Assembly: GCA_020641055.1 (NCBI GenBank)
Contig: CP067345.1
Coordinates: 923,317 to 987,316 of the forward strand
Direction of reading: 5' to 3'
Length of the DNA stretch: 64,000 nucleotides
From: Clostridioides sp. ES-S-0010-02
GTDB lineage: Bacteria > Bacillota > Clostridia > Peptostreptococcales > Peptostreptococcaceae
The notes below the pieces were generated by a model. It was not told where the DNA came from and ran no database searches. It worked only from the letters and a program-made list of their open reading frames with translations. Shown piece after piece: positions 1 through 64,000 of the stretch (the first letter of the stretch is position 1; each line of letters begins with the position of its first letter). The position numbers and the translations under genes were made by a program.

Positions 1-1190
1 ATCTTTTAAATAAACCATCTTTAAATTATATTATAGTATATTTTGATATTGATAATTTTAAAATGATTAATGATACTTTTGGATATGAATTTGGTGATAA
101 TCTATTAATTACTATAGCAAGTGCTTTAAAAGAGGAACTAACAGAAGGTGAAATATATGCACGGCTTTCAAGTGACTATTTTGCTATTTTTTGTGAATAC
201 AAAAATGGAAGAAATAAAATTATAAAAAAAATTGATAGTATACGAAGTAATATTGAAAATAATCTAAATACAGTATTTGAAATTTCTCTTTGTGTGGGTA
301 TTTACTTCGTAGAAGAAGGAGAAGTAGATGCTCAAAAGGCTGTAAATAAAGCTAATATGGCAAGGTCTATTGCCAAAGGTAAAAATATAAACTATGCTAT
401 TTATAATGAAGATGTTAGAAATAAGCTTAGTGAGGAATCTATAATTTTAGATGATATAAAGACAGCATTAGTAAAGAATCAATTTGAAGTTTATTATCAA
501 CCTAAGTTTTCACTTGTAAATGGTGAGATGATAGGAAGTGAAGCACTGATAAGATGGAATCATCCTGAACATGGGTTTATAAGTCCAGCTATATTTATTC
601 CAATAGCAGAAAAAAGTCAATTGATTTTAAAAATAGGTAGATTTGTATTTGAAAGAGTTTGTAGCGATTTATCTAAATGGGAAAAACAAGGGAAAAAATT
701 AGTACCAGTTTCAGTAAACCTATCTAGAGTTGAGTTATATCAACCAGATATTGTAAAATTTATCAATAGTACTATCCAAACATATAACATACATTCAAAT
801 TTAATTGAATTAGAGATAACAGAAACTGTAGTTATTAATGAATTAAATATACTAAAAAGTGTTTTAAATGAATTAAGGAAGCATGGATTTTCAATTTCTA
901 TGGATGATTTTGGAACAGGTTATTCTTCTATTAGTTGTCTAAGGGACATGCCAATTGATGTATTAAAATTAGATAAGTCTTTTCTTAATGGTATTGAAAA
1001 TGATGAGAAAAGTCGTAATATAGCAAAGTCTATAGTATCTCTAGCAAAATCATTAGATTTAATTGTAATTATAGAAGGCGTTGAGAGTAAGAAACAGGCT
1101 GAGTTAATGAAGCAATTTGGATGTGATTTAGTTCAGGGGTTTTATTTTGCAAGACCAATGCCAGTTCAAAATTTTATGAAATTACTTTAA
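1..1190 (+). CDS. GGDEF-EAL c-di-GMP phosphodiesterase (5' end cut by window)
   Basis: The reading frame is open from base 3, so the true start lies before the window; the first in-window ATG (63) falls inside the GGDEF domain. The visible part is the end of a GGDEF domain followed by a complete EAL domain. The GGDEF signature is degenerate (SSDYF), so cyclase activity is unlikely. The EAL domain keeps its hallmarks: EALIRW, NLSR, ELEITET, MDDFGTGYSS, KLDKSFL, EGVES and QGFYFARP. The probable job is hydrolysis of c-di-GMP, with the GGDEF part acting as a GTP sensor or scaffold. Any N-terminal sensor is outside the window. A hairpin terminator follows the stop codon. Confidence 0.93.
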   Translation, partial: LLNKPSLNYIIVYFDIDNFKMINDTFGYEFGDNLLITIASALKEELTEGEIYARLSSDYFAIFCEYKNGRNKIIKKIDSIRSNIENNLNTVFEISLCVGIYFVEEGEVDAQKAVNKANMARSIAKGKNINYAIYNEDVRNKLSEESIILDDIKTALVKNQFEVYYQPKFSLVNGEMIGSEALIRWNHPEHGFISPAIFIPIAEKSQLILKIGRFVFERVCSDLSKWEKQGKKLVPVSVNLSRVELYQPDIVKFINSTIQTYNIHSNLIELEITETVVINELNILKSVLNELRKHGFSISMDDFGTGYSSISCLRDMPIDVLKLDKSFLNGIENDEKSRNIAKSIVSLAKSLDLIVIIEGVESKKQAELMKQFGCDLVQGFYFARPMPVQNFMKLL

Positions 1191-1213
1191 AAATAAAATT
1201 TATTTTTTCATAT

Positions 1214-1277
1214 AAAACACTATTATATATGCTTGGATTTAATAAATGCTTGCTAGATAATTAGTGTTTTTATTTTG
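1214..1277 (+). terminator. Probable terminator after the GGDEF-EAL gene
   Basis: AAAACACTA (1214-1222) pairs with TAGTGTTTT (1262-1270) across a long AT-rich loop, and a TATTTT tract follows. It lies 24 bases after the stop codon. The 39-base loop makes it weaker than the other terminators here. Confidence 0.5.
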
Positions 1278-1433
1278 TAAGATTCAGATATGAGGAAAGT
1301 AATTATCTTTTATAAAAATCTGTTAAAAATAAATTATTTTGGATATAAATATGTTATTAACAAAAGAATAGTACTATAATGTATAGATGATAAAAAACTT
1401 AAATAAAAATTTAATGATAGGAGTTGTTTGAGT

Positions 1434-2096
1434 ATGATAGATATAAGCATTGATAAAAAACTTAAGGACAAATGGCCTGATGCAAAATTAGGATGTATCC
1501 AAGCAAAAGTAGTAGTAAATAAAAGCTCAGAAAAGTTAATAAATGGGATAAATGAGTTTTGTGATATTTTGAATCAAAAGCTAGAAATTGAAGATATTAC
1601 GAAATTGGATAAGATTAAAGATGCAAGAGATGCATATAAAGAACTTGGTAAAAATCCAAGTAGATATAGAACGTCTTCAGAAGCATTAGTTAGAAGAATT
1701 GTTCAAGGTAAGGGTCTATATACAATAAATAATATAGTTGAAATAAATAATCTAATATCTATAAAATCATTATATCCAGTTGGTACATATAATGTAAGTA
1801 AACTACATCCACCAATATGTTTTACTGTAGGTGATGAAGGCGAGCAGTATAAAGGTATTGGAAAAGAGTTGATAAATATAGAAAATCTACCTATATTATC
1901 TGATTCATTAGGTAAATTTGGAAGCCCAACTAGTGATTCCGAGAGAGCTATGATAACAACAGATGCAATTGAAATACTAATTTGTATATTTTCATTTAGT
2001 TCGGAATCAGATATTGAAGAGTACTTTGGATACGCTAAGGATTTACTTAAAGAGTATGCAGATGGAAAGGATATAGAAACTAAAATAATTAAATAA
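1434..2096 (+). CDS. B3/B4 (tRNA-synthetase editing-type) domain protein
   Basis: This 220-residue soluble protein resembles the free-standing B3/B4 domain family, related to the editing domain of phenylalanyl-tRNA synthetase beta chain. Seen: the central 'DAYKELGKNPSRYRTSSEALVRR' type segment (residues about 65-90) and the later 'YNVSKLHPPICFTVGD' and 'FGSPTSDSERAMIT' segments typical of such proteins. The biochemical role of stand-alone members is not settled. A TTG at 1428 is also in frame, but AGGAG at 1419-1423 sits only 4 bases before it and 10 bases before ATG 1434, so ATG is preferred. The gene stands alone between two terminators. A TATAAT-like box at 1375-1380 could be its -10. Confidence 0.75.
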   Translation: MIDISIDKKLKDKWPDAKLGCIQAKVVVNKSSEKLINGINEFCDILNQKLEIEDITKLDKIKDARDAYKELGKNPSRYRTSSEALVRRIVQGKGLYTINNIVEINNLISIKSLYPVGTYNVSKLHPPICFTVGDEGEQYKGIGKELINIENLPILSDSLGKFGSPTSDSERAMITTDAIEILICIFSFSSESDIEEYFGYAKDLLKEYADGKDIETKIIK

Positions 2097-2165
2097 TAAT
2101 TATATAAAATGTATATAACAACGTTATGTTAAGTTGGAGACTAATATATAAGAATGAATCAAAAA

Positions 2166-2197
2166 AGGAAACTAACAAGATATTAGTTTCTTTTTTT
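2166..2197 (+). terminator. Rho-independent terminator after the B3/B4 gene
   Basis: GAAACTAA (2168-2175) and TTAGTTTC (2183-2190) form an 8-bp stem with a 7-base loop, followed by seven T. It sits about 70 bases after the stop codon. Confidence 0.85.
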
Positions 2198-2473
2198 GGA
2201 AATAGTAGTTTAATGTAACAAAAATAGACAGATAGCCACACTGATGCTTAAAAGTATGGTAATATATTATTATAGCAGAGGTTATATTTAAGGGATTTTG
2301 AAAGGGGGAATTGACAATAATCATTTTATCTGAAATATAAATTGATATCATGTAAATAACTCTATCTTTAAAAATATAAATTAATAATATAATAGTTTGG
2401 GTATATAGAAGAAATAAGGTTTTTTAAAACTAGTAAAGTACATAGGTAATTATAATGAAGAAAGGATTTAGTT
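2198..2473. other. Intergenic region upstream of the L,D-transpeptidase gene
   Basis: No gene seen. A TTGACA at 2311-2316 has a TATAAA 19 bases later (2336-2341), a spacing too long for an ideal vegetative promoter. A purine-rich AAAGGGGG run at about 2301 looks like a ribosome-binding site but no open frame follows it. Confidence 0.4.
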
Positions 2474-3883
2474 ATGATTGAAGGAAAAGAGGCAAAACAA
2501 GAAAGTGGGCAAAAAAATCTAAAAGTTAAGATAGCTATAGTAGTAGGTGTTTTGATTGTAGCTTATATAGGGATGGCAATCTTTTTTAGAAATCATTTTT
2601 ACTTTGGTACAACTATTAATGGTGTGAAAGCTTCAGGAAAGACAGTTGAACAAGTAAATGATTTATTAACATCAAGTACTAATTCTTATACTTTAAGTCT
2701 AGAGGAAAGAAACAATAAAAAAGAACAAATAAAAGCAAAAGATATAGATTTAAAGTTTACACCAGATGATAAGGTTCAAAAAATAAAAGATAGCCAAAGT
2801 GCGTTTGGATGGATTGGTGGAATATTTAAATCTAAAGAGTATAATAATATGGTAACTCTTTCATATGATAAAGATTTACTAGAAAAAGGGTTTAATGCTT
2901 TATCTTGTTTTGATAGTAAAAATGTTGTAGAGCCTAAGAGTGCATACCCTAAGTATGATAGCAGTAAAAATGCTTATGTTATAGTACCAGAAGTACTTGG
3001 AAACAAAGTAAAAAAAGATGATTTTTATAAATTAGTAAAAAAATCAATTAATTCTGGTGTTACTTCTGTTTCTTTAGAGGAGAGTAAATTATATGAAGTT
3101 CCAAACAATACAAAGGATTCAGAAAAGTTAAAAGAGGCTATTAAGACATTAGATAAATATGTCAGTGTAGTTGTTACATATGATTTTAGTGACCGTAAGG
3201 AAACTTTAGATGGTTCTGAGATTAATAAGTGGTTAAAGGTAGACTCAGAAAAAAATTATGACATAACTTTCGATAATGATGTGATGGTAGAGTATACAAG
3301 AGGATTAAGCAAAAAATATAGTACTTTTGGAGATTCAAGACCATTTAAAACTGCAACTGGCAAAGAGATTACTATTTCAGGTGGAATTTATGGATGGTTG
3401 ATAGATAAAAAGAAAGAAGCAGAAGCTTTAGTTGATGTTGTAAAAGCTGGAAAAAATGTTACAAGAGAACCTATCTACATACAAAAAGCTGTATCTCGTA
3501 ATAAAGATGATATTGGTAATACATATGTTGAGATTAGTCTTTCTGACCAACACATGTGGTTCTTTAAGAATGGAGAAATGCTTGTATCAACAGATGTTGT
3601 AACAGGCGATTTAGGTAGAGGATTTGCTACCCCATCAGGGATATATCCTCTTAACTATAAAGCTAGAAATGTTTCTTTAACTGGTCAAGGCTATAGTTCA
3701 CCTGTAAGTTATTGGCTTCCATTTAATGGAAATATAGGAATTCATGATGCTACTTGGAGAGGTTCTTTTGGTGGAGGTATATATAGATCTTCAGGTTCAC
3801 ATGGATGTGTAAACACACCTTTTTCTAAGGCAAAGAAAATCTATGAAAATATAGAACCAGGTACACCAATTATTTTATACTAG
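2474..3883 (+). CDS. ldtCd1: L,D-transpeptidase with peptidoglycan-binding domains (LdtCd1-like)
   Basis: A 469-residue membrane-anchored enzyme that makes 3-3 (Dap-Dap) cross-links in peptidoglycan, a dominant cross-link type in C. difficile. Seen: a short cytoplasmic N-terminus, one transmembrane helix at about residues 18-42, a long extracellular region matching the PG_binding_4 family (about 45-330), and a C-terminal YkuD domain (about 345-469) with GIHDATWRGSF and the catalytic SGSHGCVNT motif; the nucleophile is Cys445. Length and position beside the V-ATPase operon fit LdtCd1 of strain 630. AAAGGA precedes the ATG at a normal distance. The gene ends at a strong terminator. Confidence 0.92.
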   Translation: MIEGKEAKQESGQKNLKVKIAIVVGVLIVAYIGMAIFFRNHFYFGTTINGVKASGKTVEQVNDLLTSSTNSYTLSLEERNNKKEQIKAKDIDLKFTPDDKVQKIKDSQSAFGWIGGIFKSKEYNNMVTLSYDKDLLEKGFNALSCFDSKNVVEPKSAYPKYDSSKNAYVIVPEVLGNKVKKDDFYKLVKKSINSGVTSVSLEESKLYEVPNNTKDSEKLKEAIKTLDKYVSVVVTYDFSDRKETLDGSEINKWLKVDSEKNYDITFDNDVMVEYTRGLSKKYSTFGDSRPFKTATGKEITISGGIYGWLIDKKKEAEALVDVVKAGKNVTREPIYIQKAVSRNKDDIGNTYVEISLSDQHMWFFKNGEMLVSTDVVTGDLGRGFATPSGIYPLNYKARNVSLTGQGYSSPVSYWLPFNGNIGIHDATWRGSFGGGIYRSSGSHGCVNTPFSKAKKIYENIEPGTPIILY

Positions 3884-3910
3884 TAAAAATATTGTTTATA
3901 ACGATTAAGT

Positions 3911-3947
3911 GAAGTCATCTTAGTTTTTTTTAGATGGCTTCTTTTTT
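3911..3947 (+). terminator. Rho-independent terminator after the L,D-transpeptidase gene
   Basis: GAAGTCATCT (3911-3920) pairs with AGATGGCTTC (3932-3941) with one G-U pair; six T follow at 3942-3947. It ends only 22 bases before the next start codon, so the small downstream gene needs its own promoter or read-through. Confidence 0.85.
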
Positions 3948-3968
3948 ATATAGAAAGGAATGTATATA

Positions 3969-4244
3969 ATGAATGAAAAATTAATTAAAATTTTAGATGA
4001 AGCAAAGAACGATTCAGAGTTTAAGAAAGAGATTATGGAAACAAGAAAACAACGTGATGTTATGGATTCATTTTGTAAAGTAGTTACATCTAGAGGATAT
4101 GATATAACGATAGGTGAACTTTTTTCTATAGGAGAAGAATATACATCCAATCTTTTAAAAAGCGTAAATGGAGGAGCTGCATATCCTATTGAAGATTGGA
4201 GTGATTGGTTCGAGGATTTTTTCATCATGTTGGCGAATATATAA
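3969..4244 (+). CDS. Nif11-like leader peptide / putative RiPP precursor with double-glycine site
   Basis: A 91-residue protein. ATG 3960 is in frame, but the AAAGGAA ribosome-binding site runs straight into it; ATG 3969 lies 8 bases after it and gives the clean start MNEKLIKIL. Residues 1-70 resemble the Nif11-like leader fold used by some RiPP (peptide natural product) precursors: two amphipathic helices, then LLKSVNGG. After the GG come 22 aromatic and acidic residues (AAYPIEDWSDWF and a hydrophobic end). This is the layout of a leader plus core cut by a double-glycine peptidase. No modifying enzyme, peptidase or exporter is adjacent. The core has no Cys, Ser once and no Thr, which argues against a lanthipeptide or azole product. 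It could instead be a small non-RiPP Nif11-family protein. Confidence 0.6.
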   Translation: MNEKLIKILDEAKNDSEFKKEIMETRKQRDVMDSFCKVVTSRGYDITIGELFSIGEEYTSNLLKSVNGGAAYPIEDWSDWFEDFFIMLANI

Positions 4245-4612
4245 TATATAAACTAATTAGTGGTATTACTTATTTAAAGTTAAGATAATGATTGAGGGAC
4301 TAAAGTATTTAAAAATAAGTGTAAATTTTATCAATCTTAAAAAAGGATTAACTTATATCTAATAAATTTAGAAAAAATTAAACTAAAATAAGCTGACAAA
4401 AATCGATATGAGCTGATGATTTATAAAAGTTAGATGAAAAAATATAAGATATTTCTAAAAATTCAAAAAAAACAATAAGTTTTATCATTCTATGTGTTGA
4501 AAAAAAAGATAAAAATAATTTATATGGAATAAATAAAGTTATATGTAAAAAAAAATTGAAATAAAAATTGAAAATGTCGATAAACCGTTAATTTCAAAAC
4601 AAAATAACGCTA
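4245..4612. other. Gene-free AT-rich stretch upstream of the ATPase promoter
   Basis: No open frame with a ribosome-binding site and no convincing hairpin with a T-tract was seen. The DNA is extremely AT-rich with many A-tracts, which may favour curvature upstream of the promoter at 4613. Confidence 0.4.
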
Positions 4613-4642
4613 TTGACAAACCATATTGCTTTAAATTATAAT
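4613..4642 (+). promoter_or_regulatory. Sigma-A promoter for the V-ATPase operon
   Basis: TTGACA at 4613-4618 and TATAAT at 4637-4642 are both perfect consensus, with an 18-base spacer. Predicted transcription would start near 4650 and give a leader of about 235 nt before the first ATPase gene. Confidence 0.75.
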
Positions 4643-4819
4643 TATTGAAAATAATGATATTTAAAAATCATACTCATGTCATAGTCTAAAAGTAAGTCAA
4701 AAAAGAATGTAAGTCTAAGCAAGTACTACTCTAAAATATGTTTTATTAAAAAATAAATGTTGAAAAAAATTAATTATTATATAAAAATGCTGTTTATACT
4801 TTAACAATGAGGTAGTAAT

Positions 4820-4846
4820 CTAATTAGAATAAAAAACTCTAATTAG
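4820..4846 (+). repeat. Paired CTAATTAG palindromes in the ATPase leader
   Basis: The palindrome CTAATTAG occurs at 4820-4827 and again at 4839-4846, 11 bases apart. The two copies can pair into a hairpin in the mRNA or act as two half-sites for a DNA-binding protein. They lie 37 bases before the first ATPase start codon. No T-tract follows, so it is not a terminator. Confidence 0.45.
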
Positions 4847-4883
4847 TTATATACATAGTAAAAAGGTAAGAGAGGTGATTTGG

Positions 4884-5195
4884 ATGGCTTTTGAAATAAT
4901 AAAAAGCATTGTTGAGGCAGAGCAGACAGCAGACAGTATTAAAGTAAAAGCTGTTACTGATGCAGAGTCTATCAGAGCTGATGCTGTAAACGAATGTGAA
5001 AGCATCTTGACTGATGTAAAAAAGCAAGCAAAGCTTATGGAAGAAACTCTTGTTGAGAAGGCAGTCACCGACAGTAAAGCAGAGGTTGATAAAATCTTGG
5101 CAGATGCTAAAAGTGAATGTCTGAAAATTGAAAAAACTGCGACAGAAAGACGAAGTAAGGCAATCGAAGCGGTTATTGGAAAGGTAGTGAGATAA
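4884..5195 (+). CDS. ntpF: V-type ATPase peripheral-stalk subunit (G/H-like, NtpF)
   Basis: A 103-residue protein that is almost entirely helical coiled coil, with heptad-like runs rich in Ala, Glu and Lys (AEQTADSIKVKAVTDAESI, then DSKAEVDKILADAKSE). This is the pattern of the stalk subunit that pairs with subunit E to form the stator of V/A-type ATPases. A GTG at 4875 is in frame but overlaps the AGAGGTG ribosome-binding site; ATG 4884 is 6 bases downstream of that site. It is the first gene of an ntpFIKECGABD-ordered operon and is separated by one base from the next gene. Confidence 0.85.
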   Translation: MAFEIIKSIVEAEQTADSIKVKAVTDAESIRADAVNECESILTDVKKQAKLMEETLVEKAVTDSKAEVDKILADAKSECLKIEKTATERRSKAIEAVIGKVVR

Positions 5196-5196
5196 T

Positions 5197-7616
<2,420 letters not shown>

Positions 7617-7667
7617 TTATAGAATATAATTCATAAGTAAAAAAAATGAAAAGGAGGAAGCACTCCT

Positions 7668-8231
7668 ATGGGTAATGAACAAAAAATGATTGACAGAATT
7701 ATAGCTGATGCCAAACAAGAGGCACAAGAAATATTGGATAAAGCTAAAAGTGAAGCAGATTTAAAGATAAGTTCAGCTAATGAAAAAGCTGAAAAGGAAA
7801 TGGCTTCCTATACAAAGCTTGCAGAGGCAGAAGCAGAGAAAGCAGCTTCTAAGGAAATATCAGGAGCTTATATGGAGGCTAAGAAACAAATATTATCAAA
7901 GAAACAACAGATTTTAGAAGCAGTAATTTTAGAAGCTAAAAATAAACTTCTAAATCTTAAAGATAGTGAATATGAACAAATTATATTAAATATGATTGAA
8001 AAAGCGAATTGTACAGATGGATCTGAGATAGTATTATCTAAAAAAGATAGAAAAACATTAAAAGATGTATTATCTAAAAAAGGCATTAAAGTATCTGATG
8101 AAACTAGAGATATTACTGGAGGTTTCATAGTTAAAAAAGGTGACATTGAGTATAATTATTCGTTTGAAGCTATAATTGCAGTAGAGCATGAAGATATTGA
8201 GCAAATTGCAGCAGAAATTTTGTTTAATTAA
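7668..8231 (+). CDS. ntpE: V-type ATPase subunit E (peripheral stalk)
   Basis: This 187-residue subunit has a long N-terminal helix rich in Lys, Glu and Ala (residues about 1-105, e.g. AKQEAQEILDKAKSEAD) and a compact C-terminal domain that sits on top of the catalytic head. It pairs with NtpF to form the stator. GGITGG-type residues near 150 (DITGGFIVKKGDIEYNYSFEA) match the C-terminal domain of the family. The length is normal. A strong AAGGAGG precedes the start, and it ends 15 bases before ntpC. Confidence 0.92.
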   Translation: MGNEQKMIDRIIADAKQEAQEILDKAKSEADLKISSANEKAEKEMASYTKLAEAEAEKAASKEISGAYMEAKKQILSKKQQILEAVILEAKNKLLNLKDSEYEQIILNMIEKANCTDGSEIVLSKKDRKTLKDVLSKKGIKVSDETRDITGGFIVKKGDIEYNYSFEAIIAVEHEDIEQIAAEILFN

Positions 8232-8246
8232 GGAGGGGGTTAAAAG

Positions 8247-9224
8247 ATGGCAGAAGAAAAAACTTATCCCTATGCCGTGGCACGAATAAGAGTGCTTGAA
8301 AAACAGCTTCTTAACAGACAAATGTTTATTCAAATGGCAGAAGCTAAAAGCCCTGAAGACTCTTTAAGAATTATAGCAGAAGCGGGTTATACGGATTCGT
8401 CAAATAATAATGTTCACAATTTTGAGAATGTTTTGACTCAAGAATTATCTAAAACATATGAAATTCTTAAAGGTCTAGCCCCTGAAGAAAAATTTGTTGA
8501 TGTATTCCTTTATAAAAATGATTATCATAACTTAAAAGTTTTGATTAAAGAAGAAATTTCTGGTGTAGATGGTGAAAAGTACTTAATTGATGGAGGTACA
8601 ATTTCACTTGCGAAGCTTAAAGAATCTTTAGCAAATCGTAGTTTTAGTGATTTACCTAAGATAATGGCAGGAGCAATAATAGATGCATTTGATATTTATA
8701 GTAAAACACAAAATGGTCAGATGGTTGATATTGTTTTAGATAAAGCAACTTTTTCAAGTATGAAAGAGACAGCTACAGAAAGTCAAAATAAATTTGTAAT
8801 AGATTATGTTATGAAAGTTTGTGATTTAACAAATCTAAAGAGTTTTATAAGAGTTAAAAACATGAAGAAAGATTTTGATATGTTTATGAATGTGTTTATT
8901 TCAGGTGGCTCACTTGATAAAGAAAAATTCTTAGAAGCTTTTTCTTCAGACACTCCAGCATCATGTTTTAAATCTACTTCTTACTCTGATGTCTGTAAAA
9001 ATGGCATGGATAGTGGATTTACTGTCTTTGAAAAACTTTGTGATGATTATCTTATGGAATATGTTAGAGATGCAAAATTTAAACCTCTTACACTAGAACC
9101 GCTAATTGCATATTTATATGCTAAAGAATCAGAGATAAAAACAATAAGAATTATTTTGACTAGTAAGCTTAATAATATAGACGCAGATACTATAAAAGAA
9201 AGGCTAAGGGATGCTTATGTATAA
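8247..9224 (+). CDS. ntpC: V-type ATPase subunit C (d-type, rotor linker)
   Basis: A 325-residue, nearly all-helical soluble protein that caps the K ring and couples it to the central shaft (subunits D and F). Seen: the family start 'YPYAVARIRVLEKQLLNRQ' type motif, an internal 'DVFLYKNDYHNLKVLIKE' segment, and the C-terminal 'LEPLIAYLYAKESEIKTIRIIL' signature typical of V/A-ATPase C (d) subunits. AAGGAGGGGG lies just before the ATG. The gene overlaps the next one by 8 bases. Confidence 0.93.
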   Translation: MAEEKTYPYAVARIRVLEKQLLNRQMFIQMAEAKSPEDSLRIIAEAGYTDSSNNNVHNFENVLTQELSKTYEILKGLAPEEKFVDVFLYKNDYHNLKVLIKEEISGVDGEKYLIDGGTISLAKLKESLANRSFSDLPKIMAGAIIDAFDIYSKTQNGQMVDIVLDKATFSSMKETATESQNKFVIDYVMKVCDLTNLKSFIRVKNMKKDFDMFMNVFISGGSLDKEKFLEAFSSDTPASCFKSTSYSDVCKNGMDSGFTVFEKLCDDYLMEYVRDAKFKPLTLEPLIAYLYAKESEIKTIRIILTSKLNNIDADTIKERLRDAYV

Positions 9225-9534
9225 GGTAGGAGTAGTTGGAGATAAAGATAGCATCATGGGATTTTTAGCTCTTGGAATAGATATCTTCCCAGCCTATGAT
9301 AGTGACGAAATTAAAAAAAGTATACATAAGTTGGTTGAAGATGAATATGCGATAATTTATATTACAGAACAGGCGTCATTGCTTGCAAAAGAATCAATAG
9401 CAAAATACAAAGACTATCAACTTCCTGCTATTATAGTTATTCCAGGTATTGGAGGAAGTATGGGATTAGGTATGAATGAAGTAAGAGAATCTAGTAAACG
9501 TGCTATAGGTGCAGATATATTATTTAAAGAATAG
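9217..9534 (+). CDS. ntpG: V-type ATPase subunit F (central stalk; NtpG in Enterococcus naming)
   Basis: This 105-residue protein has the Rossmann-like fold of subunit F: it opens with YKVGVVGDKDSIMGFLALG, has a middle IIYITEQ strand and ends with the PAIIVIPG segment. It binds subunit D in the rotating shaft. ATG 9211 is in frame but immediately abuts AAGGG; ATG 9217 lies 6 bases after that site and is the better start. It overlaps the end of ntpC. A 115-base gap with a second ribosome-binding region separates it from ntpA. Confidence 0.92.
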   Translation: MYKVGVVGDKDSIMGFLALGIDIFPAYDSDEIKKSIHKLVEDEYAIIYITEQASLLAKESIAKYKDYQLPAIIVIPGIGGSMGLGMNEVRESSKRAIGADILFKE

Positions 9535-9649
9535 ATGCAAATTGAATAAGAGACAATCTCAAATTTTGTTAATGCTAAAAAATGTATTGATAAAATATAG
9601 GAGGGAATATTTAAATTTTGATAAAGTATATGATTGCAGGTGAGAGAAT

Positions 9650-11428
9650 ATGAAAACAGGCACAATTGTAAAGGTGTCAGGACCGCTTGTCGTAGCGGAG
9701 GGCATGAGAGATGCGAATATGTTTGATGTCGTAAGAGTTTCTGATAAACATCTTATAGGCGAGATTATTGAAATGCATGGAGATAAGGCTTCTATACAGG
9801 TTTATGAGGAAACTTCTGGTCTAGGACCAGGAGAAGAAGTGGTTTCTCTTGGAATGCCTATGAGTGTTGAACTTGGGCCAGGTCTTATTTCAACTATTTA
9901 TGATGGTATTCAACGTCCACTTGAAAAAATGTATGAAATTTCAGGTACTAATATAACTAAAGGTGTTGAAGTATCTTCACTTGATAGAACAATTAAATGG
10001 GAATTCAAACCTAAAAAATCTGCTGGTGATAAAGTCGTAGCAGGAGATATAATTGGGGTAGTTCAAGAAACTGCTGTAGTGGAATGTAAGATTATGGTTC
10101 CTTATGGCGTAAAAGGTACTATAAAAGAAATATATTCTGGAGAATTTACTGTTGAGGATACAGTTTGTGTTATCACAGACGAAAAAGGTAATGATATAGC
10201 TGTAACTATGATGCAAAAATGGCCAGTTAGAAAAGAAAGACCATATAGGGAAAAGAAAACACCAGATTCACTTCTTGTTACAGGTCAAAGAGTTATAGAT
10301 ACATTTTTCCCAATTACAAAAGGTGGGGTAGCAGCTATTCCAGGACCTTTTGGAAGTGGAAAAACTGTTACACAGCATCAGCTTGCTAAATGGGCAGATG
10401 CAGATATAGTTGTATATATAGGATGTGGAGAACGTGGAAATGAAATGACAGATGTTCTTCTTGAATTCCCTGAACTAAAAGACCCGAGAACAGGTGAGTC
10501 ACTTATGCAAAGAACAGTACTTATAGCTAATACATCAGATATGCCAGTTGCTGCGCGTGAGGCCTCTATATACACTGGTATTACAATAGCTGAATATTTT
10601 AGAGATATGGGATACAGTGTTGCACTTATGGCAGATTCTACATCAAGATGGGCAGAGGCTCTTAGAGAGATGAGTGGGCGTTTGGAAGAGATGCCAGGTG
10701 AAGAAGGTTACCCAGCGTATTTAGGTTCGCGTCTTGCTCAATTCTATGAGAGAGCAGGAAAAGTAAACTGTCTAGGTATGGATGATAGAGAAGGAACTCT
10801 TACAGCAATTGGTGCTGTTTCTCCTCCTGGTGGTGATACATCAGAACCTGTTAGCCAAGCAACACTTCGTATAGTAAAAGTATTCTGGGGACTTGATGCT
10901 TCATTAGCATATAAACGTCACTTCCCAGCAATTAACTGGTTAACAAGTTATTCACTTTATCAGGAGAAAGTTGATGTATGGGCAGATAAAAATGTAAATG
11001 ATAATTTCTCAGCTCAAAGAGCTCAAGCTATGAAACTTTTGCAAGTTGAATCTGAGCTTCAAGAGATAGTTCAATTGGTTGGTGTTGACTCACTTTCAGA
11101 TGGAGATAGATTGATACTAGAAGTCACTCGTTCTATAAGAGAGGACTTCCTTCATCAAAACTCTTTCCATGAAGTTGATACTTATACATCACTTCACAAA
11201 CAGTATAGAATGATGGGGCTTATTCTAAAATTCTATAAGTCAGCACAAGATGCTATTAAGCAAAATGTTACTATAAATGATATTATCAAGCTTTCAGTTC
11301 TTGAAAAGATTGGTCGTGCTAAGTATGTAGAAGAAGATAAACTAGATGCTGCTTACGATGCAATTGAAGATGAAATAGACAACGAGCTTGCTGACCTTAT
11401 TAAGAAGAGGGGGGCTGAAGAACTATGA
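9650..11428 (+). CDS. ntpA: V-type ATPase catalytic subunit A
   Basis: A 592-residue catalytic subunit that hydrolyses ATP in the V1 head. The P-loop GPFGSGKT occupies residues 232-239. The catalytic-glutamate segment [13 protein letters not shown] and the arginine-rich [23 protein letters not shown] region are intact. The A-type 'non-homologous' insert between the N-terminal barrel and the P-loop (about 110-200) is present. Length is standard. Its stop overlaps the ntpB start as ATGA. Confidence 0.97.
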
Positions 11429-12798
11429 TAAAGGAATATAAGTCAATACAAGAGGTAGCTGGTCCTCTTATGTTAATAAACGGCGTAGAAGGTGTAAAAT
11501 TTGATGAACTTGGAGAAATTGAGCTTTCAAGTGGAGAAATTCGTCGTTGTAAAGTTCTAGAAGTAAATGAAGATACTGCACTTGTTCAACTTTTTGAAAG
11601 TTCAACAGGTATAAACCTTGCTGAAAGTAAAGTACGTTTTTTAGGAAAGAGTCTTGATTTTGGAGTTTCACCAGACATATTAGGTCGTGTTTTTAGTGGA
11701 ATGGGTAAACCTATTGATGGTGGACCAGAAATTATACCAGATAAAAGACTTGATATAAATGGTGCACCTATAAATCCAGCAGCACGTGATTATCCAGCTG
11801 AGTTTATACAGACTGGTGTTTCTGCTATAGACGGGCTTAATACCTTGGTTAGAGGGCAAAAACTTCCTATATTCTCAGGTTCTGGTTTGCCACATGCTAA
11901 TCTTGCAGTTCAAATTGCAAGACAGGCAAAAGTTCGTGGAACTGACTCTAAGTTTGCCGTTGTATTTGCAGCTGTTGGTATAACTTTTGAAGATGCAGAT
12001 TTCTTCATAAGTGATTTTAAAGCAACAGGAGCAATTGACCGTTCTGTGGTATTTGTAAACCTTGCAAATGACCCAGCAGTAGAGCGTGTATCTACACCTA
12101 GAATGGCACTTACAGCAGCAGAATACCTTGCTTTTGAGCAAGATATGCATGTACTTGTTATAATAACAGATATTACAAACTATGCAGAAGCATTACGTGA
12201 AGTTTCCGCAGCCAAAAAAGAAGTTCCAGGACGTCGTGGATATCCAGGTTATCTTTATACTGACCTTGCTACAATGTATGAAAGAGCAGGAAAAATGAAA
12301 GGACATGAAGGGTCTATAACAATGATTCCAATACTTACAATGCCTGAGGATGATAAAACACATCCAATTCCTGACCTTACAGGATACATTACAGAAGGAC
12401 AAATTATACTTAACCGTGAACTTTATAAAAAAGATATACAGCCTCCTATAGATGTTTTACCATCACTTTCTCGTCTTAAAGATAAGGGAATTGGTAAAGG
12501 TAAGACTCGTGAGGACCACGCAGATACAATGAACCAGCTTTTTGCAGCATATTCAAGAGGTAAAGATGCAAAAGAACTTATGGCAATATTGGGTGAATCT
12601 GCACTTTCTGAAATTGATTTAATGTATGCAAAATTTGCAGATGAATTTGAGAAAGAATACGTTTCACAAGGATTTAGAACTGACAGAACTATTGAGCAAA
12701 CATTAGAAATTGGATGGAAGCTTCTTAGTATGTTACCAAAAAGTGAACTTAAACGTATTCGTGATGAATATTTTGAAAAATATATGCCTAAGGAGTGA
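11425..12798 (+). CDS. ntpB: V-type ATPase regulatory subunit B
   Basis: This 457-residue non-catalytic head subunit alternates with A in the A3B3 ring and supplies the arginine finger. The would-be P-loop is degenerate ([14 protein letters not shown]), as normal for B subunits. The family motif [23 protein letters not shown], with the conserved arginines, is present around residues 265-290. The start overlaps the ntpA stop by four bases, so translation is coupled. Confidence 0.97.
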
Positions 12799-12803
12799 TA
12801 TCT

Positions 12804-13472
12804 GTGGCTAGATTAAATATAAATCCAACACGTATGGAAATGACTAGACTTAAGAAACTCCTTAAAACTGCGACAAGAGGTCATAAGCTTCTTAAAGATA
12901 AGCTTGATGAACTTATGAAACAATTTCTTGAAATTGTAAGAGAAAATAAGCGATTACGTGAAGAAGCAGAAAATGCTCTCGATGCTGCTTATAAAAATTT
13001 TATAATTGCAAGGGCAGTTATGAGTCAGGAGTATCTAGGTTCAGCACTTATGATGCCAAAACAATCTGTTTCTGTAGGTGTTTCTACAAGAAACATAATG
13101 AGTGTTGATGTTCCTGTGTTTGACTTTAAAACTGAAAACAATCAAAGTGATATTTATCCTTATGGTCTTGCTTTTACATCAGGTGAATTAGATTCTGCTA
13201 TGGAAGCATTTTCAGATGCAATGGAACCACTTTTAAGACTTGCAGAAAGTGAAAAAAGTGCACAGCTTCTTGCACAAGAGATAGAAAAGACACGTAGACG
13301 TGTTAATGCTCTTGAAAATGTAATGATACCAAATTACATTGAAACTATTAAGTATATTGCTATGAAGCTTGAAGAAAATGAGAGAGCAAGTACTACTAGA
13401 CTTATGAAGGTTAAGGATATGGTGCTTAAAAAAGCACTTGAAGAAAAAAAGAAAAATGATTTGGTTGGATAA
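12804..13472 (+). CDS. ntpD: V-type ATPase subunit D (central shaft)
   Basis: A 222-residue subunit forming the antiparallel coiled-coil axle. Seen: the N-terminal family signature NPTRMEMTRLKKLLKTA and a matching C-terminal coil (RRRVNALENVMIPNYIETIKYI). GTG 12795 is in frame but overlaps AAGGAG; GTG 12804 is 8 bases after it and gives the expected MARLNINPTRM start. A strong terminator follows, closing the nine-gene operon. No ntpH or ntpJ (KtrB-like) gene follows, unlike E. hirae. Confidence 0.94.
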   Translation: MARLNINPTRMEMTRLKKLLKTATRGHKLLKDKLDELMKQFLEIVRENKRLREEAENALDAAYKNFIIARAVMSQEYLGSALMMPKQSVSVGVSTRNIMSVDVPVFDFKTENNQSDIYPYGLAFTSGELDSAMEAFSDAMEPLLRLAESEKSAQLLAQEIEKTRRRVNALENVMIPNYIETIKYIAMKLEENERASTTRLMKVKDMVLKKALEEKKKNDLVG

Positions 13473-13490
13473 TTAAATACTTATAAAAAT

Positions 13491-13528
13491 AAGCCTAACA
13501 TCCTAGTTTATAGGAGTTAGGCTTTTTA
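13491..13528 (+). terminator. Terminator of the V-ATPase operon
   Basis: AAGCCTAACATCCTA (13491-13505) pairs with TAGGAGTTAGGCTT (13511-13524) around a 5-base loop with one mismatch, followed by T-rich sequence. Confidence 0.92.
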
Positions 13529-13773
13529 GTGCAAGTAAGCACATATTCGGAATTGGCGGTATCAATTAATTACCTATTAATCTCTCAATATTCATTTCAA
13601 TACTCCAGATGTAAAAGTTATGTATATTCTACCTTGTATATAAAAAAGCTCAAATAAAATCATACTCATATGGGTAAAAGGGTGTTTTTTATAAGAATTT
13701 TTATGAAGATATAATGGTCTATATGCCTAGAACTTTGTAAAAAAATAATAAATTTAACAAAAATTTCTAAAAA
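13529..13773. other. Gene-free spacer between the ATPase terminator and the Pho box
   Basis: About 245 AT-rich bases. No open frame with a ribosome-binding site and no clear hairpin was seen. A TTAACA at 13754-13759 resembles the Pho repeats downstream but is out of their 11-base phase. Confidence 0.4.
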
Positions 13774-13827
13774 TTAACGAACTGTTAATTTACACTTAAC
13801 TTCGTATTAACAAATTAGGTGTATTAT
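13774..13827 (+). promoter_or_regulatory. Four-repeat Pho box and -10 element of the phosphonate transporter operon
   Basis: Four TTAACA-like hexamers lie exactly 11 bases apart: TTAACG (13774), TTAATT (13785), TTAACT (13796) and TTAACA (13807). This is the arrangement of PhoP binding sites in Bacillus subtilis (TTAACA with 5-base spacers). A TATTAT at 13822-13827 serves as a -10, with no good -35, as expected for a promoter activated by PhoP under phosphate limitation. Confidence 0.8.
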
Positions 13828-13892
13828 ATAAACATAAGCAAAAACAATAAAAAACAATTAAAAAAAGACAAAAACACAAAAAGGGGGAAGAT

Positions 13893-14942
13893 ATGAAAGA
13901 ATTTATATTTACTTGTCTGTGTATTGTAGTAATTGCATTTATGACAAGTTGCATATCAACAACACCACAAACTACTCAAGGAAAAGGAAATAATAAACTT
14001 ACAATATATGCAGCATTAGAAGAAGAGCAAATAGCTTACTATATGGAAGGATTTAGAGAAGAGTATCCTAATATTGATGTAGAAATAGTTATGGATTCTC
14101 ATGGTGTAATAGCTTCAAAATTATTAGCAGAAAAGGATAATCCACAAGCAGATGTTATATGGGGATTATCAGCAATGAATATGATAGAACTAAAAGAAGA
14201 TGGGGCACTTGAAGCATATAAGCCTAAAAATTATGACAAGGTAGATAAGAGATTTAAGGATACTGGAAAAGATGTATTATGGGTAGGTATGAGTGTACCA
14301 GAGACAGCAATAGTAGTTAATTACAAAGAACTTGAAAAATTAGGCCTAGATGTTCCAAAAGGATATAATGATTTAATAAAACCAGAGTACAAAGGTCTTA
14401 TAACAATGCCAAATCCAGCATCATCTGGTACAGGTTATCTTACAGTATCAGGACTTATTCAAATGATGGGTGAAAAAGAAGCTTATAATTACATGGATAA
14501 ACTACATAAGAATATAGCTACATATACACATTCAGGTTCGAAACCTGCAAAACTAGCTGGTTCAGGAGAATACCCAATAGGCATTACACTTGGATATAGA
14601 GCTACACAGCAATTGTCTAGTGGAGAACCTATAGAAGTAGTATTTCCAAAAGAAGGTTCAGGTTGGGATTTAGAAGCAAATGCTTTGGTTAAGAAAGATA
14701 ATATAAAAAAAGAAGCAAAATTGTTTTTAGATTGGGCAATAAGTGATTCAGCTATGGACAGATATGCACATGAAGTAGCAGTGACTTCTATAAAGACAGA
14801 TAATCCTGTACCAAAAGGTTACTCTAAACGTCCATTAGAACAGCTGATTAAAGAAGTTGATTTAAACTCTGCATCAAAAAATAGAAGTGCAGTGTTAAAA
14901 ACTTGGGAATCAAAGTATGGTTCAAAATCTGAAAGTAAGTAA
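13893..14942 (+). CDS. ABC transporter substrate-binding lipoprotein, 2-aminoethylphosphonate type
   Basis: A 349-residue extracellular solute-binding protein. A signal peptide with a lipobox ending MTSC places the lipidated cysteine at residue 20. The mature part opens NNKLTIYAALEEEQ and has the two-lobe layout of the iron/thiamine/spermidine-like binding proteins; segments such as KPEYKGLITMPNPASSGTGYL match that class. The neighbouring ATPase and the fused double permease point to the PhnS2-T-U2-like 2-aminoethylphosphonate systems, and the Pho box supports a phosphorus substrate. An iron(III) binding protein is the main alternative. GGGGGAAG precedes the start. Confidence 0.8.
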   Translation: MKEFIFTCLCIVVIAFMTSCISTTPQTTQGKGNNKLTIYAALEEEQIAYYMEGFREEYPNIDVEIVMDSHGVIASKLLAEKDNPQADVIWGLSAMNMIELKEDGALEAYKPKNYDKVDKRFKDTGKDVLWVGMSVPETAIVVNYKELEKLGLDVPKGYNDLIKPEYKGLITMPNPASSGTGYLTVSGLIQMMGEKEAYNYMDKLHKNIATYTHSGSKPAKLAGSGEYPIGITLGYRATQQLSSGEPIEVVFPKEGSGWDLEANALVKKDNIKKEAKLFLDWAISDSAMDRYAHEVAVTSIKTDNPVPKGYSKRPLEQLIKEVDLNSASKNRSAVLKTWESKYGSKSESK

Positions 14943-15046
14943 AAGTTAAATGGATTTTTTAATAGAAATAGAGAAAAGAAATTTATAAGAAAAATTAAAA
15001 TATAAAATTAAAAAAACAAATATAATTGTATAAGGGGAGATTAGAT

Positions 15047-16036
15047 ATGAGTTACTTAAAAATAAATAATGTGTTCAAGAGTTATGACCAAAAAAGAGTG
15101 TTAAACAATATTAGTTTAGATATTGAAGAAGGTGAGTTTCTATGTTTACTTGGACCTAGTGGATGTGGAAAAACTACATTACTTAGAATAATAGCAGGGC
15201 TTGAAGATGTAAATAGTGGAGCTATAATTCTTCAAGATAAAGATATAACAGAGTTAGAGCCATCAAAGAGAGGTTTTGGGATAGTATTTCAATCATATGC
15301 ATTATTTCCAAATATGACAGCATATAATAATATAGCTTTTCCGCTTAAAGAAAGAAAGGTACCAAAAGAAAAGATAGATAAGAAGGTTAGAGAAGTGCTT
15401 GAAACAGTTGGATTGAGTAATGAAGCTCATAAGTATCCTAAAGCATTGTCAGGAGGTCAACAGCAGAGAATTGCAATAGCAAGAGCATTAGCACTTGAGC
15501 CAAAGTTTTTACTTTTAGATGAGCCAATGTCTGCACTTGATGCAAAAGTTAGACACAAACTTAGAATGGATATTAAAAAACTACAGAAAGAATTAAATAT
15601 AACAACAATAATGGTAACACATGACCAGGAAGAAGCTATAACTATGGCAGACAAAATTGCAATCTTAAATGGCGGTGACATAATGCAAATAGGGACTCCA
15701 GAAGAAATATATCAAAATCCTCAAAACCTATTTACAGCTCAATTTATAGGAGATACAAACTGTTTTGATAGAGGAGATTCTATATTAACTGTAAGACCAG
15801 AATATGTTCAAATAGAAAAGTCAACAAAAGAAAATTGTCATGGAACAATATCTAATATAGAATTTAGAGGGAATCTATTGAGAGTAGAAATAAAAGATAA
15901 ATTAAATGAAAATTTTATAATAAGTGATGTTTCTATAAAAGAATGGGTTAATTTAAATTTAGTAGAGGGTGACTTTGTAAGTGTAAGTATAGATGAAAAA
16001 TACTATTTAAAGTATCCAAAAGTTAAAGGAGCATAA
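15047..16036 (+). CDS. ABC transporter ATP-binding protein, 2-aminoethylphosphonate type
   Basis: A 329-residue ATPase of the importer. Walker A is GPSGCGKTT, the Q-loop is FQSYALFPNM, the signature LSGGQQQRIAIARAL, Walker B LLLDEPMSALDA, and the switch histidine lies in VTHDQEEA. A C-terminal TOBE-like domain follows (about 240-329). A TTG at 15026 is in frame, but AAGGGGAGA at 15032-15040 lies after it; ATG 15047 is 6 bases downstream of that site. It is separated from the permease gene by four bases. Confidence 0.88.
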   Translation: MSYLKINNVFKSYDQKRVLNNISLDIEEGEFLCLLGPSGCGKTTLLRIIAGLEDVNSGAIILQDKDITELEPSKRGFGIVFQSYALFPNMTAYNNIAFPLKERKVPKEKIDKKVREVLETVGLSNEAHKYPKALSGGQQQRIAIARALALEPKFLLLDEPMSALDAKVRHKLRMDIKKLQKELNITTIMVTHDQEEAITMADKIAILNGGDIMQIGTPEEIYQNPQNLFTAQFIGDTNCFDRGDSILTVRPEYVQIEKSTKENCHGTISNIEFRGNLLRVEIKDKLNENFIISDVSIKEWVNLNLVEGDFVSVSIDEKYYLKYPKVKGA

Positions 16037-16040
16037 ATAT

Positions 16041-17759
16041 ATGAATAATAATGCTATAAGTTCTAAAAGTTTAAATATTAAATCTAAAATGAATTTAGAT
16101 ATAAAAAAATGTATGCTTACAGTATTAGTTATGTCTTTGGTAATATTTTTATTGGCGCCCATAATCTATCTGTTTGTACAAGCATTTTTAGATAAAGATG
16201 GAGTTTTTGTTGGATTACAAAATTTTAAAGAGTATTTAGCTTCTGAAGCACTGTTAAATTCTCTGAAAAATACAATATTTGTATCTGTTATATCAACTGT
16301 AATATCTTTAACTCTCGCACTAGTGTATGCATATGCACTAACAAGAACAAAGATTAAGTTTAAAGGACTTCTTAAATCTATAGCGATGTTTCCTATGTTT
16401 GCCCCTACAATGATGCATGCTATAGGGTTGGTATATTTATTTGGAAATCAAGGGGTAGTGACTAATTTACTTGGAATAAATATTCCGATATATGGTTCAA
16501 TTGGAATAGTATTAGCACAAATTATATATGTATTTCCTCAATCATTTCAGATACTTTATATATCACTAAATTCAACTGATTATAGATTATATGAAGCTAG
16601 CAATGCTATGGGAATAAGCAAGATAAGAGAGTTTTTAAGTATAACGATACCTAGCATTAAGTACTCTTTAATAAGTTCAGCATTTGTATCATTCACATTG
16701 TGCTTTACAGACTTTGGAGCTCCAAAAGTTATTGGAGGAGATTTCAATGTATTATCAATAGATGTATACAAGCAAATTATAGGGCAGCAAAATATGCCTA
16801 TGGGAGCAACTGTATCAATATTACTTTTGATACCTGCAATAATATCTTTTATAGTAACTAAAAAAATCGAAAAAAATCAAAATTCATATATAAATTCAAA
16901 ATCAATCCCATATAAGGTTAAATTTAATAAGTTAAGAGACAGTATATTTGGAGTCATTGTAGGAATTATTGCATTTGGAATAATAGCTGTAATGTTGACT
17001 GTAATCTTATCTTCACTAATATCTGTTTGGCCATATGATTTAAGACTCACACTTGAACACTTTTCTATGAAAAGTAGTATTGATGGAATTAAGCCATTTA
17101 TAAATTCAATAGAAATGTCATTACTGACAGCTATTCTTGGGACAAGTTTTGTTTTCTTATTTGCATATCTAAACGAAAAAACAGAAAAAGCTCCATATTT
17201 AAAATCATTTGGATATTTTTTAAGTACATTGCCTATGGCATTACCAGGGTTAGTGTTAGGTATAGCTTATGTACTATTCTTTAATAAATTAGAGTTTAAT
17301 CTAATGGATACAATATACATTAAGAACTTGTTTAATGGATTGTACGGAACATTATTTATTATGGTTATATGCAATGTGGTACATTTTTTCTCAGTAGCTT
17401 TTATAACTGCAACTACAGCTATTAAGAAAGTGGACAAAGAATTAGACATGGTGGCAAAATCAATGGGAATAAATAGTGCATCAATTCTTAAGAATGTAAC
17501 AATACCACTTTGTTTACCAGCAGTTTTAGAAAACTTTATGTATTTTTTCTTAAATTCTATGGTAACAATATCAGCACTAGTATTTATATATACAGCAAGT
17601 TCAAAGGTAGCAGCTATATCAATTGTACAGTTAGATGATAAGGGAAGTACAGCACAAGCAGCAGCACTAGCTGTATTGATATTAATTACAAATGTACTAG
17701 TTAAGGTAATACATGAATTTATAAAAAATCGTTTGGAAAAAAGAGCAAATTTTAACTAA
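16041..17759 (+). CDS. ABC transporter permease, fused two-domain, 2-aminoethylphosphonate type
   Basis: A 572-residue protein carrying two complete binding-protein-dependent permease domains in tandem, about six transmembrane helices each. Two EAA-type cytoplasmic loops are seen: YEASNAMGISKIREFLSITI near residue 180 and DMVAKSMGINSASILKNVTI near 475. The fused architecture is shared by iron(III) (FbpB) and aminoethylphosphonate (PhnU2-like) permeases. It would form a channel alone with two copies of the ATPase. No phosphonate-degrading enzymes (phnW, phnX, phnA) lie nearby in this window. Confidence 0.85.
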   Translation: MNNNAISSKSLNIKSKMNLDIKKCMLTVLVMSLVIFLLAPIIYLFVQAFLDKDGVFVGLQNFKEYLASEALLNSLKNTIFVSVISTVISLTLALVYAYALTRTKIKFKGLLKSIAMFPMFAPTMMHAIGLVYLFGNQGVVTNLLGINIPIYGSIGIVLAQIIYVFPQSFQILYISLNSTDYRLYEASNAMGISKIREFLSITIPSIKYSLISSAFVSFTLCFTDFGAPKVIGGDFNVLSIDVYKQIIGQQNMPMGATVSILLLIPAIISFIVTKKIEKNQNSYINSKSIPYKVKFNKLRDSIFGVIVGIIAFGIIAVMLTVILSSLISVWPYDLRLTLEHFSMKSSIDGIKPFINSIEMSLLTAILGTSFVFLFAYLNEKTEKAPYLKSFGYFLSTLPMALPGLVLGIAYVLFFNKLEFNLMDTIYIKNLFNGLYGTLFIMVICNVVHFFSVAFITATTAIKKVDKELDMVAKSMGINSASILKNVTIPLCLPAVLENFMYFFLNSMVTISALVFIYTASSKVAAISIVQLDDKGSTAQAAALAVLILITNVLVKVIHEFIKNRLEKRANFN

Positions 17760-17792
17760 AGAAGTTATTGTATAAAAATACACATATTAAAG

Positions 17793-17836
17793 AAGTCTAT
17801 TCTTATAATTTATTGTTTATAGAATAGACTTTTTTA
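17793..17836. terminator. Bidirectional terminator between the transporter and the diguanylate cyclase gene
   Basis: AAGTCTATTCT (17793-17803) and AGAATAGACTT (17821-17831) form a perfect 11-bp stem; TTTTT follows on the plus strand, and an A-rich flank on the other side gives a T-tract on the minus strand. It can serve both converging genes. Confidence 0.88.
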
Positions 17837-17855
17837 TATAAATTTAAAATAAATA

Positions 17856-19007
17856 TTAATCGTTTTTATTAATTTTTCTTTTGTTACAATACATTTCAGA
17901 ATCTGCACGATGGTATGTATCAAATAAAGAGTTGTCTAAGTTTTCATCGAAAACTGCATATCCAATAGACATGGATAAATTTAATTCATTAGTAGCGTTT
18001 TCTTCAATTATTTTTAAATTAATCTTATTGACAATACTATCTATTTCTTCATGACAAGAATCTTTTAAAATAATTATATACTCATCTCCACCAACACGAT
18101 AGACTATATGTTTTTTATTTATTACATCTTGTATAATTTTACTTGCATTTTTAATGTATAAATCTCCTGTTTGATGGCCAAATTTATCATTGATTTTTTT
18201 AAGGCCATCTAAATCTATTGACATTATAGAAATTGGTTGTTTAAGATTTGAATTGTTTAAGTTATTCATATCTATTTCAAAAGCGTTTCTATTTTTTAAT
18301 CCTGTTAGATAATCAGTATTAGCAAAATCAGTATATGTAGGATTAGATATACGTTTAAACAGGATTACTGCTACTAATGCTGATATTAAACAGGTTAATA
18401 AAGCTATAAAAGGAGTAACTATACTTATAAATCTAAAAGTATTGTATTGATGTTTTGCTTCAAATTCAATTCCCATTACTCCAACGACTTTACCAACATC
18501 ATTATGGATGGGAAAGTACGATATAAATATATGTCCCCAAGATGTTTTTTTTATTTTTTTAGGTAGCAATATATTATTATCTAGTGCTTTGTTAAGGTCA
18601 CCCCAAATCTCTTTTTCTATCAAATCACCAGCATTTCTAAAATCGCTTCTAGATGAATCTAAACCATCAACAACATATACTAATGAGCCATCTTTTGTTT
18701 TTTTTGCAGTGTATAAGTACATAACTCCAGTAGTATTCTTTACAGATTCCAATAGCACTTTAGCACTTTTATAAGACTCTTTTGAGTGGTCTTTTTCAGA
18801 ATTAATTTCAATAAAGGTATCTTTATCAAGATTTTTTTCTACATATTTATATATATGTCTTGACCTCTCACTTAAAGTATAAATCATATCATTATAAGTG
18901 AGTGCATAATTAAAAAAATAAACACATGAAGAAGAAATTATTACAATAATTGCAGTAAGTATTGAAACTTGCATATCAACTCTATTGAATTTTTTATTTA
19001 TTTCCAT
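17856..19007 (-). CDS. Membrane-bound diguanylate cyclase with extracytoplasmic sensor
   Basis: A 383-residue c-di-GMP synthase. Two transmembrane helices (about residues 14-36 and 195-220) flank an extracellular sensor domain of about 160 residues, probably of the Cache class. The GGDEF domain starts at DTDYLTGLKNRNAFE, with substrate-site residues in DLDGLKKINDKFGH and the active-site signature RVGGDEY, a functional variant. No RxxD product-inhibition site is seen before it. The gene is monocistronic, convergent with the phosphonate transporter, and shares its terminator. Confidence 0.92.
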   Translation of the reverse strand: MEINKKFNRVDMQVSILTAIIVIISSSCVYFFNYALTYNDMIYTLSERSRHIYKYVEKNLDKDTFIEINSEKDHSKESYKSAKVLLESVKNTTGVMYLYTAKKTKDGSLVYVVDGLDSSRSDFRNAGDLIEKEIWGDLNKALDNNILLPKKIKKTSWGHIFISYFPIHNDVGKVVGVMGIEFEAKHQYNTFRFISIVTPFIALLTCLISALVAVILFKRISNPTYTDFANTDYLTGLKNRNAFEIDMNNLNNSNLKQPISIMSIDLDGLKKINDKFGHQTGDLYIKNASKIIQDVINKKHIVYRVGGDEYIIILKDSCHEEIDSIVNKINLKIIEENATNELNLSMSIGYAVFDENLDNSLFDTYHRADSEMYCNKRKINKND

Positions 19008-19226
19008 ATCCCAAATTTTTTGTAAAAAAATATTTCACAAAATCTCCCCATAATTAATGTATATCTATAAATATTACCATAATATACATCTATATTATCA
19101 AAATCATCTAAAAATTACAATCTATAATTTAGCTTAAAAGATTCAAATACAAGGCTTTTTAAAATTACACTATACTTTAATAAATAAACATTATAATATC
19201 TTAATAGTATTTATATTATAATTATT

Positions 19227-20990
19227 TTATTTATTAATACCTGCTAATATATCACATACTATGTCAATTCTTTTAAATGGTGTAATAATATAATAACCAT
19301 CTACATAAGGTTCAATTTCTTTTGCTATTTGAGTTGATATATTGATAGCAAGTTTAGTAGATTGTTCTTTTGAAGCATCTTTGTACATGTCTATAATGTC
19401 TTGTGAAACAGTAATTCCTGAAATTTCATTATTCATAAAACAAGCATTTTTGTAACTTACTACAGGTATAATTCCACCTAGTATCTTTGCAGGAAGTATT
19501 TCCTTAGCTTTTTTTAAGTTTAATAAAGCTTGCTCTGTTAAAACTGGTTGAGTTAAAAACATAGTAACCCCATTTTCTATTTTAATCTTAGCGTGCTTAA
19601 GTTGAGAATCAAAGTTTGTTGCATTTATATTTAAAGCTCCAAATATATTAAATGGAGTATTAAATGTATCTTTATTTAAAGTTTTTATGTAATTTGCTAG
19701 TATAGAAGAGTTAAAACTGAACATGGCCTTTATTTCATCTCTTTCAGCAGAAGGTATAGGGTCTCCAGTTACTACTAACACATTGTTTATGTTTTCAATA
19801 TTTAATCCTAAAAGAAGAGCTTTTGTAGCATTAATATTTCTATCCCTACATGTCATATGTGGAATAGGAGTGATGTCTAACTCTCTCTTTATTTTACAAG
19901 CTAATAAACTACTATCAACTCTTGCTCTTGCTATAGGGCAGTCAGCAATTGTTATTGCATCAACTCCGTAGTTTTTTAGTTTTTCAGCACTATTCATAAA
20001 AAATTCAATATCTGTATCAATAGGAGGGTCTAATTCAACTGCTATAATTTTTTTACCTCCATCAATCTTTTCTAAGAGCTCGTTTTTTGCTACAGATTTA
20101 ATTTTTTCTTTTGGAGAAATATCATTTTTTATGGTAACATTGCCCTTGTATAAAGAATTTATTATTTCAACAGTTTTTTTGATAAATTCAGGTGTTGTAC
20201 CACAGCATCCACCTAGTATCTGAACTCCTTGATTTAATATTTCTAGCATCTGTTCTGAAAAATAGTCTGAGTTATCTTCAAAAAATGTACGATTATTGAT
20301 AATAGTTGGATAGCCTGCATTAGGCATAATAGAAACTATATTGTCATTAATATCAAGTGTCTTTATAAAATGTAATAAATGGTGTGGGCCAGAGATACAA
20401 TTAAATCCTAATGCATCAATATTTTTGTCCTTGGAAATAGATTTAAAGATGTTAGTTCCACTTTTTCCAAGTCTAGTAAAGCCCTCTGGATTAACTGCAA
20501 ATTCTGTTAAGATAAATGCATTTGGTTGTTTTTCTTTTATATAACTTGAGATTTCTGGTAAATATTCATCACTACTAAATGTTTCAAATAGAAAATTAGT
20601 TGCTCCAATTTCTAAAAATACATCTACTATTTTCTTATAGTCAGGTAACAAATTTCTATCATTTAGAGCAGGTATTGGACCAATATCAGCAAATATAAAT
20701 ACATCTGTATTTCTTGTTGCCTCTAATGCAATTTCATACCCACTTTTTATAATATCTTTGACAGTTTTAAAATCACACTCTAGAAGTGTTTCATTTGCTG
20801 CAAAAGTATTTGTCTTAATAGCCATACATCCAGCTTTTATATATTCCTCGTGGATAGACAATATTGTAGATGCATCATTTATATTGGCTATTTCACAATT
20901 GAAAGGACTATTTTTTAGTTTGGAATAGTATGTACCCATTGCACCATCAAAAACTAAAACAGAGTCTTTGATATATTCATTTATGTTCAT
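19227..20990 (-). CDS. Bifunctional homocysteine S-methyltransferase / methylenetetrahydrofolate reductase (YitJ-type)
   Basis: A 587-residue fusion. The N-terminal domain (about 1-285) is a zinc-dependent homocysteine methyltransferase: DGAMGTYY start, GFNCISGP, and the LGGCCGTTPEFI zinc motif. The C-terminal domain (about 300-587) is a MetF-type FAD barrel with AVELDPP near its start and HMTCRDRN and VTGDP inside. Together they make 5-methyl-THF and use it, or another methyl donor, to form methionine. It is not cobalamin-dependent MetH, as no B12 domain is present. GAGGTGA precedes the start. No SAM riboswitch core was seen upstream; the promoter is at 21029-21057. Confidence 0.9.
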   Translation of the reverse strand: MNINEYIKDSVLVFDGAMGTYYSKLKNSPFNCEIANINDASTILSIHEEYIKAGCMAIKTNTFAANETLLECDFKTVKDIIKSGYEIALEATRNTDVFIFADIGPIPALNDRNLLPDYKKIVDVFLEIGATNFLFETFSSDEYLPEISSYIKEKQPNAFILTEFAVNPEGFTRLGKSGTNIFKSISKDKNIDALGFNCISGPHHLLHFIKTLDINDNIVSIMPNAGYPTIINNRTFFEDNSDYFSEQMLEILNQGVQILGGCCGTTPEFIKKTVEIINSLYKGNVTIKNDISPKEKIKSVAKNELLEKIDGGKKIIAVELDPPIDTDIEFFMNSAEKLKNYGVDAITIADCPIARARVDSSLLACKIKRELDITPIPHMTCRDRNINATKALLLGLNIENINNVLVVTGDPIPSAERDEIKAMFSFNSSILANYIKTLNKDTFNTPFNIFGALNINATNFDSQLKHAKIKIENGVTMFLTQPVLTEQALLNLKKAKEILPAKILGGIIPVVSYKNACFMNNEISGITVSQDIIDMYKDASKEQSTKLAINISTQIAKEIEPYVDGYYIITPFKRIDIVCDILAGINK

Positions 20991-21586
20991 TGCTTCACCT
21001 CATACGAATTTAAAATATTTTAAGTATTAGTATATCAACCCCAAAAAAACTTGTCAATCTTTGGAAAATATAGTGGAATATATTGGCTTATATAACAAGT
21101 TTGTTGGCGATTTTGATATATTTACTTAATGGTATTAAAATAAGAACCATAGTCGTGAGATAGTTATATAATTATATCTATTGCTGAAAATCAATGATAA
21201 ACATTACCATATTTTATTATAGTTAACACAATTTGAAACTACATAGACAGGTAATATATATTAAATAATCTAAAAATGCTATATTATAAGTAAATTCTTG
21301 TAAATGGGGTATATTGTACAGAGTAGAATTTGTATTAATGACTGGGAAGAATAATATAGATATTCAAAGTGTTAAATGTACTGTTATAGAGAAATAATAT
21401 ATGGTAGATTAGAAAAGTAGAAGCTAAAAATCACTTTAAATTAGTAACTTTATTTCAACTTATTGAGTTTAAATATAATAAATTTATTTATGATGGTAAA
21501 TTTACTTAAATAAACATAGTAGTTGATTTAAGTGTACAATTAAAGGGCTTTTTAATTTTATAATTATAATATAAAAGAGGTGGAAA
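20991..21586. other. 596-base divergent intergenic region, methionine gene / MATE gene
   Basis: The left end holds the promoter of the minus-strand gene (21029-21057). The rest is AT-rich, with no supported gene, no SAM-I riboswitch core and no clear hairpin plus T-tract. The promoter of the MATE gene is not obvious; TATAAT-like strings near 21560-21572 are candidates. Confidence 0.4.
21029..21057 (-). promoter_or_regulatory. Sigma-A promoter of the YitJ-type gene
   Basis: Read on the minus strand: TTGACA (21057-21052), a 17-base spacer, and TATACT (21034-21029). The leader to the ATG is only about 30 bases, which leaves no room for a riboswitch. Confidence 0.75.
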
Positions 21587-22948
21587 ATGAAAAATAGACT
21601 TGATTTAACAGAAGGAAGTATTACTGAAAAGTTACTTAAACTATCACTCCCAATAATGGGGACTTCATTTATACAAATGGGATATAACATGATAGACATG
21701 ATATGGGTTGGTAAAGCTGGAAGTAAAGCAGTAGCTGCAGTTGGGACAGCGGGATTTTTTCCATGGCTTGCAATGGCATTTATTATGATTTCAAAAGTAG
21801 GTGGTGAAGTAAAGGTAGCACAAAGTATAGGAGAAAATAATATAAGCACTACTAAATCATATATAAAATCAGCAATAGAAATAAACCTTATGTTGGCAAT
21901 AATATATACTATGGTTTTGATAGTACTCAATAAACAACTAATAGGTTTTTTCAGATTGGGAGATTTAGAAGTTATATCTATGTCCAGACAATATTTAATA
22001 ATAGTAGCTTTAGGTATGGTATTTTATTTTATCAATCCAGTATTTACTGCAATTTTCAATGGACTTGGGAATAGTAGAACACCTTTTTGCATCAATACAA
22101 TAGGGCTAATAACTAATATTATACTTGACCCTGTGCTAATTTTTGGATGGGGACCTGCTCCAAAACTTGGAGTTGCAGGGGCTGCTATTGCTACTGTATT
22201 TGCACAAATAGTAGTTACTACATGTTTTCTATATATAATACTTAAGAGTAAAGAGGAGTATTTTAAGATAAAAATCTTCAGAAAAATAGAACTTAAATAC
22301 TATAAAGTGTTATATAAGTTAGGTTTTCCTGTAGCTATACAAAGTGGAATGTTTACAATATTTTCAATGTTACTTGGTGTAATAGTGGCTTCATGGGGGC
22401 CTGTTGCAGTTGCAGTGCAAAAAGTAGGGTCACAAATAGAAGCAATATCATGGATGACTGCTGAAGGATTAGCTGTTGCATTAGGAAGCTTTGTTGGACA
22501 AAATTATGGAGCCAAAAAGTATTCTAGAATAAATAAAGGATGTAAAATAGCTATAATTGTATCTTCTATACTTGGAATAATGACAACCTTAGTATTGATA
22601 TTTGCAGGTGGAAGTATTTTTTCTGTTTTTATAGATGAAAGTGAAGCAATAGAAAAAGGAGCTATGTATCTTAAAATATTAGGATACTCTCAATTTTTTA
22701 TGTGTCTAGAAATAATAACAACAGGAGCTTTTAAAGGATTAGGTAGAACCTATATACCTTCTATAATAGTTACTGTATTGACTGGTGCAAGAGTACCATT
22801 AGCTTACTTTATATCTAGACCAGAAATATTAGGATTAAATGGTGTTTGGTGGAGTATAACAATATCAAGTATATTAAAGGGAATATTAATGATAAGTTTA
22901 TTTATATATCTGCTTAAACTTGGGAAATTATATAAGGTATCTAAATAA
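21587..22948 (+). CDS. MATE family multidrug/metabolite exporter
   Basis: A 453-residue membrane protein with twelve predicted transmembrane helices in two pseudo-symmetric halves. The MATE start LTEGSITEKLLKLSLPIMG and the repeated motifs (GNSRTPF in the first half, GLGRTYIP in the second) are seen. MATE proteins exchange Na+ or H+ for cationic drugs or metabolites; the substrate cannot be read from sequence. It is about 46% the same layout as the second MATE gene at 32854 but is not a recent duplicate by eye. AAGAGGTGG precedes the start. It appears monocistronic. Confidence 0.88.
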   Translation: MKNRLDLTEGSITEKLLKLSLPIMGTSFIQMGYNMIDMIWVGKAGSKAVAAVGTAGFFPWLAMAFIMISKVGGEVKVAQSIGENNISTTKSYIKSAIEINLMLAIIYTMVLIVLNKQLIGFFRLGDLEVISMSRQYLIIVALGMVFYFINPVFTAIFNGLGNSRTPFCINTIGLITNIILDPVLIFGWGPAPKLGVAGAAIATVFAQIVVTTCFLYIILKSKEEYFKIKIFRKIELKYYKVLYKLGFPVAIQSGMFTIFSMLLGVIVASWGPVAVAVQKVGSQIEAISWMTAEGLAVALGSFVGQNYGAKKYSRINKGCKIAIIVSSILGIMTTLVLIFAGGSIFSVFIDESEAIEKGAMYLKILGYSQFFMCLEIITTGAFKGLGRTYIPSIIVTVLTGARVPLAYFISRPEILGLNGVWWSITISSILKGILMISLFIYLLKLGKLYKVSK

Positions 22949-22963
22949 AATTTAATTTATAAT

Positions 22964-22979
22964 AAATGTATAGACATTT
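22964..22979 (+). promoter_or_regulatory. GntR-regulator operator upstream of its own gene
   Basis: AAATGTATAGACATTT is an inverted repeat nearly identical to the two sites in the downstream PTS promoter. It lies 63 bases before the regulator start, suggesting autoregulation. Confidence 0.75.
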
Positions 22980-23042
22980 TGTTTATTTGTATATAAAATT
23001 AACTTATCATATAAAAGTTCGAATTGATTAGGAGTGAATTAA

Positions 23043-23747
23043 ATGAAAGAACCAATTTATAAAGTTATAGAAAATCATGTAAGAGAATTAATAAATTCAG
23101 ATAGTTTGAAAGAAGGGGATTTAATCCCATCTGAAAAGCAATTAAGTGAAGAATTTAATGTGACTAGAATGACTGTAAGGTCAGCATTAAATAATCTAGT
23201 TAAGGAAGGTTATATAACTAGGCAAAGAGGTGTAGGAAGTATAGTACTCGCAAATAAAATATATGATAATATATCTTCTGTAAGTGGATTTACTAAGGAG
23301 ATGGAAAGTAAAGGCTATAAAGTATCTAATATATTGGTATCTCTTGAAATAGTTCAAGCAGACGAAGAATTATCAAGTAAATTGAATATTAGCTTAGGAG
23401 AAAATGTATGGGAGATAAAAAGAGTAAGATTGGCAGATGAAACGAGGGTTTCATATATGATTACATATATGCCAGTTAAGTTATTTCCAAATTTAAATAA
23501 AATTCATTGTGAAAATTCACTTTATAATTTTGTGGAAGAAGTATGTGGATATAAAATAGCTATGTCAGAGAGAGAAGTACAAGCTGTAATATCAAATGAG
23601 GAATGTATGACTAATTTAGAAATTGAAGAACCAGAAGCACTTTTATATATAAATCAAGTTTGTAAGTTACAAAATAGTGAGGTTTTTGAATACTCACACA
23701 CATATCATCATGGATATACTTTAACTTTAAGTGCTGTTGTCGAATAA
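23043..23747 (+). CDS. GntR/HutC-family sugar-responsive repressor
   Basis: A 234-residue regulator. Residues 1-70 form a winged helix-turn-helix (IPSEKQLSEEFNVTRMTVRSALNNL, then the wing RQRGVGSIV). Residues about 90-234 form a UTRA effector domain (FTKEMESKGYKVSN, then ERVRLADETRV-like and ITYMPVKLFPNL segments) that binds a small ligand, commonly a sugar phosphate. Operator copies lie before its own gene and over the next promoter, so it most likely represses the PTS operon until the phosphorylated sugar appears. Confidence 0.88.
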   Translation: MKEPIYKVIENHVRELINSDSLKEGDLIPSEKQLSEEFNVTRMTVRSALNNLVKEGYITRQRGVGSIVLANKIYDNISSVSGFTKEMESKGYKVSNILVSLEIVQADEELSSKLNISLGENVWEIKRVRLADETRVSYMITYMPVKLFPNLNKIHCENSLYNFVEEVCGYKIAMSEREVQAVISNEECMTNLEIEEPEALLYINQVCKLQNSEVFEYSHTYHHGYTLTLSAVVE

Positions 23748-23774
23748 AAATTAAGAAAAAATGAAAAAGTTTTC

Positions 23775-23832
23775 TTGAAATGTATATACATTTGATATAT
23801 AATAATATCAAGAAATAAATGTATATACATTT
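23775..23832 (+). promoter_or_regulatory. PTS operon promoter overlapped by two GntR operators
   Basis: TTGAAA (23775-23780), a 17-base spacer, and TATAAT (23798-23803) form the promoter. A perfect palindrome AAATGTATATACATTT lies in the spacer (23778-23793), and a second identical copy covers the start region (23817-23832). Weaker copies occur at 23841-23852 and 23883-23895. This layout predicts steric repression. The sites resemble those of TreR-like GntR proteins. Confidence 0.82.
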
Positions 23833-23950
23833 AAAAATAAAATATATACATTAAAATAAAAATTAATAAATAAGGACACTTTAAATGTATAGTTTAAAGA
23901 TATTATGACTTAAAAAGATACTTAATAAATTCTAATTTGGAGGTAAGAAA

Positions 23951-24262
23951 ATGATAAAAATAATGTTAGCTTGTTCAGCAGGGATGTCAACTAGTTTATT
24001 GGTTACAAAAATGGAGAATGCCGCGAAGGAAAACGGTATAGAAGCAAAAATATGGGCTATATCAGAAGTGAACTTAAAAAATGAAATAGAAAATTGTGAT
24101 GTCTTACTTTTAGGACCTCAAGTTAGATATGTATTAGGAAAAGCAACTGAAATGGCAAAACCATATAATATTCCAGTAGAAGTTATAAATATGATGGATT
24201 ATGGAAGATGTAATGGGAAAGCTGTCTTAGATAGAGCAGTGGAATTAAATAATTCAAAATAA
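23951..24262 (+). CDS. chbB: PTS lactose/cellobiose-family IIB component
   Basis: A 103-residue cytoplasmic phosphocarrier. It begins IKIMLACSAGMSTSLL; Cys8 is the phosphorylated residue, in the CxxGMSTS loop of the family. It takes phosphate from IIA (encoded at the end of the operon) and passes it to the sugar through IIC. Naming follows the chitobiose/cellobiose systems; the sugar is not certain. GGAGG precedes the start. Confidence 0.9.
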   Translation: MIKIMLACSAGMSTSLLVTKMENAAKENGIEAKIWAISEVNLKNEIENCDVLLLGPQVRYVLGKATEMAKPYNIPVEVINMMDYGRCNGKAVLDRAVELNNSK

Positions 24263-24283
24263 AGTTGTACTGGAGGATGTAAA

Positions 24284-25600
24284 ATGGAAAAATTCATGTC
24301 ATTTATGGATAAATATATAGTGCCTGTAGCTGCAAAGGTAGGAGCTCAAAGGCACTTAGTAGCAGTAAGGGATGCATTTATAGCAATGATACCTATAACT
24401 ATGGTAGGTGCATTGGGAACATTGATAAACAACTTGCCATTAGAAGCATATAAAAATCTGATGGCAAGTATATTTGGAGAAAATTGGACTATGTTTGGAG
24501 GAGACCTTTGGTGGGGAGCTATAGGTACGATGGCAGTATTTTTAGTAATAGGTGTTGCCTATTTCCTAGCAAAGTCTTATGAAAGTGATGGATTACAAGC
24601 TGGTCTTATAGCACTATCTATCTTTTTTATAATGGCTCCACAAATTGGTAAGATAGTTCCAGAAGGTGGTACTAGCGCAGTTGAAGGATGGGGAATGATA
24701 CAACAGACTTACTTAGGAACAGCAGCACTATTTTCTTCTATATTAATAGGGTTGTTGTCTGCTGAGATATTTGTAAGATTATCTAAAGTAAAGAAATTAA
24801 CTATAAAAATGCCAGATGGAGTTCCACCAGCAGTTTCAAGATCATTTGCAAAGTTAATACCAGGAATGTTGACTATAATGATATTTACTGTAATAGGAAT
24901 ATTTATAAAAATGATTTCAGATGGAAATTTCTTAACAGATATTTTGAATACTTACTTAGGAGCACCACTATCAAATGTAGCTGATAGTTTAGGTTCTACA
25001 ATGCTTATTGCATTTATAATTCATATACTTTGGACTGTTGGTCTTCATGGCGCAAATATAGCACTTCCTTTTACAGAAACAATACTTATGAAATTAGGTG
25101 GAGAAAACGCTGCCTTAGCTCAAGCAGGTGCAACTGAAGGCTATCATGTACTTGCAGGTTCATTCTTTGATGCATTTGTGTATTTAGGTGGTTCAGGAAT
25201 GGTATTAGGATTAATTGTAGCTTTATTAATAGCAGGAAGAAGACGTAAAGAGATGATATTGTTAGGGGGACCTCCAGCAATATTTAACATAGGAGAACCA
25301 TTAATATTTGGGCTTCCAATAGTTTTAAATCCTATTTTTATGATTCCATTTGTACTTGCACCAGTAGTATGTAGTGCTGTATCATATTTAGCAATAGATT
25401 TTGGATTAGTAGCACCAGTAATTTTACCTAAAATACCTTGGGTAACACCTCCTATATTAGGTGGGGCAATGGCTACAGGTGATTGGACTGGAGGAGCTTT
25501 AGCACTATTTAATTTAATATTGTCAATATTAATATATATTCCGTTTGTTATAGCATCTGAAAAAATGGAAGCTAAAAAATTAACAAAAATTGACAACTAG
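24284..25600 (+). CDS. chbC: PTS cellobiose/chitobiose-family IIC permease
   Basis: A 438-residue membrane permease of the Glc-independent lactose/cellobiose family, with about ten transmembrane segments. The family motifs are present: DAFIAMIPITMVGALGTL near the start, LHGANIALPFTE around residues 253-265, and the sugar-binding FNIGEPLIFGLPIVLNP around 330. It carries the disaccharide across the membrane while phosphorylating it with IIB. The start lies 21 bases after IIB. Confidence 0.92.
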   Translation: MEKFMSFMDKYIVPVAAKVGAQRHLVAVRDAFIAMIPITMVGALGTLINNLPLEAYKNLMASIFGENWTMFGGDLWWGAIGTMAVFLVIGVAYFLAKSYESDGLQAGLIALSIFFIMAPQIGKIVPEGGTSAVEGWGMIQQTYLGTAALFSSILIGLLSAEIFVRLSKVKKLTIKMPDGVPPAVSRSFAKLIPGMLTIMIFTVIGIFIKMISDGNFLTDILNTYLGAPLSNVADSLGSTMLIAFIIHILWTVGLHGANIALPFTETILMKLGGENAALAQAGATEGYHVLAGSFFDAFVYLGGSGMVLGLIVALLIAGRRRKEMILLGGPPAIFNIGEPLIFGLPIVLNPIFMIPFVLAPVVCSAVSYLAIDFGLVAPVILPKIPWVTPPILGGAMATGDWTGGALALFNLILSILIYIPFVIASEKMEAKKLTKIDN

Positions 25601-25674
25601 GTAATTTTATTCGGAAATAAATAGATAAAGTTTTGTAATATATACTAAATTATAAGTAAGGATGGTATAATGAG

Positions 25675-26985
25675 ATGAAAAATGGGCTAAAAATAGTTAC
25701 AATTGGAGGAGGTTCAAGTTATACTCCTGAACTTGTAGAAGGTTTTATAAATAGATATAAGGAGCTACCTGTAAAGGAGTTATGGCTTGTAGATATAGAA
25801 GATGGAAAAGAAAAACTAGAGATAGTAGGAAATCTAGCTAAAAGAATGGTAAAAAAAGCTGGAGTAGATATGAAAATAAATCTTACTTTAGATAGAAGAG
25901 AAGCTTTAAAAGACGCAGATTTTGTAACAACACAACTCAGAGTAGGTCTTTTAGATGCAAGAATTAAAGATGAAACTATTCCTTTATCTCATGGAGTTAT
26001 GGGACAGGAAACTAATGGCGCAGGTGGGTTGTTTAAAGCTCTTCGTACAATACCAGTTATATTTGATATAATAAAAGATGTGGAAGAATTATGTCCAAAT
26101 GCATGGATGGTGAACTTTACAAATCCAACAGGAATAATAACAGAAGCTGTATTCAAATACACTAACTTTAAAAAATATATAGGTCTATGCAATGTACCAA
26201 TTCATTTAAAAAATGATGTAGCTAAACTATTCAATGTAGAAAGTGATAGAATAAGTATGGATTTTGCAGGTCTTAATCATATGGTTTATGGTCTTAATGT
26301 AGCTTTAGACGGAGAAGATGTTACAAAAGAAGCAATAGATAAATTTGTTAAAGCAGATATAAGCATGCAAAATATAAAGGCAATTGATTTTAATGCTGAT
26401 TTTATAAAATCTTTAGGTGCTATACCTTGCCCATATCATAGATATTATTATAAAACTAAAGAAATGCTTGAAGATGAGTTAATAGAATTTAAAGAGGGAA
26501 AAGCTAGAGGTCAAGTGGTTAAAGAATTAGAAGAACAATTATTTGAACTATATAAAGATGAAAAGCTAGATATAAAACCACCTCAACTTGAAAAAAGAGG
26601 AGGAGCTTATTATAGTGATGCTGCTTGTAATCTAATAAGTTCTATCTACAATGATAAAAAAGACATCCAAGTAGTTAATACATTAAATAATGGGGCTATA
26701 AGAGACTTTAAAGATGAGCAGGCGGTAGAAGTAAGTAGTGTAATAACAAAAAATGGACCAAGACCATTAAGTATAGGCTATTTACCAGATTCTGTACATG
26801 GGTTAGTAAGTCAAATTAAGTCATTTGAAGTTTTAGCAGCCAAAGCAGCTGTATATGGAGATTATGAATCTGCTTTATTGGCACTTTGTATAAATCCATT
26901 GATTCCATCGGATGATTTGGCAAAAACTATATTAGATGAAATGTTAGAAGCTCATAAAGATTATCTTCCTAGATTTAATAGATAG
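25675..26985 (+). CDS. chbF: GH4 6-phospho-beta-glucosidase (ChbF/CelF type)
   Basis: A 436-residue NAD+- and Mn2+-dependent glycosidase of family GH4, which cleaves by a redox elimination mechanism. Seen: the N-terminal dinucleotide site TIGGGSSYTPEL (residues about 7-18), the NFTNPTGI motif, and the metal ligands in CNVPIH (near 181-186) and GLNHMVYG (near 199). It would split the phosphorylated disaccharide brought in by the PTS. In Escherichia coli the ChbF enzyme acts on diacetylchitobiose phosphate after ChbG removes an acetyl group, and a ChbG-like gene is next here. Confidence 0.92.
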   Translation: MKNGLKIVTIGGGSSYTPELVEGFINRYKELPVKELWLVDIEDGKEKLEIVGNLAKRMVKKAGVDMKINLTLDRREALKDADFVTTQLRVGLLDARIKDETIPLSHGVMGQETNGAGGLFKALRTIPVIFDIIKDVEELCPNAWMVNFTNPTGIITEAVFKYTNFKKYIGLCNVPIHLKNDVAKLFNVESDRISMDFAGLNHMVYGLNVALDGEDVTKEAIDKFVKADISMQNIKAIDFNADFIKSLGAIPCPYHRYYYKTKEMLEDELIEFKEGKARGQVVKELEEQLFELYKDEKLDIKPPQLEKRGGAYYSDAACNLISSIYNDKKDIQVVNTLNNGAIRDFKDEQAVEVSSVITKNGPRPLSIGYLPDSVHGLVSQIKSFEVLAAKAAVYGDYESALLALCINPLIPSDDLAKTILDEMLEAHKDYLPRFNR

Positions 26986-27007
26986 TTTATAGAAAGTAGG
27001 TTATGGT

Positions 27008-27739
27008 ATGACTAAAATTATAATAAATGCAGATGACTTTGGATATTGCGAAGCTGTGAATTATGGTATAATATCAGCTCATAATAATGGAATAGTTAAG
27101 TCCACATCTATGATGGCAAATATGCCTGGTGTAGAACATGGAGTAAAGCTACTTAAAGAAAATAGAGATTTAAATTGTGGAGTTCATATGACTTTAAGTT
27201 GTGGTAGACCATTATTGTCTAACTTAAAAACTATTGTTGATAAAGAAGGTTTTTTTATTAGAAGAATTACAGACGAAATTATTAAAAAAATGGATTATGA
27301 TGAGATTTATGAAGAACTTTGTGCTCAAATAGAGAGAGTAAAAGAACTTGGAATAGACATATCTCATTTAGATAGTCATCATCATATTCATACTTTAGTA
27401 AATTTAAAACCAGTAATAGAGAAAATTGTAAATAAGTATAATCTTCCAATAAGAGGAGGGTTTGAATACGATTTAGAGTATTCAAAAATAGTTCCATTAA
27501 TAGATAGCTTTTATAAAGAAAATGTGAGTGAAGAGTATTTTACAAAAAATATAGAAGAAATAATGAAGTATGATGTAGTGGATATTATGTCTCACCCAGC
27601 TTTTTTAGACGATTATATTTTAAATTCTACATCTTATGCAATTGATAGAACAAAAGAGCATAAAATACTTACATCTAAAAAAGTCAAAGAGTTTTTGAGA
27701 GAAAATGGATTAGTCATATCAAGCTATAGAGATATTTAG
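27008..27739 (+). CDS. chbG: ChbG/YdjC-family carbohydrate deacetylase
   Basis: A 243-residue hydrolase. The start IIINADDFGYCEAVNYG carries the catalytic and metal-binding Asp residues, and metal-binding His residues lie in HLDSHHHIHT (around 120-130); DIMSHPAFLD supplies the late conserved His. This family removes one acetyl group from chitobiose (or its phosphate). With IIB, IIC, IIA and GH4 genes around it, the operon points to chitooligosaccharides, not plain cellobiose. It starts 22 bases after the glycosidase stop. Confidence 0.9.
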   Translation: MTKIIINADDFGYCEAVNYGIISAHNNGIVKSTSMMANMPGVEHGVKLLKENRDLNCGVHMTLSCGRPLLSNLKTIVDKEGFFIRRITDEIIKKMDYDEIYEELCAQIERVKELGIDISHLDSHHHIHTLVNLKPVIEKIVNKYNLPIRGGFEYDLEYSKIVPLIDSFYKENVSEEYFTKNIEEIMKYDVVDIMSHPAFLDDYILNSTSYAIDRTKEHKILTSKKVKEFLRENGLVISSYRDI

Positions 27740-27750
27740 GAGGTATACAG

Positions 27751-28068
27751 ATGGATGAGAAGATGATAGAAATATCTTTTGGAATAATTGGATTTGCAGG
27801 CGATGCAAAAGGTCTAGCTTTTGAAGCTATAAAAGAAGCAAAGAACGGAAATATAGATGAAGCTAGAGAGTGTATTGAAAAGTCAAAAGAGTCAATTCAT
27901 AAAGCACATAAGTTCCAAACAGAGTTAATACAAAATGAAGCTAGTGGTAATAAAACTGAAATGAGTGTTATATTAGTTCATGCACAAGACCATTTAATGA
28001 CATCTATGAACTTTCAACAACTAGCAGAAGAATTTGTAGATTTGTATGAAAGATTGGAAAGCAAGTAG
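27751..28068 (+). CDS. chbA: PTS lactose/cellobiose-family IIA component
   Basis: A 105-residue helical phosphocarrier. The phosphorylation site is in LVHAQDHLM; by family alignment the phosphorylated residue is His77. It receives phosphate from HPr and hands it to Cys8 of IIB. Its place at the end of the operon differs from the E. coli chbBCARFG order. GGAGG precedes the start, 11 bases after the deacetylase stop. A strong terminator follows. Confidence 0.92.
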   Translation: MDEKMIEISFGIIGFAGDAKGLAFEAIKEAKNGNIDEARECIEKSKESIHKAHKFQTELIQNEASGNKTEMSVILVHAQDHLMTSMNFQQLAEEFVDLYERLESK

Positions 28069-28088
28069 TCTAATTTAACTATTATGAA

Positions 28089-28134
28089 AGAGTGTTTTTA
28101 ATAATTTCTATAATTATTAAAAACACTCTTTTTT
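28089..28134 (+). terminator. Terminator of the chitobiose/cellobiose PTS operon
   Basis: AGAGTGTTTTTAATAATT (28089-28106) and AATTATTAAAAACACTCT (28112-28129) form a perfect 18-bp stem with a 5-base loop; a T-tract follows. Confidence 0.95.
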
Positions 28135-28190
28135 ATTAAAATATGTTAAAAAGTTATAACTTAGCAATTTATTATTCTTTTATTAATGTT

Positions 28191-28655
28191 CTAAAATTTA
28201 GATTTCTCGTAATTGTAAGGTATACTAGTACCTACAACTACATCTTCAATTTTTTCAATAATAAGCCAATCATCCATATTTCCTTGATGGTCGAAATCAA
28301 GAGGTGTTATTTCTTGAACATTTTCAAATTCAACTAAGCATAAGCATTTTTTATGCCAACGAACTTTTTGCTTATCAGATAAATTTAGTTTTGGTTGATT
28401 TTCATCTAGAACTTTACAAATTTCGTCTTCTGTTAATTTAATATAGTTGTCTACTTTTTTAACAGTAGCTTTTGCAGAAATTCTTGAAGTTCCTTTTTCC
28501 ATAAAATAAAGTAACTCTCCTTGAAATACTCTGCTATGTGGTATTTTTCTACCAGCAGCACCTCTAATTACCATTGTCTTCGTTCCAGCTAAAATTTTAT
28601 CTAATACCTTTTCTCCTTTTTTACCTGCATTATCACAATATACTAAATGTACCAC
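28191..28655 (-). CDS. Small PUA/ASCH-like domain protein of unknown function
   Basis: A 154-residue soluble protein. The pattern KILAGTKTMVIRGAAGRKIPH, GELLYFMEKGTSRISAKATV, then W..KCLCLVEF and a late hydrophobic strand recalls the PUA-like (ASCH/EVE) beta barrels that bind nucleic acid or modified bases, but I do not recognise a specific family. The start is GTG at 28655, 9 bases after AAGGAGG. It stands alone and converges with the PTS operon. Function unknown. Confidence 0.65.
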   Translation of the reverse strand: MVHLVYCDNAGKKGEKVLDKILAGTKTMVIRGAAGRKIPHSRVFQGELLYFMEKGTSRISAKATVKKVDNYIKLTEDEICKVLDENQPKLNLSDKQKVRWHKKCLCLVEFENVQEITPLDFDHQGNMDDWLIIEKIEDVVVGTSIPYNYEKSKF

Positions 28656-28846
28656 GCTTTAAATCCTCCTTACTAAATTACTATTCTGTATCTTGCATTT
28701 TATCATTGTTTAACTGAAAAGTCATTCTATTTATTATATTTACATAAAGAACAGATATAAAATTTATTGTTCAATGAAAGAAAACCTTATCTATAGTATA
28801 TTTAATTAAGATTAATTAGGAATTTTTATCCTTTTGCAAAATAATA

Positions 28847-28902
28847 TTGACTAAAACTAGAAAAATGCTATAATAAATATGTGCTTATGATAATCAATAT
28901 CA
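28847..28902 (+). promoter_or_regulatory. fhu promoter with Fur box
   Basis: TTGACT (28847-28852), a 16-base spacer and TATAAT (28869-28874) form the promoter. Just downstream, TGATAATCAATATCA (28888-28902) matches the 7-1-7 Fur inverted repeat with one mismatch. Fur-Fe(II) bound there would cover the start site, repressing the operon when iron is plentiful. Confidence 0.85.
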
Positions 28903-28935
28903 TGTAAGTATAATAAACAAGTAGGAGAAATAATC

Positions 28936-29874
28936 ATGAAAAAAATAAAATCATTAGCAATATTTATATCTATTATAACTACGTTAGTACTTGTTACGGC
29001 ATGTTCAGATAGTAACACAGATAATAAAGAAAAATCAGATACAAGAGTTGTACAATCTGTTAAGGGAGAGGTGAAGATACCATCAAATCCTAAAAAAATA
29101 GTTGATATATCAGGAAGTAGTGAGGAATTGTTAATAGCTGGTCATAAACCTATTGCAACGGCAAATGTAGACTCATATGAAACTGATAAATTGCCAAGTT
29201 ACATAAGAGAAGAACTTAAAGATGTAAAGATAGTAGGTCACTCTATGATGGATACTATGGATATGGAAGCTATATTAGAAGCAAATCCAGATTTAATAAT
29301 AATGAGTCAAAGACAAGAAAAAATCTATGACCAATTAAAAGAAATAGCTCCTGTAGTCATGATGAAAGATTATGCAAATGACTGGAGAAGTAAGTTAACT
29401 GATGTTTCAAAAATATTTGATAAAGAAGAGAAAGCTAAGGATTGGTTACAAAAGTATGATGAAAAAGCTACAAAACTAGGTAAAGAAGTTGTAGAAAAAA
29501 ATGGAGAAAAAACTTATTTACCAGTATTAGCAAGTTCGGGACAATTTATGGTGTTTAGTGATGGAGGAATTGGAACTTTAATTAATGATGATATGAAATT
29601 AGCTAGACCTAAAAATATGCCAAAGCAAGATGGAATAACATTGCCAATGGTAAGTATGGAGGGTCTTACAGATATAGATGCAGACCATATAATTGTGATA
29701 GCTACAGAATCAGATAAAAAAGATTTAGAAAATAGTGCTATATGGGCTCAAATGAGAGCAGTAAAAGATGGAAATGTAACAATACTTGATGCAGCTCCAT
29801 TTTTCAGCCAATCATATAATCCAATTGGAAAAGAGTTGTTATTAGAATCAGTTAAAAATGAATTAACAAAGTAA
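28936..29874 (+). CDS. fhuD: Ferric-siderophore (hydroxamate-type) binding lipoprotein
   Basis: A 312-residue class III periplasmic-type binding protein anchored as a lipoprotein: signal peptide and lipobox VTAC with Cys23. The body has NPKKIVDISGSSEELLIAGH, then EANPDLIIMSQRQ, and the long helical link typical of FhuD/BtuF folds. In C. difficile 630 the matching operon is annotated fhuDBGC; the exact siderophore is not determinable here. It is the first gene after the Fur box and is followed by a hairpin, which may keep it more abundant than the permeases. Confidence 0.85.
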   Translation: MKKIKSLAIFISIITTLVLVTACSDSNTDNKEKSDTRVVQSVKGEVKIPSNPKKIVDISGSSEELLIAGHKPIATANVDSYETDKLPSYIREELKDVKIVGHSMMDTMDMEAILEANPDLIIMSQRQEKIYDQLKEIAPVVMMKDYANDWRSKLTDVSKIFDKEEKAKDWLQKYDEKATKLGKEVVEKNGEKTYLPVLASSGQFMVFSDGGIGTLINDDMKLARPKNMPKQDGITLPMVSMEGLTDIDADHIIVIATESDKKDLENSAIWAQMRAVKDGNVTILDAAPFFSQSYNPIGKELLLESVKNELTK

Positions 29875-29887
29875 TTCTTAACTTATT

Positions 29888-29926
29888 AGGTGTGAGATAA
29901 TGATGTTCATTTTTCACACCTATTTT
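29888..29926 (+). terminator. Intra-operon hairpin with Fur-like sequence in its loop
   Basis: AGGTGTGA (29888-29895) and TCACACCT (29914-29921) form an 8-bp stem followed by ATTTTT. The loop and its edge, 29896-29914, match the 19-base E. coli Fur consensus at 15 positions (GATAATGAT, two differences, TCATT and a T-rich end). It may act as a partial terminator between fhuD and fhuB, as an internal Fur site, or both. Confidence 0.6.
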
Positions 29927-30003
29927 TAATAAGTTTAAAATCATAAAATACTTAATAAATATATTACTGCACTGGAATTAAAAGGGAAAAGGAGGTAGGA
30001 TAA

Positions 30004-31017
30004 TTGACTACACTTAGTAAAAAAAATCTGACTTATTCGTTGATATTAATAAGTATAGTTGCACTTGTATTTGGAATTGTATTATCCATAACTATTGGGG
30101 CTAAAGATATGAATCTATCGACTGTTATAAGTAGTTTAATAAATATGGAAGATGGAATAAATATGAGAATAGTGAAGGATGTTAGACTTCCAAGGGCAAT
30201 AGCAGCAGCACTTGTTGGAGGATTTTTAGCAGTTTCAGGTGCTATAATGCAAGGAATAACAAGAAATCCTATAGCTGAACCTTCTGTTATAGGAATTACA
30301 CAGGGAGCTACATTTGCTATTGCAATATCATTAGTACTTCAACAAAAATTTCCTAAACTTATACATGGGAACTTTAGTGTAATGATATTTGCATTTATTG
30401 GAGCAAGTATAAGTGGTTTATTTATATATTTTGTAAGTTCAAAATCAAGAGGAAGAGTTAATAATGTAAAATTAGCTCTTGCAGGGGTAGCTCTTGGTAC
30501 ATTGTTAATTTCTTTGGCCTCTGCAATATCTATGTACTTTAATCTATCTCAGCAATTAAGTTTTTGGATATCAGGAGGACTTGTAGGCGTAACGTGGGAA
30601 GGTATAAAGCTATTATTTATAGTTGGAGGTATTGGATTTATCCTATCTATGATTATGGCACCAAGAATAACTATCTTAAGTCTTGGAGAAGAAGTGGCAA
30701 TAGGGTTAGGGCAAAAAACTGACATTGTTAGATTTATATGTATAGTATTAGTAATATTAATGACTGGAGCATCTGTTTCAGTATCAGGTAATATTATTTT
30801 TATAGGTCTTATAGTTCCTCAGATAGCTAAAGGAATAGTAGGCTCAGATTATAAGTATATAATACCAAGTTCTTTGGTTCTAGGAGCTGTGCTACTTGTA
30901 TATACGGATATATTAAGTAGAATGATAAATCCTCCATATGAGACTCCAGTGGGCTCTATAACAGCTCTTATAGGAGTTCCAATATTTATATATCTTGTTA
31001 GAAAGGGGAATAAATAG
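30004..31017 (+). CDS. fhuB: Ferric-siderophore ABC permease, first subunit
   Basis: A 337-residue FecCD-family permease with nine to ten transmembrane helices. Family motifs: DVRLPRAIAAALVGG, AIMQGITRNPIAEPSVIGITQGA, and the C-terminal GLIVPQIAKGIVGSDYKYIIP cytoplasmic loop that docks the ATPase. The start is TTG at 30004, 8 bases after GGAGG (29991-29995); no in-frame ATG fits better. It pairs with the next permease. Confidence 0.9.
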   Translation: MTTLSKKNLTYSLILISIVALVFGIVLSITIGAKDMNLSTVISSLINMEDGINMRIVKDVRLPRAIAAALVGGFLAVSGAIMQGITRNPIAEPSVIGITQGATFAIAISLVLQQKFPKLIHGNFSVMIFAFIGASISGLFIYFVSSKSRGRVNNVKLALAGVALGTLLISLASAISMYFNLSQQLSFWISGGLVGVTWEGIKLLFIVGGIGFILSMIMAPRITILSLGEEVAIGLGQKTDIVRFICIVLVILMTGASVSVSGNIIFIGLIVPQIAKGIVGSDYKYIIPSSLVLGAVLLVYTDILSRMINPPYETPVGSITALIGVPIFIYLVRKGNK

Positions 31018-31022
31018 GTGCT

Positions 31023-32045
31023 ATGAAAAATATTATAAAAACAAATTCTAAAACTTTACTTGTTATTTCAATTTTAATGGTACTTATTTTTGTTGCTTTT
31101 CTAGTTAGTTTAAATTTAGGTTCATTTTCTATAGAACCAATGGATGTCATAAAGACTTTTATAGGACAAGGTCAACGTAATCATGAAATTGCAATATTTA
31201 AACTGAGATTGCCAAGGATAATAATAGCTTTATTGGTTGGTTCAGCATTATCAACAGCAGGTGTAATACTTCAAGGAGTTACAAAGAATGATTTGGCTGA
31301 CTCTGGAATTTTGGGTATAAATTCAGGAGCAGCATTATTTGTAGTAGTTTATATATATCTTATGAATGGTAATGTTTATGAAGGTATGAGTAATCTCACT
31401 GTATTTACAATGCCAGTTGTTGCACTTGTAGGAGCTTTGTTTGGAGCATTTTTGATATATTCTCTTGCATGGAAAGGTGGAATAAATTCATCAAGGTTAC
31501 TACTGATTGGTATAGGTGTAAATATAGCTTTTACTTCAATTTTGACGATATTTCAATTGAAATTTACAACACAAGAATTTAATAGAGTTATGGTATGGAC
31601 ATCAGGTAGCATTTGGGGAACTAGTTGGAAATATGTAATAGCTGTACTTCCATTTATAGTGATTTTTATGGGAATAACTATGTATAAGGCTAAGTATATT
31701 GATGTCTTGAACTTAGGTGATGAAGTGTCTACAAGTCTTGGTGTAGATGTGGAGAAGCAAAGAAGAAGACTCATAATATATGCAGTAATTTTATCTGGTG
31801 TATCAACATCAGTAGCAGGTAGTATTTCGTTTTTAGGTTTAATAGCACCACACATAGGAAGAAAGATAATAGGTCCGAGACATAAAAGACTAATACCAGT
31901 ATCAGCGCTGATAGGTACATTATTACTTTTAGTGGCAGACACTATATCTAGAAATCTTCTTGCTCCTATAGAAATACCAGTAGGTATAGTTGTATCCATA
32001 ATAGGAGTACCATACTTTATTTATTTAATGTTGTCAAATGATTAG
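31023..32045 (+). CDS. fhuG: Ferric-siderophore ABC permease, second subunit
   Basis: A 340-residue FecCD-family permease, partner of the preceding gene in a heterodimer. Seen: KLRLPRIIIALLVGSALSTAG, LQGVTKNDLADSGILGINSGA, and GLIAPHIGRKIIGPRHKRLIP near the C-terminus. The start codon lies five bases after the fhuB stop. Confidence 0.9.
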   Translation: MKNIIKTNSKTLLVISILMVLIFVAFLVSLNLGSFSIEPMDVIKTFIGQGQRNHEIAIFKLRLPRIIIALLVGSALSTAGVILQGVTKNDLADSGILGINSGAALFVVVYIYLMNGNVYEGMSNLTVFTMPVVALVGALFGAFLIYSLAWKGGINSSRLLLIGIGVNIAFTSILTIFQLKFTTQEFNRVMVWTSGSIWGTSWKYVIAVLPFIVIFMGITMYKAKYIDVLNLGDEVSTSLGVDVEKQRRRLIIYAVILSGVSTSVAGSISFLGLIAPHIGRKIIGPRHKRLIPVSALIGTLLLLVADTISRNLLAPIEIPVGIVVSIIGVPYFIYLMLSND

Positions 32046-32059
32046 GAAAGGGTGTTATT

Positions 32060-32842
32060 ATGAATTGTATAAATACTAAAAATCTAAATGTATCATATGG
32101 AAATACCGATATTATAAAAGATTTAAATTTAAATATACCAAAAGGAAAAATAACTACTATAATAGGGGCTAATGGTTGTGGAAAGTCTACAATACTTAAA
32201 ACAATAGGGAGAATTATTAGCCCTAAAAATGGAAGTATATATATAAATGGAGAAGATATATATAAGAAAAAATCTAAGGAGATAGCAAAGAGTATGGCTG
32301 TACTTCCACAAAGCCCTCAAGCTCCTAGCGGGCTTACTGTTTCAGAGCTAATTTCATATGGAAGATTCCCTCATAAAAGTGGATTTGGAAATTCTAGTAG
32401 AGAAGACAGAGATATTGTAAATTGGAGCTTAGAAGTTACTGGAATTTCAGAATTTAAGGATAGAAATATGGAAGATTTGTCAGGCGGACAAAGACAAAGA
32501 GCATGGATAGCTATGGCTTTGGCACAAGAGACTGATATACTTTTGTTAGATGAGCCTACAACATATTTAGATTTAGCTCATCAATTAGAAATACTAAAAT
32601 TATTAGAGGAATTAAACAAAAAACAAGGAAGAACTATTGTCATGGTAATACATGAACTTAATAACGCAGCAAGATTTGCTGACCACATGATAGGTATTAA
32701 GAAAGGTAAGATAGTTTGTCAAGGTAATGCATACGATGTTATGACAAAAGACAATCTGAAGGAGTTGTTTAATATCGATGCAGAAATAGCTACAGACCCA
32801 AGGACAAATAAACCAATTTGTATAACTTATGACATGGTATAA
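32060..32842 (+). CDS. fhuC: Ferric-siderophore ABC transporter ATP-binding protein
   Basis: A 260-residue ATPase of the FepC/FhuC class. Walker A GANGCGKST, Q-loop PQSPQAPSG, signature LSGGQRQRAWIAMALAQ, Walker B ILLLDEPTTYLD, and the switch histidine in VIHELNNA. It drives the FhuB/FhuG importer. Its stop lies 11 bases before the following MATE gene. Confidence 0.93.
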   Translation: MNCINTKNLNVSYGNTDIIKDLNLNIPKGKITTIIGANGCGKSTILKTIGRIISPKNGSIYINGEDIYKKKSKEIAKSMAVLPQSPQAPSGLTVSELISYGRFPHKSGFGNSSREDRDIVNWSLEVTGISEFKDRNMEDLSGGQRQRAWIAMALAQETDILLLDEPTTYLDLAHQLEILKLLEELNKKQGRTIVMVIHELNNAARFADHMIGIKKGKIVCQGNAYDVMTKDNLKELFNIDAEIATDPRTNKPICITYDMV

Positions 32843-32853
32843 ATGGTGACAAC

Positions 32854-34194
32854 ATGGAAAATCAAGAAGCATTAAGACATGAAAAAATATGGATTTTATT
32901 ATTTAGATACTCAATACCTGCAATAATAGCTATGATGGTAACATCGCTTTACAATGTAGTAGATAGAGCCTTTATTGGTTCTATGGAAGGAGTTGGGTCT
33001 ATAGCTATTGCAGGACTTGGTGTAACTATGCCAGTGTTTACACTGATAATAGCTTTTGGAATGTTAGTATCAGTAGGTGCTAGTACAAGCTTGTCTATAA
33101 AGCTAGGAGAAAGAAATAAAAAAGAAGCGGAAAAAATATTGGGTAATGCCCTTACACTATCTATAATTATTTCTATAATTATAACTGTATTAGGATTAGT
33201 TTTTTTAGAAGACATACTTTTTCTTTTGGGAGCAAGCAAAGATTCAATATCTTATGCAAAAGACTATATGAGTGTTATATTGGTTGGAACTCCATTTAAT
33301 CTAATTGCATTTTCTTTAAATAATGCAATTAGAGCAGAGGGAAATCCTAAGTTAGCAGCTAGAACAATGATAGTAGGTTGTATACTAAATTTGATATTAG
33401 ACCCAATATTCATATTTGTGTTTAACTTAGGTATAAAAGGAGCAGCTATAGCAACTGTACTCTGTCAAGTAGTGGTGTTTACTTGGGTAGCACATTATTT
33501 TATAAGAGGAAAATCTAATTTAAAATTAAAAAAATACAATTTAAAATTAGATACAAATATAATAAAAAAAATATTTGCAATAGGTATGACACCATTTGCA
33601 ATGGAAGTAGCTATAAGTATAACTCATGTATTTACTAATAACTCTCTAAAGGCTTATGGTGGAGATTTAGCTATTGGAGCTATGACAGCTCTTACATCTA
33701 TTTTATTGATGTTTATGATGCCAGTATTTGGTCTAAATCAAGGTATGCAAACTATAATATCATATAATTATGGAGCAAAGCAATTTGAACGTGCAAAGAA
33801 AACCTTAATATTGTCTATCATAGTATCTATAGTTATATTATCTTTTGGATTTTTAGTAGTGCAGGTATACCCTGAAGTATTTGTTGGCATATTCAATAAA
33901 GATTCAAATCTAATGGAAATAGCTGTAAGAGGTATAAATATAAATTTAATCACCTTACCTATAATGGGGATTTCTATTGTTGGGCCTGTGTATTTTCAAT
34001 GTGTGAGTAAAGTTAAACATTCTATGTTTTTGACTCTTTTGAGACAGTTTATCTTATTTATACCATTAATTATTGTACTTCCAATTCGATTTAATTTAGA
34101 TGGAGTTTGGTTAGCACAGCCAATTGCAGATTTTATTGCTATGATAATTGTATTATTGTTCTTAAGACGAGAATTTAAGATGAATCAAGCATAA
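32854..34194 (+). CDS. MATE family exporter, last gene of the iron operon
   Basis: A 446-residue exporter with twelve predicted transmembrane helices; family features include YSIPAIIAMMVTSLYNVVDRAFIG, GNPKLAARTMIVG and NQGMQTIISYNYGA. It starts 11 bases after fhuC with no terminator between, so it is probably co-transcribed and Fur-controlled. This suggests a link with iron: export of a siderophore breakdown product, of heme or of a metal-stress metabolite. No siderophore synthesis genes are near. Chance read-through cannot be excluded. Confidence 0.86.
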   Translation: MENQEALRHEKIWILLFRYSIPAIIAMMVTSLYNVVDRAFIGSMEGVGSIAIAGLGVTMPVFTLIIAFGMLVSVGASTSLSIKLGERNKKEAEKILGNALTLSIIISIIITVLGLVFLEDILFLLGASKDSISYAKDYMSVILVGTPFNLIAFSLNNAIRAEGNPKLAARTMIVGCILNLILDPIFIFVFNLGIKGAAIATVLCQVVVFTWVAHYFIRGKSNLKLKKYNLKLDTNIIKKIFAIGMTPFAMEVAISITHVFTNNSLKAYGGDLAIGAMTALTSILLMFMMPVFGLNQGMQTIISYNYGAKQFERAKKTLILSIIVSIVILSFGFLVVQVYPEVFVGIFNKDSNLMEIAVRGININLITLPIMGISIVGPVYFQCVSKVKHSMFLTLLRQFILFIPLIIVLPIRFNLDGVWLAQPIADFIAMIIVLLFLRREFKMNQA

Positions 34195-34211
34195 GATGTT
34201 GAAAAATAAAA

Positions 34212-34258
34212 AGTCCTGTCTCAAAATGATTAAAATCATTTTATAGAGACAGGATATT
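34212..34258. terminator. Bidirectional terminator, iron operon / GGDEF-EAL gene
   Basis: TCCTGTCTC (34214-34222) pairs with GAGACAGGA (34246-34254), and AAAATGAT with ATCATTTT inside. T-rich flanks occur on both strands, serving both converging genes. Confidence 0.85.
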
Positions 34259-36539
34259 ATTTTACAGCATCGTTTGTATTGACTTCATCTAGTGTTTTTC
34301 CAAAAGTCATTTTTTCAAATATTTCTTGAGGAATAGGTTTAGAAAAAACATATCCTTGTATCATATCACAATTAATTTTCTTTAGATATTCCATCTGTAA
34401 GATTGTTTCAACACCCTCTGATACACTATTCATATTTAATTTTTTTGCTAGCTCAACTACAGATTCTATTACATAATTTTCAGATACATTATCTGCGTTG
34501 GGAGAACTAAAAAATGCTCGGTCAAGTTTTAGAGTATCAACTTTTATTTCTTTTAGCATGTTAAGTGAAGAATATCCACTTCCAAAATCATCTAGTGAAC
34601 ATTGAAAACCTTCCTCATGGATTTGGTCTATTACATTGAGTAACATTTGTAAGTTATCAAAGATGAGTGTCTCAGTTAATTCGATTTCCAAAAGTTTAGC
34701 AGGGACATCGTATTTATCACGAATTGTTTTGTATTTTTCTAAAAAATCTTTATTATTTAAATGAGCACGTGAAAAATTAACTGAAATAGGTATTGGAGTT
34801 TCCCCATTATCTATCCATTTTCGTATCATGGCACACGATTTTTCAAACACATAATGGTCAAGTTTGATGATGAAGCCATTTTTTTCAAAAAAAGGAATAA
34901 AATCATTTGGTGGAATAAGACCTCTATCTGGGTCTTGCCATCGCACTAATGCTTCTGCACCTACAATATTATTGTTTTTAAGGTTTACTTTAGGTTGGAG
35001 ATAGACTACAAATTCATTATTATCTAATGCTTCTTCCATTCTATTTTCCATTTCTTTTTCTTTAAGCATTCTCAAACGTTCTAAATCACTATAAAATACA
35101 CATGTGTAAAGTGGATGAGTTACAGTATTTCCTTTAATGTTTTTTCGTGCTACATTTGCACGGTCTTGAATTGATACTAGTGGTATATTTGGGTCATCAA
35201 TTTTATAGACACCTATAGAAAGAGCTATAAAATATTTACATTCTTTATCTTTGTTAAAACTGTTAATATCATTTGTAATATTTTCTATGTACTTAAGAAT
35301 TTCTTTTTGTGAAATAGTTTTAATAAGAATATTAAACTGGTCATTAGAAACTCTACAAAGTAATTCTTCTCGTTCCAAATAATTAGCAATTACATCATGT
35401 ATATATTTTAATGTTTTATCTCCAGCATTACTACCAAAAGAATCATTAATAAGTTTGAATTTATTAATATTTATAGATACTAATGAATAGGTTCCTGCTG
35501 AAGTTGATTCTATGATTGCTTTAGCTTCCATATCAAAACGTGCCTTACTATAGCCTTTAGTTACAGGGTCTACATAGGCGATTTTTATAAGTTGCTCTCT
35601 ATTTTTGCGATTTATAAATATAATCAACATGATAAGTAATAAAAATAATATAATAATTAAAATGTTGATAAAGACTGCTTTTTTTAGAAGTAAATCAAAC
35701 TGTGCATTTGCTACCTTTACTGGAACAATTGAAAGTAGATATAGGTTTTCCTCTTCCAGAGGAACATAGTGCATAGCTTTATAAATACCATCATCCAATG
35801 TAAAGTACATAGAACCTTTTTTGTTCTCTTTTAAATTTGTCTTCATTTCTCTAAGAGTATCTTTACCAGTATAGCTTCCATGTTTTTTAATTGTGTCAAA
35901 AAAGTTTACAACATTTTTTGGTGCGTTTTTGTTGTCTGAACTTACAATGAAATTTCCATTTTTGTCAATGATTTGAGAAAATCCTTCACCCCCAAAACTC
36001 TCCACGCTTAGTAACGTTCTCATAGTATCAAGAGTATTCCAAGCAGTAATAGCTCCAGTTATTTTATCATCTTTATAAAGTGGTACAGAATATAAAATTC
36101 CATATATACCAGATTGAGATTTGATTGGAGTAATTGTCTCTTCACCTTGAAGAGCTTTTCTATAAAAATACTGCCCTCTAACATTACCTGTACTTTCATC
36201 AGTGCCTATAAAATTCCCACTAGAATCAGCAACACCTAACCAATCAAACTTCAGTAATTTTGATTTTTTAGATAAATATTCAGTGACATTTTTATTGTTA
36301 TCACTAAACTGAAAGTAAGTATCTCCTATAGAGTATAATATTTTAAATATACTTTTACATTTTTCATTAATTGTAGTGGAGACACTCTCTGAGATTTCTG
36401 TAAGATACCGCTCTGTTTCACGATGAGTTACTTTACGCAGTGTCATAACAAAAGAAACACAAACTAAGGACACAATTATAAGGAGTGTTAGTAATAAGGT
36501 AATTATTATTTTTTTATTTTGTACGCTTTTAGTATACAT
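34257..36539 (-). CDS. Membrane Cache-GGDEF-EAL c-di-GMP phosphodiesterase
   Basis: A 760-residue protein: transmembrane helix (about 10-32), extracellular dCache-like sensor (about 35-285), second helix (about 288-310), GGDEF domain (about 320-485) and EAL domain (about 500-750). The GGDEF signature is degenerate (RVSNDQF), so it is not a cyclase. The EAL domain is intact: AEALVRWQDPDRG, VNFSRAHL, IELTETL, LDDFGSGYSS, LKLDRAFF and EGVET. It is predicted to degrade c-di-GMP in response to an outside ligand. Its architecture parallels the first, partial gene of the window. Confidence 0.93.
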   Translation of the reverse strand: MYTKSVQNKKIIITLLLTLLIIVSLVCVSFVMTLRKVTHRETERYLTEISESVSTTINEKCKSIFKILYSIGDTYFQFSDNNKNVTEYLSKKSKLLKFDWLGVADSSGNFIGTDESTGNVRGQYFYRKALQGEETITPIKSQSGIYGILYSVPLYKDDKITGAITAWNTLDTMRTLLSVESFGGEGFSQIIDKNGNFIVSSDNKNAPKNVVNFFDTIKKHGSYTGKDTLREMKTNLKENKKGSMYFTLDDGIYKAMHYVPLEEENLYLLSIVPVKVANAQFDLLLKKAVFINILIIILFLLLIMLIIFINRKNREQLIKIAYVDPVTKGYSKARFDMEAKAIIESTSAGTYSLVSININKFKLINDSFGSNAGDKTLKYIHDVIANYLEREELLCRVSNDQFNILIKTISQKEILKYIENITNDINSFNKDKECKYFIALSIGVYKIDDPNIPLVSIQDRANVARKNIKGNTVTHPLYTCVFYSDLERLRMLKEKEMENRMEEALDNNEFVVYLQPKVNLKNNNIVGAEALVRWQDPDRGLIPPNDFIPFFEKNGFIIKLDHYVFEKSCAMIRKWIDNGETPIPISVNFSRAHLNNKDFLEKYKTIRDKYDVPAKLLEIELTETLIFDNLQMLLNVIDQIHEEGFQCSLDDFGSGYSSLNMLKEIKVDTLKLDRAFFSSPNADNVSENYVIESVVELAKKLNMNSVSEGVETILQMEYLKKINCDMIQGYVFSKPIPQEIFEKMTFGKTLDEVNTNDAVK

Positions 36540-36750
36540 TTTTTATGTTCCATCCTCCATCCTTTATTGGCTTACAAAGAAGACTCCTCTCAGACATATT
36601 ATACCAAATATTTCTATCTGTGAAGGTACTAAATTTTATCTTTACGTCTATTCTTATGTAAATTATTTTAAAAAGTAGAGAAGCTATTCTTATAATTTAT
36701 ACTAGAATTTAATTAAATAATATTGTTATGAATTAGAATATTTTATAAAT
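36540..36750. other. Upstream region of the GGDEF-EAL gene
   Basis: No gene seen. It holds the ribosome-binding site (GGATGGAGGATGG on the minus strand, just before the ATG) and AT-rich sequence that must include the promoter of the minus-strand gene; no consensus promoter is clear. Confidence 0.4.
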
Positions 36751-36804
36751 AAAAAAAGAACTGTTTTCAAAATTATTTTAACTATTTTGATACAGTCCTT
36801 TTTG
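36751..36804 (-). terminator. Terminator of the kdgT-uxaA-type operon
   Basis: On the minus strand, GGACTGT...TCAAAATA pairs with a TTTTGA...ACAGTTC arm (arms around 36758-36773 and 36783-36799), and seven T follow. It ends the minus-strand operon starting at 39341. Confidence 0.8.
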
Positions 36805-36894
36805 AGGTTGAAAAAACATTTATAAAAGATTTTTAATTTATAGTATATGTATAAATATTGAATTCATAAAACAATACCTTATATTTATTACAAA

Positions 36895-38058
36895 CTAGAA
36901 AGTAGATGCAATTCTGTAAATACCAAATTCTCTATGGCCAAGGCTTTCAGCTTTAGTGTGTTTACCATTACATACTTCCACTATTTCATCGAATATTTCC
37001 TTACCTATATCTTTAATTTTAGCGCCCTCTGTTATAATTCTACCTGCATTTATATCGATATTATCTATCATTTTATTGTATGTATCACTGTTTCCAGTAA
37101 TTTTAATAACTGGCGAAATTGGGCTTCCTGTTGGAGTACCTCTACCAGTTGAGAAGATTACAATCTGTGCACCACCTGCCACCATACCAGTGATAGAATC
37201 TATATCTTGACCTGGAGTATCCATAAAATATAAACCTTTTTTATCTGAAGGTAAAATCTCAGCATATTCAAGAGCACCCTTGAATGGTTTGTTCCCTGCT
37301 TTATACATACAGCCAAGTGATTTTTCTTCAATTGTTGATAATCCACCAGCTTTATTACCTGGAGTAGGTTGACCACTACGTAAATCTTCTCCCATAGTAA
37401 TTGCTCTTTTTTCTACATCATTTACAAATTTAAGAAATTTTTCTTTCATGTTTTCATCTTCAAAGCGAGTAGCCAATAAATGTTCTGCACCAATTACTTC
37501 TGTAGTCTCACTTAATATACTACTGCCACCCTCATCTATAAGAAGATTTGATGCAATTCCTATTGAAGGGTTTGATGCAATTCCACTTGTTGGGTCAGAG
37601 CCACCACATTCAAGTGCCAATGTAATTTCGCTCATATCAAATTCAACTCTTACTTCTTTTGATATTTCACGAGCCATCTGACTTGCTATTTCAGCACCTT
37701 TAGCTATTGCTTTTAGTGTTCCACCACATTCTTGTATAACAACATAGTCGACTTTTTTTCCTGTTGTAGATATTTCAGATGCTAAATCTTTTGCTTGAAT
37801 ACCATCACATCCAAGTCCAACTACTAAAACAGCAGCTACATTAGGGTTTTTACCAAATCCTATCAATGTTTTTTCTGTAAGCTCTATATCAGAGCCAATT
37901 TGACAACATCCATGTTGGTGTGGGATAGCTATTGCTCCAGGAACAAGTGCTGCAACTCTTGTAGCTGTCTCACTTGAACAGACAGATGTTGGAATAACTA
38001 AAATATGATTACGAATACCATATTGTCCATTTTCTCTTAAATAACCCATTAATTTCAT
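36895..38058 (-). CDS. UxaA-family dehydratase, large subunit
   Basis: A 387-residue protein matching the large (C-terminal) part of altronate/galactarate dehydratases and of related enzymes such as sulfolactate sulfo-lyase SuyB. Seen: GIRNHILVIPTSVCSSE at the start, IPHQHGCCQIG, ECGGSDPTSGIASNP, and FSTGRGTPTGSPISPVIKITGN near the C-terminus. The conserved Cys and His suggest a metal or iron site. It works with the small subunit encoded just upstream. Linkage to a KdgT-like permease favours a sugar-acid substrate (altronate, galactarate or a relative), but the substrate is not fixed by sequence. Confidence 0.85.
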   Translation of the reverse strand: MKLMGYLRENGQYGIRNHILVIPTSVCSSETATRVAALVPGAIAIPHQHGCCQIGSDIELTEKTLIGFGKNPNVAAVLVVGLGCDGIQAKDLASEISTTGKKVDYVVIQECGGTLKAIAKGAEIASQMAREISKEVRVEFDMSEITLALECGGSDPTSGIASNPSIGIASNLLIDEGGSSILSETTEVIGAEHLLATRFEDENMKEKFLKFVNDVEKRAITMGEDLRSGQPTPGNKAGGLSTIEEKSLGCMYKAGNKPFKGALEYAEILPSDKKGLYFMDTPGQDIDSITGMVAGGAQIVIFSTGRGTPTGSPISPVIKITGNSDTYNKMIDNIDINAGRIITEGAKIKDIGKEIFDEIVEVCNGKHTKAESLGHREFGIYRIASTF

Positions 38059-38070
38059 TTTTATTACCTC

Positions 38071-38346
38071 CTATTTTTTATCTCCGCGACCACGCGTACT
38101 TTCAATATTATGTACATGAACATAGTCACCAGTTTTTATGTCAACTGTTGCAATTCCTATAATCTCTCCATATTTATAAACAACATCACCTTTTTTCACA
38201 TCTTCTGTAGCCATTTTATGAAAAACAGGAATATTATCATTTACTATATAAGATTTTCCATCAATTGAAACTTTTTCACCTTTAACTAAAGGTCTAACAC
38301 ATGTAACTAGATTGTCTTTTTCATTTGCATGAATAATTGCATTCAT
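38071..38346 (-). CDS. UxaA-family dehydratase, small (SAF-domain) subunit
   Basis: A 91-residue protein with the SAF beta fold found at the N-terminus of UxaA dehydratases: VRPLVKGEKVSI, then VKKGDVVYKYGEIIGIATVDIKTGDYVHVHNIES. The closing HVHN...R stretch is the family hallmark. In E. coli UxaA this domain is fused to the catalytic part; here it is a separate gene 12 bases upstream of it, as in many Firmicutes and as in SuyA. GGAGG precedes the start. Confidence 0.85.
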   Translation of the reverse strand: MNAIIHANEKDNLVTCVRPLVKGEKVSIDGKSYIVNDNIPVFHKMATEDVKKGDVVYKYGEIIGIATVDIKTGDYVHVHNIESTRGRGDKK

Positions 38347-38366
38347 ATTTTTACCTCCTAAAAATA

Positions 38367-39341
38367 TTAGTTTACTTCTATGTTTTTATTTGTTTTAAAA
38401 ATAGCTTTTTTTCTTTTTTCTCTTTTATCCAAATAGGAGACGAGCATTGGACAGCATATTGCTGTAACAATGATAGCTGCAGCAACTTGTACTGTTGAAA
38501 CAGCCGCAATTGTAGCAAGTGTAGGGTCAATAGCGGCTAAAGCTTCAGGAGTACCAGCCGCATTACCTGCTGTCGTACCAGTAGCTGCACCTACTGCTGG
38601 ATGTTCTGCACGTATAAGTTTCATTACAAAATATCCACCCATACCTGTTATTAGAGTTACAGCAAGACCTAGTATAACTCCAGGGAATCCAGCAGTTATA
38701 ATTTGGTTAAAGTTTAATGCAGCTCCTAAAGGAAAAGCAAAGAAAGGTATTAACAATGTTGTACCAGGTGCAAGAAATTCTCGTATATCTTCATCGAGAT
38801 TACCAAGTATAAATCCAAGTAATATTGGTATGAGTGCTGCAAATAAAGCTACTATAGGCACATTTGCAAGTCCAGTTACTCCAAAGGCAAGCATCGTAAA
38901 AAATGGACCATCATTTAGAGATAAGATAGATATCGCACCAACATCTGTAGAATCTCCATATTCACCAGCAAGAGCAGCAAAGAGACCTCCATTTGAATTA
39001 GTCATAGTAGCAACTATAGCAAGAGGTGTAATACCAATTATGCCTTTAGGCCCAATGAATTTACTAACAATAATACCTAGTACTGCACCAATTACAAATT
39101 TTGTTGCCGTGAGTACTATGCCCTTAGTCAAAGGTTTGCCTGCTTGTCTTATGTTGATTTGAGCGCCATTACATAGACAAAATAGAGCAAGTATACTCAT
39201 TGCACCAGTTTTAAATAAGGAAGTTGTAAATCCTCCAATTTCAAGAGCATGTGGACATACTGTATTAAATAGTGCTCCCAATAGCAGGGGACAGACCATA
39301 AGTCCTCCTGGTATCTTTTTCACCGATTTTAAGATATGCAT
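38367..39341 (-). CDS. kdgT: KdgT-family 2-keto-3-deoxygluconate permease
   Basis: A 324-residue membrane protein with about ten transmembrane segments. Family motifs: KKIPGGLMVCPLLLGALFNT at the start, ATMTNSNGGLFAALAGEYGD, and the C-terminal AAGTPEALAAIDPTLA. KdgT proteins are cation-linked sugar-acid importers. It is the first gene of the operon behind a sigma-54 promoter and feeds the UxaA-type enzyme. No KDG kinase or aldolase is nearby, so the later steps must be encoded elsewhere or the substrate differs. Confidence 0.88.
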   Translation of the reverse strand: MHILKSVKKIPGGLMVCPLLLGALFNTVCPHALEIGGFTTSLFKTGAMSILALFCLCNGAQINIRQAGKPLTKGIVLTATKFVIGAVLGIIVSKFIGPKGIIGITPLAIVATMTNSNGGLFAALAGEYGDSTDVGAISILSLNDGPFFTMLAFGVTGLANVPIVALFAALIPILLGFILGNLDEDIREFLAPGTTLLIPFFAFPLGAALNFNQIITAGFPGVILGLAVTLITGMGGYFVMKLIRAEHPAVGAATGTTAGNAAGTPEALAAIDPTLATIAAVSTVQVAAAIIVTAICCPMLVSYLDKREKRKKAIFKTNKNIEVN

Positions 39342-39380
39342 CTAGTATCACTCCTTTTAATTTTTATATAAGTATTTAAA

Positions 39381-39397
39381 AGCAATTACTATGCCAA
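39381..39397 (-). promoter_or_regulatory. Sigma-54 (-24/-12) promoter of the kdgT-uxaA operon
   Basis: On the minus strand the sequence reads TTGGCATAGTAATTGCT, matching the sigma-54 consensus (TGGCA, 5-base gap, TTGCT). It lies about 40 bases before the kdgT start. The sigma-54 activator gene next door (39609-41501) is the obvious partner. Confidence 0.85.
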
Positions 39398-39546
39398 TAT
39401 AGGTGTTATATAGTTTTTATTTTTATAAGTATTTTTAATATTCGTATAAAATACTGTAGATTGCTTAGATTAAAAAAATTATATGGAAAAATGTAGCGAA
39501 AAAAATAATCTATTTATTATGTAGTAGAATTTTAAATAGAAATAAA

Positions 39547-39585
39547 GAAACGTTTTATGTATTAAAATTAAACATAAAACGTTTC
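39547..39585 (-). promoter_or_regulatory. Perfect inverted repeat: activator binding site and/or terminator
   Basis: GAAACGTTTTATGT (39547-39560) and ACATAAAACGTTTC (39572-39585) are perfect 14-base arms around an 11-base loop. It sits 24 bases after the activator stop codon and about 150 bases upstream of the sigma-54 promoter, the usual place for an enhancer site. The T-rich but interrupted sequence downstream on the minus strand also allows a terminator role. Confidence 0.6.
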
Positions 39586-39608
39586 GATATATTATATATG
39601 TATTATTT

Positions 39609-41501
39609 TTAAACATCACTTTCAATTTCTTTTAACTTTCTCCATAGGGTGGAGCGAGTGATTTTTAGTATTTCACAAGTTTTTGTAGTGTTTCTATTAT
39701 TTTCATTATAGACTTTATAGATATATTTCTTTTCTAGTGTTTTTAAGTCTAAGTTATTACATTTAAAATCAGCCTTATCTGTATCATTTATAGTATTTGC
39801 ATATTCACTATTGTATTTTTCTGATAAAATTGAATCAAATGATTCTATAATAACAGCTCTCTCGATTATTCCTTCTAATTCTCTTATATTTCCTTCATAT
39901 TCTTTTTCAAGAAGAGCTTGTCTGATATTTGGAGTGATAATTAAAGGTATCTTATTGTATTTAGCTGAATATTTTTTTATGAAAAATTCTGATAATTTTA
40001 TGATGTCTTCTTTTCTCTCCTTGAGTGAAGGAAGATACAATGTTAATATATTTATTCTAAAGTAAAGGTCTCGTCTAAATAAACCGTCACGCATCATATC
40101 TTTTAAGTCTTTATTTGAAGCACAAATTATTTTTACATCTATGGGAATAACTTTATCACCACCAATTCTCATAACTTGCTTTTCTTGCAAGACTCTTAAT
40201 AATCTTCCTTGAAGTTCAATTGGAATTTCACTTATTTCATCGAGAAAGATTGTTCCTTCATGTGCCAATTCAAATACACCTGTTTTTCCTTTTTTTCTTG
40301 CTCCTGTGAATGAGCCCTCCTCATATCCAAAGAACTCACTTTCTATTAAAGATGGAGGTATTGCAGCACAGTTTACAGCAACAAAAGGAGCATTTTTACG
40401 TTTGCTATAATTATGAATACTTTGACAAAATAACTCTTTACCAACACCAGATTCCCCTGTAATAATCATTGGAGTATCATAGCAAGCATATTTTTTTGCA
40501 ACTTCTATACAGTCTTTTGTTTTTTCACTTGCATAGATTATATCATCAAATGTGTATTTAGCAGATAGACCTTTGTTTAATAGACTTCTTCTTATTGTAT
40601 GTTCAAATGAACTTATTTCCTTACTGTCTTGAAATGTAGAAACTGCTCCTTGAATTTGACCATCAACGATAATTGGAACTCTATTTGTAATGATTTTTGT
40701 ACTTCCTATATTCTGTATTTCACCAATTTGTGGTTCCATGGTTTCAACTACTTGAGGTAAAACTGTGTTTGGAATAACATCTATAACATTATGATAAAGT
40801 GCATTTTCTTTTTTTATACCAAATATTTTTTCAGCACTCTTATTAAATAATGTGATTTTAAAATTTTTATCAACTGTTATTATTCCATCATGTACAAAAT
40901 CTGTCATAGCTTCTATCTGTAATCTTCTTTTTTGCTCATCTTTAGTTGCGTCGAGTATTTGTTCAGCTTGTTGAATGGCTCTAAGTATGTTTTCTTCTCT
41001 AGATTCAATTAATATTCCCTTACAATTAAGTCTTTCAACAATATGTGCAACAGTAGTATCACCTATATATGTATTGATGCCTTTTTTTCTATATTTTTCT
41101 ATAGCATCATAAATTTCTTCTTCCTTTTCAATTTCAATCATCGTTATTTTCTTATTCAATATTTCTTCTATAATATCAAAGCCATATATAACATTATTAA
41201 ATCCAATTATCCCAAATGGTTCATTTGAATTTTTAACTTCCTTATAGCTTTCTATAATATCATAAGCATCTACTTTAATCTCAACTATAGGTATGTTATA
41301 TGTTTCTTTTAACATATTGTAAGTTCCACCTCTACTTATGATAATTCTAGTACCATGGTTAATACTTTTTTCGGCGAGTGGTATTCCTTCTTTTAAATTA
41401 CCAAATACAACATCAATGTTTGTATACTTATATTTTTTTACTATGTGAATCGATTTTTCATAGGTTCCTTTAGTAGGAGCAATAACAAGTATTTCTTTCA
41501 T
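39609..41501 (-). CDS. Sigma-54-dependent activator with PrpR_N, PAS, AAA+ and Fis domains
   Basis: A 630-residue enhancer-binding protein. The N-terminal PrpR_N domain (about 1-170; LVIAPTKGTYEKS and IISRGGTYNML) senses a small molecule. A PAS domain follows (about 200-300; FVHDGIITVDKNFKITLFNKSAEKIFG). The AAA+ domain (about 325-555) has Walker A GESGVGKE, the sigma-54 contact loop GSFTGA (a GAFTGA variant) and GTIFLDEI. A Fis-type helix-turn-helix ends it (NTTKTCEILKITRSTLWRKL). ATG 41501, 7 bases after GGAGG, is preferred over in-frame upstream codons. It probably controls the kdgT-uxaA operon. Confidence 0.92.
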   Translation of the reverse strand: MKEILVIAPTKGTYEKSIHIVKKYKYTNIDVVFGNLKEGIPLAEKSINHGTRIIISRGGTYNMLKETYNIPIVEIKVDAYDIIESYKEVKNSNEPFGIIGFNNVIYGFDIIEEILNKKITMIEIEKEEEIYDAIEKYRKKGINTYIGDTTVAHIVERLNCKGILIESREENILRAIQQAEQILDATKDEQKRRLQIEAMTDFVHDGIITVDKNFKITLFNKSAEKIFGIKKENALYHNVIDVIPNTVLPQVVETMEPQIGEIQNIGSTKIITNRVPIIVDGQIQGAVSTFQDSKEISSFEHTIRRSLLNKGLSAKYTFDDIIYASEKTKDCIEVAKKYACYDTPMIITGESGVGKELFCQSIHNYSKRKNAPFVAVNCAAIPPSLIESEFFGYEEGSFTGARKKGKTGVFELAHEGTIFLDEISEIPIELQGRLLRVLQEKQVMRIGGDKVIPIDVKIICASNKDLKDMMRDGLFRRDLYFRINILTLYLPSLKERKEDIIKLSEFFIKKYSAKYNKIPLIITPNIRQALLEKEYEGNIRELEGIIERAVIIESFDSILSEKYNSEYANTINDTDKADFKCNNLDLKTLEKKYIYKVYNENNRNTTKTCEILKITRSTLWRKLKEIESDV

Positions 41502-41627
41502 AATAATTCCTCCATATTTCATCAAATAAACTTAAAGATTATTATCATAACTAAATTTTATCAGTGATATTTTAATATTTTACTTTATATTTAATTCTAA
41601 ATAAAGTATTTTTAAATAAATTATTAT

Positions 41628-41686
41628 AAAAGACTGCCTAAAAATAAGATTTTAGAATTCTAAAGTTTTTTTAGTACAGTCTTTTA
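41628..41686 (-). terminator. Terminator of the FAD oxidoreductase gene
   Basis: On the minus strand AAAAGACTG and CAGTCTTT pair, with further CTAAAAA/TTTTTAG pairing inside and a T-rich end (TTTATAATAATTT). It lies between the oxidoreductase stop and the activator gene. Confidence 0.75.
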
Positions 41687-41700
41687 ATATATAATAACAT

Positions 41701-42915
41701 CTATTTGTCGAATCTATTTACCTTAAATAATCTCATATTTTTATCTTCTTCTCCAAGGTATAGCTTACTAAGCATTATACCTCCTAATATTGCAAAAAGT
41801 ATTCCATTAGCTCCATAGCCTAAACAGTACCATAAGTTATGATTTTTGTTATCAGGTCCAATAAAACCTAAGTTATCTAAAGTAGAAGCAAAGCAACCAC
41901 AATACTTGTATTCAATTTGTATATCTTTTATATCCTTAAACATGCCCTTTAGCCTTTGTTCTAAAATATCATATTTTTTATTTGCTAAAGCCTCATCTTC
42001 TATATCACTAAAGTCTACATCTTCGCCACCTATAATCAATCTATTATCTTTAGTGGTTCTTAGATAATTATATGGGTCACAATTGTCTCTAATCAGAATA
42101 TTGTCTTTCCAAGAATCAATATCTTTAAGTGGTTTTGTAGCTATATTAAAGGTATTAGATTTAGTTGCAAAATTTCTATTTGTAAATAAACTTGTATTAT
42201 ATCCTGTAGCCACAATTAGTTTTTTGCCATAAACTTTATAACCATAAGACACTTCAGCTGTTACTTTATCATTTGAAAAGTCTATTTTTTTTACTTCTGT
42301 ATTTTCATATACTTCAAGACCTTTTTTTAGACTTACATCAATGAGATGCTGACTATATTTATATGGGTCTAGCTCTCGTCCACCATTTTTTGCTATCAAT
42401 CCTGACTTTAAATCAAAACCAAAAGGATTTGTAGATTCATCAATATACTCAACATCAAATCCATTTTCTTTTCTTAAATCATATTCTTCTTTTATAGCTT
42501 TTATTTCAAGTTTATTGGCAGTGTAAAGTAAAGTATCTCTTTTTGCATAATCACACTTATTTCCATGCAATTCTATAAATTTATCTAACTCTTCAAGTGC
42601 TGATACACAAAGATTATAAGCTTTTAAGGCATCAGTTAGAGTCATTACTTCTGTCAAATCTATCAAATTGTCATCCAATTCATACTGTAAAAGTGATGTG
42701 GTTACACTAGTACTTCCATGCGCAATCCTTCCTTTTTCAAGGATAACTGATTTTATATTATTTTTAGCTAAATAGTATGCACAAATACATCCTGTTACGC
42801 CACCTCCAACGATTATAACATCTGTATCAATATCATCAGTAAGGTATGGAAATTGTCTTGGAATTTTATTTATACTGGTAAAAATAGGTTTACCTTTTAC
42901 ATATTCTTGATTCAT
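41701..42915 (-). CDS. FAD-dependent oxidoreductase, DAO/glycine-oxidase family
   Basis: A 404-residue flavoprotein. The FAD-binding motif is VIIVGGGVTGCICAYYLAK followed by VILEKGRIAHGSTSVTT, and the C-terminal FAD contact is LGYGANGILFA. The fold matches D-amino-acid oxidase-type (DadA/glycine oxidase/gamma-glutamylputrescine oxidase) enzymes; members of this exact subtype lack a firm substrate. No Rieske domain is present. The in-frame GTG at 42924 overlaps AGGAG, so ATG 42915, 8 bases downstream of that site, is preferred. It is monocistronic. Confidence 0.85.
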   Translation of the reverse strand: MNQEYVKGKPIFTSINKIPRQFPYLTDDIDTDVIIVGGGVTGCICAYYLAKNNIKSVILEKGRIAHGSTSVTTSLLQYELDDNLIDLTEVMTLTDALKAYNLCVSALEELDKFIELHGNKCDYAKRDTLLYTANKLEIKAIKEEYDLRKENGFDVEYIDESTNPFGFDLKSGLIAKNGGRELDPYKYSQHLIDVSLKKGLEVYENTEVKKIDFSNDKVTAEVSYGYKVYGKKLIVATGYNTSLFTNRNFATKSNTFNIATKPLKDIDSWKDNILIRDNCDPYNYLRTTKDNRLIIGGEDVDFSDIEDEALANKKYDILEQRLKGMFKDIKDIQIEYKYCGCFASTLDNLGFIGPDNKNHNLWYCLGYGANGILFAILGGIMLSKLYLGEEDKNMRLFKVNRFDK

Positions 42916-43146
42916 ATATTTCACTCCTAAAATTTATTATGTATGAGTGTATTATTTTCTATAGTAAATAATATTATACATTTTAATTTCTTATATAAAT
43001 GGGTATGTATAAATAAAAATGTGATAACATTTTAGTGTAAAACATATGTATAATATATTCATAAGCAATTTGGTATATAATGATGATTAACAAGTAAAAA
43101 AGATTGAATAAAAGTTAAATAAAAATTTAAAATAGGAGGTAAATTT

Positions 43147-44529
43147 ATGCTTTCAAAAGATATTGCTTCAAAGGTATTAGAAAAGTGTCTAGTTACTGGA
43201 GGAGATTTTGCTGAGATTTTTGAAGAAGACACTATAAATAATTCTATTGGCTTAATAGATAATAAAGTAGAAAATGCAATAGGTGGAAGAACCTATGGTA
43301 TAGGAATAAGAATATTTAAAGGGTTAAAGAGTATATATGCTTATACAAGTGACAATTCATTAAATAGTTTGTTGGATGTAGCGTATAAAGCTGCTGTTGC
43401 ATTAGGTAAATTGGAAGATGGAAAAAGTGTAATATTAAATGACAGTATTAAAATAAATAACATACATAATATAAAAATTTATCCAAATTCAATAGGTAAT
43501 AGAGATAAAGTAAATGTTATGAAGGTTGCATATAAGAGTGCAAAAGAATTTAGTAGTGATATATCTCAAGTAAGTGTTAGCTATTCAGATAAAGACCAAA
43601 AAATATTAATTGCAAACACTGAAGGTATATATGTTGAAGATAGAAGAATAAGAACCAGACTGGGAATAAGTTCAATTGCATCTAAAGGTAATGAAAATCA
43701 AACTGGATTTGAAGGACCTGGAGGTTGTAAAGGATTTGAAATATTTGAAGATATAGACCCAGAATACTATGCAAAAGAATCAGCTAGAGTAGCACATACT
43801 ATGTTGCATGCTAAAAATTGTCCAGCAGGTAATATGATGGTAGCAATAGATAATGGCTTTGGTGGAGTAATATTTCATGAAGCTTGTGGACATTCTTTAG
43901 AAGCTACATCAGTTGCAAAGGGAAACTCCGTATTTGCAGATAAATTAGGTCAGCAAATTGCATCTACGAAGATTACAGCTATAGATGATGGTACAATACC
44001 AAATTACTGGGGCTCTATGAATATAGATGATGAGGGAAATCCAGCTCAAAAAAATATACTGATTGAAAATGGGATTTTGAAGTCTTATATGATAGACAAA
44101 CTTAATGGTAGACGAATGGGAATGAATCCTACAGGAAGTTCTCGTAGACAGAATTATAAATTTGCTCCTACTTCGAGAATGACTAATACTTATATTGCTG
44201 CTGGAGAAGATAAACCAGAAGATATTATAAAGTCAATACCAGATGGACTTTATGCTAAAAAAATGGGTGGTGGGTCTGTAAATCCTGTAACAGGAGAGTT
44301 TAATTTTGCAGTTTCAGAAGGTTACTTGATAAAAAATGGAGAAATACAAGAGCCAGTTAGAGGTGCTAGTTTAATTGGAAAAGGTAGTGATGTACTTATG
44401 AATATAGATATGGTTGGTGATAACTTAAAACAAGCTCAGGGTATGTGTGGTTCATCATCAGGAAGTATACCAACTAATGTAGGTCAGCCTATGATAAGGG
44501 TAAAAGAAATTACTGTAGGTGGAAGATAG
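43147..44529 (+). CDS. tldD: TldD metalloprotease subunit
   Basis: A 460-residue protein of the TldD/PmbA family. The zinc site HEACGH (His244, Glu245, His249) lies in GGVIFHEACGHSLEATS. The C-terminal part has the family's NTYIAAG, GGGSVNPVTGEFNFAVSEGYLI and MCGSSSGSIPTNVGQP segments. TldD pairs with TldE (next gene) to form a chamber that degrades unfolded peptides. In E. coli the pair also trims the leader of microcin B17. AGGAGG precedes the start. Confidence 0.94.
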   Translation: MLSKDIASKVLEKCLVTGGDFAEIFEEDTINNSIGLIDNKVENAIGGRTYGIGIRIFKGLKSIYAYTSDNSLNSLLDVAYKAAVALGKLEDGKSVILNDSIKINNIHNIKIYPNSIGNRDKVNVMKVAYKSAKEFSSDISQVSVSYSDKDQKILIANTEGIYVEDRRIRTRLGISSIASKGNENQTGFEGPGGCKGFEIFEDIDPEYYAKESARVAHTMLHAKNCPAGNMMVAIDNGFGGVIFHEACGHSLEATSVAKGNSVFADKLGQQIASTKITAIDDGTIPNYWGSMNIDDEGNPAQKNILIENGILKSYMIDKLNGRRMGMNPTGSSRRQNYKFAPTSRMTNTYIAAGEDKPEDIIKSIPDGLYAKKMGGGSVNPVTGEFNFAVSEGYLIKNGEIQEPVRGASLIGKGSDVLMNIDMVGDNLKQAQGMCGSSSGSIPTNVGQPMIRVKEITVGGR

Positions 44530-44540
44530 GAGGGATAATT

Positions 44541-45890
44541 ATGGAACTTAAAAGTTTTAAGGATATATTATTTAAAAAAGCTCTAAGTGAAGGATTTGAA
44601 GAGTGTGAAGTGTATTATTCCACAGGGGAAAATTTAAGTATAAATATATATGAAGGAGAAGTTGAGAAATACAATCTTGATAAGTCTTTTGGTTTATCTT
44701 TTAGAGGTAAGGTAAATGGAAAGGTAGGTTATTCTTATACAGAAATTTTAGATGATAAAGCTGTTGATATGTTGATAAAAAATGTAAAAGATGGGGTAAG
44801 AGCTATCGAAAATGAAGATGTACAATTTATATATGAAGGCGATAAGCACTATAATGATGTAAAGACTTATTCTAAAGAGTTAGAAAATTTAGAAGCAGAT
44901 AAGTTGATTGATTTAGCTCTAGAAATGGAAAGAGAGACTAAAGCTTATTCAGATAAGGTAGTAAATTTATCTAGATGCACTATATCTTATTCTGTATCAA
45001 GTAATGGTATATATAATACTAAAGGTCTCGATTTAAGTAATAAAACTAATATGCTTATAGGGTTTGTAGTTCCTATCATAGAAGACAATGGACAAAAGTA
45101 TGATGGAGTGGGATATAATATAGCAAATTCTATTGAAGAAATAAAGCCTTGTGAGATAGCAAAGCTTGGAGTTGAAAATGCTTTATCTAAAATAGGTGGA
45201 AAGAGTATACCATCAGGCAAATATAAAACTATATTGTTTAATGAAGCAATGGTATCTTTACTTAGTACATTTTCTGGAATATTTAATGCTGATTCAGCCC
45301 AAAAAGGATTATCTTTGTTGAAAGATAGAGAGGGAGATATGATAGCATCTCCTATAGTTACAATAGTTGATGACCCACTTTTAGAAAATGGTATGGCATC
45401 TACTCCTTTCGATGATGAGGGAGTAGCTACATTTAAAAAAGAAGTTGTTTCAAATGGAAAGCTTATAACTTTACTTCATAACTTAAAGACAGCCAATAAG
45501 GCAAATATAAAGACTACAGGAAATGGAATAAAATCTTCATATTCATCACCTATAAGCATATATCCCACTAATTTTTATATAGAGAAAGGAGATAAATCTC
45601 TAGATGAAATTATGAAGGATATAGGTGAAGGATTGATGGTTACTAGTTTTGCAGGTCTTCATTCAGGGGCAAATTCAGTAACAGGAGATTTTTCTTTAGC
45701 AGCTAAAGGTTTTTATATTAAAGATGGTAAAAAAGCATTTCCAGTAGAGCAAATTACAGTAGCTGGTAATTACTTCGATTTATTAAAAGATATTGAAGTT
45801 ATAGGAGACGATTTAGAATTTCCAATGAGTAGTATAGGTTCACCTTCAGTTGTTATTAAAGAGTTATCAGTAGCAGGAAAAGATGAATAG
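44541..45890 (+). CDS. pmbA: TldE/PmbA non-catalytic partner subunit
   Basis: A 449-residue paralogue of TldD that lacks the HExxxH zinc motif, as is normal for TldE. Family segments: VYYSTGENLSINIYEGEVEKY near the start and GLHSGANSVTGDFSLAAKGFYI near the C-terminus. It completes the TldD/E heterodimer. It starts 11 bases after tldD with GGAGG in the gap; a terminator follows. Confidence 0.93.
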   Translation: MELKSFKDILFKKALSEGFEECEVYYSTGENLSINIYEGEVEKYNLDKSFGLSFRGKVNGKVGYSYTEILDDKAVDMLIKNVKDGVRAIENEDVQFIYEGDKHYNDVKTYSKELENLEADKLIDLALEMERETKAYSDKVVNLSRCTISYSVSSNGIYNTKGLDLSNKTNMLIGFVVPIIEDNGQKYDGVGYNIANSIEEIKPCEIAKLGVENALSKIGGKSIPSGKYKTILFNEAMVSLLSTFSGIFNADSAQKGLSLLKDREGDMIASPIVTIVDDPLLENGMASTPFDDEGVATFKKEVVSNGKLITLLHNLKTANKANIKTTGNGIKSSYSSPISIYPTNFYIEKGDKSLDEIMKDIGEGLMVTSFAGLHSGANSVTGDFSLAAKGFYIKDGKKAFPVEQITVAGNYFDLLKDIEVIGDDLEFPMSSIGSPSVVIKELSVAGKDE

Positions 45891-45927
45891 ATACAGAAAA
45901 TAATTGCACAAATATAAAGGTAAATAT

Positions 45928-45963
45928 AAATCCATGTTAATTTTTATTAGCATGGATTTTTTA
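45928..45963 (+). terminator. Terminator of the tldD-pmbA operon
   Basis: AAATCCATG (45928-45936) and CATGGATTT (45951-45959) pair, extended by TTAA/TTAG near the loop, then a T-run. Confidence 0.88.
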
Positions 45964-46069
45964 TTAATTTAAGTTATTTATTAAACCCTAACTATCCTAA
46001 TAAAGTTATATGTCAAAGCTTTGATGAATACAATTAATATCATATGCTAATTTTAAAGGAGGATGTATT

Positions 46070-46603
46070 ATGAGTGATGCACATTACGATATGCACAAGA
46101 GAAAGGGCTACTCAAGTGATGAGCCGTATCCAGAAATAAAAGTTTTAGGGCCGAATAAGTATTATGCAGAGCTATTAATGGATGATTATTCTGGTGTAGC
46201 GAGTGAATTTACAAGTGTAACCCAGTACTTATACCATGACTTTGATTTAGATGAAAATTATAGAGAACTGAGTGAAATGTGGATAAATATATCTATAACA
46301 GAAATGTTACATATGGAGATATTAGCAAAGACTATAAGATTATTGGGTGGAAATCCTATATATAGAGGTTCGACAAGTTCTTGTGGTGCATATTGGAATG
46401 GTGGTTTTGTATTTTATGGAGATTCTATTTGTAGTAGATTAAAATCGGATTTACATTTAGAGTATGTGGCTATTGAGAATTATTACAAGGATATAAGTAT
46501 TATTGAAGACCCTTATATAAAAGCTATATTAAATAGAATAATTTTAGATGAAAAGGTCCATGTAGGTTTGTTTAAAAAAGCAATAGAAAAGTATTGCAGA
46601 TAA
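46070..46603 (+). CDS. Ferritin-like di-iron/di-manganese domain protein
   Basis: A 177-residue helical protein. Metal-site motifs of the ferritin-like superfamily are seen in order: E in SGVASEFTSVTQYLYHD, ExxH in ITEMLHMEIL, E in LHLEYVAIENYY, and ExxH in ILDEKVHVGLF. This resembles the CotJC/manganese-catalase and rubrerythrin branch, although it is shorter than a manganese catalase and has no rubredoxin domain. A role in peroxide or oxygen tolerance, or in the spore coat, is plausible for this family. AAGGAGG precedes the start. It is followed at 83 bases by a hydrolase gene. Confidence 0.75.
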   Translation: MSDAHYDMHKRKGYSSDEPYPEIKVLGPNKYYAELLMDDYSGVASEFTSVTQYLYHDFDLDENYRELSEMWINISITEMLHMEILAKTIRLLGGNPIYRGSTSSCGAYWNGGFVFYGDSICSRLKSDLHLEYVAIENYYKDISIIEDPYIKAILNRIILDEKVHVGLFKKAIEKYCR

Positions 46604-46686
46604 ACTCGAAAGTTTATTTATTCATCATTTTATTCATATATATAAAATGACTATCATACATTTTCTTGAAGGGAGTTGCTATTGAT

Positions 46687-47496
46687 ATGTATTATGTATA
46701 TGTAAATGATATAAATATAGCAGTTTATGATTTAAATCCGAGTGCTAAAAAAACAGTACTTTTTATACATGGCTGGCCATTAGGACATAAGATATTTGAA
46801 TATCAAACAAATATATTACCAAAACTCGGATATAGAACCGTTTCAATTGATTTAAGAGGGTTTGGTAAGTCTGCTGCAACATCAGGAGGGTATAATTATA
46901 GCCAATTAGCAGATGATATTTATAAGGTGGTACATGCCATTGGATTAAGAGATTTTACCCTTGTTGGTTTTTCAATGGGAGGAGCAATTGTACTTAGATA
47001 TATGAGTCTGTTTCATGGCTATGGAGTATCAAAATTAGCATTACTTGCTGCTGCTGCACCATCGTTTGTACAAAGACCTCCAGAGTTTCCATATGGTATG
47101 ACACGTGAGGATGTTAATAAACTGATAGCTCAGGCATGTACTGATAGACCAGAAATGGTAAGTAATTTTGGAGAAAAAGTATTTGCATCGAATCCATCAG
47201 AAAGCTTTAGAAGGTGGTTTAACGACATTGGTTTTAGTGCATCAGGTATTGGAACTATTGGAACAGCTGTATCTTTAAGAGATGAAAAATTGTTTAATGA
47301 TTTAAAATGTGTAAGAGTGCCTACTGGTATATTTCATGGGAAATTAGACCAAGTATGCCCATATGAATTTGCAGTTTTTATGAATGAAAAAATAGAGGAT
47401 TCAACTTTATATACTTTTGAGTATAGCGGTCATGCAATATTCTATGATGAACTTAAACTATTTAATCAAGAATTTTTGCAGTTTTTAGAGGAATAG
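46687..47496 (+). CDS. Alpha/beta-fold hydrolase
   Basis: A 269-residue hydrolase. The catalytic triad is Ser in GFSMGGAIVLRY, Asp in HGKLDQVCP and His in YSGHAIFYDE; the oxyanion-hole motif HGWPLGHKIFEYQ is present near residue 25. The overall pattern matches the esterase/haloperoxidase group of the family; the substrate is unknown. An in-frame TTG at 46666 precedes AAGGGAG (46669-46675), so ATG 46687 is preferred, with a slightly long 11-base spacing. It ends at a strong terminator. Confidence 0.85.
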   Translation: MYYVYVNDINIAVYDLNPSAKKTVLFIHGWPLGHKIFEYQTNILPKLGYRTVSIDLRGFGKSAATSGGYNYSQLADDIYKVVHAIGLRDFTLVGFSMGGAIVLRYMSLFHGYGVSKLALLAAAAPSFVQRPPEFPYGMTREDVNKLIAQACTDRPEMVSNFGEKVFASNPSESFRRWFNDIGFSASGIGTIGTAVSLRDEKLFNDLKCVRVPTGIFHGKLDQVCPYEFAVFMNEKIEDSTLYTFEYSGHAIFYDELKLFNQEFLQFLEE

Positions 47497-47536
47497 AAAT
47501 ATCTTATTAATAATTAAAAATATGGTGATATTATAT

Positions 47537-47574
47537 AAAATGGTATAGATTAAAATCTATACCATTTTATTTTT
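47537..47574 (+). terminator. Terminator after the alpha/beta hydrolase gene
   Basis: AAAATGGTATAGAT (47537-47550) and ATCTATACCATTTT (47555-47568) form a perfect 14-bp stem with a 4-base loop, then ATTTTT. It is close to symmetrical and could work in both directions. Confidence 0.93.
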
Positions 47575-47693
47575 GAGTAGAAAATATTACCAAATGGTAT
47601 AAAATATGATTTTTAAGATTTAAAATTTTTTTAAAAAGTGCTACAATAGACCAAATTATTAGTTTCTATATTAACTAAACAGGAGGTGATGGT

Positions 47694-49739
47694 ATGAAAA
47701 AACATAATATTTTATTTGTATCAACTGATGACAAAATAAATATAGATATCTCAAAACAATTAGAAAATATATTTGGAGAATTTTGTAATATAGATAATTT
47801 AGTCTATATGGATAGCATAAATATTGAACTATTAAAGTATGAACTTATAGTGTGTTCAGATAATGAGATAAAAGAGCATATACACAATAATATCGATAAA
47901 AATATACCTATTGTAATAGTACATCGTACAATAAATATTGAAAATATAAACCAGATAATAAGTATAGAAAATGATTCTGAAGTTATGGTTATAGATGATT
48001 ATAAAGAGTCAGCAGATGAAACAGCCAAGATAATTAGAAAATTAGGATTAATTCATATTAATTTAATACCATATTATCCAGGATGTGATAAGTCTAAATG
48101 TGAGATTGGAATTATTACAGGAAGTAGAAATAGAGTACCACAGAACTTAAAGCAAATAATAGATATAGGTGCTAAAATAATAGATATAAATACAGTTATA
48201 GAAATCTTTACAAAACTTAATATATCTATAGATAAATTACATATTATCAAAGAAAAATATAATGAAGACACAGTAAGTGGATATAGATACTATACAACTA
48301 TGAATAAAACTATGAAGAGTTTTTTGGAGATTATCGATGAAGGGATTGCTTCTATTGATAAATTAGGGAAGTTTATATATTGCAATAAAGTATTTTCTAA
48401 TCTAGTTGGAGTAGACCAAAATCAGATTATATCTAATAATTTTATGGATTTATTTAGTGATAAAATTATCAAAAAAATATTTTTTCAAGAGGATGAAGTC
48501 AGTGATGAAGTAGTAAGCCTAAATAACAAAAAACTCATAATTAATAAAGTAAATGTGTATGAAAATAATGAGCGAATAAAAAGTATTATAAGCATTAAAG
48601 ATATAAGTGCAATTCAGATGCTTGAGGATAAGATTCAAAATAAATTTCATACAAAGGGATTTGTATCAAAGTACACATTTGAGAATGTTGTAGGTGAGAC
48701 TAAAATAATAAAAGAAAAAATTAATATCGCAAGAAAGATAGCATCTACAGATTTTTCTGTGTTGATACTTGGAGAAAATGGAACAGGAAAGGAAATATTT
48801 GCTCAGGCAATACATAATGAATCTCTAAGAAAAGACAAGCCATTTGTTGCAGTTAATCTATCTTCTTTGTCAGATACACTTATTGAAAGTGAGCTTTTTG
48901 GCTATGAAGAAGGAAGTTTCACAGGTGCGATAAAAGGCGGAAAAATAGGGATATTTGAAAGAGCGCATACAGGAACAATTTTTTTAGATGAGATAGGTGA
49001 TATATCTCTAGAGGTACAGCAAAGATTGTTGAGAGTCTTACAAGAAAAAGAAGTTATGAGAATGGGTGGAAGTAAAATTATACCAGTAGATGTTAGGATT
49101 ATAGCTGCTACAAATAAGGATTTAAAGAAAAAAATTAAAGAAGGTTCTTTTAGGGAAGATTTGTATTATAGGATTAATGTATTACATATAGAAATACCAA
49201 GGCTTAGAGAGCGTAAGGAAGATATACCTCTTATAAGTAAGTATTTTTTGGATGAAATAAATAGTAATAAATGTTTTACAGAAAAATCAATGCAAGTATT
49301 AAAATTGTATGAGTGGCCAGGTAATGTAAGGGAGCTTAAGAATTTGATTTATTATATTGACACTATAGTGGAGGAAGATAGAGTAGACTATGAGCATTTG
49401 CCGGAACAATTTAAATTTGAAAATAACAATACTTTAGTTAATGAAAACTTTGATTCAATTATATTGGATTTCAAACAATCAAATTTCTTTAATGAAAGTA
49501 TTTGTATATTGATGAGTATAGAAACTTGGAATAATAAAAATATATCATTAGGAAGAAATAAATTACAAGAAATCTTAAAAGAAAAAAGTATGACATTAAG
49601 TGTAGACCAAATTAGAAAAAGAATAGATAAATTAAAAAATCATGGATTGCTGTCATCTGGAGTAAAAAAACAAGGGAGTTTTATAACTGATGAAGGAAAG
49701 AATTTTATATCATATATAAAATTTAAGGGGGAAATATAG
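47694..49739 (+). CDS. Sigma-54-dependent activator with unusual winged-helix C-terminus
   Basis: A 681-residue enhancer-binding protein. The N-terminal part (about 1-205) is a sensory region with two alpha/beta segments that I cannot assign firmly. A PAS domain follows (about 212-300; LEIIDEGIASIDKLGKFIYCNKVFSNL). The AAA+ domain (about 325-560) has Walker A GENGTGKE, GSFTGA, and GTIFLDEIGD. The C-terminus does not show the usual Fis helix-turn-helix; instead MTLSVDQIRKRIDKLKNHGLL, then SGVKKQGSFITDEGKNFI looks like a winged helix. The downstream sigma-54 promoter at 49935 suggests it controls the peptidase operon. AGGAGGTGATGG precedes the start. Confidence 0.88.
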   Translation: MKKHNILFVSTDDKINIDISKQLENIFGEFCNIDNLVYMDSINIELLKYELIVCSDNEIKEHIHNNIDKNIPIVIVHRTINIENINQIISIENDSEVMVIDDYKESADETAKIIRKLGLIHINLIPYYPGCDKSKCEIGIITGSRNRVPQNLKQIIDIGAKIIDINTVIEIFTKLNISIDKLHIIKEKYNEDTVSGYRYYTTMNKTMKSFLEIIDEGIASIDKLGKFIYCNKVFSNLVGVDQNQIISNNFMDLFSDKIIKKIFFQEDEVSDEVVSLNNKKLIINKVNVYENNERIKSIISIKDISAIQMLEDKIQNKFHTKGFVSKYTFENVVGETKIIKEKINIARKIASTDFSVLILGENGTGKEIFAQAIHNESLRKDKPFVAVNLSSLSDTLIESELFGYEEGSFTGAIKGGKIGIFERAHTGTIFLDEIGDISLEVQQRLLRVLQEKEVMRMGGSKIIPVDVRIIAATNKDLKKKIKEGSFREDLYYRINVLHIEIPRLRERKEDIPLISKYFLDEINSNKCFTEKSMQVLKLYEWPGNVRELKNLIYYIDTIVEEDRVDYEHLPEQFKFENNNTLVNENFDSIILDFKQSNFFNESICILMSIETWNNKNISLGRNKLQEILKEKSMTLSVDQIRKRIDKLKNHGLLSSGVKKQGSFITDEGKNFISYIKFKGEI

Positions 49740-49774
49740 GGGTATATAAATGTAAAATCCCCTAAAAACTCCCT
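49726..49774 (+). promoter_or_regulatory. Nested G/C inverted repeats at the activator gene end
   Basis: AGGGGG, TAGGGG, CCCCTA and CTCCCT occur in nested order across the activator stop codon (TAGGGG at 49737-49742; CCCCTA at 49759-49764). No T-tract follows. The position, about 170 bases upstream of the sigma-54 promoter, fits an enhancer site for the activator just encoded; an inefficient terminator is the alternative. Confidence 0.45.
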
Positions 49775-49861
49775 ATAATAATCTTAAATAATTAAAATTA
49801 TTTTAAATATTGAGATAATTTTAAAAATATTAAATTAAAAATAAAAAATATTATTTCTAAT

Positions 49862-49901
49862 AAACAGTAGTAAATCATCACTTTACTACTGTTTTTATTT
49901 T
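49862..49901 (+). terminator. Terminator between the activator and the dipeptidase operon
   Basis: AAACAGTAGTAAA (49862-49874) and TTTACTACTGTTT (49882-49894) form a perfect 13-bp stem; TTATTTTT follows. Confidence 0.93.
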
Positions 49902-49934
49902 TGAAAGATTTAGTATGCAATTAAAATTTATATT

Positions 49935-49951
49935 TTGGCATATCAATTGCT
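49935..49951 (+). promoter_or_regulatory. Sigma-54 (-24/-12) promoter of the dipeptidase operon
   Basis: TTGGCATATCAATTGCT at 49935-49951 matches the sigma-54 consensus and is almost the same as the one at 39381-39397. It lies 45 bases before the dipeptidase start and right after a terminator, so it is the operon's own promoter. Confidence 0.88.
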
Positions 49952-49996
49952 ACATAGTGAAAATATAAAAAACTGTAGAATTTGGAGGATATTGTT

Positions 49997-51196
49997 ATGA
50001 AGTCAGCTTATAAAGGCTATGAAGCTTATAGTTATTTAGAAAAGGGAAAAGATATCTCATCTATTGAGATGTGTAAAGGAGATAAGAGAGTAAAAGAATA
50101 CCTTATCGAGTTAGATGATATTCAAGAAGCTAAGGTTAAAAATATAGTGGATGACAAAATATTTATATCACTACATGAACATCCAGTTTTATTTCCAGAA
50201 CACTTAGAAAGAGATATATTTGAATACAATAGAGAGGGTAAACAAAGATGTGCTTATGAAGCATTATCAAGAGGATATTACGATGCTATATTTGATAATT
50301 TAATGGATGGTGTATGTACAATAACATCAAGCTCAGGATGGAAGTGGGATGATATATTAATAGATTTAGGTATGAGATTATGTGACTTAGCACACCAAGA
50401 TTTTGTTATAAAGTGTGAAAAAGTAGAAGATATATACAGAGCAAAAAAAGAAGGAAAAGTGGCCTTGATACCTACTTTAGAAGGAGCTGCACCAATAGAA
50501 AATGAACTTGATAGAATAGATATTTTGTATGGATTTGGCATAAGGTTAATGGGTATAACATATAGTGAATCTAATGCATTGGGTTCAGGATTGAAAGAAG
50601 AAAAAGATGGTGGACTTACGAATTTTGGTAGAAAAGCTGTTGAAAGAATGAATAAGATTGGAATGGCAATAGATTGCTCTCATGTTGGAGTTCAAACGAC
50701 ACTTGATGTTATAGAACACAGTAAGGACCCAATAATATTGAGTCATGTTGGGGCAAGAAGTCTGTGGAACACAAAGAGATTAACGCCAGATGAAGTACTA
50801 ATAGCATGTGCGAAAAAGGGTGGGGTTATAGGTGTAGAAGCAGCACCACATACTACAATAACTGAAAAAAACAAAGAACATTCAATAGAGTCATTTATGG
50901 AACATTTTGAGTATATTAAAAATCTAGTAGGGATAGACCATGTGGCTTTTGGACCAGATACAGTATACGGTGACCATGTTAAATTACATTCAGTGTTAGC
51001 TGCTAAATTTGATATTAAAAAAATAACTGGGACAAAGGAGCATCCTAAAGTAGAGTATGTAAAAGGTCTTGAAAATCCAACTGAAACTTCAAAAAATATT
51101 GTCAGATATTTAGTAAAACATGGATATAGTGATGAGGAAATAGAAAAGGTGTTGGGTGGAAACATACTTAGAGTATTGAATAAGGTTTGGAAATAA
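49997..51196 (+). CDS. Membrane dipeptidase-family (M19) hydrolase
   Basis: A 399-residue zinc peptidase of the renal-dipeptidase family, which often accepts dipeptides with a C-terminal D-residue. Seen: the metal site in ISLHEHPVLF (replacing the usual HxD), AIDCSHVGVQTTLDVIEHSKDPIILSH type His ligands (quoted in part: CSHVG and ILSHVGA), and DHVAFGPDTVYGDH near the C-terminus. No signal peptide is present, so it is cytoplasmic. An in-frame TTG at 49982 overlaps GGAGG; ATG 49997 is 8 bases after it. It is the first gene of the sigma-54 operon. Confidence 0.86.
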   Translation: MKSAYKGYEAYSYLEKGKDISSIEMCKGDKRVKEYLIELDDIQEAKVKNIVDDKIFISLHEHPVLFPEHLERDIFEYNREGKQRCAYEALSRGYYDAIFDNLMDGVCTITSSSGWKWDDILIDLGMRLCDLAHQDFVIKCEKVEDIYRAKKEGKVALIPTLEGAAPIENELDRIDILYGFGIRLMGITYSESNALGSGLKEEKDGGLTNFGRKAVERMNKIGMAIDCSHVGVQTTLDVIEHSKDPIILSHVGARSLWNTKRLTPDEVLIACAKKGGVIGVEAAPHTTITEKNKEHSIESFMEHFEYIKNLVGIDHVAFGPDTVYGDHVKLHSVLAAKFDIKKITGTKEHPKVEYVKGLENPTETSKNIVRYLVKHGYSDEEIEKVLGGNILRVLNKVWK

Positions 51197-51246
51197 GGCT
51201 TAAATGTTTTAATAAAATTTGAGGATTTATAGGGAGGTTTTTTGCA

Positions 51247-51942
51247 ATGGATTATTTAAAATTAGCCAATCATCCACTTTTGTGGATAGCAAGTACAGTA
51301 GCTGTATCAATAGTAGTAGTACAATCTCTTGTATTTGCTATAAAATCTTGTAAAGTTGGGAAGACGATGGGAATAACTGATAAGCAAATAAAATCAGCTA
51401 TTAAGAGTAGTGCTATTTCAGCTATAGGCCCATCAATGACTATATTTGCTGGGATGGTTTCACTTATAGTAACTATGGGTGGACCTATAGCATGGATGAG
51501 ATTATCATTTATAGGTTCTGTAATTTTTGAATCTATGTCAGCTGGGTTTGGAACAGATGCTTTAGGGATAACTTTAGGTTCTCCTGAGATGACAAAAGTA
51601 GCATTTACAAATGCAGTTTGGACTATGATATTAGGTTCTTTAGGGTGGATAATATTTACATTATTGTTTGGGCATAAGTTAGATAAAATAACGAATGTTA
51701 TTTCTAGTGGTAAGAAATCATTTATACCAATAATATCTGTAGGAGCAATGTTAGGTTCATTTGCATACCTAAATGCTGATAGAGTGTTGCGTTTTGACAA
51801 TGGAACAATTGCATGTATAAGTGGAATGATAATAATGGTAATACTTTGTATGATTGAAAAAAAGAAAAATATAAAATGGCTGAGAGAGTGGGGTCTTACA
51901 ATATCAATGTTTAGTGGGATGATAATAGGTTCAATAATATAA
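51247..51942 (+). CDS. DUF5058-like multi-pass membrane protein
   Basis: A 231-residue membrane protein with about six transmembrane segments, matching what I recall of the DUF5058 family. Conserved-looking polar patches sit in the membrane: IGPSMTIFAGMVSLIVTMGGP and the loop FESMSAGFGTDALG. No ATPase or periplasmic binding domain is present. Its neighbour is a second membrane protein of nearly equal length (225 residues), so the two may be the halves of a heterodimeric transporter for the peptides or acyl-amino acids handled by the flanking hydrolases. The substrate is unknown. Confidence 0.8.
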   Translation: MDYLKLANHPLLWIASTVAVSIVVVQSLVFAIKSCKVGKTMGITDKQIKSAIKSSAISAIGPSMTIFAGMVSLIVTMGGPIAWMRLSFIGSVIFESMSAGFGTDALGITLGSPEMTKVAFTNAVWTMILGSLGWIIFTLLFGHKLDKITNVISSGKKSFIPIISVGAMLGSFAYLNADRVLRFDNGTIACISGMIIMVILCMIEKKKNIKWLREWGLTISMFSGMIIGSII

Positions 51943-51954
51943 GGGGGGAGTTTT

Positions 51955-52632
51955 ATGAGTAAAGTAAAATCTATATACAATGAAGAGTACTTACCTTTTA
52001 TGATAAGGTATGGTAGATTGACATTATCTTTAGGTATTATAGCAGCATTAGTTCCTGGAATAATTTTAAGTTTTGGATTTGGTCTTATGCCTCCAATATC
52101 AGCATTATTAGCAAGTACAATGGCAATAGTTAGTATGAGCGCACCAAACTACATAATAGAGCCAGTTTCTTATTCACCAATTTTAGGGATACCAGGAACT
52201 TATATGAGTTTTCTTTCTGGAAATATATCTAATATGAGACTGCCATGTTCAATAGCAGCTCAAAAAGCAGCAGAAGTTGAATCTGGAACAGAAGAAGGTT
52301 CAATAATATCTACTATAGGAATAGCTGTATCTATTCTAGTAAATATAAGTATTTTGACTTTTGGAGTAATTTTAGGAGGAAGTGTGTTGTCTAAAATACC
52401 ACCTGAAGTAGTAGAAAAATTGAATTTAATCTTACCAGCTCTATTTGGGTCAGTGTTTGGACAAGTTTTTTTACAAGATAAAAAACTAGGATTAGTAGCA
52501 ATTGTAATAGCTGTATTGACTATTATATTATCAAAGCAAGGTATAATACCACAATCTTTAGTAGTTCTTATATGTGTATTTGGTACTATATTGATTGCAA
52601 GAGTTATGCATAAAGATAAACTTAGAGACTAG
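51955..52632 (+). CDS. Uncharacterised membrane protein, probable partner of the DUF5058-like protein
   Basis: A 225-residue protein with about six transmembrane segments. I do not recognise the family. Notable segments are SAPNYIIEPVSYSPILGIPGT and SGNISNMRLPCSIAAQKAAEVE in the middle, which look like a conserved substrate or interaction loop. It begins 12 bases after its neighbour, with a strong GGGGGGAG. The last codons and stop are followed by a near-exact 26-base tandem copy. Confidence 0.75.
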   Translation: MSKVKSIYNEEYLPFMIRYGRLTLSLGIIAALVPGIILSFGFGLMPPISALLASTMAIVSMSAPNYIIEPVSYSPILGIPGTYMSFLSGNISNMRLPCSIAAQKAAEVESGTEEGSIISTIGIAVSILVNISILTFGVILGGSVLSKIPPEVVEKLNLILPALFGSVFGQVFLQDKKLGLVAIVIAVLTIILSKQGIIPQSLVVLICVFGTILIARVMHKDKLRD

Positions 52633-52663
52633 TAAAAAAGGATAAACTTAGAGGCTAGTAAAA
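52615..52663 (+). repeat. 26-base tandem duplication across a stop codon
   Basis: GATAAACTTAGAGACTAGTA at 52615 is repeated with one change (GAGGCTAG) at 52641, period 26. The first copy holds the last codons and stop of the membrane protein gene; the second lies in the intergenic gap. It looks like a slippage duplication. Confidence 0.8.
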
Positions 52664-52744
52664 TTAAAGAAGTAAAAAGTTTAAAATATAAAGAATTATA
52701 GTAAAGGCTACTGCAATAAAATTATATTTTAAGAGGTGAATAAT

Positions 52745-54346
52745 GTGGCATATGATTTAGTTTTAAAAAATGGATTTATAGTAGATGGTACTGGAGAAAA
52801 TGGTTTTTATGGAGATATAGCTATAAAAAATAATTTAATAGTAAGAATAGATTCTGAGATAAATGATGATACAAATAAAATGATAGATTGTCATAAAAAA
52901 GTTGTAACACCTGGATTTATTGACCCTCATGTTCATGAAGAAATAGTAGCAATACTAGATGGTAAATTTGAAAAATTCCTAAAACAAGGTGTTACAACAA
53001 CTATAAATGGTAATTGTGGTCACTCTATAACACCATATTCTTCTGAAAATATATATGAATATATGTATAAAAATGGTCTATTACTTGAAGAAGAAAAAAA
53101 GTATCTTATAGATAAAAATAAGCATTGGGATAGTTTTATAGAATATTGTGACCTTATATCTAAGAGTGGAATAGCTATTAATATGGGATTTTTATTGGGT
53201 CATGGGACTATAAGATGGAGTGTTATGGGAGGGTCTAAAGATAGACCTCCTACAAAAAAAGAAAAAAATGAAATTACAGATATAATAAATGATGGCATGA
53301 AAAGTGGTGCTTTTGGAATATCTACTGGATTGGCATATATACCAAGTAAGTATGCTGATATTGATGAACTTGTTGATATTGCAAAGTTAATTAAGGAACA
53401 TGATGGTATATATACATCCCATATTAGAGATTACATAGGAAGATATAATGCAGTAAAAGAAACTATAGAGGTAGGTCAAAAAAGTGGTGCTAGAGTCCAA
53501 GTATCACATTTAAGTCCAGTTGAAATAGAAGCCTTTGATGAGATATTAAAAGCTAGATACAATGGTGTTGATATAATGGTTGATACAGTACCAAGAAGTT
53601 CTGGACATTGTATGAAGAAAAAAAGAGTACTTCAATTTATTATGGCAATATCATCTAGTTTGTTTGAATTAGGTATGGATGGAGTTATGGATGCTCTTAG
53701 TAATGAAGAAGGAAGAGCTTTGATATTAAAAGAGGCATTTATACTTGGAGATAGAGGAAGTATAATACTTCTAAATACCAATGATATTGATATGGAAAAG
53801 AAATCAATACGTGAAATAGCTATGCAAAAAGGTATAGATGAAAATAAGCTATTACTAGATTTACTTTTATATGGAGATGAAGAACTTATATTTTGCCTAG
53901 GAGGAATGTACAGGGGAGATTTCCCTGATAAATTACATGATAAAAAGATAATAAATAATCCATTTGTTATGGTTGGTTCAGATTGTTTGTTTAGTGTAGG
54001 TGGAGATATGTCATGGTTTGAGCTTCAAAGAAGAGGGGCATTTCCAATTTTCTTTGATATGTATAAAAAATCAGGTGTAAGATTGGAAGAAGTAGTAAGA
54101 AGGGTAACTTCATTACCAGCTAACCAGTTTAAAATAAAGGATAGAGGTATACTTAAAGAGGGTAAAATAGCTGATATAGCGGTTATTGATATGGAAAACT
54201 ACGGCTATCCTAGGTCTGAAGAGATTGACTTCTCAAATCCACAGTTATTAGCCAAAGGTGTTGAATATGTAATTGTAAATGGAAAAATTGCATTAGAAGA
54301 AGGTAAAGTTACTAAAAATCCATGTGGTGAAGTATTAAAAAGATAG
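52745..54346 (+). CDS. N-acyl-D-amino-acid deacylase (D-aminoacylase family)
   Basis: A 533-residue amidohydrolase. Metal and active-site features: GFIDPHVHEE (HxH), the Cys ligand in TTINGNCGHS, SHIRDY, VQVSHLSP, and the catalytic Asp in VGSDCLFSVGG; the beta-sandwich composite domain returns near the C-terminus (ILKEGKIADIAVID). The reaction is removal of an acyl group from N-acyl-D-amino acids. GTG 52736 overlaps AAGAGGTG; GTG 52745 is 6 bases after it and gives MAYDLVLKNG. With the M19 peptidase it suggests salvage of D-amino-acid-containing compounds such as cell-wall peptides. Confidence 0.88.
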   Translation: MAYDLVLKNGFIVDGTGENGFYGDIAIKNNLIVRIDSEINDDTNKMIDCHKKVVTPGFIDPHVHEEIVAILDGKFEKFLKQGVTTTINGNCGHSITPYSSENIYEYMYKNGLLLEEEKKYLIDKNKHWDSFIEYCDLISKSGIAINMGFLLGHGTIRWSVMGGSKDRPPTKKEKNEITDIINDGMKSGAFGISTGLAYIPSKYADIDELVDIAKLIKEHDGIYTSHIRDYIGRYNAVKETIEVGQKSGARVQVSHLSPVEIEAFDEILKARYNGVDIMVDTVPRSSGHCMKKKRVLQFIMAISSSLFELGMDGVMDALSNEEGRALILKEAFILGDRGSIILLNTNDIDMEKKSIREIAMQKGIDENKLLLDLLLYGDEELIFCLGGMYRGDFPDKLHDKKIINNPFVMVGSDCLFSVGGDMSWFELQRRGAFPIFFDMYKKSGVRLEEVVRRVTSLPANQFKIKDRGILKEGKIADIAVIDMENYGYPRSEEIDFSNPQLLAKGVEYVIVNGKIALEEGKVTKNPCGEVLKR

Positions 54347-54410
54347 ATTATTAAAAAGATAAAGTATTAAAAAATAATAGAAATTTAGAAATTAAATAAA
54401 TAGCTAGTAA

Positions 54411-54463
54411 GAAAAAACGAAGTTTGAATATTATTTAAATAAAAATCACTCTTCGTTTTTTCT
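54411..54463 (+). terminator. Terminator of the dipeptidase/deacylase operon
   Basis: GAAAAAACGAAG (54411-54422) and CTTCGTTTTTTC (54451-54462) are perfect 12-base arms around a 28-base loop. The T-run lies within the second arm. Both flanks allow bidirectional use. Confidence 0.8.
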
Positions 54464-55072
54464 CGTAATAGTAATAGATATTAATTTATAGCAATAATAA
54501 AAAGCATGAGTAATAATAAATATACAAAAAATAATTTACTTTTATAATAAAAAATTAAGATTTTTATTTATTGAAATATGTAGAAAAATTGGGAAAATAA
54601 ATGGTTATAATTTTGAAAAATAAATTTTTTGTAAGTATGTAAAGATAAACTTTTTATAAAAAAATGTTAAAAAAATATCTAATAGAAGAGAATTTAAATA
54701 TCAGAGAATGAGAAAATAATAAAAAATAATTATTTTTTTTATATATATTAAAATAATATTGTATTATAAAATATATATACTATGTCTGATTTAATTAAAT
54801 AAACAATAAAATATTTATATTTATCCAATAATTAAAATTTTTATGATTATTATATATATCTTTATTTATTATATTTACTGAAATAGTGTTATATGGCTAA
54901 AATAAGAAGTTGTATATATTTTATAGAAATAAATATTAAACTGAACTTCGATAATAAAATAACAAAAATTTGAAAATTAAAGTATTTTAATACTGATTTT
55001 ATTCTACAAATTGATTATTATTTTTACTTTAATAATTCTAAATAAAACTAAAATTAAATTGTCAGAATAATC
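54464..55072. other. 600-base AT-rich gene-free stretch
   Basis: No open frame with a ribosome-binding site, tRNA or convincing hairpin was seen. Base composition is even more AT-rich than the rest. It separates the sigma-54 peptidase operon from the heterocycle-type operon and could mark an insertion boundary. Confidence 0.4.
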
Positions 55073-55101
55073 TTGACAGTATAAAATCGTGACTGTATAA
55101 T
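55073..55101 (+). promoter_or_regulatory. Consensus sigma-A promoter of the permease/molybdenum-enzyme operon
   Basis: TTGACA (55073-55078), exactly 17 bases, TATAAT (55096-55101): both boxes are perfect. Such a strong promoter implies control after initiation, in line with the long leader that follows. Confidence 0.9.
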
Positions 55102-55107
55102 ACAATT

Positions 55108-55354
55108 AAAAATCGGATTAATTACCTAGCTTACAAAAAATAAAAATGATGCTAAAAGCAAACGTTTTATTTTTTTAGTAACTAATCCTCCGCCACTCCT
55201 TAAATTAGAGCTTTTCTAATTTCAAAATGTATTACTAAAACTTCATAATGTAACTGTGCAATATTTATTAGGCTCTAACTTTTAAGGTTACTAATAATTT
55301 ATTACATAGCTCCATACATTTGGCGGCAATGGCGGGAGCGATAAGGGGTAAGAT
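55108..55354 (+). ncRNA. Structured 247-nt mRNA leader, candidate riboswitch of unknown class
   Basis: Several stems are visible. AAATTAGA and TCTAATTT (about 55201-55222) make a perfect local hairpin. TTAGTAAC (55176-55183) can pair with GTTACTAA about 105 bases later. TTAGAGC (about 55204) can instead pair with GCTCTAA (about 55272), so alternative folds exist. CCGCCA (55188-55193) matches TGGCGG, which occurs twice near the 3' end (about 55321 and 55330), and CTCCTT (55195-55200) matches the AAGGGG ribosome-binding site. This suggests a switch that hides or frees the start site. I do not see the conserved core of the purine, TPP, SAM or Moco riboswitches. The folding is inferred by eye only. 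Confidence 0.5.
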
Positions 55355-56680
55355 ATGGAAAATTACAAGTATGGATTTAATGACAAGCCAAAGCTTCTAA
55401 CAGCAATACCGCTTAGTATGCAACATGTTTTTTCTGCTTTTGCAGGTACTATGTCAGGTGCTATTTTAGTAGCTGTGGGCATGGGTCTCTCACTAAGTGA
55501 GACTGCATTTTTGATTCAATGTTCGATGTTGATTGCAGGAGTGAGCACCATACTGCAATCTATGGGAATTGGACCAATAGGGTCACGGTTGCCAATTGTT
55601 ACTGGTGGAAGTTTCACCTTTGTAGCACCATTAATTGCCTTAAGTACAAATAATGATGTTGGTATTGCTGGAGCTTTTGGAGCAGTACTTGTAGGAAGTC
55701 TAGTTTTAACTTTAGTAGGACCTCTTGCAGTAAAATATTTACATAAATATTTTACACCTACTGTTACAGGAAGTGTTGTTTTGGCAGTAGGGTTATCACT
55801 TATGAGTTCTTCATTTGACTACGCAGTATCTTTTGATGCTCATGGACCTAATGTAGTTGCTAATTTTTCTTTAGCTATATTCACATTATTATTAACACTT
55901 ATTTTAAATCAATTTGGAAAAGGTTTTCTAAAAGTAGCATCCATAATAATTTCAATAGTAATAGGGTATGTAGTAGCAATAATATTTGGTATGGTTGACT
56001 TTTCTAGTATGGCACAAGCAAATTGGTTTGCAATGCCAAAACCTATATACTGGGGATTGGAGTTCAACTTGGGCGCTATTATAACCATATGTACAATTCA
56101 TATTGTTACAGTTATGGAAATAATAGGAGATACGACAGGTGTTGTCAGTTCTGTTGAAAACCGTCTACCTACACAAAAAGAATTGATGAGAGCTGTGAGA
56201 GCAGATGGAGTTGGAAGTTGTTTTGCAGCCTTGTTTAATGGGCTTCCAGTTATATCAGGTAGTCCAAACATAGGAATAATTTGTATGACAGGAGTTGCAA
56301 GTAGGTACATAGTAGCACTTGGAGGAGTAATGTTAGGCGTATTAGCATTTTTCCCAAAGTTTGCCCAGATATTAGCTTTAACACCAGACCCAGTTATTGG
56401 AGGAACATTAGTTATGATGTTTGGAACAATTGCATCATCAGGTATTAAGGTTATTGGAATGGGAAAGATGACAAATCGTAATATAACAATTTTAGCAGTC
56501 TCATTGGGCATTGGTATGGGTGGTTATTTTAATCAAGCTGCATTAGCATTTTTACCAAGCATTGTAGTCACTTTAATGACTGGTATATCTGGAACAGCTT
56601 TATTATCTTTAATACTAAATATTGTATTGCCTAAGGAAAAAGAAGATGTAGTGGAAAGTAAAGTAAGTTGTAAAGCTTAG
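55355..56680 (+). CDS. NCS2-family nucleobase (xanthine/uracil-type) permease
   Basis: A 441-residue membrane protein of the nucleobase-ascorbate/NCS2 family with fourteen short membrane segments. Motifs: QHVFSAFAGTMSGAILVAVG in helix 1, GSRLPIVTGGSFTFVAPL in helix 3, the substrate-site segment GDTTGVVSSVENR (about residues 260-272), and GLPVISGSPNIGI in helix 10. Family members import purines or pyrimidines with protons; relatives that take other fused-ring heterocycles are possible. It is the first gene after the structured leader. The following intergenic region carries three terminator-like repeats, so most transcripts may end after this gene. Confidence 0.9.
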   Translation: MENYKYGFNDKPKLLTAIPLSMQHVFSAFAGTMSGAILVAVGMGLSLSETAFLIQCSMLIAGVSTILQSMGIGPIGSRLPIVTGGSFTFVAPLIALSTNNDVGIAGAFGAVLVGSLVLTLVGPLAVKYLHKYFTPTVTGSVVLAVGLSLMSSSFDYAVSFDAHGPNVVANFSLAIFTLLLTLILNQFGKGFLKVASIIISIVIGYVVAIIFGMVDFSSMAQANWFAMPKPIYWGLEFNLGAIITICTIHIVTVMEIIGDTTGVVSSVENRLPTQKELMRAVRADGVGSCFAALFNGLPVISGSPNIGIICMTGVASRYIVALGGVMLGVLAFFPKFAQILALTPDPVIGGTLVMMFGTIASSGIKVIGMGKMTNRNITILAVSLGIGMGGYFNQAALAFLPSIVVTLMTGISGTALLSLILNIVLPKEKEDVVESKVSCKA

Positions 56681-56691
56681 AGAATGTAATT

Positions 56692-56737
56692 CTAAAGGAT
56701 ATCCAAGAAGGAGCGCCTTGCTTCTATTTTTTTTACC
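56692..56737 (+). ncRNA. Tandem riboregulator element, copy 1 of 3
   Basis: Starts 12 bases after the permease stop. Order: AAAGG, the palindrome GGATATCC (56697-56704), AGAAG, conserved GAGCGCCTTG, CTTCT, then eight T. AGAAG and CTTCT close a hairpin whose conserved loop is GAGCGCCTTG. It resembles an intrinsic terminator with an unusually conserved loop and upstream palindrome. Confidence 0.7.
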
Positions 56738-56791
56738 AAAAATAGAATTGAACTTTGAAGGAAACCTAATAGCTTGCATTTGAGCAGAATA

Positions 56792-56841
56792 TAATCTGAA
56801 AGGATATCCAAGAAGGAGCGCCTTGCTTCTATTTTTTTTAC
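56792..56841 (+). ncRNA. Tandem riboregulator element, copy 2 of 3
   Basis: 105 bases after copy 1. TATAATCTGAAAGG leads into GGATATCC (56802-56809), then AGAAG, GAGCGCCTTG, CTTCT and eight T. It is identical to copy 1 from AAAGG to the T-run, while the spacer between the copies is unrelated, so the element itself is under selection or was recently copied. Confidence 0.7.
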
Positions 56842-56900
56842 CCAAAAACCTTAAAAAACTAAATAATCAAAAGATATGATACTCATTTTAATAAAAGTAT

Positions 56901-56946
56901 AATCTGAAAGGATATCCAGGAGGAGCGCCTTGCCCCTCCTTTTTTA
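56901..56946 (+). ncRNA. Tandem riboregulator element, copy 3 of 3
   Basis: 108 bases after copy 2. TATAATCTGAAAGG and GGATATCC (56910-56917) are kept. The stem has changed on both sides, to AGGAGG and CCTCCT, while the loop AGCGCCTTGC is kept; this compensatory change supports a real RNA hairpin. Six T follow. It lies 108 bases before the molybdenum-enzyme small subunit. Confidence 0.72.
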
Positions 56947-57054
56947 ACAGTAATTATGGATTTTACTTGTCAAAGGAGAGTAAATAACTTGGATAAATTA
57001 ATCAAAGATTAAATTTCATAGAAAATATTAAAATTTAAATTATGTGGGGAGAAG

Positions 57055-57543
57055 GTGGAGATTATAGATGTTATTGAACTTGATATAAATGGCAGATTGA
57101 GAAAGGTGAGTATAAAAAAAAGCTGGACTTTACTTTATGTTTTAAGAGAAGTGTTTAATTTAACTGGAAGTAAGTGTGGATGTAGTACTGGTGATTGTGG
57201 AGCTTGTAAAATAATTTTAGATGGAGAAGCAGTTAATTCATGTCTGATTCTAGCAAGAAACGCAGTTGGGAAAAAGATATTGACAATTGAAGGGTTGTCA
57301 GATGGAATCAATATACATCCAATTCAACAAGCATTTATTGATTGTGGAGCTGTTCAATGTGGATATTGCACTCCAGGGATGATAATGTCGGCAAAAGCCT
57401 TACTAGACAAAAATCCAAATCCTTCTGAGGAAGATGTTAGAAAGTCTATAGATAACAATATTTGCAGATGTACAGGATATGTAAAAATTGTTGAGGCTAT
57501 ACTTTTATCAGCAAAAAGGATGGGGGGTATAACCTGTGAGTAA
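57055..57543 (+). CDS. Molybdenum hydroxylase small subunit, two [2Fe-2S] clusters (XDH/aldehyde oxidase family)
   Basis: A 162-residue electron-transfer subunit. The N-terminal plant-ferredoxin-like domain has GSKCGCSTGDCGACKIILDG and a later NSC; the C-terminal helical domain has QCGYCTPGMIMSAKALL and NICRCTGYVKI. All eight cluster cysteines are present. It passes electrons from the Mo site of the next gene product. The start is GTG 57055, close to GGGGAG; the short spacing leaves some doubt. The gene overlaps the large subunit by 8 bases. No FAD subunit gene is in the operon as seen. Confidence 0.92.
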   Translation: MEIIDVIELDINGRLRKVSIKKSWTLLYVLREVFNLTGSKCGCSTGDCGACKIILDGEAVNSCLILARNAVGKKILTIEGLSDGINIHPIQQAFIDCGAVQCGYCTPGMIMSAKALLDKNPNPSEEDVRKSIDNNICRCTGYVKIVEAILLSAKRMGGITCE

Positions 57544-59788
57544 TAAATTTAAAATTATTGGTGAGAGAGTCCCAATAAGAGATGCTGTACTTAAAGCTAC
57601 TGGCCAACTTAAATATACTGCGGATATGAAAATTCCAAATATGCTTTATGCTAAGGTTTTATTCAGCCCTATAGCGCATGCAAAAATTAAAAAAATAGAC
57701 ACATCAAAAGCTGAAAAATTAGAAGGTGTAAAAGCCATAGCCACTTATAAAAACTCACCTCAAAAAGTCTTTAATAGTGCCATGAGATTTTATGAACATG
57801 AGTTGCCAGAGGTTGAACATATCTTTGATGATACTGTTCGTTTTGTTGGTGATAAAGTTGCAGCTGTTGCAGCTGAAGATTTACAAACTGCTGAAAAAGC
57901 ATTGAAGCTTATTGAGGTTGAATACGAAGAATTACCATCAGTATTTAATCCAGAAGAAGCAATACAAGAGGGTGCATATCCAATCCATAAAGGTGGAAAC
58001 AAGCTTGCAGTAAGTGTACAACAGTGTGGAAATATTGAAGAAGCTATGAAAAAAGCTGATTATATTTTTGAAGATAAGTATACACTTCCAGCTATACATC
58101 ATGGTGCAATAGAAACTCATGTGGCTATTGCAGATTATGATTACAGTGGAAAACTTACTGTTTATAGTCCTAATCAAAATACTTTTGGCTTTAGGATAAT
58201 CTTATCTAAGTTATTTGAAGTACCAATGAATAAAGTTAGACTAGTAAGTCCAGCTATTGGAGGAGCTTTTGGAGGTAAATTAGAGATTACAATTGAGCCA
58301 ATTGTAGCATTATTAGCAAAACTATCAGGTAGGCCAGTTAAACTAGAACTTAACAGGAGAGAAACTATTGCTTCAACAAGAACTAGACATGGTGCAGTTG
58401 TATATCTAAAAACAGGTGTTATGAAAGATGGTCGAATTGTAGCACAAGATATGAAAGTTCTAACAAATACAGGAGCATATGCATCAAGTGCTTTAAATGT
58501 AATTGGAGCAATGAGTCATAAAGTATTTAAAGCATATAAGATTGAAAATATGAGATATACAGGAATACCAGTGTATACAAACACACCAATTGCAGGAGCA
58601 ATGAGAGGATATGGTTCTCCACAAGCTTTTTTTGCACAACAATCCCAACTAAATAAAATTGCAAAAAAACTAAATATGGATATTTTAAATTTACAGCTTA
58701 AGAACTTAGTTGAACCAGATGGAATAGACCAACGATTTAAAAGTCCTCATGGTAATCCAAGACCAATAGACTGTATAAAAAAAGGTGCTGAAATATTTGA
58801 CTGGAAAAAACAAATAAGACAGCAAAATGAATCAAATGGTAGGTTTTTAATTGGTGTAGGTATGGCAGTTGGTTCACATGGAAATGGATGCTTTGGGGCA
58901 CATAGAGATATAACAGCCTTAATGTTGAAAATGAATGAAGATGGTTCAGCTGTATTATATACAGGTACTCATGATATGGGAAATGCATCTGTAAGTGTCC
59001 AGGTGCAAATTATATCTGAAGTACTTGGAATAAGCCAGGAAAAAATAGAATGTATACAGGCAGATACAGAAGCATCACCATGGAATTTAGGAGATTACGC
59101 AAGTAGAGGAGTTTTTGTATCCGGAAATGCAGCTTTAAAAGTAGCAAACTCAGTAAAAAAAGAGCTTTTAAAAGAAGCATCCCAACTCTTAAAAGAGGAT
59201 GAAGAATATATAGAATTTAAGGACGATAGAGTTTATTCTATCAAAAATAACAACAAACAAGCCACTTTATGCGATGTCATGATACATGCTCAAAGGGTAA
59301 GTTTAAGAGAGATTATAGGAGCTGAAACTTTTGCATCTCAAACTGGAGCAAGTTCATATGGTGTACATTTTGCTAAAGTTGAGGTTGATACTAAACTGGC
59401 AAGTGTAAGAGTTTTAGAATATGTTGCAGTACATGATGTGGGTAAAGCTTTGAACCCAATGTCTGTAGAAGGTCAGATTGAAGGAGCAATTCAAATGGGA
59501 ATAGGATATGCGTTAACTGAAGCGCTTGAGTTTGATAATAGAGGAAAAATAAAAGCTAATTCATTTCGCTCGTATCATATGATAAAGGCTAGTGAAATGC
59601 CACAAATAAAAGTTGGAATGATAGAATGTGGAGAACCTGGAGGTCCATTTGGAGCTAAGAGTATAGGTGAATGTTCTGTTGTACCATCAGCACCAGCAGT
59701 AGCAAATGCAGTAGCAAATGCGTTAAACTGTGATTTTTATAGTTTGCCATTAAAGAAAAATATTTTAATGGATAATATAAATATTTAA
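57536..59788 (+). CDS. Molybdenum hydroxylase large (Mo-cofactor) subunit, XDH/aldehyde oxidase family
   Basis: A 750-residue catalytic subunit binding molybdopterin. Motifs in order: RDAVLKATGQLKYTADM at the start, QNTFGFRIILSKLF, the Mo-contact GGAFGGK (about residue 241), AMRGYGSPQ with the conserved Arg (about 360), TGTHDMGN, and the catalytic Glu in GAKSIGECS near the C-terminus. Family members add an oxygen from water to carbon next to nitrogen in heterocycles, or oxidise aldehydes. AMRGYG differs from AFRGFG of true xanthine dehydrogenases, so the substrate need not be a purine. The start is GTG, 8 bases after a GGATGGGGGG site. Confidence 0.92.
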   Translation: MSNKFKIIGERVPIRDAVLKATGQLKYTADMKIPNMLYAKVLFSPIAHAKIKKIDTSKAEKLEGVKAIATYKNSPQKVFNSAMRFYEHELPEVEHIFDDTVRFVGDKVAAVAAEDLQTAEKALKLIEVEYEELPSVFNPEEAIQEGAYPIHKGGNKLAVSVQQCGNIEEAMKKADYIFEDKYTLPAIHHGAIETHVAIADYDYSGKLTVYSPNQNTFGFRIILSKLFEVPMNKVRLVSPAIGGAFGGKLEITIEPIVALLAKLSGRPVKLELNRRETIASTRTRHGAVVYLKTGVMKDGRIVAQDMKVLTNTGAYASSALNVIGAMSHKVFKAYKIENMRYTGIPVYTNTPIAGAMRGYGSPQAFFAQQSQLNKIAKKLNMDILNLQLKNLVEPDGIDQRFKSPHGNPRPIDCIKKGAEIFDWKKQIRQQNESNGRFLIGVGMAVGSHGNGCFGAHRDITALMLKMNEDGSAVLYTGTHDMGNASVSVQVQIISEVLGISQEKIECIQADTEASPWNLGDYASRGVFVSGNAALKVANSVKKELLKEASQLLKEDEEYIEFKDDRVYSIKNNNKQATLCDVMIHAQRVSLREIIGAETFASQTGASSYGVHFAKVEVDTKLASVRVLEYVAVHDVGKALNPMSVEGQIEGAIQMGIGYALTEALEFDNRGKIKANSFRSYHMIKASEMPQIKVGMIECGEPGGPFGAKSIGECSVVPSAPAVANAVANALNCDFYSLPLKKNILMDNINI

Positions 59789-59921
59789 TGTTGTTTTATA
59801 CAAAAGAAATTAGTTATACAAAGTAAAAAGATATTTATTTAAAATACTTTAGATATTGAAATGTAAGACATTTTTCTAAATATAAGTTTGAATTATAAGA
59901 ATGTAGAGGATGTGATGGATT

Positions 59922-60656
59922 GTGAATTTAAGATTTAAAGATAAGGTTGTTGTGATAACAGGAGGAGGGCAAGGATTAGGGGCAGGATTTGCTTTAGATT
60001 TTGCTATTGAAGGAGCAACAGTAGTCTTAATTGGTAGAACTAAAAGTAAATTGGATAATGTTGCAGAAAGAATCATTAAATCTGGTGGTAAAGCCTTTGT
60101 TTCAGTTTGTGATGTAAGCAAACCAGAAGAAGTAGAAGTTTGTTTTAGTGAAGTAATAGATAAATTTGAGTGTGTAGATGTATTGATTAATAATGTAGCT
60201 CTCCATAAATCAGCTCCAGTAGTTGATACTACAATTGAAGATTGGGATGCTCAGATAAAGACTAATTTAAGTGGAACTTTTTATTGTACTAAGGCTGTTC
60301 TTAGAACAATGATTGATAAAAAGTATGGAAAAATAATAAATATTAGTTCTACAGCAGCAAAACATTTTTTTCCGGGTTTTGGGGCATATGCTGCTTCTAA
60401 AGGTGGGATGGTAAGTTTTACTCAAACTTTATCAGAAGAAGTAAAAGAGTATGGAATCAATGTAAATGCAATATATTTAGGTATGACTAATACTGAATAT
60501 ACAAGAAAAAGATTTGACTATGATGATGCAGTTACGATACCACTTGAAGAAATGTTGCAAGTGGAAGAAGTATCAAAAGTTGTAACTTTCTTAGCATCTG
60601 ATGAAGCAAGTCCAATAATGGGAGCTGCAATTGATGTATGTGGGAAGAAGGCATAA
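59922..60656 (+). CDS. Short-chain dehydrogenase/reductase
   Basis: A 244-residue classical SDR. Cofactor motif TGGGQGLGAGF (about residues 12-22), NNVA in place of NNAG, and the catalytic Ser in NISSTAA with YAASK (Tyr and Lys). IGRTKS after strand 2 leaves NAD versus NADP open. The C-terminal substrate region (NTEYTRKRFDYDDA) is not of a known subtype to me. By context it oxidises or reduces a hydroxyl or keto group on the pathway intermediate; pterin side-chain reductases belong to this superfamily. The start is GTG. Confidence 0.9.
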   Translation: MNLRFKDKVVVITGGGQGLGAGFALDFAIEGATVVLIGRTKSKLDNVAERIIKSGGKAFVSVCDVSKPEEVEVCFSEVIDKFECVDVLINNVALHKSAPVVDTTIEDWDAQIKTNLSGTFYCTKAVLRTMIDKKYGKIINISSTAAKHFFPGFGAYAASKGGMVSFTQTLSEEVKEYGINVNAIYLGMTNTEYTRKRFDYDDAVTIPLEEMLQVEEVSKVVTFLASDEASPIMGAAIDVCGKKA

Positions 60657-60683
60657 ATAAAATATATATTGAGAGGTATAAAG

Positions 60684-61643
60684 ATGATAAGTTTAAACAA
60701 GAAAGCTATGGTGGTAGTAAGAGAGATACTGGAAGATGCAGAAGCATTAGGGTGTGAAGTTGTTAAGATGGATTGTGGAGCAACTATAATTGATATGGGA
60801 TTAAATTGTAGTGGAAGCTGGAAAGCAGGTGTTTTATTTACTAGGGCTTCTATAGGCGACCTAGGAACAGTATCATTAGGAGATTTTAAATTAAATGATG
60901 AATATTCTTTCTCAGCAGTTGAAGTATTTATAGATAAACCATTGATTGCATGTATGGGTTCACAGATTGCTGGATGGAAACTTGGAGAAGGTGAATTTGC
61001 AACTATTGGGTCAGGACCAGCAAGAGCTTTAGCAAGAGTTAAATCAGACTGGTATTTTGAAATGACTCCATATAAAGACACTTATCATGAGGCAGTCCTA
61101 TGTATCCAAGATATAAAATATCCTAATGATGAAACGGTCTTAGAGGTTGCAAATGCTTGTAAAGTAAAACCAGAAGACACATATATATTAATTTCACCAA
61201 GTACATGTATTGTAGCATCAATGCAAGTGTCAGCAAGAATTATTGAGCAAGTATGCCATAAGATGTTTGAAAAAAACTTTGATGCAGGTCAAATTGTACT
61301 TGCTAGAGGAAAAGCACCAATCGCACCTGTATTAAAAGATGAACTTAAGACTATGGGAAGAATAAATGATGCATTGATTTATGGTAGTGAAACTGAGTTT
61401 TGGGTGGATTCGACTGATACTGCTATTGCAAAAACTATACACCAGTTGGCAGGGAAAACTTCGTCTCCAAATTATGGAGAGTTGTTTGAAGATGTATTTG
61501 AGAAGGCAGGAAGAGACTTTTTCTATGTAGACCATGATGTACACTCAATAGGCAAAATACAGATACATAATATAAATACTGGGAAATCATTTTCGGCAGG
61601 AGAAATAAATTACTCAGTACTTGAAAAAAGTTTCTTAAAATAA
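60684..61643 (+). CDS. Methenyl-tetrahydromethanopterin cyclohydrolase (Mch) homologue
   Basis: A 319-residue protein that matches archaeal and methylotroph Mch along its length. Seen: VVKMDCGATIIDMGLNCSGSW near the start, FTRASIGDLGTVSLG, the signature IGSGPARAL (about residues 115-123), and SPSTCIVASMQVSARIIEQ (about 180). Mch opens the five-membered imidazolinium ring of methenyl-H4MPT. Clostridia are not known to make H4MPT, and no other H4MPT gene is in the window, so a different cyclic amidine or pterin-like substrate is likely. A TTG at 60669 is in frame, but GAGAGG lies after it; ATG 60684 is 7 bases downstream. It sits 27 bases after the SDR gene. Confidence 0.88.
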   Translation: MISLNKKAMVVVREILEDAEALGCEVVKMDCGATIIDMGLNCSGSWKAGVLFTRASIGDLGTVSLGDFKLNDEYSFSAVEVFIDKPLIACMGSQIAGWKLGEGEFATIGSGPARALARVKSDWYFEMTPYKDTYHEAVLCIQDIKYPNDETVLEVANACKVKPEDTYILISPSTCIVASMQVSARIIEQVCHKMFEKNFDAGQIVLARGKAPIAPVLKDELKTMGRINDALIYGSETEFWVDSTDTAIAKTIHQLAGKTSSPNYGELFEDVFEKAGRDFFYVDHDVHSIGKIQIHNINTGKSFSAGEINYSVLEKSFLK

Positions 61644-61679
61644 ACAACTTAAAAATTTATTGATTCAGGGGGAGATAAG

Positions 61680-62660
61680 ATGGCATTAGGTAAGTTAAGA
61701 TTAGAAAAATTATACCATGACATGGTTATGATTCGCAGATTTGAAGAAGTAATAGAAGTATATGCTGCCAATGGAACAATACCAGGATTTGTTCATTTAA
61801 GTATAGGGCAAGAAGCTTGTCAAGCAGGCATAGTTGATGCACTTAGAAAAACAGATTATAAATTTCCAGACCATAGAGGTCATGGAACTATAGCACTTTG
61901 TGGTACTGACCCAAAACTTGTAATGGCAGAAATTTTTGCTAAGGCTACAGGAATAAATGGTGGTAGAGGCGGTTCAATGCATATAAATGATATTGAATGT
62001 AGAAATATGGGGTTTAATGGAATACAGGGTTCAACTATGGTAACTTGTCTTGGTACAGCTTTTGCATCTGTGTATAAAGAAACAGATGATGTTACAGCAG
62101 TATTTCTAGGAGATGGAACTTTAGGAGAAGGAACTTGCCACGAAAGTCTTAATATGGCAGCAACATGGAAACTTCCTATAATATATTGCCTACTTAATAA
62201 TCAATATGCTATATCTACACACTATACAGATTCACATCCTCAAAAAGAATTAAAAACTTGGGGCGAGGGGTATGAGATTCCAAGTTATAGGGTAGATGGA
62301 AATGATGTAGAAGCAGTAATTGAGATAGTGGAAATAGCAGCAGATAGGGCAAGAAAAGGTGAAGGACCAACTTTAATAGAATTTCTCACTTATCGCTGGC
62401 AAGGTCATTTTGCAGGAGACCCAGCAGCATATAGACCTGAAGAAGAAGTTAAGTATTGGAAAGATAGAGACCCAATCAAGTTAACTAGAAAGATACTTAT
62501 TGAAAGAGAAGGTATGTCAGATGAATCACTTAAGCAAATAGAAGAAGAAATAGAGGCTGATGTTCAAGAAATGCTGAGATTCTCATTGGAGAGTCCATCA
62601 CCAGATATTAAAGATGCAGTTACACACACATATGTTGATAGAGAGGTGGAGATAAGATAA
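61680..62660 (+). CDS. acoA-like: Thiamine-dependent 2-oxoacid/acetoin dehydrogenase E1 alpha subunit
   Basis: A 326-residue E1 alpha chain. TPP-binding motif GDGTLGEGTCHESLN with NN in CLLNNQYAISTHY; the start LYHDMVMIRRFEE and HLSIGQEA, then DHRGHGTIALCG and GRGGSMHI are closest to acetoin dehydrogenase (AcoA-type) E1 chains. With E1 beta it cleaves an alpha-keto or acyloin bond and loads the acyl group on the lipoyl arm of E2. In this operon it probably acts on the keto product of the SDR rather than on pyruvate. GGGGGAG precedes the start. Confidence 0.92.
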   Translation: MALGKLRLEKLYHDMVMIRRFEEVIEVYAANGTIPGFVHLSIGQEACQAGIVDALRKTDYKFPDHRGHGTIALCGTDPKLVMAEIFAKATGINGGRGGSMHINDIECRNMGFNGIQGSTMVTCLGTAFASVYKETDDVTAVFLGDGTLGEGTCHESLNMAATWKLPIIYCLLNNQYAISTHYTDSHPQKELKTWGEGYEIPSYRVDGNDVEAVIEIVEIAADRARKGEGPTLIEFLTYRWQGHFAGDPAAYRPEEEVKYWKDRDPIKLTRKILIEREGMSDESLKQIEEEIEADVQEMLRFSLESPSPDIKDAVTHTYVDREVEIR

Positions 62661-63637
62661 TGGGAAGAAAACTTTCATATGGAATGGCAATAAATGAAGC
62701 ACTTCATCAAGCTATGGAAAATGATGATAGAGTTTTTATACTAGGTGAAGATGTAGCTAAAATGGGTGGAGATTTTGGGATTACTAAAGGAATAATGGCT
62801 AAGTGGCCAAATAGAATAAAAGATACAGCTTTATCAGAATCAGCTATATTGGGATTATCAAATGGTGCAGCACTTTGTGGACTAAGACCAGTTCCAGAGA
62901 TAATGTTTGCAGATTTTTTGGGAGTTTGTTTTGACCAACTTGTAAATAATGCAGCAAAATTAAATTTTATGTTCCAAGGAAAAGCACATTGCCCAATTAC
63001 TGTTCGTGCTGTACAGGGAGGTGGTATACGCTGTGCATATCATCATTCAGTTTGTGCAGAGTCATGGTTTATGAATACACCTGGGCTTGTAGTAGTTTCA
63101 CCAACAACACCTTATGAAGCTAAAGGGATGTTGCTTTCAGCTATAAAAAACGATAATCCTGTATTATTTTTAGAACATAAAATGCTATACAATGTCAAAG
63201 GAGAAGTGCCAGTTGAGCCATATGAAATTCCTCTATATGAAGCTGAGATTGAAAAAACTGGAAGTGATATTACTATAGTAGCTACTCAAATGATGTTAGG
63301 GTTAGCACATAAAGCAGCAAGTCAACTTGAAAAAGAAGGGATTAGTGTAGAGATAATCGACCTTAGAACTGTATTTCCTTATGATAAAAAAACTATAGTA
63401 GAGTCAGTTGCGAAAACTAGTCGATTGGTTATTGCTCAAGAAGGTCCAAGAGTTGGAGGATGGGCAGCTGAAATATCTGCAATGATAAATGAAGATGTAT
63501 TTGAGTATCTAAGTGCACCAATAAAAAGAGTTACATCAATTGATGCTCCAGTAGCATATGCACCAGTTTTAGAGGATTTTGTTTTACCAAAATTAGAAAA
63601 TCTAATTAAGGCTTGTAAGGAAGTTATGCAATATTAG
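62660..63637 (+). CDS. acoB-like: Thiamine-dependent 2-oxoacid/acetoin dehydrogenase E1 beta subunit
   Basis: A 325-residue E1 beta chain: LSYGMAINEALHQAM start, the TPP-activating Glu in FILGEDVAKMGGDFGITKG, and FPYDKKTIVESVAKTSRLVIAQEGPRVGG in the C-terminal domain. It forms an alpha2beta2 tetramer with the preceding subunit. The start overlaps the alpha-chain stop by one base (TAATG), so translation is coupled. Confidence 0.93.
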   Translation: MGRKLSYGMAINEALHQAMENDDRVFILGEDVAKMGGDFGITKGIMAKWPNRIKDTALSESAILGLSNGAALCGLRPVPEIMFADFLGVCFDQLVNNAAKLNFMFQGKAHCPITVRAVQGGGIRCAYHHSVCAESWFMNTPGLVVVSPTTPYEAKGMLLSAIKNDNPVLFLEHKMLYNVKGEVPVEPYEIPLYEAEIEKTGSDITIVATQMMLGLAHKAASQLEKEGISVEIIDLRTVFPYDKKTIVESVAKTSRLVIAQEGPRVGGWAAEISAMINEDVFEYLSAPIKRVTSIDAPVAYAPVLEDFVLPKLENLIKACKEVMQY

Positions 63638-63654
63638 TCAGGGGAGGATAAACA

Positions 63655-64000
63655 ATGATTACAGAGGTTAAGATGCCGAAGTTTGGTCTTTCTATGGAGG
63701 AAGGAACAATTGGCACATGGTTGATTGAAGAAGGAAGTGTAGTAAATAAGGGTGATGAAATTTTAGAAGTTGAAACTGACAAGATTACTAATACTGTTGA
63801 AGCACCAGAAAGTGGGGTATTGAGAAAAAAATTTTTTGAAGAGGGCGATATTGCTAATTGTGGAGAACTAATTTGTATAATTGCAGAAGCCAATGAAGAT
63901 ATTAGTGGATTTAATTTGATAGATAAAACTGATAATGAAAAAGAGGTAGATATTTTAAGTTTAGAAAATGCAACTAAGAAAAAAGATTTAAATATAGACA
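63655..64000 (+). CDS. acoC-like: Dihydrolipoamide acyltransferase E2 component (3' end cut by window)
   Basis: ATG 63655 follows GGGGAGG by 8 bases. The first 80 residues are a lipoyl domain: ITEVKMPKFGLSMEEGTIG, the lipoylated Lys in EVETDKITN, then SGVLRKKFFEEGD. A charged linker follows (about residues 85-115), and the frame is open at the window end, so the acyltransferase core lies outside. It completes the E1-E2 order of acetoin/2-oxoacid dehydrogenase operons. An E3 gene is expected beyond the window. Confidence 0.9.
   Translation, partial: MITEVKMPKFGLSMEEGTIGTWLIEEGSVVNKGDEILEVETDKITNTVEAPESGVLRKKFFEEGDIANCGELICIIAEANEDISGFNLIDKTDNEKEVDILSLENATKKKDLNID

Follow-up and report, generated by a model that had tools for sequence, protein, structure and literature searches.

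Mch proteins are enzymes of methane-type one-carbon metabolism and constitute a tetrahydropterin-binding family. A homologue encoded by Clostridioides gut bacteria shares 35-37% identity over the matched length with the Mch structures 1qlm, 4fio and 4gvq, and keeps Arg183 and Glu186. However, it differs from them in falling into a separate clade, clade B, in having Gln in place of Glu140, in coming from a genome without FTR, and in being encoded together with E1/E2 genes and an amidohydrolase. The acetoin and pyruvate dehydrogenase complexes resemble the locus in their E1alpha, E1beta, E2 with one lipoyl domain, and E3, but the E1 pair of the locus accompanies Mch in 19/19 loci.

The selenium-dependent purine catabolism of C. 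difficile shares XDH-family molybdenum hydroxylases with the locus, and its description reports five xdhA loci in strains 630 and R20291, four of them close together and one fused (PMC11448449). The first five genes of the xdhA type in our genome, four clustered and one long, presumably correspond to those five, judging from place and size; the sixth lies inside the operon. Bacterial riboflavin catabolism begins with ribose removal to lumichrome, and involves a P450 and a thiamine-dependent step (PMC12746152). The similarity lies in the degradation of a pteridine-related ring, that of a vitamin, by way of a thiamine-dependent step; a further difference is that the start of the abstract names neither Mch nor an acyl-CoA-forming complex. 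FolB stands beside clade-B Mch elsewhere, whereas this operon has none, and E1/E2 would replace it. Among pterin and isoxanthopterin deaminases, 2paj, which we take to be an isoxanthopterin deaminase, belongs to the same superfamily as the amidohydrolase of the operon. The titles and abstract beginnings listed in literature searches, with few subscription papers among them, describe neither such an operon nor the catabolism of pterins by these bacteria.

To our knowledge, no set of genes has been described with which gut anaerobes consume biopterin and neopterin, compounds that serve the host as cofactors and mark inflammation. Judging from sequence, a 17-kb block of 14 genes in Clostridioides gut bacteria is probably a pterin-degrading operon, encoding a putative pathway that imports and breaks down a pterin-like compound. 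If this is true, Clostridioides and Oscillospiraceae-type bacteria carry a testable gene set for pterin consumption, some of the annotated methanopterin C1 enzymes have another role, and two leader RNAs are on offer as candidate sensors.

Organization of the locus

The window, a 64,000-nucleotide stretch of the Clostridioides sp. ES-S-0010-02 genome, contains the left part of the block. Coordinates beyond 64000 continue the window numbering.

54649..64000, plus strand: left part of the presence/absence block, whose right end is at ~71651, beyond the window
55355..56680, plus strand: NCS2a permease, xanthine/uracil family (ORF, Pfam, NCBIfam)
57055..57543, plus strand: [2Fe-2S] subunit of molybdenum hydroxylase (ORF, Pfam, NCBIfam)
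57536..59788, plus strand: molybdenum-binding subunit, XdhA-like (ORF, Pfam, NCBIfam)
59922..60656, plus strand: short-chain dehydrogenase/reductase, SDR (ORF, Pfam, NCBIfam)
60669..61643, plus strand: Mch homologue, clade B (PF02289, 335.8 bits; tree)
61680..62660, plus strand: E1alpha of thiamine-dependent dehydrogenase (ORF, Pfam, NCBIfam)
62660..63637, plus strand: E1beta of thiamine-dependent dehydrogenase (ORF, Pfam, NCBIfam)
63655..64920, plus strand: E2 acyltransferase, crossing the window end at 64000 (ORF, Pfam after completion)
64978-66456, plus strand: amidohydrolase (beyond window, operon continuation)
66464-67492, plus strand: RibD_C-like reductase (beyond window, operon continuation)
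67551-68951, plus strand: E3, lipoamide dehydrogenase (beyond window, operon continuation)
69071-69418, plus strand: TIGR03792 protein (beyond window, operon continuation)
69507-70925, plus strand: NCS2b, second NCS2 permease (beyond window, operon continuation)
70936-71625, plus strand: flavin reductase (beyond window, operon continuation)

The same-strand order of NCS2, [2Fe-2S], Mo, SDR, Mch, E1alpha, E1beta and E2 given in an earlier note on this DNA is confirmed by the open reading frames and by Pfam for seven complete genes and E2. The tight spacing and overlaps that it described after 57 kb agree with the measured distances: gaps of 374 nt (NCS2-FeS), 133 nt (Mo-SDR), 12 nt (SDR-Mch), 36 nt (Mch-E1alpha) and 17 nt (E1beta-E2), and overlaps of 8 nt (FeS/Mo) and 1 nt (E1alpha/E1beta). 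The note had the right gene content up to position 64000, but that position is only the end of the window; past it, E2 is completed and six more genes follow, to about 71625. There is no FAD subunit gene beside the Mo subunit of the window.

The block behaves as a single unit, because two members of the genus (G001 and G003) lack precisely these 17 kb; other Clostridioides carry them. In the empty site, the sequence extends up to L001:1946-1965 and continues, after 1 to 19 bases, from L001:18969 onward (window coordinates are L001 + 52683), the flanks being joined to within ~20 bases. Together with E1alpha and E1beta in 18/18 further loci of this Mch clade, the empty site leads us to reject chance neighbours, and upholds the earlier view of one unit kept in other genomes.

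Counting the window, Mch, E1alpha and E1beta occur together in 19/19 loci of the clade. The 18 others contain SDR (16/18), E2 (16/18; in the two loci without a full E2, its start is visible at the contig end), amidohydrolase (12/18) and RibD_C (12/18). Amidohydrolase and RibD_C are both present in 13/19 loci, once in rearranged order. The co-occurrence expected across genomes thus holds for Mch and the E1 pair, but the link to the Mo enzyme does not appear tight: Mo and [2Fe-2S] genes are found in 11/19 loci, window included, some loci being cut by contig ends. The G007 locus keeps NCS2a, Mch, E1, E2, amidohydrolase and RibD_C, and lacks [2Fe-2S], Mo and SDR there, as well as E3 and later genes to the right of RibD_C. 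The distant G907 (L101) has the rearranged order ABC ATPases, amidohydrolase, RibD_C, lipoate ligase, Mch, E1alpha, E1beta, E2, GntR, Mo, FAD, FeS. These contexts are stretches from 19/25 other Mch genomes (leaving out G816, G854, G917, G965, G976 and G1035) and include some, not all, of the copies.

Proposed pathway

We propose, with a probability of about one in two, that the block is an operon for the uptake and degradation of biopterin or a closely related 6-substituted pterin. The NCS2 permeases would import the pterin, and the SDR would oxidize a side-chain hydroxyl to give an alpha-hydroxyketone. E1/E2/E3 would cleave the latter by thiamine chemistry into an acyl-CoA and a 6-formylpterin, with biopterin giving acetyl-CoA. 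Oxidation of a ring carbon or of the aldehyde would fall to the Mo hydroxylase, removal of the 2-amino group to the amidohydrolase, and reduction of the ring to the RibD_C-like enzyme. By analogy with the chemistry of its family, the Mch-like enzyme may cleave the reduced ring hydrolytically at a C-N bond. Energy could be obtained from the acyl-CoA via an acyl phosphate. Some carriers of the Mch-E1-E2 set encode lipoate ligase, and related loci encode the phosphate acyltransferase PF06130 (L014 by Pfam, L016 by similarity), which fits the use of acyl-CoA for ATP. Two RNA elements in the leaders may gate expression.

Substrate of the operon

The related Mch operons of other Bacillota appear, from their gene content, to be other ways of cutting and oxidizing a side chain around Mch. 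G867, G803 and G1116 each have a second FolB (dihydroneopterin aldolase) next to a clade-B Mch; in G888, the best match to FolB is ~3.4 kb from the Mch-E1-E2 cluster. Some FolB-bearing or related operons contain aldehyde ferredoxin oxidoreductase, iron alcohol dehydrogenase and a similar amidohydrolase, and a pterin-binding-domain protein is encoded near Mch in L096 and L097. In type II operons, Mch is flanked by zinc alcohol dehydrogenases (two by Pfam, a third by eye), an FGGY kinase and a DeoC/LacD aldolase. Also in line with a pterin, the best solved relative of the RibD_C-like protein is 5xv0, which we take to be Rv2671, with dihydrofolate reductase activity. The window operon contains no FolB, the single one of this genome being at 2.88 Mb. 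The nearness of FolB alone is no proof of pterin catabolism, since FolB is also near 3/14 clade-A Mch loci, presumably for cofactor synthesis. Nevertheless, the FolB, amidohydrolases, aldehyde oxidoreductase and alcohol dehydrogenases of the related operons favour a pterin, which we regard as the somewhat likelier choice of putative substrate. The pterin suggested in the earlier note is the best-supported substrate class, since related Mch genes have second FolB copies and amidohydrolases as neighbours.

It is possible, though doubtful, that the unit degrades a purine-like compound, or another fused N-heterocycle, whose side chain can be oxidized. The Mo enzyme and NCS2 permease families could fit purines equally well: NCS2a and NCS2b score best on a xanthine permease model of NCBIfam, below cut-off, and the Mo subunit on xanthine dehydrogenase models, below cut-offs (XdhA, 638.3 of 780 bits). 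The [2Fe-2S] subunit reaches 172.7 of 217 bits on XdhC and, on its best model, glyceraldehyde dehydrogenase gamma, 185.1 of 290, so the operon's Mo hydroxylase subunits stay below the profile cut-offs for xanthine dehydrogenase membership. The best solved relative of the amidohydrolase is 7ww2, named 8-oxoguanine deaminase / hydroxydechloroatrazine ethylaminohydrolase, and in NCBIfam it scores best on N-ethylammeline chlorohydrolase and 5'-deoxyadenosine deaminase, with all matches listed under cut-off; it is nearest to 8-oxoguanine deaminase and triazine-type hydrolases. Other Mch operons include BMP-type ABC importers, which import nucleosides in other systems. Against a purine speak the second FolB copies and pterin-binding proteins, as well as the binding of tetrahydropterins by the Mch family. 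In addition, the Mo subunit has Leu at the GG.FGGK motif (GGKL); the long paralogue L112 (853 aa) has Glu there (GGKE), at a position presumably tied to purine binding, although three other paralogues have Asn or Gln.

The operon encodes the complete E1alpha/E1beta/E2/E3 set of acetoin and 2-oxoacid dehydrogenases, and one of the models that its SDR matches, below cut-off, is that of meso-butanediol dehydrogenase (175.9 of 270). Genes for acetoin/2,3-butanediol or 2-oxoacid catabolism that adjoin unrelated purine genes by chance are, however, an unlikely explanation. The best NCBIfam models of E1alpha, E1beta and E2 are those of pyruvate dehydrogenase. The sole E1/E2 pass is one E1beta subfamily model (324.8 against a cut-off of 321), with E1alpha and E2 under every cut-off among the matches listed. 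The acetoin E2 model gives 105.2 of 307 bits, and no acetoin-specific E1 model is among the matches listed. The acetoin type that the earlier note gives the complex is putative. Another E1 pair is present in the genome at 94 kb, 39% (E1alpha) and 46% (E1beta) identical to that of the operon. The constant company of Mch and E1, the frequent presence of amidohydrolase and RibD_C, and the precise absence of the whole block in two genomes also argue against chance adjacency.

Salvage or detoxification of folate or another conjugated pterin, as opposed to growth-supporting catabolism, is similarly improbable. In its favour, the families of FolB, of the pterin-binding-domain proteins and of the RibD_C-like proteins are of folate or riboflavin type as well. 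The TIGR03792 protein and flavin reductase could be protective. By contrast, E3, and the lipoate ligase and phosphate acyltransferase of some carriers, point to acyl-CoA formation and energy yield, as in the proposed catabolism of a pterin.

Mch homologue

The Mch homologue passes both PF02289 (cut-off 25) and TIGR03120, the NCBIfam model of true Mch (301.7 bits, cut-off 228.8). Arg183 and Glu186 (A. fulgidus numbering), which we take to be catalytic, are kept in 59/61 Mch rows, window included; the other two are Mch2-like and shorter (271 and 252 aa). The position of Glu140 is occupied by Gln in 42/42 full-length clade-B rows and by Glu in 17/17 clade-A rows. Clade B is separated from archaeal and FTR-linked Mch with ultrafast bootstrap values of 93-100, read after the tree was re-rooted. 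The search of this genome (G000) for tetrahydromethanopterin C1 genes was confined to FTR; no FTR_C profile match was found, with positive controls in two archaea. The absence of FTR and the separate clade make this Mch unlike one of C1 metabolism. A real tetrahydromethanopterin one-carbon pathway, in line with the TIGR03120 score, the retained Arg/Glu and the FTR/Fmd-linked Mch of other Bacillota, is rejected as very improbable on the lack of FTR and the Mch trees, and no FTR- or FmdA-like gene is near Mch in 18/18 type I loci.

Promoter and leader elements

55073..55101, plus strand: promoter-like site TTGACA-17-TATAAT, 12 of 12 (motif scan)
55309..55339, plus strand: leader element A, hairpin GCTCC-ATA-CATT..AATG-GCG-GGAGC, directly 5' of the NCS2a ribosome site
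56689..56727, plus strand: leader element B, copy 1 (comparison with other lineage)
56794..56832, plus strand: leader element B, copy 2 (comparison with other lineage)
56902..56939, plus strand: leader element B, copy 3, with differing stem letters (comparison with other lineage)

Elements A and B, common to one other lineage, are candidate riboswitches, which covariation partly supports and folding energies do not. Element B is composed of AAAGGATATCCA, a hairpin with the invariant loop AGCGCCTTGC, and a T run. Three of five stem pairs change on both sides among eight distinct rows from two lineages. The covariation is 0.389 versus 0.168 in shuffles, with 0/500 shuffles reaching it, for a structure drawn from the same 8 rows that were scored; the count of both-side-changing pairs was reached by 108/500 shuffles and that of pair types by 147. 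Folding z-scores of -0.46, -0.19 and -1.62 for element B, and -1.92 for the whole leader, show no clear excess over shuffles. A known riboswitch class was rejected for both elements, as Rfam gave nothing near gathering score on 20 kb (E up to 1) or on both leaders (E up to 10).

We searched 397 genomes for element B; 90 had a match at E <=0.001, and that in the seed genome G456 (56.9 bits) alone was accepted. The next-best match, at 33.3 bits, falls within an ORF of 505 aa. The alignments of matches 2-4 and 6 miss the conserved loop; match 5 retains part of it. Six matches were inspected as alignments and ten as sequence, so that real weak copies could be missed.

More speculatively, clade-B Mch may mark a guild, so far unrecognised, of pathways that degrade pterins in Bacillota of the gut and in other anaerobic members of the phylum. 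A single cyclohydrolase-type ring step would be paired with side-chain modules that can replace one another: E1/E2 leading to acyl-CoA, FolB, or a dehydrogenase with a kinase and an aldolase. In Clostridioides, the pathway would lie on the 17-kb presence/absence block and be controlled by two new classes of riboswitch that sense pterins, one of them in three tandem copies.

Element A, with z-scores of -0.91 and -0.82, is no more stable than shuffles, and one of its closing pairs changes from G-C to A-U. The promoter scan yielded 97 sites versus 94.7 expected in shuffles, which is no excess; because of this count, the backing of the site at 55073 is its perfect match and its place. The site is kept in six Clostridioides carriers.

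Gene content of the operon

The operon runs from an NCS2 permease gene (NCS2a) to beyond the window end. The eight genes listed in the earlier note, encoding NCS2a, the [2Fe-2S] (FeS) and molybdenum (Mo) subunits of a Mo hydroxylase, an SDR, a protein of the methenyltetrahydromethanopterin cyclohydrolase (Mch) family, and the E1alpha, E1beta and E2 components of a thiamine-dependent dehydrogenase complex, are present as open reading frames at the places and on the strand reported, and Pfam assigns every one of them. Seven complete genes were placed from the window and E2, which extends beyond it, from the adjoining genome stretch. There E2 is completed and followed by six more genes:

after E2, beyond the window: amidohydrolase, PF01979
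beyond the window: RibD_C-like protein, modest RibD_C match (30.5 bits versus a cut-off of 24.1)
beyond the window: lipoamide dehydrogenase (E3), TIGR01350, above cut-off
beyond the window: small TIGR03792 protein
beyond the window: NCS2b, second NCS2 permease
beyond the window: FMN reductase-family protein

The intergenic gaps are mostly short or overlapping, the widest being NCS2a-FeS (374 bases), Mo-SDR (133), E3-TIGR03792 (119) and TIGR03792-NCS2b (88). The operon's E1alpha and E1beta share only 39% and 46% identity with the second E1 pair of the genome, located at 94 kb. The adjoining gene run at 49982-54346 encodes an M19 dipeptidase, two membrane-type proteins and a D-aminoacylase-like amidohydrolase, the last of which is found in 8/8 genomes of the genus.

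Of the genome's six Mo hydroxylase loci, one belongs to the operon, four lie at 2.05-2.08 Mb, and a long one, with an 854-aa frame, is at 0.71 Mb. A published account of C. difficile 630 and R20291 describes five such loci, one of them fused and the other four together (PMC11448449). With one locus fewer than here, these two strains probably do not carry the operon. The Mo hydroxylase at G000:C1:2061099-2061803 in the window genome (L110) shares the GGKLE and MRGYGSPQ motifs of the operon subunit and may have a related substrate.

Conservation of the gene set

Genes of the Mch family, counted irrespective of type, occur in 6/8 genomes of the genus, 6/71 of the family, 1/391 of an even class sample, 26/398 of the phylum, and 8/300 of the family to which a Pseudoflavonifractor carrier belongs. 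A genome scan with the window Mch yielded 12 named loci, three from Clostridioides and the others from Pseudoflavonifractor, a Clostridium sp. and MAGs. We compared gene neighborhoods, on which all co-occurrence statements are based, at 47 distinct loci, after dropping L034-L037 as repeats of others. The window's Mch clade, whose border we drew within a tree that shows it as one group, includes 18 of these loci besides the window, and 17 genomes counting the window's.

The 18 loci encode E1alpha and E1beta throughout (18/18 each), and a varying number of them encode E2 and SDR (16/18 each), amidohydrolase and RibD_C (12/18 each), FeS, Mo and E3 (10/18 each), NCS2 (9/18) and TIGR03792 (8/18). 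These counts include loci truncated by contig ends (L012, L013, L017, L018) or by the fetched stretch (L066); the start of E2 is visible in L013 and L018. L014 and L016 each have two extra genes: one for a lipoate-protein ligase, placed between NCS2a and FeS, and one downstream for a phosphate acyltransferase. In L101, a locus from a different family of the same phylum, most of these genes are kept in rearranged order and an FAD subunit and a lipoate ligase are added; no SDR was seen in its fetched stretch, and its Mo subunit shares just 33% identity with the window's. L018 and L019 are second loci in their two genomes; BMP-type ABC genes accompany SDR, E1 and Mch there, and the fetched stretches showed no Mo enzyme.

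The operon as a presence/absence block

In the two genus genomes lacking Mch, the left flank joins the right flank within 1 to 19 bases. Because both miss exactly the same 17.0-kb piece, comprising 14 genes and the leader (1966-18968 of the window-genome stretch L001; window coordinate = L001 + 52683), the block behaves as one unit. The empty site may reflect either gain or loss of the block, the G+C content of which is 0.319 versus 0.289 and 0.281 in the flanks.

In G007, the locus retains NCS2a, Mch, E1, E2, amidohydrolase and RibD_C; FeS, Mo, SDR, E3 and the post-E3 genes are absent from it. The absence of FeS, Mo and SDR there thus argues against the Mo enzyme being essential. The three copies of leader element B are still present at this locus (L067), where those genes are missing.

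Leader elements

NCS2a is preceded by a perfect TTGACA-17-TATAAT promoter motif, from which 288 bases extend to the start, 96-98% identical among Clostridioides carriers; farther upstream the sequence diverges. Close to the end of this leader lies the hairpin motif CATACATTNGGCNGNAATGGCGGGAG (element A), which recurs before the NCS2 gene in L014 and L016, and, repeats of the same places aside, is absent from the remaining fetched loci. The base pair that closes it varies, G-C being exchanged for A-U. Element B is present in three copies between NCS2a and FeS in the operon, and in one copy between NCS2a and the lipoate ligase in L014 and L016. Its loop is invariant and both sides change in 3/5 stem pairs. 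The covariation score exceeds that of every shuffle, for eight distinct rows and a structure drawn from the same sequences; the count of pairs changed on both sides was matched in 108/500 shuffles and that of pair types in 147/500. Neither element folds better than shuffles, nor clearly does the whole leader (z -0.19 to -1.92), and neither matches Rfam. When 397 genomes were searched with element B, 90 matched at E 0.001 or better; only the match in the seed genome was accepted. In L011, L013, L015 and L017, a GntR/UTRA-type regulator gene is located upstream in place of the leader elements.

The window Mch and C1 metabolism

The window Mch does not look like an enzyme of C1 metabolism. FTR, a partner enzyme of the C1 pathway, has no match in the window genome, and control archaea do match. 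The Mch tree was built from 57 distinct sequences (61 rows minus 4 duplicates). One side holds archaeal Mch with eight Bacillota loci having FTR- and FmdA-like genes, and six more Bacillota loci (L061-L064, L092, L100) in whose fetched stretches such partners were not found; the other holds the window type and the remaining paralogs. Bootstrap support, read after re-rooting, is 93-100 for the split, and the 19 window-type rows group together at 96. In A. fulgidus numbering, 59/61 rows retain Arg183 and Glu186; the two exceptions are shorter proteins resembling Mch2. Residue 140 is always Glu on the archaeal side (17/17 rows) and always Gln in the full-length rows of the window side (42/42). 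These residues have roles in the Mch enzyme, Arg183 and Glu186 being catalytic.

In Bacillota loci L087-L091, L093, L094 and L103, Mch adjoins genes for FTR, Fmd/Fhc-type proteins, a RimK-like ligase and a CitG-like protein (Pfam for L087, similarity for the others); these are apparently genuine methanopterin-type C1 clusters. Loci L061, L062, L063, L064 and L100 contain a polysaccharide deacetylase-family gene in the same stretch as the C1-side Mch (Pfam: L062 only), and FTR was not found in their fetched stretches.

Related Mch operons and the putative substrate

Operons on the window side of the tree surround Mch with differing side-chain enzymes. Type II loci (L026, L028, L030, L032; L033 partial) encode a LacI regulator, DeoC/LacD aldolase, FGGY kinase, flavin reductase, three alcohol dehydrogenases, Mch and a short Mch2, as assigned by Pfam in representatives; three also carry BMP-type ABC genes. 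Type V loci (L104-L106) combine FolB, flavin reductase and Mch in 3/3, with BMP importer genes adjoining FolB in each, a similar amidohydrolase and an iron alcohol dehydrogenase in two, and aldehyde ferredoxin oxidoreductase in one. In all three genomes the Mch-linked FolB is a second copy, another being located elsewhere. In genome G888, the top FolB match (97 bits) is about 3.4 kb from an Mch-E1-E2 cluster, two other places score about 51 bits, and a pterin-binding-domain protein is encoded about 6.6 kb from the cluster. Since FolB is also near 3/14 C1-side Mch loci and the single FolB of the window genome is distant from the operon, it is the second, linked FolB of other genomes that carries weight.

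If these operons all act on a pterin with a 6-side chain, FolB would be expected to replace E1/E2, and aldehyde ferredoxin oxidoreductase the Mo hydroxylase, with Mch constant and the amidohydrolase recurring; from this pattern we infer such a shared substrate. From such gene-content comparisons, we put the probability of a pterin-class substrate at roughly 0.55; biopterin itself is a possible but rather doubtful candidate. The NCS2 permease would import the substrate, and the SDR would introduce an alpha-hydroxyketone into its side chain, for which sepiapterin reductase, itself an SDR, offers a precedent. E1/E2/E3 would cleave the alpha-hydroxyketone to acyl-CoA and 6-formylpterin, followed by oxidation by the Mo hydroxylase, deamination by the amidohydrolase, reduction by the RibD_C-like enzyme, and hydrolysis of a C-N bond by Mch. 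The Mch step and the order of the last steps are guesses.

Other arrangements were also observed. After Mch, L025, L027, L029 and L031 (Pseudoflavonifractor and MAG genomes) encode a short Mch relative of about 215-301 aa. Three of these loci also have a GntR-like gene upstream, and no catabolic genes of the operon were found in the four fetched stretches. In L097 and L102, Mch adjoins an ECF transporter (riboflavin-type S component), two Amidohydro_2 proteins, an amidohydrolase and a DAO-type oxidoreductase, joined in L097 by a pterin-binding-domain protein; the two loci probably represent another Mch catabolic cluster.
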